Source: Maritimibacter sp. | Lineage (GTDB): Bacteria; Pseudomonadota; Alphaproteobacteria; Rhodobacterales; Rhodobacteraceae | Reading direction: 5' to 3' | NCBI GenBank assembly: GCA_020441225.1 | Contig: JAGRMP010000413.1 | Location: forward strand, 1 to 19,607 | Length of the DNA: 19,607 bases | Shown: one piece after another, positions 1 through 19,607 of the stretch | Position numbering within the stretch: position 1 is the stretch's first letter | Layout of the letters: every line of letters starts with the position of its first letter | The notes under the pieces: model-generated | Database searches by the model: none | The model's input: the letters and a program-made list of their open reading frames with translations, nothing else | Told to the model about the DNA's origin: nothing | Made by a program: the position numbers and the translations under genes

Positions 1-691
1 CGCGCTTGGTCTCGAACAGCTTGAGATCGCGGATCAGATCCGAAAGCTTGGCCTTGCCATAGGTCCGGGTGTCGAAATCGCGGGTGTCGGCCTGGATCGT
101 CTGGCCGATGAGGCCGAGCTGATACCATTCGCCGTCCTGGTCGATCTTGTCCATCGCCTTCAGGATCAGGGGCTGCGCCTCGATCGGCGGGCGCTTGGCG
201 GACGTTTCCTTCACCGGCTGGCCCTTGACCGCCACCACCGGCGCCTCTTCCTCGACGATGTTCTCGATCATCACGAAGCGGGTGCAGACGTTGCGCAAGC
301 TCTCGGGCGTCTTGCCCTCGCCGATGCCGATCACGTCGAGCCCCTGCTCGCGGATCCGGTTGGCAAGCGAGGTGAAATCGCTGTCCGAGCTCACCAGCAC
401 GAAACCGTCGAACCGCCCGGTGTGCAACAGGTCCATCGCGTCGATCACCAGGCCGATGTCGGAGGCGTTCTTGCCCTTGGTATTGGCCGTTTCCTGGTGG
501 GCGACCAGGCCGAGGCTATGCACCTTCTTCGCCCAGGGCTGCAGCCGGGTCGCGGCCCAGTCGCCGTAGACCCGCCGCAGCGCAGGTTCGCCATAGGCGG
601 TGATTTCCTTGAGGATCGCTTCGGCGAAACGGGCGGGGATGTTGTCGGCGTCGATCAGGACGGCAAGCAACGGGTTCTGTTTGTCTCTCAT
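1..691 (-). CDS. NYN-domain (LabA/DUF88-type) RNase-like protein, 3' end outside window
   Basis: The frame starts at the ATG at 691 and stays open to the left edge (230 codons visible), so the C-terminus is missing. The N-terminus reads LLAVLIDADNIPARF, the first acidic strand of the NYN/PIN-like nuclease fold. Further acidic positions follow in ASDIGLVIDAMDLL (about residues 80-93) and VLVSSDSDFTSLA (about 102-114), the usual layout of the NYN metal site. A stretch from about residue 170 (PLILKAMDKIDQDGEWYQLG, then GKAKLSDLIRDL) looks like an OST-HTH/LOTUS RNA-binding domain. The family is thought to cleave or bind RNA; the target is unknown here. It is separated by 115 bp from the cytochrome gene on the same strand. 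Family assignment is firm, function is inferred. Confidence 0.85.
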   Translation of the reverse strand, partial: MRDKQNPLLAVLIDADNIPARFAEAILKEITAYGEPALRRVYGDWAATRLQPWAKKVHSLGLVAHQETANTKGKNASDIGLVIDAMDLLHTGRFDGFVLVSSDSDFTSLANRIREQGLDVIGIGEGKTPESLRNVCTRFVMIENIVEEEAPVVAVKGQPVKETSAKRPPIEAQPLILKAMDKIDQDGEWYQLGLIGQTIQADTRDFDTRTYGKAKLSDLIRDLKLFETKR

Positions 692-760
692 GAGACCGAG
701 TTAGAACCCCCGGGGCGCCGGCGCAAGCACGCGTTGCACACGGCCCCCGGAACAGCCTCC

Positions 761-790
761 CGGGCGCGGCAGGCAGACCCGCCGCGCCCG
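761..790 (-). terminator. GC-rich stem-loop downstream of the first cytochrome gene
   Basis: A perfect 10-bp inverted repeat (CGGGCGCGGC at 761-770 with GCCGCGCCCG at 781-790, 10-nt loop) lies just past the stop of the minus-strand cytochrome gene ending at 807. A second small stem (CGGTCG/CGACCG, 789-806) directly abuts the stop codon. No U-tract follows, so this may be an RNA-stabilising stem rather than an intrinsic terminator. Confidence 0.4.
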
Positions 791-806
791 GTCGTTTCTT
801 CGACCG

Positions 807-1247
807 TCAGTCCTTGTAGGCCTTGTGGCAGGCCGCACAGGCCCCGCCGAGCGGCCCGGCCGCGGCGGCCAGCGCCTCGGGGCTGTCCACGCTCGCGCCG
901 GCGTCGGCCGCGGCCTTGAGCGCAGCCGCCTTGGCGGTGAAATCGTCCCAGTTGTCCCAAAGCGCGTCTTTCGCCTCGGATTCCGGGTCGCTGTTCGACT
1001 TGGTCTCGAACACAACCGGCACCGTGTCGGCTTTCTCGGCGATGGTCGCGAAAGCGGCTTGCACGGCGGCGGCGTCGAAGGCGGTCTTGCCCTGCGCCAT
1101 CTCGCCGATGGTCTTCATATTGGCGCCGATCATCCCCATCGTCTCCTGGCGGGCGCGCACGTCGGGGTCCATCGCGGCGGCAAGCGCGGCAGAGGCGGCA
1201 GCGCCCAGAACAAGGGCGGCGACAAGGGTGGAAGTACGGGTAAACAT
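807..1247 (-). CDS. cytochrome c'/c-556-like periplasmic monoheme protein (copy 1)
   Basis: A 146-residue exported cytochrome. The frame can be opened nine codons further up (1274), but the ATG at 1247 is preceded by AAAGGA about ten bases away and begins a clean signal peptide (MFTRTSTLVAALVLGAAASA, cleavage near ALA-A). The mature part is mostly helical and Ala-rich, as in four-helix-bundle cytochromes c', and the single heme-attachment motif CAACH is at the extreme C-terminus (about residues 138-142), which is typical of the cytochrome c'/c-556 family. Met residues near the mature N-terminus (METMGMIG-like segment) could supply an axial ligand as in c-556. A paralogue lies immediately upstream (1335-1769), so the two probably share a transcript. 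These proteins bind gases such as NO or carry electrons; the role here is unknown. Confidence 0.9.
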   Translation of the reverse strand: MFTRTSTLVAALVLGAAASAALAAAMDPDVRARQETMGMIGANMKTIGEMAQGKTAFDAAAVQAAFATIAEKADTVPVVFETKSNSDPESEAKDALWDNWDDFTAKAAALKAAADAGASVDSPEALAAAAGPLGGACAACHKAYKD

Positions 1248-1334
1248 TTGTGTGATCGTCCTTTTTTGATCCATTTCGGGGGGAGCTTACCCACCCGGAC
1301 CCCGGGGTCCATTCACATAACCGCGAGAGCGGGA

Positions 1335-1769
1335 TTACGGCAGTTTGAAGCTCGCGTGGCAGGATCTGCAGGTCTCGGCCAGCGCATCCAGCGCCGCCTG
1401 CAATGCTGCCGGATCGGTGGCCCCGGCCCCGGCTTCGGCGGCGTCGGTCATCGCCACCGCCCGGCGGGTAAACTCCGGATAGCTCGTCCAGATCGTCGGC
1501 GCGGCCTCGGATTTCGGATCGGTCTCGGGTGCCTCGAACAGCACCGGCACCTGCGCCCCGGTCGCGGCGATGGTCTCCATCCGTCGGGCGACCTCTGCGG
1601 CGTCGAAGCCGACCTCGCCCCGCGCCATCCCGGTGAGCGCCTTGACCTCGGCGGCGATCGTGCTCATCGCCTCCATCCGCTCCAGCACGGCCGGATTGGT
1701 CACACCGGAATGCGCAAGCGCGGCGCCGGTGGAAGCGATCAAGGCGAGGGCGGGAAGAAAGCGCGTCAT
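1335..1769 (-). CDS. cytochrome c'/c-556-like periplasmic monoheme protein (copy 2)
   Basis: A 144-residue paralogue of the neighbouring cytochrome with the same organisation: a signal peptide (MTRFLPALALIASTGAALAH), a helical domain, and a C-terminal heme motif CRSCH (about residues 136-140). Shared blocks with copy 1 include the PVLFEAPETDPKSEA segment, matching PVVFETKSNSDPESEA. The ATG at 1769 has AGGAG a few bases upstream. The frame stays open to 1886, but that extension crosses the end of the inserted IS element at 1827 and cannot be native coding. The next feature upstream is that element, which separates this gene from its original divergent neighbour at 3680, so part of its promoter may have been displaced. 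Confidence 0.9.
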   Translation of the reverse strand: MTRFLPALALIASTGAALAHSGVTNPAVLERMEAMSTIAAEVKALTGMARGEVGFDAAEVARRMETIAATGAQVPVLFEAPETDPKSEAAPTIWTSYPEFTRRAVAMTDAAEAGAGATDPAALQAALDALAETCRSCHASFKLP

Positions 1770-1818
1770 GGGATCTCCTGTCATGGCTGTGTCCCGATCT
1801 GTTCGCGCGGGGATGGGA

Positions 1819-1826
1819 AAAAGTTT
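1819..1826. repeat. left 8-bp target-site duplication (AAAAGTTT)
   Basis: The eight bases directly outside the left terminal inverted repeat are identical, in direct orientation, to those directly outside the right repeat at 3605-3612. Eight bases is the duplication length known for IS1595-family elements. Confidence 0.93.
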
Positions 1827-1850
1827 CCCTATTATCCACCAGAAAAAGCA
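1827..1850 (+). repeat. left terminal inverted repeat of the IS1595-family element
   Basis: The 24-base outer end begins CCCTATTATCCAC and continues AGAAAAAGCA after one variable base. Its reverse complement is at 3581-3604. The pair defines the element's ends because the identical 8-mers lie exactly outside them. Confidence 0.9.
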
Positions 1851-1873
1851 GAGCATTCGGCAATGCTCTGCTT
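1846..1873. other. perfect 12-bp hairpin just inside the left IS end
   Basis: AAGCAGAGCATT (1846-1857) and AATGCTCTGCTT (1862-1873) form a perfect 12-bp stem with a CGGC loop. It lies at the inner edge of the terminal repeat, upstream of the transposase gene. Such stems in insertion sequences can block translation or transcription entering from outside, or serve as a terminator. Its role here is inferred from position only. Confidence 0.7.
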
Positions 1874-1971
1874 GCTTGCCTCGCAAAGGCCCAGGCTACG
1901 CCATAACGTAGTCGCTTCCGGTTCGGAGAAATCAGCCAATCTTCTGGGTCCCCCAAAAGCGAGGCTGCTAC

Positions 1972-2997
1972 ATGATAACCGAACTGAAGTCTGTCCGCGA
2001 TGTCTGGAAGAAGATGCCGACCGAACGTCACGCGCGGCTCTTCCTTGAAAACGCCATCTGGGGCGATGATCGGTTTTGTCCACATTGCGGCAGCTTGAGT
2101 TCGCGCCCGTTGCGGGGTGTATCCGTGCGTCCCGGTCTGTATCAATGCATCGAAAAGGAATGCCGCAGCCAGTTCACCGTCACGACCAAGACGCCGCTCC
2201 ACGCGACGAAGCTGGATCTCCGGACCTGGATCGCCGCAATGTTTCTCGTGCTGACCTCCTCCAAAGGCATATCTTCTGTCGTGATGTCGCGCATTTTGGG
2301 CGTGAACCAGAAGACCGCCTGGAAGCTTGGCCATGCAATCCGCGAGTTGATGGATGATCGGCAGGGCATTGCCGGTCGACTGTCGGGAGTGGTCGAGGTC
2401 GACGAGGCCTTCGTCGGTGGCAAGCCAAAGTTCCGCCATGGCGTCAAGAACAAGCGGGGGCGAGGAACGGGCAAACCGATCGTGCTCGTTGCTGCGGCGC
2501 GAAACGGACAGGCTCGAGCCGTGCTCATCCCGAATGCTCAAGGGCGAACGATGAAGCCCATCATCGAGGGCTGGATTGACCCGGCGTCGGCGCTGATCAC
2601 CGATAAGAACCCGAGCTACGGAAAGATCGGGGCAGCTTTTTCAAGTCACCATACGATCCAGCACAACAAGCGCCAGTATGCCAACACGAAAACCGGAGCG
2701 CATATCAACACAGTCGAAGCCGTGAACGCGGTCGTCCAGCGCGCTCTGATCGGCGTGTATCACCGTCTCGGACGGAAGCACCTACAGCGATACCTGGACG
2801 AGATCATCTGGCGGTGGAACCACAGGACTCCGGAGAACAAAGTGCGGAAGTGGAAGTCTTCATCGGGCCTTTCAACATCAAAAACCACGACCGTATGGAG
2901 GCCGATCCCGGTTGTGGATCAGATGCGAGGCCTGCTCTGCGGAGCCGTCGGCCGGCAGATGAGACGCACACCGTCGTGGGGCCTTCGGTGGCCATGA
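1972..2997 (+). CDS. IS1595-family transposase (zinc ribbon + ISXO2-like DDE domain)
   Basis: A 341-residue transposase. The N-terminal zinc ribbon is visible as CPHC (about residues 36-39) and CIEKEC further on (about 59-64), followed by the family-typical FTVTTKTPLHATK segment. A helix-turn-helix-like stretch (SSVVMSRILGVNQKTAWKL) follows near 100-118. The catalytic core shows VVEVDEAFVGGK (first Asp), ALITDKNPSYG (second Asp) and HINTVEAVN, with HRLGRKHLQRYLDE and RWNHR after it, the usual order in this family. The ATG at 1972 is preceded by GAGG at a good distance. The C-terminal tail after RWNHR is longer than minimal family members but ends in a coherent VGRQMRRTPSWGLRWP segment, so I see no reason to call it broken. 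It should mobilise the surrounding element. Confidence 0.93.
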   Translation: MITELKSVRDVWKKMPTERHARLFLENAIWGDDRFCPHCGSLSSRPLRGVSVRPGLYQCIEKECRSQFTVTTKTPLHATKLDLRTWIAAMFLVLTSSKGISSVVMSRILGVNQKTAWKLGHAIRELMDDRQGIAGRLSGVVEVDEAFVGGKPKFRHGVKNKRGRGTGKPIVLVAAARNGQARAVLIPNAQGRTMKPIIEGWIDPASALITDKNPSYGKIGAAFSSHHTIQHNKRQYANTKTGAHINTVEAVNAVVQRALIGVYHRLGRKHLQRYLDEIIWRWNHRTPENKVRKWKSSSGLSTSKTTTVWRPIPVVDQMRGLLCGAVGRQMRRTPSWGLRWP

Positions 2998-3100
2998 CCC
3001 CGTCACTGCGAAGATCCGCTGAGAGCTCTTCGAAGTCGTTGTTTGATGACGCGATCGGTGCGATGTTCACCGGACCATTCTGCCGTTGAGGACCAAGTCT

Positions 3101-3532
3101 GTGGAACAAGAAGTGCATGAGCTGTTCGAGCGATACGAGGAATTCTTCAAGCGTTCTCTGGCTGACGACTTCGACAAGGAAGAGGTCTCAGAACTCTACG
3201 CTTCTGAATTTATCGCGGCTACTCCTGCCGGTGTTATGGCAGGGAAGAATGACGAAACACTCGTTCAAGCAATGATTCAAGGTTATCAGAACTATAGAGA
3301 AATCGGCACTCGGCAGATGCGAAAACGCGATATTCGGCTGTCTCCAATAGACGACCTTCATTGCGTGGCCCGCGTCTCCTGGACCGCAACCTATTCCCGA
3401 GACGATTTGCCCGAGACAGACATCGACTTCGATGTCCACTATCTCGTTCAAGTCTTGAACGGCACCGCGAAAGTCTTTGGTTGGGTATCTGGCGACGAAC
3501 AGGAACTGCTGAAGAAGCACGGGATTGTCTGA
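3101..3532 (+). CDS. NTF2-like/SnoaL-type passenger protein of the IS element
   Basis: A 143-residue protein with no signal peptide or membrane segment. GAGGA lies eight bases before the GTG at 3101, which decides this start over the in-frame TTG at 3086. The N-terminal helix (VHELFERYEEFFKRSL), the SELYASEFIAATPAGVMAG segment, and the later beta strands (CVARVSWTATYSRDD, DFDVHYLVQVLNGTAKVFGWVSGDEQELLKKHGI) have the order of the NTF2/SnoaL-like alpha+beta barrel (DUF4440-type). Members range from small-molecule isomerases to binding domains, and no catalytic signature is evident, so no activity can be assigned. It lies inside the element, 103 bp after the transposase on the same strand, and therefore moves with it. 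It would be the accessory cargo of a transporter-type IS. Confidence 0.75.
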   Translation: MEQEVHELFERYEEFFKRSLADDFDKEEVSELYASEFIAATPAGVMAGKNDETLVQAMIQGYQNYREIGTRQMRKRDIRLSPIDDLHCVARVSWTATYSRDDLPETDIDFDVHYLVQVLNGTAKVFGWVSGDEQELLKKHGIV

Positions 3533-3553
3533 GGTCCGCAATGTCCAAAAAAC

Positions 3554-3573
3554 CCTCGAACGCAAGTTTGAGG
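3554..3573 (+). terminator. stem-loop after the passenger gene, inside the right IS end
   Basis: CCTCGAAC (3554-3561) pairs with GTTTGAGG (3566-3573) around a GCAA tetraloop, with one G-U pair. It follows the passenger stop by about 20 bases and precedes a pyrimidine-rich stretch and the T5 run in the terminal repeat, so it may terminate the element's transcript. Confidence 0.5.
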
Positions 3574-3580
3574 CGCCTCT

Positions 3581-3604
3581 TGCTTTTTCTCGTGGATAAT
3601 AGGG
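3581..3604 (-). repeat. right terminal inverted repeat of the IS1595-family element
   Basis: Read on the minus strand this begins CCCTATTATCCAC and matches the left end through AGAAAAAGCA with one mismatch. It is directly followed by the 8-bp duplication at 3605-3612. Confidence 0.9.
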
Positions 3605-3612
3605 AAAAGTTT
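3605..3612. repeat. right 8-bp target-site duplication (AAAAGTTT)
   Basis: Identical and in direct orientation to 1819-1826, directly outside the right terminal repeat. Confidence 0.93.
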
Positions 3613-3679
3613 CAACTTCGCGTGGGGTGCGACCTTGGCGCTCTGGCGCGGGCCGCTCCGAATGTGCATCTTCCCGCCC

Positions 3680-4417
3680 ATGACCGTGATCGCGCAAGAC
3701 ATCCTCACCGGCCCCGATTACCCGGGCCCCGCCTGGCACCGCGTGGTGGCCGACGATCTCGCGCCGCGGCTGACCCCGCCGTCCGGCTTTCCCTGCACCT
3801 TCTCGCAGAATGCCTTCCGCCGGGAGCTGGTCGATTTCATCTTCGTCGAAACCCGCGACGCGGAAGGGCTGGCGCAATTGCGCGCGGATCTGTCGGAATA
3901 CCTCGCCGCTGCCGCCACCTGGGATGGACAGATCAATACCGCCCGCCCGCTGGTGATCGCCTTTTCGCAGACCGCCGCCCGGGCCGAAGACCTCGCCGGT
4001 TACCACCGCATCGGCTGGGAGGTGCTCCAGGACTGGCACGACAACGACCCGGCGCCCTGGCCGGACGGCGTGGCGCGCGACCCGCATGCGCCCTACTGGT
4101 CGATGTGCTTCGCCGGCACGCAGATCTTCGTCAACTTCTCCGCCCCCGCGCATGCGCAGCGCAGGAGCCGCAATCTCGGACGCCACTTCCTGTTCATCCT
4201 CAACCCGCGCGAACGCTTCGACCGGGTCGCGGGCGACACGCCCGAAGGCCAGCGGGTGCGGCAGGTGATTCGCGACCGCGCCGCGGCCTATGACGGTATC
4301 CCCCACGCCCCCGAGCTCGGCAGCTACCAGAAGGGCGAGATCGAGTGGTGGCAATACGGCGTGAGCGACGACAACAGCCCCCGCACCGACCGCTGCCCGC
4401 TGAAGATGCGACGCTAG
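3680..4417 (+). CDS. YqcI/YcgG-family protein (GntA/DcsA-like heme-dependent N-hydroxylase family)
   Basis: A protein of about 245 residues. The segment SGFPCTFSQNAFRRE near residue 35-50 and the HAPYWSMCFAGTQIFVNFSAPAH and RNLGRHFLFILNPRERFD blocks are typical of the YqcI/YcgG family (PF08892). Characterised relatives are heme-dependent N-hydroxylases of guanidino compounds or arginine (GntA of guanitoxin synthesis, DcsA of D-cycloserine synthesis), but the substrate cannot be read from sequence. No signal peptide is evident. The start is uncertain: in-frame options are TTG 3635, ATG 3662 and ATG 3680, none with a clear ribosome-binding site, and I take 3680 because conserved sequence follows it. 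The IS element ends 75 bases upstream, so the native promoter may be split. A LysR gene follows on the same strand. Confidence 0.8.
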   Translation: MTVIAQDILTGPDYPGPAWHRVVADDLAPRLTPPSGFPCTFSQNAFRRELVDFIFVETRDAEGLAQLRADLSEYLAAAATWDGQINTARPLVIAFSQTAARAEDLAGYHRIGWEVLQDWHDNDPAPWPDGVARDPHAPYWSMCFAGTQIFVNFSAPAHAQRRSRNLGRHFLFILNPRERFDRVAGDTPEGQRVRQVIRDRAAAYDGIPHAPELGSYQKGEIEWWQYGVSDDNSPRTDRCPLKMRR

Positions 4418-4433
4418 ACCCAGGTCGCGGAGG

Positions 4434-4479
4434 CAACGCTTTTGTGAAAAGCGTTGGCCGCGATTTTCATAAAATCGCG
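4434..4479. repeat. two adjacent perfect palindromes with AT tips (REP-like pair)
   Basis: The first stem is CAACGCTTTT/AAAAGCGTTG (4434-4443 and 4447-4456) with loop GTG. Two bases on, CGCGATTTT/AAAATCGCG (4459-4467 and 4471-4479) with loop CAT follows. Both share the pattern of GC-rich base, TTTT, three bases, AAAA, GC-rich base. Because the T and A runs are at the loop end and no U-tract follows, they do not look like ordinary intrinsic terminators. The rest of 4480-4677 shows nothing else I can name beyond the presumed lysR promoter region. Confidence 0.65.
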
Positions 4480-4677
4480 TGTCCCCCAGGCCCCGATGTC
4501 TCGGGAAACCTCTTCCGGCATGGCCCGCCCCGCGCCCCAGCACCCCCGCGCGTCGTTTCCGTGGCCGTAACCAATCCCCGCAATTACCGCGCAATCGTCC
4601 GACGCCTTCCACAGTCTTGCCCGATTTGCCGCCGATACAATGCGCCAGTTGGGGCGATGACTGTAGAAAGATAAAAC

Positions 4678-5583
4678 ATGGACCGTTTGACCGAAATGGA
4701 GGCCTTCGCCACGGTGGTGGACCAGGGCGGCTTCACGGACGCGGCGAAGAAGATGGGGATTTCGAAATCTGCCGTTTCGAAACACGTCTCCTCTCTCGAA
4801 GCCCGTCTCGGTGCCCGCCTGCTCAATCGTACCACCCGCCGGGTGAGCCCTACCGAGATTGGCCTGGCCTATTACGACCGCGCCCGCCGGGTGCTGAACG
4901 ATGCCGGAGAAGCCGACGCGCTGGTGACGTCGATGCAATCGGCCCCGTCCGGGCTCCTGCGGATCTCCGTGGCGACCGATTTCGGGGTCAATCACCTGTC
5001 GCCGGTCCTGGGTGACTTCCTCTCCGAATTCCCCGACATCACCGTCAACATGGTGCTCAACAACCGCTACGTCGAGTTGATCTCCGAAGGCTTCGACATG
5101 GCGCTTCGGGTGGGGGAACTGGAAGATTCGAGCCTGCGCGCCCGCAAGATCGCCGAGACCACCCAGCGCATGGTCGGCAGCCCCGGCTATTTCGACAAGT
5201 TCGGCCGGCCGACGCGGATCGACGATCTCAACGAGCACAAGCTCCTGCATTACTCGAGCCAGGCCTCGGGCAATGTGTGGAAAGTACCGGCCCCCTCGGG
5301 CGAGGTGCGCCAGGTCCGCACCGCCGGTTGGCTCAGCGTCAACGACGGCCAGTCGCTGCTCAACGCCGCCATCGCCGGTCTCGGCATCGCCTACCTGCCG
5401 AGCTTCCTTTATGCCGACGCGCTGGAACAGGGCCTCGTCGAAGACGCGATCCCGGATCTGCCGCAGGACGTCCAGGGCATTTACGCAGTCTATCCGCCGG
5501 GCCGGTTCACCCAGCCCAAGGTCCGCGCCTTCATCGACTTCCTGGTCTCGGCCTTCGCCGACAAGGGTCCCGACAGCTGGTAA
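4678..5583 (+). CDS. LysR-family transcriptional regulator
   Basis: A 301-residue regulator of usual family length. The N-terminal winged helix-turn-helix is clear: MDRLTEMEAFATVVDQGGFT, then AAKKMGISKSAVSKHVSSLE (recognition helix, about residues 22-41) and LLNRTTRRVSPTEIG. A substrate-binding domain follows from about residue 90 (GLLRISVATDFGVNHLSP) and resembles the CrgA-like subgroup. It ends with LPQDVQGIYAVYPPGRFTQPKVRAFIDFL, a common ending in that subgroup. The ATG at 4678 has a weak AGAAAG element upstream. It lies 260 bp downstream of the YqcI/YcgG gene on the same strand, separated by the palindrome pair, so it may be a separate unit. The target genes and effector are unknown. Confidence 0.95.
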   Translation: MDRLTEMEAFATVVDQGGFTDAAKKMGISKSAVSKHVSSLEARLGARLLNRTTRRVSPTEIGLAYYDRARRVLNDAGEADALVTSMQSAPSGLLRISVATDFGVNHLSPVLGDFLSEFPDITVNMVLNNRYVELISEGFDMALRVGELEDSSLRARKIAETTQRMVGSPGYFDKFGRPTRIDDLNEHKLLHYSSQASGNVWKVPAPSGEVRQVRTAGWLSVNDGQSLLNAAIAGLGIAYLPSFLYADALEQGLVEDAIPDLPQDVQGIYAVYPPGRFTQPKVRAFIDFLVSAFADKGPDSW

Positions 5584-5632
5584 TACAGGCAAACGCATAA
5601 ACCTACGAGCTGCCCCCACCGGGGCGAGAAGG

Positions 5633-5667
5633 GCGCCGGGGCGAAACAGCCTCCGGCGCTTTTCTTT
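5633..5667 (+). terminator. rho-independent terminator of the LysR gene
   Basis: GCGCCGG (5633-5639) pairs with CCGGCGC (5653-5659), extended by three inner G-C pairs around a one-base bulge. A TTTTCTTTT tract follows directly at 5660-5667. It stands 50 bases after the LysR stop. Confidence 0.85.
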
Positions 5668-5776
5668 TCCACCGCGGTCGCTTTCGCCACAGGCCCGAAC
5701 CGGTCTAGGGTTGGACAGCCGCCGCACCGCCGCACGGCCCGCCGGGCCGGCTTCCGTTCGAGAAGGAGGACAGGAC

Positions 5777-6031
5777 ATGTCCAGCAACACCCACAAACCG
5801 ACCCTCAACCGCCGCGAATTGGCCGGGCTCGCCGCCGGCGCCGCGGCCCTTGCCGCCGTACCGGCCGAGGCCGCTCAGCCGCATATGACCAATGCGCTCG
5901 CCTATTGCGAAGCCGCGCTCACAGAGCTGCGCAAAGCCAAGGCCAACAAGGGCGGCCACCGGGTCACGGCGATCGAACATCTCGAATATGTCATCGCGCA
6001 GATCAAAGAGGGCATCGCGCACGCAAGCTGA
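5777..6031 (+). CDS. small Tat-exported protein with a KGGHR motif
   Basis: An 84-residue protein starting at an ATG with AAGGAGGA upstream. The N-terminus (NRRELAGLAAGAAALAAVPA, about residues 12-31) has a twin-arginine pair followed by a hydrophobic stretch and an A-E-A-A cleavage-type site, suggesting Tat export. The mature part, about 50 residues, is two helices around ANKGGHRVTAIEHL and AIAQIKEGI-like sequence. I recall the pattern KGGHR, A, I, and a terminal GI segment in small proteobacterial secreted proteins of unknown function. Tat rather than Sec export hints at folding or cofactor loading before export, but apart from the His in GGHR no cofactor motif is visible. It is bounded by a terminator upstream and a strong stem-loop downstream, so it is probably transcribed alone. 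Confidence 0.8.
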   Translation: MSSNTHKPTLNRRELAGLAAGAAALAAVPAEAAQPHMTNALAYCEAALTELRKAKANKGGHRVTAIEHLEYVIAQIKEGIAHAS

Positions 6032-6057
6032 GCCGTTGCGCCGGGCTCCGATCCGGG

Positions 6058-6082
6058 CGGTGCGGCGCAATGTGCCGCACCG
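6058..6082 (+). terminator. stem-loop after the small Tat-exported protein
   Basis: CGGTGCGGC (6058-6066) and GCCGCACCG (6074-6082) form a perfect 9-bp stem with a 7-base loop, 27 bases after the stop codon. No T-tract follows, so termination would be weak or rho-assisted. Confidence 0.45.
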
Positions 6083-6109
6083 GCGCGCGGCAGCGGCATC
6101 GGATCGGCC

Positions 6110-7171
6110 GTGAGCACCGGCCAGCGCCCGGACGCGGCGGCAGGGCAGATGGGCGGCAGCTTTCTCCTTGGCACCGGGCGGTCGGGGTCGACGATGTTGT
6201 CCGACATCCTCGCCACCCATCCCGAGATCGCCAGCCTGTCTGAGGTCCTTACCTATCTCGGCACGAGGTCGCTGTTGCCGGGCCGGATCGGCGGCGCGCG
6301 TTACTGGCAGCGTCTGTCGCGGCAGACGCCGCTCTACCGCCAGCTCTTCACCGCCGAAACTGCGCCGGCCGAGTTTCTCTACCCCCGCGTTGGCGGCCGG
6401 TTTGCGGTGGATGACGTGCCGCCGATCCTCGCCACCACGCTCCCCCATCTCACCGACCGGCCCGACGCGCTGTTCGATGCGCTTGCGCGCACCGTCCCGC
6501 TGCAGCCGCGCCAGACAATGCCCGACCATCACCGTGCGCTGTTCGCCCACCTGGCCCGCGAAACCGGCGCGCGTCTCTGGGTCGAACGCTCCGGGCTGTC
6601 GCTGATGCAGGCGCGGGTGCTCAGGCAGGGCTTTCCCGAGGCGAAGTTCGTCTTCCTCCATCGCGACGGGCGCGATGTGGCTCTATCCCTGCGCGATTTC
6701 ATCCCCGCCCGGCTCATCGTCTGGAGCTGGTATCTGTTCCGAAAGCTTGGCGCGAACCCGATCGCCATTTCGGCGCCGACCGGCGCGAGCCGCAAATTGT
6801 GGCTGTTCGAGCGGCTGTTCACCCCGGTGTTTCCGATCGCCCGCGCACTCGCGACCCCGCCGCCGCTCGCCGCCTGCGCCGGGTTCTGGAGCGAGATGGT
6901 CCTGTCCGCCCTGCCGGAATACCACGCGCTGCCGCCCGAGCGGCGGATGCTGCTCGGCTACGAAACCCTCTGCGCCGATCCGGCCCGCGAGATCGCGCGA
7001 CTGGTGCGGTTTCTGGGGGCGGAGCCGTCGCCTCGCTGGTTGGCGAATGCCGCCCGGGTCCCCGAACGGCGCCCGCCGCGCTGGCAAAGCCTGCCGCCCG
7101 CGGACCGGCATGCGCTCTCGCAGGCCACCGAATCCGCCCGCGCGGCGCTCGCCGCGTTGCCCGCGGACTGA
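6110..7171 (+). CDS. PAPS-dependent sulfotransferase family protein
   Basis: A 353-residue cytosolic protein. Near the N-terminus FLLGTGRSGSTMLSDIL (about residues 18-34) is the 5'-phosphosulfate-binding loop of sulfotransferases. The 3'-phosphate-binding region is seen as KFVFLHRDGRDVALSLRDF near residue 180-198, and RMLLGYETLCADPAREI near 280-296 is the late conserved block (xxYExLxxDP). The acceptor cannot be predicted; bacterial members modify glycans, lipids and small molecules. The GTG at 6110 is taken as start, but the ribosome-binding site is poor and an ATG at 6149, just before the P-loop, is an alternative. The stop is one base from the stop of the convergent OmpA-like gene. Confidence 0.85.
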   Translation: MSTGQRPDAAAGQMGGSFLLGTGRSGSTMLSDILATHPEIASLSEVLTYLGTRSLLPGRIGGARYWQRLSRQTPLYRQLFTAETAPAEFLYPRVGGRFAVDDVPPILATTLPHLTDRPDALFDALARTVPLQPRQTMPDHHRALFAHLARETGARLWVERSGLSLMQARVLRQGFPEAKFVFLHRDGRDVALSLRDFIPARLIVWSWYLFRKLGANPIAISAPTGASRKLWLFERLFTPVFPIARALATPPPLAACAGFWSEMVLSALPEYHALPPERRMLLGYETLCADPAREIARLVRFLGAEPSPRWLANAARVPERRPPRWQSLPPADRHALSQATESARAALAALPAD

Positions 7172-7172
7172 A

Positions 7173-8168
7173 TCACTCGGTCGAGACCAGGATCGCTTCG
7201 ACCCGGCGGTTCTGAGTGCGCCCGTCGTCGCTCTGGTTCGATGCAATCGGGGAGAGATAGCCGATCCCCTCGGCTTCGAGCTGCGCCGGGTTGACGGCGA
7301 AATCGTTCACCAGCCGGTCCATCACCGAGGCCGCGCGTCGTTTCGACAGCGAGATATTGCCGGCGAGCGACCCTTCCGCATCGGTATGGCCCACCAGCGC
7401 CACCCGTTTTTCCGGGTTGGCGGCGAGATAGCCCGCAAGCTCCGTGAGCGAGGTATAGCCGCCGGGGCCGAGTTCCGACGACCCGGTGGCAAAGACCAGA
7501 TCGGCCAGGATGAACCGGCCCACCCGCTCCATCGCGGTCCCGATATCGTCGGACAGCACCGCCGGCATGGCGCTGCCGGGCTCGGCCTTGGTCGAGGCCT
7601 GGGGCTCTACCGTGACGTCCGACGCCTCGTCCGGTCCGACATGGATCACCTGGACGAACCCGGCCGAGGCCGAACGGCTGACCAGCAGGCTCACCGCCTC
7701 GGTCGGGTCGCCGGGCAGGATCGCCGCGAGATACCGGTAATCGCCAAGATCGACATGCATGTCCGGCTCGCCGATCACCTCGGTTCCGAAGCGGAAATCG
7801 AACCCGCCGCAGACCGTCTCCGCGCATTCGTAGACGATCTGATAGCCGGCATCGGCAAGCTGCGAGCGCAGGTTGAGCAGGATCTGGTAACTCGACATGC
7901 CGGTGCCGCCGAACCGCCAGGCCTGGCGATGCACCCGGCCCGCGAGCGACATGGACGGCACCGCGCTTTCCGCCTGCCAGCCGCCGATCGGCATCTCGTA
8001 GGTGGCGCCGAGGTCGAGCCGATCCTTGGTCAGGGTCGCCCCCTCCGGCAGGCGCAGCTCCGTCGCCAGCGCCGGCAGCGGCGCGATCGCCGCAAAAACG
8101 GCGACGAGGACGTGCAGACATGGTGTTCGATGTGCGGTTCGCACGGGACCTGCCAATGGGTTTTGCAT
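7173..8168 (-). CDS. exported OmpA-family peptidoglycan-associated protein
   Basis: A 331-residue protein starting at an ATG at 8168, with a long positively charged signal region ending in VLVAVFAAIAPLPALA (about residues 20-35). The middle region contains SSYQILLNLRSQLADAGYQI and YECAETVCGGFDFRFG, similar to the DUF4892-type N-terminal halves of some OmpA-like proteins. The C-terminal third is a clear OmpA peptidoglycan-binding domain: VFATGSSELG, ALVGHTDAEGS with the NISLSKRRAASV helix, and the final NRRVEAIL, with Asp and Arg positions for binding diaminopimelate. It should sit in the periplasm or outer membrane, bound to murein. The ribosome-binding site is weak. An intrinsic terminator upstream (8226-8258) separates it from the GNAT gene. 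Confidence 0.88.
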   Translation of the reverse strand: MQNPLAGPVRTAHRTPCLHVLVAVFAAIAPLPALATELRLPEGATLTKDRLDLGATYEMPIGGWQAESAVPSMSLAGRVHRQAWRFGGTGMSSYQILLNLRSQLADAGYQIVYECAETVCGGFDFRFGTEVIGEPDMHVDLGDYRYLAAILPGDPTEAVSLLVSRSASAGFVQVIHVGPDEASDVTVEPQASTKAEPGSAMPAVLSDDIGTAMERVGRFILADLVFATGSSELGPGGYTSLTELAGYLAANPEKRVALVGHTDAEGSLAGNISLSKRRAASVMDRLVNDFAVNPAQLEAEGIGYLSPIASNQSDDGRTQNRRVEAILVSTE

Positions 8169-8225
8169 TTCCGGCGTCGCGGCCGCGCCGGTTTCGAAGG
8201 TGAAAATACAGTGTTTCCGACGGGC

Positions 8226-8258
8226 AAAAAAGCCCGTTCTGCGCCGCTGGCGGGCTTT
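8226..8258 (-). terminator. rho-independent terminator of the GNAT gene
   Basis: On the minus strand AAAGCCCG and CGGGCTTT form a perfect 8-bp stem around a 14-base loop, followed by further T residues (a run of six in all). It lies 108 bases downstream of the GNAT stop at 8366. The rest of 8169-8365 holds no convincing gene, only the presumed promoter region of the OmpA-like gene. Confidence 0.75.
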
Positions 8259-8365
8259 CAGAGGCCCGTTCGGGCGCCGTTTCGCCGCGCCAGGCCGGCT
8301 TCGGTGGTGTTTGCGCGCCGGCGGGCGCGCGCCGCGCAGACGATTCGATCCCGCAGTCGCCGGGC

Positions 8366-9112
8366 TCAGACCGGCACGTCGGGATGCACCCTGTAGTGGT
8401 AGTGCCCCACCCGGGACATTCCGAGATCGGCGTAGAGCGGGTTGGCCGCGTGATTGCCCTGGGTGACGATCAACCCGAGCGTCTCCGCCCCGTGCCCCTG
8501 CGCCCATTTCGCCGCCGCCCGGATCAGCATCCCGCCGATCCCCTGGCGCCGCTCCTGCGGCTTGACGTAGAGCGCATGCACCATGGCCACCCCGTCGTGG
8601 ATCCCGGCGAATGCCGCGCCCGCCGGGTGGTCGCCGTTGCGCGCGAGCAGCGCCGTCTTCTCGCAGGTCGCGCGCTCCATCACCGCCTGCCGCGCCGCGC
8701 TCACGCCGCCGGCGGTCCAGATGTCGCGGACAAGCTCCAGGGGGGGCCACATCGTGTAGATCGTCGCCCGCGGGATCGGCGCGGCCGCCAGCTCGGCGGT
8801 GGCCTTGGCCCAGAGGTTGACCGGATCGCGGACCCGGTAGCCGTGGGCCTCGAGCAGCCGGTCGAGCCGGTCGTCGCCTTCGCGGATCTGAAACAGCGGG
8901 TCCTGACCGAGCGCCCGCATCGCGTTTTCGGCGATCGGCAGGTCGGCATCGGTTACCGGCCAGGCCTCGGTTGCCGCCGAAACCCGGTTGCCGCCGCCCT
9001 TGCCGTCGCGGATGACCCAGGCCCCCAACGCCTTGCGGCTCGCCGGCGGCCAGGTCGCTTCGCAGACCTCGGCGAGTTTCTGGGTGCCGGGAAGGGCGAT
9101 CGGTTTGTTCAT
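8366..9112 (-). CDS. GNAT-family N-acetyltransferase
   Basis: A 248-residue protein. The C-terminal half carries the GNAT core: MVHALYVKPQERRQGIGGMLIRAA (about residues 180-203), whose RRQGIGG is the acetyl-CoA pyrophosphate-binding loop, then GAETLGLIVTQGNHAANPLYADLGM, the beta5/alpha4 region with its N, A, LY signature. The N-terminal half (AVCEATWPPASRK-like opening, GAWVIRDGKGGGNRVSAA) resembles double-domain GNATs in which the first half is degenerate. The ATG at 9112 overlaps the stop of the upstream CinA-like gene by four bases (ATGA) and has GGAGG seven bases before it inside that gene, so the two are translationally coupled. The acceptor is unknown. Confidence 0.9.
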   Translation of the reverse strand: MNKPIALPGTQKLAEVCEATWPPASRKALGAWVIRDGKGGGNRVSAATEAWPVTDADLPIAENAMRALGQDPLFQIREGDDRLDRLLEAHGYRVRDPVNLWAKATAELAAAPIPRATIYTMWPPLELVRDIWTAGGVSAARQAVMERATCEKTALLARNGDHPAGAAFAGIHDGVAMVHALYVKPQERRQGIGGMLIRAAAKWAQGHGAETLGLIVTQGNHAANPLYADLGMSRVGHYHYRVHPDVPV

Positions 9113-9840
9113 GCGGTGGCCTCCGGAAACAGGTTGGCAAGCTCGACCATCGCCGCCGAGACCAGGGCGCCGTCGGCCCCGCGCACGACGATGTTGGAGC
9201 CGAAAACACCGTCCTGGTTGAACGGATAGGAGCCGATCGACAACAGCGGGAACCGCTCGGCCAGGGCCGCCAGCGGCGCGGCGATGTCGCCTTCCGGCTG
9301 GGTTACGCGAAACGTCTGGCTGAGGAGCGGCGTGCCGCCGTCGAGCGTCGCCACGACCGAGGCGACCATCGCCTCGAAGATCTTCGGCACGCCGGCACAG
9401 ACATGGACGTTGCCGAGCGTGAAACCGGGCGCCGCCGAGATCGGATTGTCGATCAGCGTGGCCCCGTCGGGAATGCGCGCCATCCGCAGCCGCGCGGGCG
9501 TCAGCTCGGCGCCCCGCGCCTCGATGAAAGCGGTGAGGATCTCGCGGGCATCGTCGCGCACGTCGATCCCGACATCGAACGCCGCAGCAATGGCGTCGGC
9601 GGTGATGTCGTCGTGGGTCGGGCCGATCCCGCCCGAAGTAAACACATGGGTATAGCGTTCCGACAGCGCCCGCACCGCGGCGACGATCGCGGCCTGGTCG
9701 TCCGGCACCACCCGGGCTTCGCGCAGATCGATCCCCTGCGCGGTCAGCACGCCCGCCAGGTGGTGGGTATTGCTGTCATGGGTGCGGCCCGACAGGATCT
9801 CGTCGCCGATCACCAGCATTGCCGCGGTTGGATTGGCCAT
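9109..9840 (-). CDS. CinA-type molybdopterin-binding domain protein
   Basis: A 243-residue stand-alone version of the COG1058 domain, which is related to MoaB/MogA. The core motifs are AAMLVIGDEILSGRTHDSN at the N-terminus, VVPDDQAAIVAAV near residue 45, and VFTSGGIGPTHDDITADAIA near 65-85, the pterin-binding loop and its following helix. It lacks the C-terminal CinA/PncC amidohydrolase domain, as many alphaproteobacterial members do. The frame continues upstream to 9963, but the ATG at 9840 is chosen because GGAG lies a few bases before it and conserved sequence begins there. It is the first gene of a coupled pair with the GNAT gene. Family members have been linked to nucleotide pyrophosphatase activity; the role here is unproven. 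Confidence 0.9.
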   Translation of the reverse strand: MANPTAAMLVIGDEILSGRTHDSNTHHLAGVLTAQGIDLREARVVPDDQAAIVAAVRALSERYTHVFTSGGIGPTHDDITADAIAAAFDVGIDVRDDAREILTAFIEARGAELTPARLRMARIPDGATLIDNPISAAPGFTLGNVHVCAGVPKIFEAMVASVVATLDGGTPLLSQTFRVTQPEGDIAAPLAALAERFPLLSIGSYPFNQDGVFGSNIVVRGADGALVSAAMVELANLFPEATA

Positions 9841-9984
9841 TCGGTCTCCGCCCTCCGTCGCCGGTCGTCCTGTTGCCGGCTGCCCTTGTTTCCGCCCGAG
9901 CCTAGACCAGATTTCGCGCGTTTCCAATCGATTGCGGTGCAGTCCCGGACGCCGCGCCGGCACTGTGTCCGGGCTGCGGCCCCG

Positions 9985-10932
9985 TCATTCCGGAACGTCG
10001 TGCAGAAACTCGCGGATCGCTTCGAGAACCTGCGTCGGCCGGGTGTAGGGCAGCGAATGCGGGCCCTCCGGGATCACCTCCTGGTGCGCTTCCCGGTTCC
10101 ACATCGCAAGCTGCCCGACGCCTGCGAGCGGGATGACGGTATCGGTCTCGCCCCAGATCGCCAGCGTCGGGATATACATTGCCGCGATCTCCCGGTGGTC
10201 ATCGGCCACACTCTCCTGCAGCGCATGTCGTTCGGAGGACAAGACGGCGGCAAGATATCCCTTGCGCTTGAGCTCGGCGCTGATCCGGTCGGGCAGATCG
10301 GTGATCACGCTCGCCCCTTTCGCGTCTTCCCGTGCGCTCCGGCGCAAAGCCCAGGGCCCGGTCAGCCCCCAGAGCCAGGCGCCGAACATCCCGCCACGCC
10401 GGGCCAGCGCCAGCGGCTTCGACGCCACGTATCCCATCCCGGCGGGCGCGAGCAGGATCAGCCGTTCGACCCGGTCGCTCTCGGTCGCGGCAAACCGCGC
10501 GGCGATCGCCCCGCCCATCGAATAGCCCAGCAATGTCACCGGCAGGTTGATGCCGAGCGCGTCGAGCAGTCCGGCCAACTGGCGGGCGTGAAAGTCCAGC
10601 GTCTGCGCGCCCTGTCCCCGGTCGGAAAATCCGCGGCCGTAGAGATCGTAGCTCAGCACCCGGTACCGCAGGCCGAGCAGGCCCCGGATCAGCCCGTCGA
10701 ATACCCACATCGGCGTGGTCAGCCCATGCACCAGCACGATCACCCGGTCCGAGCGCGATCCATGCCATTTGTAATGCGTGGCGCCACCGTCGAGATCGGC
10801 GAAATCGCCCGGCGCGCGGCCGCGCATGCGGTCCGTCACCGGCCGGCGCAGCCGTTCGGCGATCCCGGGCCAGGCGACCAGCGCCAGGGCCAGCAGCCCC
10901 AGGGCTGCCACGATCGTAAGAGTTGCCGTCAT
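9985..10932 (-). CDS. alpha/beta hydrolase with N-terminal membrane anchor
   Basis: A 315-residue protein. The first about 22 residues (TLTIVAALGLLALALVAW) form a hydrophobic segment likely to anchor it in the inner membrane. The hydrolase fold follows: IVLVHGLTTPMW is the oxyanion strand, YDLYGRGFSD the next conserved loop, and GYSMGGAIA (about residues 137-145) the nucleophile elbow with Ser. The acid is probably the Asp in WGETDTVIP and the base His lies in EGPHSLPYT. The triad is complete, so it should be active, on an ester or similar substrate I cannot specify. The ATG at 10932 has a distant GAGGGG upstream. It stands alone between the CinA-like operon and a 319-bp intergenic region. 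Confidence 0.9.
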   Translation of the reverse strand: MTATLTIVAALGLLALALVAWPGIAERLRRPVTDRMRGRAPGDFADLDGGATHYKWHGSRSDRVIVLVHGLTTPMWVFDGLIRGLLGLRYRVLSYDLYGRGFSDRGQGAQTLDFHARQLAGLLDALGINLPVTLLGYSMGGAIAARFAATESDRVERLILLAPAGMGYVASKPLALARRGGMFGAWLWGLTGPWALRRSAREDAKGASVITDLPDRISAELKRKGYLAAVLSSERHALQESVADDHREIAAMYIPTLAIWGETDTVIPLAGVGQLAMWNREAHQEVIPEGPHSLPYTRPTQVLEAIREFLHDVPE

Positions 10933-11251
10933 GGTGCGCGTACCGCCCCTCGCTTGCCGTCCGTCCCGCCCCGGCCCCCCCGGGCTTGGTCCGCGCCGAA
11001 CCTAGCGGCGCATCTGGATCTCAATATGTTGAATTCGTGACATTTTCCAACGCCGGGGTCGGGGCGCCCGCCCGGCGGCTGCAGCTGTCCGAAATCACCC
11101 CGCGCATCCGTGTACCAGTTAGCGCTACCGTCAATAAAACCAAAGACTTGAACCCCTGTGCGAGCTCGCACACCTGTACCGCGGCCCCGGTCCCCCGTCC
11201 TTTGCGCGCAAATCGCCCCGCGGCCCGCCCGAGCCTCAGCCGACAGGGCCC
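10933..11251. other. 319-bp intergenic region with operator-like palindromes
   Basis: No convincing gene is seen. It contains a perfect 16-bp palindrome TGTGCGAGCTCGCACA (11157-11172), a TAGCGCTA core (11120-11127) in a context like LacI-family operators, and a TTGACG -35-like hexamer on the minus strand (11129-11134) next to it, pointing toward the hydrolase gene. Closer to that gene, minus-strand TTGGAA and CATATT with a 16-base gap (about 11020-11050) form another weak promoter candidate. The local base composition is lower in GC than the surroundings around 11120-11160. Confidence 0.5.
11157..11172. promoter_or_regulatory. 16-bp perfect palindrome, possible operator
   Basis: TGTGCGAG joined to CTCGCACA without spacer. 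It lies 80 bases beyond the stop of the ornithine-cyclodeaminase-family gene and about 225 bases upstream of the hydrolase gene. There is no T-tract, so a protein-binding site is more likely than a terminator. No matching regulator gene is adjacent. Confidence 0.4.
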
Positions 11252-12166
11252 CTACCGCGCGCGCCACTTCTCGAGGATATAGCGCGCCGTCATCAGATCG
11301 AGATGCGCCCCGCCGCCGTTCTTGAACAGCGTGATCTCGCCCGGCGCCCGGGTAAACACCCCGGCCTCGATATCGTAGAAATCGCCGACGATATCGCTTT
11401 TGGAAATCACCCCCTCTTCGAGCGGGATCTTGAGCTCGCCGATATGCTCCAGCACCGTCGCCCGGCTGTCGACGAACAGCCGCGACCGCTTCAGCGCCGT
11501 GTCGTCGCCCTCGCGCATGTCCGGACGGAATGCGCCGATCAGGTCGATGTACTGGCCGGGAACGAGCCAGTCGCCCTCGATCAAGGGCTCGCGCGACATC
11601 GTCGCGCAACTCACGATGTCGCAGGCCATCACCGCGCTTTCGAGATCGGTCGCCACCAGCGTGTTGGGGAAATGCGCCGCGATCTCCTCGGCATGGGTCG
11701 GGGTGCGGTTCCAGACCATGAACTGCGCCTTGGGGTAGAGCCAGCCATAGGCCTCGCGCATCGCCCGCGCCATCTGGCCGCCGCCGACGATCACGATGCT
11801 GCCGGGCGTTTCCATCGCGAGCAGCCGCGCTGCCACGAGCGAATCGGCGGCCGTCTTCCACTTGGTGACCAGGTGGAAATCCACGATCGCATCGAGCGTG
11901 CCGTGGTCGTCGCAATAAAGCGCGACCGCCCCGTTCACCGCCGGCACCCGGTCGGCGGGGTTCTCGGGAAACACCGTCGCCGTCTTCACCGCCATGCCCA
12001 TCCCGTCGATCCAGGCCGAGCGGTTGAGCAGCGTATCGGCCTCGCGGGTGATGAAACTGTCGGCGATCTCGGCCCGCGGCAGCCGGTGCCCGGCCACAAG
12101 CGCATCGACGAGCTCCCCCCAGTCGAGCAGCTCTTCGGCCTCAAAGGGGATCATCTCGACACTCAT
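11252..12166 (-). CDS. ornithine cyclodeaminase / mu-crystallin family NAD(P)-dependent protein
   Basis: A 304-residue protein of normal family length. The N-terminal substrate region has MAVKTATVFPENPADRVPAVNG (Lys of the active site, about residues 55-76) and VTKWKTAADSLVAARLLA. The Rossmann nucleotide-binding motif is SIVIVGGGQMARAMREA (about 120-136), followed by WNRTPTHAEEI. YIDLIGAFRPDMREGD holds the conserved Asp/Glu region. The family includes ornithine cyclodeaminase, alanine dehydrogenase and cyclic-imino-acid (ketimine) reductases, and these cannot be separated here by eye. The ATG at 12166 overlaps the stop of the upstream HAD gene (ATGA), so the two are coupled. The frame runs open far upstream to 12736, but that part is antisense-frame noise over the HAD gene. 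Confidence 0.92.
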   Translation of the reverse strand: MSVEMIPFEAEELLDWGELVDALVAGHRLPRAEIADSFITREADTLLNRSAWIDGMGMAVKTATVFPENPADRVPAVNGAVALYCDDHGTLDAIVDFHLVTKWKTAADSLVAARLLAMETPGSIVIVGGGQMARAMREAYGWLYPKAQFMVWNRTPTHAEEIAAHFPNTLVATDLESAVMACDIVSCATMSREPLIEGDWLVPGQYIDLIGAFRPDMREGDDTALKRSRLFVDSRATVLEHIGELKIPLEEGVISKSDIVGDFYDIEAGVFTRAPGEITLFKNGGGAHLDLMTARYILEKWRAR

Positions 12167-12846
12167 CGCGCCGCCTCTTCGTCGAGCAGCCCGGCCGCCA
12201 CCAGCCGCGCGGCCCAGCCCTCGGGCCCGTCGAAATGATGCACCTGCCAGCCCCGCGCCGCGGCCGCTTCGATATTGTAACCCATGTCGTCGGCGAACAG
12301 CAGCCGCTCGGGTGCGATACCGCTGTCCTCCTCGACGATCTCGTAGATCCGCGCCGTGGGCTTGGTCACGCCGAGATGGCCCGAGATGTAGCGCCGGTCG
12401 AACTCGGCGAGAAAGGGCCAGGCCGTCTCGGCGACGGCGAACGAGCCCTGGCCGAAATTCGACAGCGCAAACACCGGCACGCCGGCGTCGCGTAACGCCC
12501 GCAGCAGCCGGACGGAATGCGGGATCTCCGGCCCCGCCACGTCGAGCCAGCGGTCGTGCCACATCCGGATCTCGTCGCCGAACTCCGGCACCTGTTCCGC
12601 CGCCGCGTAGACGGTCTCGCGAAAATCCGCACCGCGGTCGACCAGCTCGTTCATCTGATGCAGGTCCACCGCCGCAAACATCGCCTGCGCCCGGTCCGCC
12701 CCGACCATCGCGGCGTAGGCCCGCTCCGGTTGCCATTCGATCAACACGTTGCCGATGTCGAAGACGACGGCCTCGGGTCTGGGCGCGTCGCGGCGGGGGG
12801 CATCGGTCTGGGGCGCGCCGGCGTGGGGGGAGGGGGCTCGACTCAT
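12163..12846 (-). CDS. HAD-superfamily phosphatase-like hydrolase
   Basis: A 227-residue protein with all four HAD motifs. They are AVVFDIGNVLIEW (motif I, nucleophile Asp, about residue 30), FALSNFG (motif II, near 127), the Lys in VTKPTARIYEIV (motif III, near 160) and LLFADDMGYNIEAA (motif IV, near 184-197). The FDIGNV form of motif I, with Gly-Asn after the second position, resembles the YihX-type sugar-phosphate phosphatases rather than the DxD subgroup. The first 24 residues are Pro/Ala/Arg-rich and probably disordered; no better start is available in frame, and the Shine-Dalgarno before 12846 is poor. It is the promoter-proximal partner of the ornithine-cyclodeaminase-family gene. The substrate is unknown. 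Confidence 0.88.
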   Translation of the reverse strand: MSRAPSPHAGAPQTDAPRRDAPRPEAVVFDIGNVLIEWQPERAYAAMVGADRAQAMFAAVDLHQMNELVDRGADFRETVYAAAEQVPEFGDEIRMWHDRWLDVAGPEIPHSVRLLRALRDAGVPVFALSNFGQGSFAVAETAWPFLAEFDRRYISGHLGVTKPTARIYEIVEEDSGIAPERLLFADDMGYNIEAAAARGWQVHHFDGPEGWAARLVAAGLLDEEAAR

Positions 12847-13037
12847 AGGTTCAGACTACCCCCAACCCCCCGCGATGGAAGCGGAAACTGCGCACGGGTA
12901 AAGCTGCCGCAGGTCGCTGTGGCGCCTCGGCATGCCCCGCGCATGCTGCCTGATGTCGGGCTCCGGTTGCCAAGTCCGGCGTTTTCCGTTTCATGGGAGC
13001 CGCGACAGCCGCGAACCCCAAAAGGAGAGCCCGCGAG

Positions 13038-13418
13038 ATGACTACCTGGATCACCATCTGCGACACCTGCAAACGCGACGACTGGGCTGCGCGCGGGGTC
13101 GAAGAGACCGACGGCGAAAAGCTGGCGCGGCTGGTCGAGGCGGCGGCGCAGGGCACCGGTATCCGCACCCGCCGCACCGCCTGCCTGATGGGCTGCGACC
13201 ATTCCTGCAACGTCGCGGTCCAGGCCGCCGGCAAGTTGTGCTACACGCTCGGCCGGTTCGAGCCCGAGACGGAGGCGGCCGAGGGGATCGTCGCCTATGC
13301 CCGGGGCCATGCCGCCTCGGCCACGGGCCAGGTGCCCTATCGCGAATGGCCGCAGGCGGTGAAGGGGCATTTCGTCACCCGCCACCCGCCGCTGCCCGAA
13401 ACCGAGGCCGCCGAATGA
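13038..13418 (+). CDS. DUF1636 small Cys-rich, putative metal-binding protein of the cobalamin block
   Basis: A 126-residue cytosolic protein. Cysteines are arranged as CDTCKRDD near the N-terminus and TACLMGCDHSCNVAV near residue 48-62. This resembles thioredoxin-like ferredoxins and is the usual DUF1636 pattern, so metal or Fe-S binding is likely but not shown. The ATG at 13038 has AAGGAG upstream; the frame is open further but without a ribosome-binding site. Its stop overlaps the cobC start (ATGA), and cobC overlaps cobD in the same way. DUF1636 genes are commonly found with cobalamin biosynthesis genes in Rhodobacterales, which supports a role in cobalt handling or corrin metabolism, but this is inference from neighbours. 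The 191-bp upstream region shows no recognisable cobalamin riboswitch. Confidence 0.85.
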   Translation: MTTWITICDTCKRDDWAARGVEETDGEKLARLVEAAAQGTGIRTRRTACLMGCDHSCNVAVQAAGKLCYTLGRFEPETEAAEGIVAYARGHAASATGQVPYREWPQAVKGHFVTRHPPLPETEAAE

Positions 13419-14416
13419 GCGCCCGCCCTGAACCGCGCGATCAGGGTACGAAGATCGCGGAACCGCGCGATCACGGCGGCGGGCTCGATGACGCGGTCGC
13501 GCTCTACGGCGGGCGGCGCGAGGACTGGCTCGACCTCTCGACCGGGATCAATCCGCATGCCTACCCGCTCCCCGAGATCCCGGCAGACGCCTGGACGGCG
13601 CTCCCTGACCGCCGCGCCGCCGAACGGCTCGAACGTGCGGCGCGGGCCTTCTGGTCGGTCCCCGACGCTGCGGCGGTGCTGGCCGCGCCCGGCGCCTCGG
13701 CGCTGATCGCGGGCATTCCGCATCTGCACCCCGCCGCCCGCGTCCGCATCCCCGCGCGCACATACAACGAGCACGAGGCGGGCTTTCGCGCCGCGGGCTG
13801 GGAGGTGTTGCGCGCCGAGCCCGACGGCGCCCCCGCCGAGGCGCGCGTCGCGGTGCATCCCAACAACCCGACCGGCCACATGTTTTCCGGCGCCGACGAA
13901 CCCGAGCGTCGCGACCTGCTTGTCATCGACGAGAGCTTCGCCGACGTGATCCTCGCCAACTCGCGCGTGCCTCAGATGGCCACCCGCCCCGGCACGCTGA
14001 TCCTGAAATCGCTCGGCAAATTCTGGGGCCTGCCCGGCCTGCGCCTCGGCTTCGCCATCGGCGACCCGGGCCTGATCGCCGCGCTCAAGGACCAGCTCGG
14101 CCCCTGGCCGGTCTCGGGCGTGGCCCAGCATGTGGGCGCGGTGGCGCTCGAAGACATGGTCTGGGCCAACGAAACCCGCCAGGTGCTCTCGGTCGAATGC
14201 GCGCGGCTCGATGCGCTGATGCAGGCGCGGGGCGGCGAGCTCATCGGCGGCACGGTGCTCTACCGGCTGTTCAAGGTGGACGATGCCGCGGCCTTCCAGG
14301 CGCGGCTTGCCGCGGGCCGGGTGTGGAGCCGGGTCTTCCCCTACGACCCGACATGGATCCGGCTTGGCCTGCCGCCCGCGATGGGCTGGGCGCAGCTCGA
14401 AGCGGCGCTCGCATGA
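13415..14416 (+). CDS. cobC: CobC, PLP-dependent threonine-phosphate decarboxylase-like enzyme of cobalamin synthesis
   Basis: A 333-residue fold-type I aminotransferase-like protein. The opening RDHGGGLDDAVALYGG and DWLDLSTGINPHAYPLPEIP are typical of CobC. AVHPNNPTGHMF (about residues 147-158) holds the conserved Asn, LLVIDESFADV the PLP-pyridine Asp, and LILKSLGKFWGLPGLRLGF (about 195-213) the Schiff-base Lys in SLGKF and the phosphate-binding Arg. It should supply the (R)-1-amino-2-propanol O-phosphate used by CobD. The N-terminus is extended by a near-duplicate of its own first codons (EPRDQG then EPRDHGGG), absent from the usual start of the family. Coupled by ATGA overlaps to DUF1636 and cobD. 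Confidence 0.93.
   Translation: MSARPEPRDQGTKIAEPRDHGGGLDDAVALYGGRREDWLDLSTGINPHAYPLPEIPADAWTALPDRRAAERLERAARAFWSVPDAAAVLAAPGASALIAGIPHLHPAARVRIPARTYNEHEAGFRAAGWEVLRAEPDGAPAEARVAVHPNNPTGHMFSGADEPERRDLLVIDESFADVILANSRVPQMATRPGTLILKSLGKFWGLPGLRLGFAIGDPGLIAALKDQLGPWPVSGVAQHVGAVALEDMVWANETRQVLSVECARLDALMQARGGELIGGTVLYRLFKVDDAAAFQARLAAGRVWSRVFPYDPTWIRLGLPPAMGWAQLEAALA
13432..13480 (+). repeat. short direct repeat inside the 5' end of cobC
   Basis: GAACCGCGCGATCA occurs twice with about 31 bases between starts (near 13431 and 13461). It encodes EPRDQ and EPRDH at the CobC N-terminus, consistent with a small local duplication. Confidence 0.6.
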
Positions 14417-15324
14417 GCCACGCGCTCGCGCTCCTCATCGCCCTCGGGCTCGACGCGATCTTCGGCGAGCCGGATGTGCTGTGGAAGCGGGTGCCGCACC
14501 CGGCGGTGCTGATGGGCCGCGCGGTTGGCTGGACCGACCGGATGATGAACCACGGCCACGGCCGGTTGATCGCCGGGGGCCTCGCCCTCGCGGCGCTCGT
14601 GCTCGGGGCCTGGCTCGTCGGGGCCGTCCTCGCCCGCTTCGGCTGGCCGGTCGAGATCCTCGTCGCCGCGATCCTGCTCGCCCATCGCTCGCTCACCGAC
14701 CATGTCCGCGCCGTGGCCGAGGCGCTGTCGCTTTCGGTCGAGGAGGGGCGTGCCGCTGTCGCCCGGATCGTCGGGCGTGACACAGCCGAAATGGACGCCC
14801 CGCGCATCGCCCGCGCGGCCATCGAATCGGCGGCGGAAAACTTCTCCGACGGCGTCGTCGCCCCCGCCTTCTGGTTCCTCGTCGCCGGCCTGCCGGGCCT
14901 CATGGTCTACAAACTGGTCAACACCGCCGACAGCATGATCGGCTACCGCACCCCGCGCCACGAGCTCTTCGGCAAGCCCGCCGCCCGGCTCGACGATCTG
15001 CTCAACTGGATCCCGGCGCGGCTCTCGGCGCTGCTCCTCTATCTCACCAACCCGCGCGGAGGCGGCTGGGCGGTGATTGCGCGCGACGCCCGGCTGCACC
15101 GCTCGCCCAATGCCGGCTGGCCCGAGGCGGCGATGGCGACCGGGCTCGACATCGCGCTGTCGGGCCCGCGCAGCTACCACGGCGAGATGCGCGACGAGCC
15201 CTTCGTGCATGACGAGGGCCGCCACGAGATCGGCGCGGCCGAGATCGACGATGCGGTCGCCGCCCTGTGGCGCGCCTGGGCGGCGCTCGCCGCCCTTGCC
15301 GCCGTCCTCGTCGTGCTGAGCTGA
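14413..15324 (+). CDS. cobD: CobD/CbiB, adenosylcobinamide-phosphate synthase
   Basis: A 303-residue integral membrane protein. It begins with LIALGLDAIFGEPDVLWKRVPHPAVLMGRAVG (diagnostic of CbiB/CobD) and carries membrane segments near residues 48-70 (GGLALAALVLGAWLVGAVLA), around 150-170 and at the C-terminus. The most conserved block, AIESAAENFSDGVVAPAFWFLVAGLPG followed by YKLVNTADSMIGYRTPRHELFG (about 137-185), is intact, as is SPNAGWPEAAMATGLDIALSGPRSYHG. It joins the aminopropanol phosphate arm to adenosylcobyric acid, the step after CobC. The ATG at 14413 overlaps the cobC stop. A GC-rich stretch after the stop (15326-15344) may form the operon's terminator stem, but without a T-tract. 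Confidence 0.96.
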   Translation: MSHALALLIALGLDAIFGEPDVLWKRVPHPAVLMGRAVGWTDRMMNHGHGRLIAGGLALAALVLGAWLVGAVLARFGWPVEILVAAILLAHRSLTDHVRAVAEALSLSVEEGRAAVARIVGRDTAEMDAPRIARAAIESAAENFSDGVVAPAFWFLVAGLPGLMVYKLVNTADSMIGYRTPRHELFGKPAARLDDLLNWIPARLSALLLYLTNPRGGGWAVIARDARLHRSPNAGWPEAAMATGLDIALSGPRSYHGEMRDEPFVHDEGRHEIGAAEIDDAVAALWRAWAALAALAAVLVVLS

Positions 15325-15391
15325 CCCCGGGCGGGCGCCGGGGGCCGAAATCACGACCGCTTGTGGACTTGTCTTTTTCCCACATTTCCGG

Positions 15392-15420
15392 TTTTCACGG
15401 CAGGCTTTGCCCAGTATTGT
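15392..15420 (+). promoter_or_regulatory. candidate sigma-70 promoter of the lytic transglycosylase gene
   Basis: TTTTCA (15392-15397) and TATTGT (15415-15420), each 4/6 to consensus, are spaced by 17 bases and lie 39 bases upstream of the start codon, the usual distance for a short leader. This is a pattern match only. Confidence 0.4.
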
Positions 15421-15458
15421 GCAACGTTAAATCACCTTGAGGGACCCAGAGGCGTACC

Positions 15459-16679
15459 ATGCGTAAATTGCTTTCCACGATTGTTTTGAGCCTTTCCACG
15501 GCCACCGCCAGCACCACCGGCGCGCTGGCCGCGGGCGAAGGCGTCGGCGAGATCCCCGATCCGCTTATCGAATGCGGCGGCTCGTTCTCTTCCTTCGTCG
15601 GCCGGATGAAGGACCTCGCGGTGGCGAACGGCCATGACCGCGGCACCGTCGACCAGTTCTTCGCCTCGGTCTACCAGGACGGCCGCACGCTGGGCGCCGA
15701 CGGGGCGCAGGGCATCTTCAACTCGGGCTTCGTCGATTTCTCGCGCAAGCTCATCTCGCAGAACCGCATCAATGTCGGCCGCTCCAAGCTGCAGGAATAC
15801 GCCTCCGTCTTCGACCAGATCGAGCAGCGCTTCGGCGTCAGCCGCGGCGTGCTCACAGCCTTCTGGGCCTTCGAGACCGATTTCGGCGGCTTCCAGGGCG
15901 ATTTCAACACGCTCAACTCGCTCGTGACCCTCAGCCACGATTGCCGCCGCCCCGGCATCTTCCAGCCGCAGGTGCTGGCGGCGCTCGACCTATACGAGCG
16001 CGGCGATTTCTCGCCCACCGGCACCACCGGCGCCTGGGCCGGCGAGATCGGCATGGTGCAGATGCTGCCCGCCGACATCCGCGACAGCGGCATCGACGGC
16101 GACGGCGACGGCCATGTCGACCTCAAGAAATCCGCCCCCGATGCGCTGCTCTCCGGCGCCAACATGCTCTCGAAACTCGGCTGGCGGCCGAACGAGCCCT
16201 GGCTGCAGGAAGTGATCCTGCCCGCGAATTTCGACTATTCCAGGACCGGTTCGCACCAGAAGTTCCCGACCGGCGACTGGGCGGCGATGGGCGTGCAGCC
16301 GCGCGAAGGCCAGCTCTTCGACAGCGCCCAGGCCTCGATCATCGTGCCCAACGGCCACGGCGGCCCGGCCTTCATCGCCTACCCCAATTTCGACATCTAT
16401 TTCGAGTGGAACCAGAGCTTCACCTACGTGCTGACAGCGGCCTATTTCGCCAACCGGCTCGAAGGCGCCGAAGTGTTCAACGCCGGCAACCCGTCCGGCC
16501 CGCTCGACCAGGGCTCGATGAAACAGCTCCAGCGCAAGCTCGAAGCGCTCGGCCACCATGTCGGCGAGGTCGACGGCATCCTTGGGTACAACACCCGCAT
16601 CGCGGTGCAGAAGGAACAGGAGCGCCTCGGCCTCGTCCCCGACGCCTGGCCGACCTGGGAGCTGCTCAACCGACTGTAA
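15459..16679 (+). CDS. exported MltB-type lytic murein transglycosylase with peptidoglycan-binding domain
   Basis: A 406-residue protein. A signal peptide (MRKLLSTIVLSLSTATAS, then ALAAGE) directs export, and no lipobox Cys is seen, so it is probably soluble periplasmic. The SLT_2/MltB domain covers about residues 35-330. ISQNRINVGRSKL and RFGVSRGVLTAFWAFETDFG contain the catalytic Glu (FETDFG, about residue 142), and GEIGMVQMLPADI is the conserved substrate-binding block. DGDGDGHVDLKKSAPDAL forms the EF-hand-like calcium loop known from this family. A PG_binding_1 domain follows (about 345-406: SMKQLQRKLEALGHHVGEVDG, then NTRIAVQKEQERLGL). It cleaves glycan strands with 1,6-anhydro product formation. 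GAGG precedes the ATG. Confidence 0.94.
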   Translation: MRKLLSTIVLSLSTATASTTGALAAGEGVGEIPDPLIECGGSFSSFVGRMKDLAVANGHDRGTVDQFFASVYQDGRTLGADGAQGIFNSGFVDFSRKLISQNRINVGRSKLQEYASVFDQIEQRFGVSRGVLTAFWAFETDFGGFQGDFNTLNSLVTLSHDCRRPGIFQPQVLAALDLYERGDFSPTGTTGAWAGEIGMVQMLPADIRDSGIDGDGDGHVDLKKSAPDALLSGANMLSKLGWRPNEPWLQEVILPANFDYSRTGSHQKFPTGDWAAMGVQPREGQLFDSAQASIIVPNGHGGPAFIAYPNFDIYFEWNQSFTYVLTAAYFANRLEGAEVFNAGNPSGPLDQGSMKQLQRKLEALGHHVGEVDGILGYNTRIAVQKEQERLGLVPDAWPTWELLNRL

Positions 16680-16690
16680 ATGCGGCGGTC

Positions 16691-16720
16691 TTTACCGAAT
16701 CGTAACCGGTGTGGTAGAGT
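16691..16720 (+). promoter_or_regulatory. candidate promoter of a short antisense-type RNA
   Basis: TTTACC (16691-16696) is followed after 18 bases by TAGAGT (16715-16720), which has a TG-N extension directly upstream (16712-16714), making an extended -10. It starts only 12 bases after the transglycosylase stop. Transcription would begin near 16725-16728, just before the repeated segment that matches the peptide gene's start region. Confidence 0.45.
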
Positions 16721-16729
16721 CTGGATCAG

Positions 16730-16755
16730 CGAAAGTTGATTTCAGTGTTCTCACC
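16730..16755 (+). repeat. direct repeat A (second copy at 16878-16907)
   Basis: A 26-base segment with 24 identities to 16878-16907. It differs by one A/T change, one T/C change and absence of the four bases CTCA. Copies are 148 bp apart in the same orientation. Confidence 0.9.
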
Positions 16756-16765
16756 GAATTCAAGT

Positions 16766-16801
16766 GCCCCGCGGAGTTGCAGCTCCGCGGGGCTTCTCTT
16801 T
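16766..16801 (+). terminator. strong rho-independent terminator
   Basis: GCCCCGCGGAG (16766-16776) pairs perfectly with CTCCGCGGGGC (16783-16793) around TTGCAG, and TTCTCTTT follows directly. The T-rich side is on the plus strand, so it ends transcripts coming from the left (the predicted RNA and any read-through from the transglycosylase gene). For the minus direction the tail is not T-rich. Confidence 0.9.
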
Positions 16802-16807
16802 CCCGGG

Positions 16808-16897
16808 TTACAGCCCGGACCAGAGCCGGATGATCGCGACGATCAGCGTCGCCACCGCGACAGCGACCATCCATCTTCGAAAGTTGTTTTCACTCAG
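16808..16897 (-). CDS. predicted small hydrophobic peptide, possible type I toxin
   Basis: A very short frame ending at TAA (16808-16810), too short for routine gene calling. An AAGGAGG Shine-Dalgarno (16906-16912) lies eight bases before an in-frame CTG at 16897. A GTG at 16906 overlaps the Shine-Dalgarno and is unlikely, and an ATG at 16870 gives a 20-residue form. From the CTG the product is 29 residues: a polar start with RRW, then MVAVAVATLIVAIIRLWSGL, a single short membrane segment with a basic residue near its end. Codons from that Met onward are almost all G/C-ended (one exception in 20), as in real genes here, which supports this frame over the other two. Size and hydrophobicity match type I toxins such as Fst or TisB. 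I recognise no homologue. Confidence 0.5.
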   Translation of the reverse strand: MSENNFRRWMVAVAVATLIVAIIRLWSGL

Positions 16898-16907
16898 CGT
16901 TCTCACC
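16878..16907 (+). repeat. direct repeat B, covering the peptide gene's start region
   Basis: A 30-base copy of the segment at 16730-16755, running from the edge of the Shine-Dalgarno through the start codon and the first codons of the minus-strand peptide gene. It holds four extra bases (CTCA) around the start codon. Confidence 0.9.
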
Positions 16908-16914
16908 TCCTTCC

Positions 16915-16932
16915 ACCGCGACAGGTCGCGGT
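16915..16932 (-). other. hairpin in the peptide gene's leader, directly before the Shine-Dalgarno
   Basis: ACCGCGA (16915-16921) and TCGCGGT (16926-16932) form a perfect 7-bp stem with a 4-base loop, ending three bases from the Shine-Dalgarno. In addition, bases 16937-16944 and 16880-16887 are complementary over 8 bp (ACAACTTT with AAAGTTGT on the plus strand). The leader can therefore close a larger fold that encloses the hairpin, Shine-Dalgarno and start codon. Folded leaders of this kind are common in type I toxin mRNAs. Confidence 0.7.
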
Positions 16933-16954
16933 AGGGACAACTTTAGGGAAGTAG

Positions 16955-16972
16955 GTTAAACAAGCGTTTAAC
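16955..16972. promoter_or_regulatory. 18-bp inverted repeat, possible repressor operator and promoter
   Basis: On the minus strand GTTAAAC, four bases, GTTTAAC is a perfect inverted repeat whose AAAC-N4-GTTT core resembles TetR-family operators (for example the PsrA type). Its right arm overlaps a minus-strand -10 candidate TTTAAC, with GGGACA 17 bases upstream (4/6 each), placing transcription start about 45 bases before the peptide's Shine-Dalgarno. It also lies 34 bases upstream of the plus-strand gene at 17006, so it could control both directions. Confidence 0.5.
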
Positions 16973-17005
16973 TCCTGTGTCCCGCAGGTCTGAATCGAGG
17001 CCCCC

Positions 17006-17839
17006 TTGGACGGCGAAGTCGCACAACTTGCAGCCCTGGTCATCTCGGCCAATCACCGGCTCTCCCACCCGAAAGACCCGATGCGCTGGTTCGCCACGCA
17101 GCGGGCCTTCGCGCGCTGCGGCTCGATCAGCTTCGACATCGCCACCAAGCGGGGCGAGCGAAAGCCGGTCCTGACCACCATGGCCGAAACCCCGCCCTCC
17201 TGGCTCGACCAGCTCGCGCGCTCCGGCACCAAGCGGGTGCGGCTGGGTTTCGCGCGGCAGGACGAAGAGGTCATCCCCGGCGAGACCATCCCCGACCGGA
17301 TCGCGGCGGGCTTTGCCGGCGGCGGCAGTCACTGGACCATGACCACCGAGACCGACGACGGACGGGCGCTCGGCTGGCACGGCACCTGGAAAGTGGCCTA
17401 TCCCAACGCGCGCGACGGGCGGGTCTGGGCGGTGCGCTACACCGCCACCGCGGCCGAACCGCAGGACCCGGGCCGCGACATCGAGGCTGCCGCGGTCGAG
17501 CTGCGCCACGCGCTGGCCGAGATGAGCGAATTTGCCTGGGAACGCGACGCCAAGGCCGCCAACATGCGCTTCACCTCGGCGCTGGCGCTCCTTGAGGGCG
17601 CGCCCGACCCGCTGCCGATAGACAACCCCGAAGGCCCCGCCGACACGCTCAGCGAGCCCGCGCGCCGCCTGCTCCACGCGAGCCAGCGCGGCTGGGTGTT
17701 CGACAACCTCGAGATCTGGGGAAAGCTCAAGCTCGACGAGGCCGAATGGCGCGACCACGCCCGCCGGTCCGAAGCGCTCTACGACGCGGTCACCGCCGCC
17801 ATGGTCGCCGCGGCCAATTCCGGCGCGCCGGAGCGCTAG
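17006..17839 (+). CDS. unknown protein, 277 residues
   Basis: I do not recognise this protein. The start is the TTG at 17006, preceded by GAGG five bases away; no ATG or GTG is near. It has no signal peptide or membrane segment. The N-terminal half contains SHPKDPMRWFATQRAFARCGSI-like sequence and a strand-rich part around SHWTMTTETDDGRALGWHGTWKVAYPNARDGRVWAVRYTA-type content (about residues 110-150). The C-terminal half is helical (AAVELRHALAEMSEFAWERDAKAANMRF and EARRLLHASQRGWVFDNLEIWG-like stretches) and rich in conserved-looking Trp. Codon use matches the neighbours and the frame is intact, so it is a real gene. It is convergent with the DddP-like gene with ten bases between stops, and a possible operator (16955-16972) lies just upstream. 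Confidence 0.8.
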   Translation: MDGEVAQLAALVISANHRLSHPKDPMRWFATQRAFARCGSISFDIATKRGERKPVLTTMAETPPSWLDQLARSGTKRVRLGFARQDEEVIPGETIPDRIAAGFAGGGSHWTMTTETDDGRALGWHGTWKVAYPNARDGRVWAVRYTATAAEPQDPGRDIEAAAVELRHALAEMSEFAWERDAKAANMRFTSALALLEGAPDPLPIDNPEGPADTLSEPARRLLHASQRGWVFDNLEIWGKLKLDEAEWRDHARRSEALYDAVTAAMVAAANSGAPER

Positions 17840-17849
17840 ACCCCGGGCC

Positions 17850-19097
17850 TCAGCCCAGCAGCGCCGCCTCGAAGGGGAACCGCGACAACAGCTCGGTGCC
17901 GGTCTCGGTCACTACGAGCTGCTGTTCCAGCTTCACCCCTTCGCCCGCCGCAGCACCGATGAAGCTCTCGACGCAGAGCACCATGCCCGGCACGATCTCG
18001 CCGTCATAGCCCGCCTCGGGAAAATCGCCGTGGTGGCACAGGTAAGGATACTCGCCGGTCATCCCGCAGCCATGCGCCGACAGGTAATAGCGGTTGGCGT
18101 GGAACCTGTCGGGGATATCCCAGGCCGCGTTCGAATAGTCGCGAAAGCTCATGCCCGGACGGAGGATCCCTGCATTGTGCTGCACCTGCTCGTGGGCGGT
18201 CTTGTAGAGTTCGCGCTGCGCGTGCGTGGGCGCATCCGGCCCGGCGTGGAAGGTGCGCGAGAAATCGGCATAATAGCCGTGCACCCCGACCACATCGGTA
18301 TCGAGCGCGATGAGTTCGTTCGGCCCGATGACCTTGTCGCCGGTCTCCTGAAACCACGGGTTGGTCCGCGCGCCGGAGTTGAGCAGCCGCGTTTCGATGT
18401 AATCGCCGTTGTCCGCGATCACGGCGCGGTGCAGCACCGACCACAGTTCCGCCTCGGTCAGCCCGGGCCGGATCGCGTCCCGCAGCGCCGCCACCCCGCG
18501 CTCGGTCGAGCGCAGCGAGGCGAGCACGCATTTCATCTCTTCCGTCGACTTGACCGCCCGCGCCCTCTCGACCGGTTCCTGCGCATCGACCAGCCGCAGC
18601 CCTTCCGCGGCAAGCGCCAAGACCGCGCCCGCGTTCAGCCGCTCGACCCCGACCGTGGCGCCGCGCCCGCCGGTGAGCTCGGCGATCAGCGCTGCCGTCT
18701 CGCGCGCCCAGTCCCGCTCCCGCCCGGCGATCCCGGGCCCGGCGGCGACATAGCTCGCGGTCAACGCCGGGCGCACCTCGTCCACCGTCTCGAACCCCGC
18801 TGCGAGATGTTCGCAGCCGGTGAACTCGAACAGGATCGACCGGTCGGCCGTCATCACCAGGTAGCGCGAAGGGGCATTGCGGGAGGTAAAGACCTGCATG
18901 TTGCGGGTGCCGGTGGCATAGCGGATGTTGACCGCGTCCGACAGGATCACCGCGTCTATACCGCGCGCCGCCATCTCGGCACGCACCCGCGCCTGCCGGT
19001 AGCCGCGCACCGCCACATGGTCGATTGCGAGCCCGTCGTTGTCGAGCTGCGCAAGTCCCGCCAGATCGCCGCGCTCTGCATGCCAGTCGATATCCAT
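17850..19097 (-). CDS. M24-family metalloprotein related to DddP, lacking the DMSP-lyase catalytic Asp
   Basis: A 415-residue pita-bread-fold protein close to DddP and Xaa-Pro peptidases. The N-terminal creatinase-like domain has AVNIRYATGTRNMQVF (about residues 43-58), and the catalytic domain has ETRLLNSGARTNPWFQETG. Metal ligands are all present with DddP spacing: Asp-x-Asp in ALDTDVVG, Asp in YADFSRTF, His in SAHGCGMTGEYP, Glu in LCVESFIG and Glu in KLEQQL. In DddP the residue six after the His is the Asp proposed as catalytic base; here it is Gly (HGCGMTGE), so lyase activity is doubtful. The ATG at 19097 is preferred over one at 19136 because conserved sequence begins there, but the ribosome-binding site is weak. 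It could be a peptidase or another C-S or C-N lyase. Confidence 0.85.
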   Translation of the reverse strand: MDIDWHAERGDLAGLAQLDNDGLAIDHVAVRGYRQARVRAEMAARGIDAVILSDAVNIRYATGTRNMQVFTSRNAPSRYLVMTADRSILFEFTGCEHLAAGFETVDEVRPALTASYVAAGPGIAGRERDWARETAALIAELTGGRGATVGVERLNAGAVLALAAEGLRLVDAQEPVERARAVKSTEEMKCVLASLRSTERGVAALRDAIRPGLTEAELWSVLHRAVIADNGDYIETRLLNSGARTNPWFQETGDKVIGPNELIALDTDVVGVHGYYADFSRTFHAGPDAPTHAQRELYKTAHEQVQHNAGILRPGMSFRDYSNAAWDIPDRFHANRYYLSAHGCGMTGEYPYLCHHGDFPEAGYDGEIVPGMVLCVESFIGAAAGEGVKLEQQLVVTETGTELLSRFPFEAALLG

Positions 19098-19224
19098 GAT
19101 GTCCCGCCGCTCCCGGTGGTTCTGTCGCGGCCCCACCCGACCATGTCGCGGCCCCGCCGCGCCACGCTGGAGCGACGGTTTCGCGGCGATCGCCGACGCT
19201 TCTACCCGTGCCGGGTCGCGCGCC

Positions 19225-19607
19225 TCAGGCGGCGAGCCCTTTCGCGCCCATGTCCAGGTACTTCCTGCGCCGCTGCTGTTTGAGCGCCTTGCGGTCCTTG
19301 CCTGCCAGCGCCTTGAGCTCGGCTTCCAGCGCCTTGCCCACCGCGCCGATGGTCTGGCCGCGGCCCCGCTGCGCGCCTCCCACCGGCTCCGAGATGATCC
19401 GGTCGATCACGCCAAGTTGCTTGAGATCCTGCGCGGTGAGCCGGAGCGCCTCCGCCGCCTCGCGCATTTTCTCGGCATCTTTCCACAGGATCGAGGCGCA
19501 GCCCTCGGGCGAGATCACCGAGTAGATCGAATGTTCCAGCATCATCACCGTGTTGCCGGTGGCAAAGGCCACCGCCCCGCCGGAGCCGCCCTCGCCGATG
19601 ATGACCG
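19225..19607 (-). CDS. accA: acetyl-CoA carboxylase carboxyltransferase subunit alpha, C-terminal part
   Basis: The frame enters from the right edge and ends at TGA (19225-19227), giving about the last 127 residues; the N-terminus lies outside. The visible part starts with [18 protein letters not shown], the glycine-rich carboxyltransferase core that binds carboxybiotin and acetyl-CoA, then [22 protein letters not shown], the strongly conserved AccA signature, and [19 protein letters not shown]. The basic C-terminal tail ([12 protein letters not shown]) is typical. AccA forms the alpha2beta2 carboxyltransferase with AccD in fatty acid synthesis. It lies 127 bp upstream of the M24 gene's stop side neighbour on the same strand, with nothing else recognisable in that gap. 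Confidence 0.96.

Follow-up and report, generated by a model that had tools for sequence, protein, structure and literature searches.

The window analysed here is a 19,607-nucleotide stretch of Maritimibacter sp. DNA (contig JAGRMP010000413.1, positions 1 to 19,607). Our subject is a compact unit at 16691-16971, which lies within the 16680-17005 interval between a gene of the mltB family and a gene at 17006 (Table 1). A short minus-strand gene for a hydrophobic peptide and a plus-strand unit predicted to yield a small RNA run toward each other, and the promoter-like pair of the RNA begins 11 bases past the mltB stop. Elsewhere the window carries an IS1595-family transposase at 1972-2997 (+) and an M24-family protein at 17850-19136 (-), whose best NCBIfam match is the DMSP lyase DddP at 286.9 bits, against a curated cut-off of 600 bits.

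Table 1. Features of the unit and its two neighbours (positions in the window)
Feature	Position	Strand	Basis or remark
Lytic murein transglycosylase gene, mltB family	15459-16679		TIGR02283
Small-RNA promoter-like pair: TTTACC at 16691 and extended -10 TGTGGTAGAGT at 16710-16720	16691-16720	+	
Repeat copy in the RNA unit, complementary to the start region of the peptide mRNA	16725-16755	+	
Antitoxin RNA (predicted), about 75 nt, with its start placed from the -10	16727-16801	+	RNA model R1
RNA stem-loop 1, loop side opposite the Shine-Dalgarno sequence	16736-16763	+	Predicted fold
Terminator hairpin, probably common to both convergent transcripts	16766-16793		Covariation
Predicted hairpin around the stop codon	16796-16825	-	Single-sequence fold
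Peptide gene, 29 codons, CTG start, TAA stop	16808-16897	-	Frame, codon variation, 98 database relatives
Repeat copy, from the Shine-Dalgarno sequence over the start codon to codon 8	16873-16907	-	
Extended Shine-Dalgarno sequence AAGGAGGTGA	16903-16912	-	AAGGAGG lies 8 bases before the CTG
Leader hairpin, at the predicted 5' end of the mRNA for the peptide	16913-16934	-	Covariation
Possible -10 (TAAAGT) of the peptide promoter	16940-16945	-	Position only; weakly conserved
CtrA-type box, 7 of 8 to TTAA-N7-TTAA	16956-16971	-	
Gene at 17006	17006		Divergent; without Pfam or NCBIfam match

A first-pass annotation, made from the letters of the window, had proposed a type I toxin-antitoxin locus at this place. 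The minus-strand frame of about 29 codons that it described is there, with AAGGAGG eight bases before a CTG start, and encodes LSENNFRRWMVAVAVATLIVAIIRLWSGL. Its plus-strand unit also has the extended -10 it had reported and a terminator inverted repeat with 14-nt arms (93 percent) whose outer 11 bp are perfect, followed by an interrupted T tail (TTCTCTTT). The direct repeat that it had placed in the RNA unit and over the Shine-Dalgarno sequence and start of the peptide was recovered as two copies that align with one 4-base gap. Prediction of the RNA-RNA interaction, which it had suggested as a check, gave a duplex of the two copies at -38.9 kcal/mol, with helices of 15, 9 and 3 bp. Within the window, the repeat score of 39 was reached by none of 5000 dinucleotide shuffles (null maximum 36). 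However, 288 of the 2640 same-geometry pairs elsewhere in this GC-rich window reach that score, as do 4 of 344 when only pairs with a first part below 60 percent GC are counted. The window's repeat is therefore not exceptional among pairs of its geometry, so that the single sequence is only suggestive and the relatives decide.

We used mltB to fetch the best 80 related loci, and the unit was present within the fetched flanks of 16 of them, a patchy distribution in which some of the 16 hold two or three copies in tandem. Strains of Maritimibacter, Sinisalibacter and Roseovarius are among the carriers. A covariance model of the RNA, R1, built from 21 RNAs with promoter, found the RNA in 23 of 394 Rhodobacteraceae genomes, which is a lower bound given the strict filters of that search. 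In genome sets from three genera, with known carriers included, the RNA occurs in 28 of 84, 6 of 8 and 3 of 7. A peptide-profile search at E 0.01 returned 38 of the 394 genomes, comprising all 23 RNA genomes, in each of which a peptide match stands beside the RNA, and 15 others. Three of these extra genomes were read: one holds a divergent unit (L136, where a diverged RNA side lies, by eye, beside the peptide match), one a relic (L138) and one a chance match inside a longer frame (L140). Class-wide searches for the RNA and for the peptide each hit 1 of 385 genomes, the query genome itself. By these searches the unit is a member of a conserved Rhodobacteraceae family. The observation of the first-pass annotation is confirmed and extends further than it had described: it had not mentioned a family, a CtrA-type box in the peptide promoter, covariation of the 5' leader hairpin or a terminator likely to be shared.

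Comparisons within the family were made on 40 units, 20 from the window and the loci fetched with mltB and 20 from the R1 search (L092 to L111). Left out were the degenerate second unit of L029, an RNA of L018 without peptide gene (included in the RNA model all the same), L136, L138 and L145; L106 was counted as having no start codon. A second set, collected later, comprised 28 matches, or 27 units after removal of one already among the 40. It still includes L155 and L157b (the second L029 unit); counts over 26 units omit L155, and the test of disjoint pairs omits both.

Covariation of the repeat copies among relatives, another check that had been suggested at the outset, was found locus by locus. 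In the 40 units the RNA copy scored a mean of 34.25 against its own peptide copy and 19.4 against those of others, while the best of 20,000 permutations reached 23.3. The own partner ranked first in 27 units. Counting against the pattern are the other 13, in which it ranked 22nd (L009), 13th (L111, which carries a broken peptide frame), seventh (L043), sixth (L033) or, in nine cases, second to fourth. Set against the nearest relative as judged outside the repeats, the own partner won in 37 units, tied in 2 and lost in 1, and in the opposite direction it won in 37 and lost in 3. Predicted duplex energies gave the same picture, at -38.8 for own and -24.2 for other partners, with the own partner first in 29 of 40. 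The second set behaved similarly in its means (34.8 for own against 21.0 for other partners in the 27 units, with a permutation maximum of 26.7); however, the own partner came first in only 11 of 27, since many of these units are close orthologues. When related units from the two sets (65 units) were arranged in 32 disjoint pairs, own beat cross 24 times, with 7 ties and 1 loss, and in a control segment taken from the peptide gene the count was 13 to 6. With a pairing sequence particular to each locus, units that share a genome would be expected to prefer their own partners, and in each of the three same-genome paralogue pairs tested this was the case for each RNA. Against this, the two L008 units retain strong cross-pairing (-32.2 and -34.2, versus -41.1 and -39.7 for own partners). 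Co-variation of this kind is what one would expect if RNA and mRNA pair through codes specific to each locus, and the predicted antitoxin RNA is, in its sequence, complementary to the putative toxin mRNA, as in type I systems.

Two other origins of this pattern were considered. Because two similar sites flank a short region, the direct repeats might be operators for a DNA-binding protein instead of RNA pairing sites. Yet one copy overlies codons and the Shine-Dalgarno sequence, and a single protein serving all loci should hold its sites to one sequence; we rejected the operator reading, which is extremely improbable, because the repeats drift between loci and nevertheless match inside each locus. 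Gene conversion, which can homogenise the repeats of one locus, might alternatively maintain their identity with no pairing function. We regard this as very unlikely, given that in the copies listed for the two sets the likeness ends near the same two points and the gap between the halves varies by unit, and tracts so short and in such positions are unexpected from conversion.

The peptide frame, whose conservation in relatives had been the third check suggested, is kept across the family. Over codons 9-26 the pairwise mismatch was 0.32, 0.18 and 0.47 at codon positions 1, 2 and 3, a pattern by which the gene is under coding-type variation. The peptide is exactly 29 residues long in 31 of 40 first-set and 20 of 26 second-set units. 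Six first-set units are altered, through a shifted frame (L111), a missing start (L106), an early stop (L018b) or a lost stop (L002, L033 and L107). A database search with longer frames yielded 98 relatives of the peptide, of which those named are hypothetical or uncharacterised proteins. For 19 members of the family no known toxin family was matched in Pfam or NCBIfam, the best hits being YtcA (E 0.0063, Pfam) and MmpB (E 0.0044, NCBIfam). Trp often trails the membrane helix (RLWIG), and a charged tail is absent. Folding predicted a hairpin around the stop codon for the window's unit and for most of 14 relatives examined in this way.

The start codon of the family seems to be mostly CTG and less often TTG or GTG. 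At this position the first set has CTG in 29 units, TTG in 4, GTG in 4, ATA in 1, CTT in 1 and none in 1 (L106); in the second set CTG was found in 22 of 26 units, all those for which the script found a frame, the other 4 yielding none. Since 17 of the 40 units carry an in-frame ATG two codons before the CTG position, the CTG start is one that we infer for them. In five units (L011, L068, L075, L105 and L110) an in-frame stop lies between the Shine-Dalgarno sequence and a TTG or GTG start, so translation there must begin at or beside the codon at the CTG position. The upstream ATG was rejected as a common start on account of these stops and because it would crowd the Shine-Dalgarno sequence.

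On the RNA side, the first promoter element is strongly conserved. With the 40 units registered on their best TTTAC match, the columns read T39 T39 T40 A36 C39, and the element stands at -36 in 35 units and at -35 in 5. A looser second element follows TTTAC by one helical turn, a layout that matches that of the peptide promoter's CtrA-type box; a CtrA-type site of the same strength occurs in the RNA promoter of only 3 of 40 units at N7 spacing and 7 of 40 at N6. Stem-loop 1 of the RNA is moderately more stable than shuffles (mean z -1.3, below -1 in 22 of 40 units) and was not reported by RNAalifold, which predicts the terminator only. For the terminator, 8 of the 12 predicted pairs have changed on both sides. 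In the family the hairpin has T-rich sequence on both sides. The peptide transcript would probably end at the same hairpin, as the T count past it on the peptide side averages 4.2 in 8 positions across the family (1.77 expected), with at least 4 in 29 of 40 units. In the window this tail is weak, with 3 T in 8, and the T-rich stretch doubles as an arm of stem-loop 1.

The hairpin at the predicted 5' end of the peptide mRNA is likewise marked by covariation. Six of its 9 pairs have changed on both sides, 90.3 percent of cells are paired over the 40 units, and 38 cells have changed on both sides compared with 12.3 in shuffles; the outermost pair is unpaired in 19 of 40. A stem sequestering the Shine-Dalgarno sequence appears in the window's fold and in some, not all, of 15 folds examined. 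A gathering scan of Rfam for a known RNA family was empty, and a permissive scan gave 5 sub-threshold matches, the best being F6 over the terminator.

Upstream of the leader hairpin lies a box with the arrangement TTAA-N7-TTAA. Within the 60 bases upstream of the hairpin it was found at 7 of 8 or better in 23 of 40 units, compared with a mean of 0.67 and a maximum of 3 units over 300 rounds of shuffling; other spacings gave 0 to 6 units, and rearranging the same letters gave at most 7. The box lies at -36/-37 relative to the hairpin, with 24 matches in 160 positions at -38 to -35 and 1 in 15,880 elsewhere. At this fixed place at least 6 of 8 letters agree in 34 of 40 units and fewer in 6, and the box is perfect in only 2. 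In the second set the corresponding counts were 14 in 156 positions versus 1 in 10,374, with 6 of 8 or better in 23 of 26 units. In the available text of PMC4046655, PMC9437464 and PMC6180460 this consensus, and a place near -35 in activated promoters, are described for CtrA. The box has both the consensus and, counted from the inferred mRNA start, the place near -35. This is the position expected of an activator, and the peptide is therefore probably produced in cells with active CtrA. The two literature matches for CtrA together with a type I toxin each name both terms once.

The box could instead serve another regulator or the neighbouring gene. It is a predicted CtrA site, and in the window its position is upstream of the divergent gene at 17006 as well. 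What argues for a role in peptide expression is that the box holds its distance from the mRNA hairpin where the neighbours differ: in both tandem L008 units (6 and 7 of 8) and, among loci without mltB at hand, in L095, L096 and L104 (7 or 8 of 8), although L108 has none there. We therefore consider the other-regulator reading rather unlikely, and favour CtrA acting on the peptide gene.

Whether the peptide is a toxin was judged by analogy and from a few decayed loci. The loss of the frame in close relatives with neighbours kept had been named beforehand as evidence against a toxin-antitoxin locus, and this applies in part: the unit is patchy, and L003, where mltB is 84 percent identical, keeps only what looks by eye like an RNA-side remnant. 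In L155 (1500-1740) an intact-looking antitoxin RNA remains, with only the last codons of the peptide left and its leader and promoter gone. L018 (5455-6330) has three tandem RNA units. Two are accompanied by a peptide gene, which in one of them has an early stop, and the third has a complete RNA but no complete peptide gene; a fourth unit of that genome lies on another contig (L145). The second L029 unit has an RNA without hairpins and, by eye, a CTG out of frame with the membrane segment, and the script found no frame in it. This pattern of decay, though seen in few cases, fits a toxin, and we conclude that the peptide is probably one.

It is also conceivable that the peptide has no toxic activity and acts as a small membrane regulator, with an envelope enzyme, the divisome or a process under CtrA control as its target. 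The antisense RNA would then set its dose, and no toxin-antitoxin system would be involved. The CtrA-type promoter would suit such a regulator, as would the recurrent site near a lytic transglycosylase gene, since among 20 loci picked independently of mltB, 16 carry this gene within the 3.1-kb locus. Some carriers have the unit on long contigs, that of L043 being titled chromosome; the plasmid and phage collections gave no match to the unit, a search in which the 29-residue tblastn query is insensitive, and among viral contigs none of 12 pattern matches was confirmed. The preference of same-genome paralogues for their own partners and the pattern of decay, however, are better suited to an antitoxin, and the anatomy resembles par. 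We consider the regulator reading unlikely and retain that of a probable toxin.

The par-like anatomy that the first-pass annotation had proposed recurs across the family. The available text of PMC7472228 lists as features of par loci convergent promoters, a shared terminator, direct repeats over the start, a 5' helix, a stem over the Shine-Dalgarno sequence, a GUG start and repeats that differ between loci. As in par of pAD1 (Fst RNA I/RNA II, Enterococcus faecalis), predicted promoter-like elements here converge on a terminator, one that may serve both transcripts although its T tail on the window's peptide side is weak; direct repeats place the antitoxin complementarity over the toxin Shine-Dalgarno sequence and start; the toxin mRNA has a 5' helix (here the covarying hairpin, its position following from an inferred mRNA start); the start is non-AUG (GUG in Fst, apparently CTG here); and the membrane peptide has about 30 residues (33 in Fst). 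The interaction repeats also differ by locus, which for par is thought to give specificity (PMC7472228, available text). In contrast to Fst, the peptide lacks both a charged tail and the Fst/Ldr superfamily signature of a Trp between membrane helix and charged C-terminus. Unlike par, the family has alphaproteobacterial hosts, a CtrA-type box, an RNA of about 75 nt instead of about 40, and one start-region copy instead of a DRa/DRb pair. On paper, the system would work like par, and no kinship to Fst is implied.

Other type I systems share single traits with it. Ldr/Rdl of enterobacteria likewise combines a small membrane peptide and an antisense RNA in a Gram-negative; its regulation is distinct from that of Fst according to the available text of PMC7472228, which places Ldr in enterobacteria and par-like loci in Firmicutes, and our peptide has no Pfam match to any toxin family. 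TisB/IstR-1 has a 29-residue hydrophobic peptide and a regulated toxin promoter (LexA in TisB), but its genes are divergent and the standby site bound by its RNA is distant from the start, as given in the available text of PMC4147584. TxpA/RatA of Bacillus subtilis has convergent genes that overlap at their 3' ends, but works, on the same source, by mRNA degradation through that overlap and not over the start. Among the literature matches listed, from a library that covers a minority of subscription papers, none describes such a system in alphaproteobacteria.

Taken together, we think it quite probable that the units form a type I toxin-antitoxin family that is new, has no counterpart in the libraries searched and combines par-like RNA control with a probable CtrA input. 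From the architecture, the co-variation, the coding constraint and the conserved box seen in these sequences, the following mechanism may be drawn. A 29-residue single-helix membrane peptide would be translated from a short mRNA, some 170 nt long, that begins with a hairpin and carries an extended Shine-Dalgarno sequence and a weak CTG start. The convergent RNA of about 75 nt would pair in the cell across the Shine-Dalgarno sequence, the start codon and the first eight codons and block translation, with one terminator probably ending both transcripts. The RNA would have its own promoter and, at loci where it directly follows mltB, might also be supplied by read-through from that gene. When CtrA lifts the peptide mRNA above the supply of RNA, which would set the threshold, the peptide would be made and insert in the membrane, where it may be toxic.

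More broadly, and stopping a little short of calling it probable, we propose that Alphaproteobacteria arrived independently at a convergent-repeat antisense circuit like that of the Firmicute par/Fst loci, with an unrelated membrane peptide starting at CTG at its centre, and brought it under the control of CtrA. The peptide would be a self-acting membrane toxin released in CtrA-active cells, a state associated with motility, quorum sensing and gene transfer agents, and the antitoxin RNA, often directly behind a murein transglycosylase gene, could be topped up by its read-through. As the gene family seems mostly to start with CTG, annotation expecting ATG, GTG or TTG would misplace or miss its members. 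The co-drifting repeats amount to dozens of natural RNA pairs predicted to be partly orthogonal, and the CtrA-type box of the toxin promoter makes a link between control by cell state and self-poisoning testable in marine bacteria. If true, a par-type RNA switch around an unrelated peptide outside Firmicutes would suggest that this circuit arose more than once.
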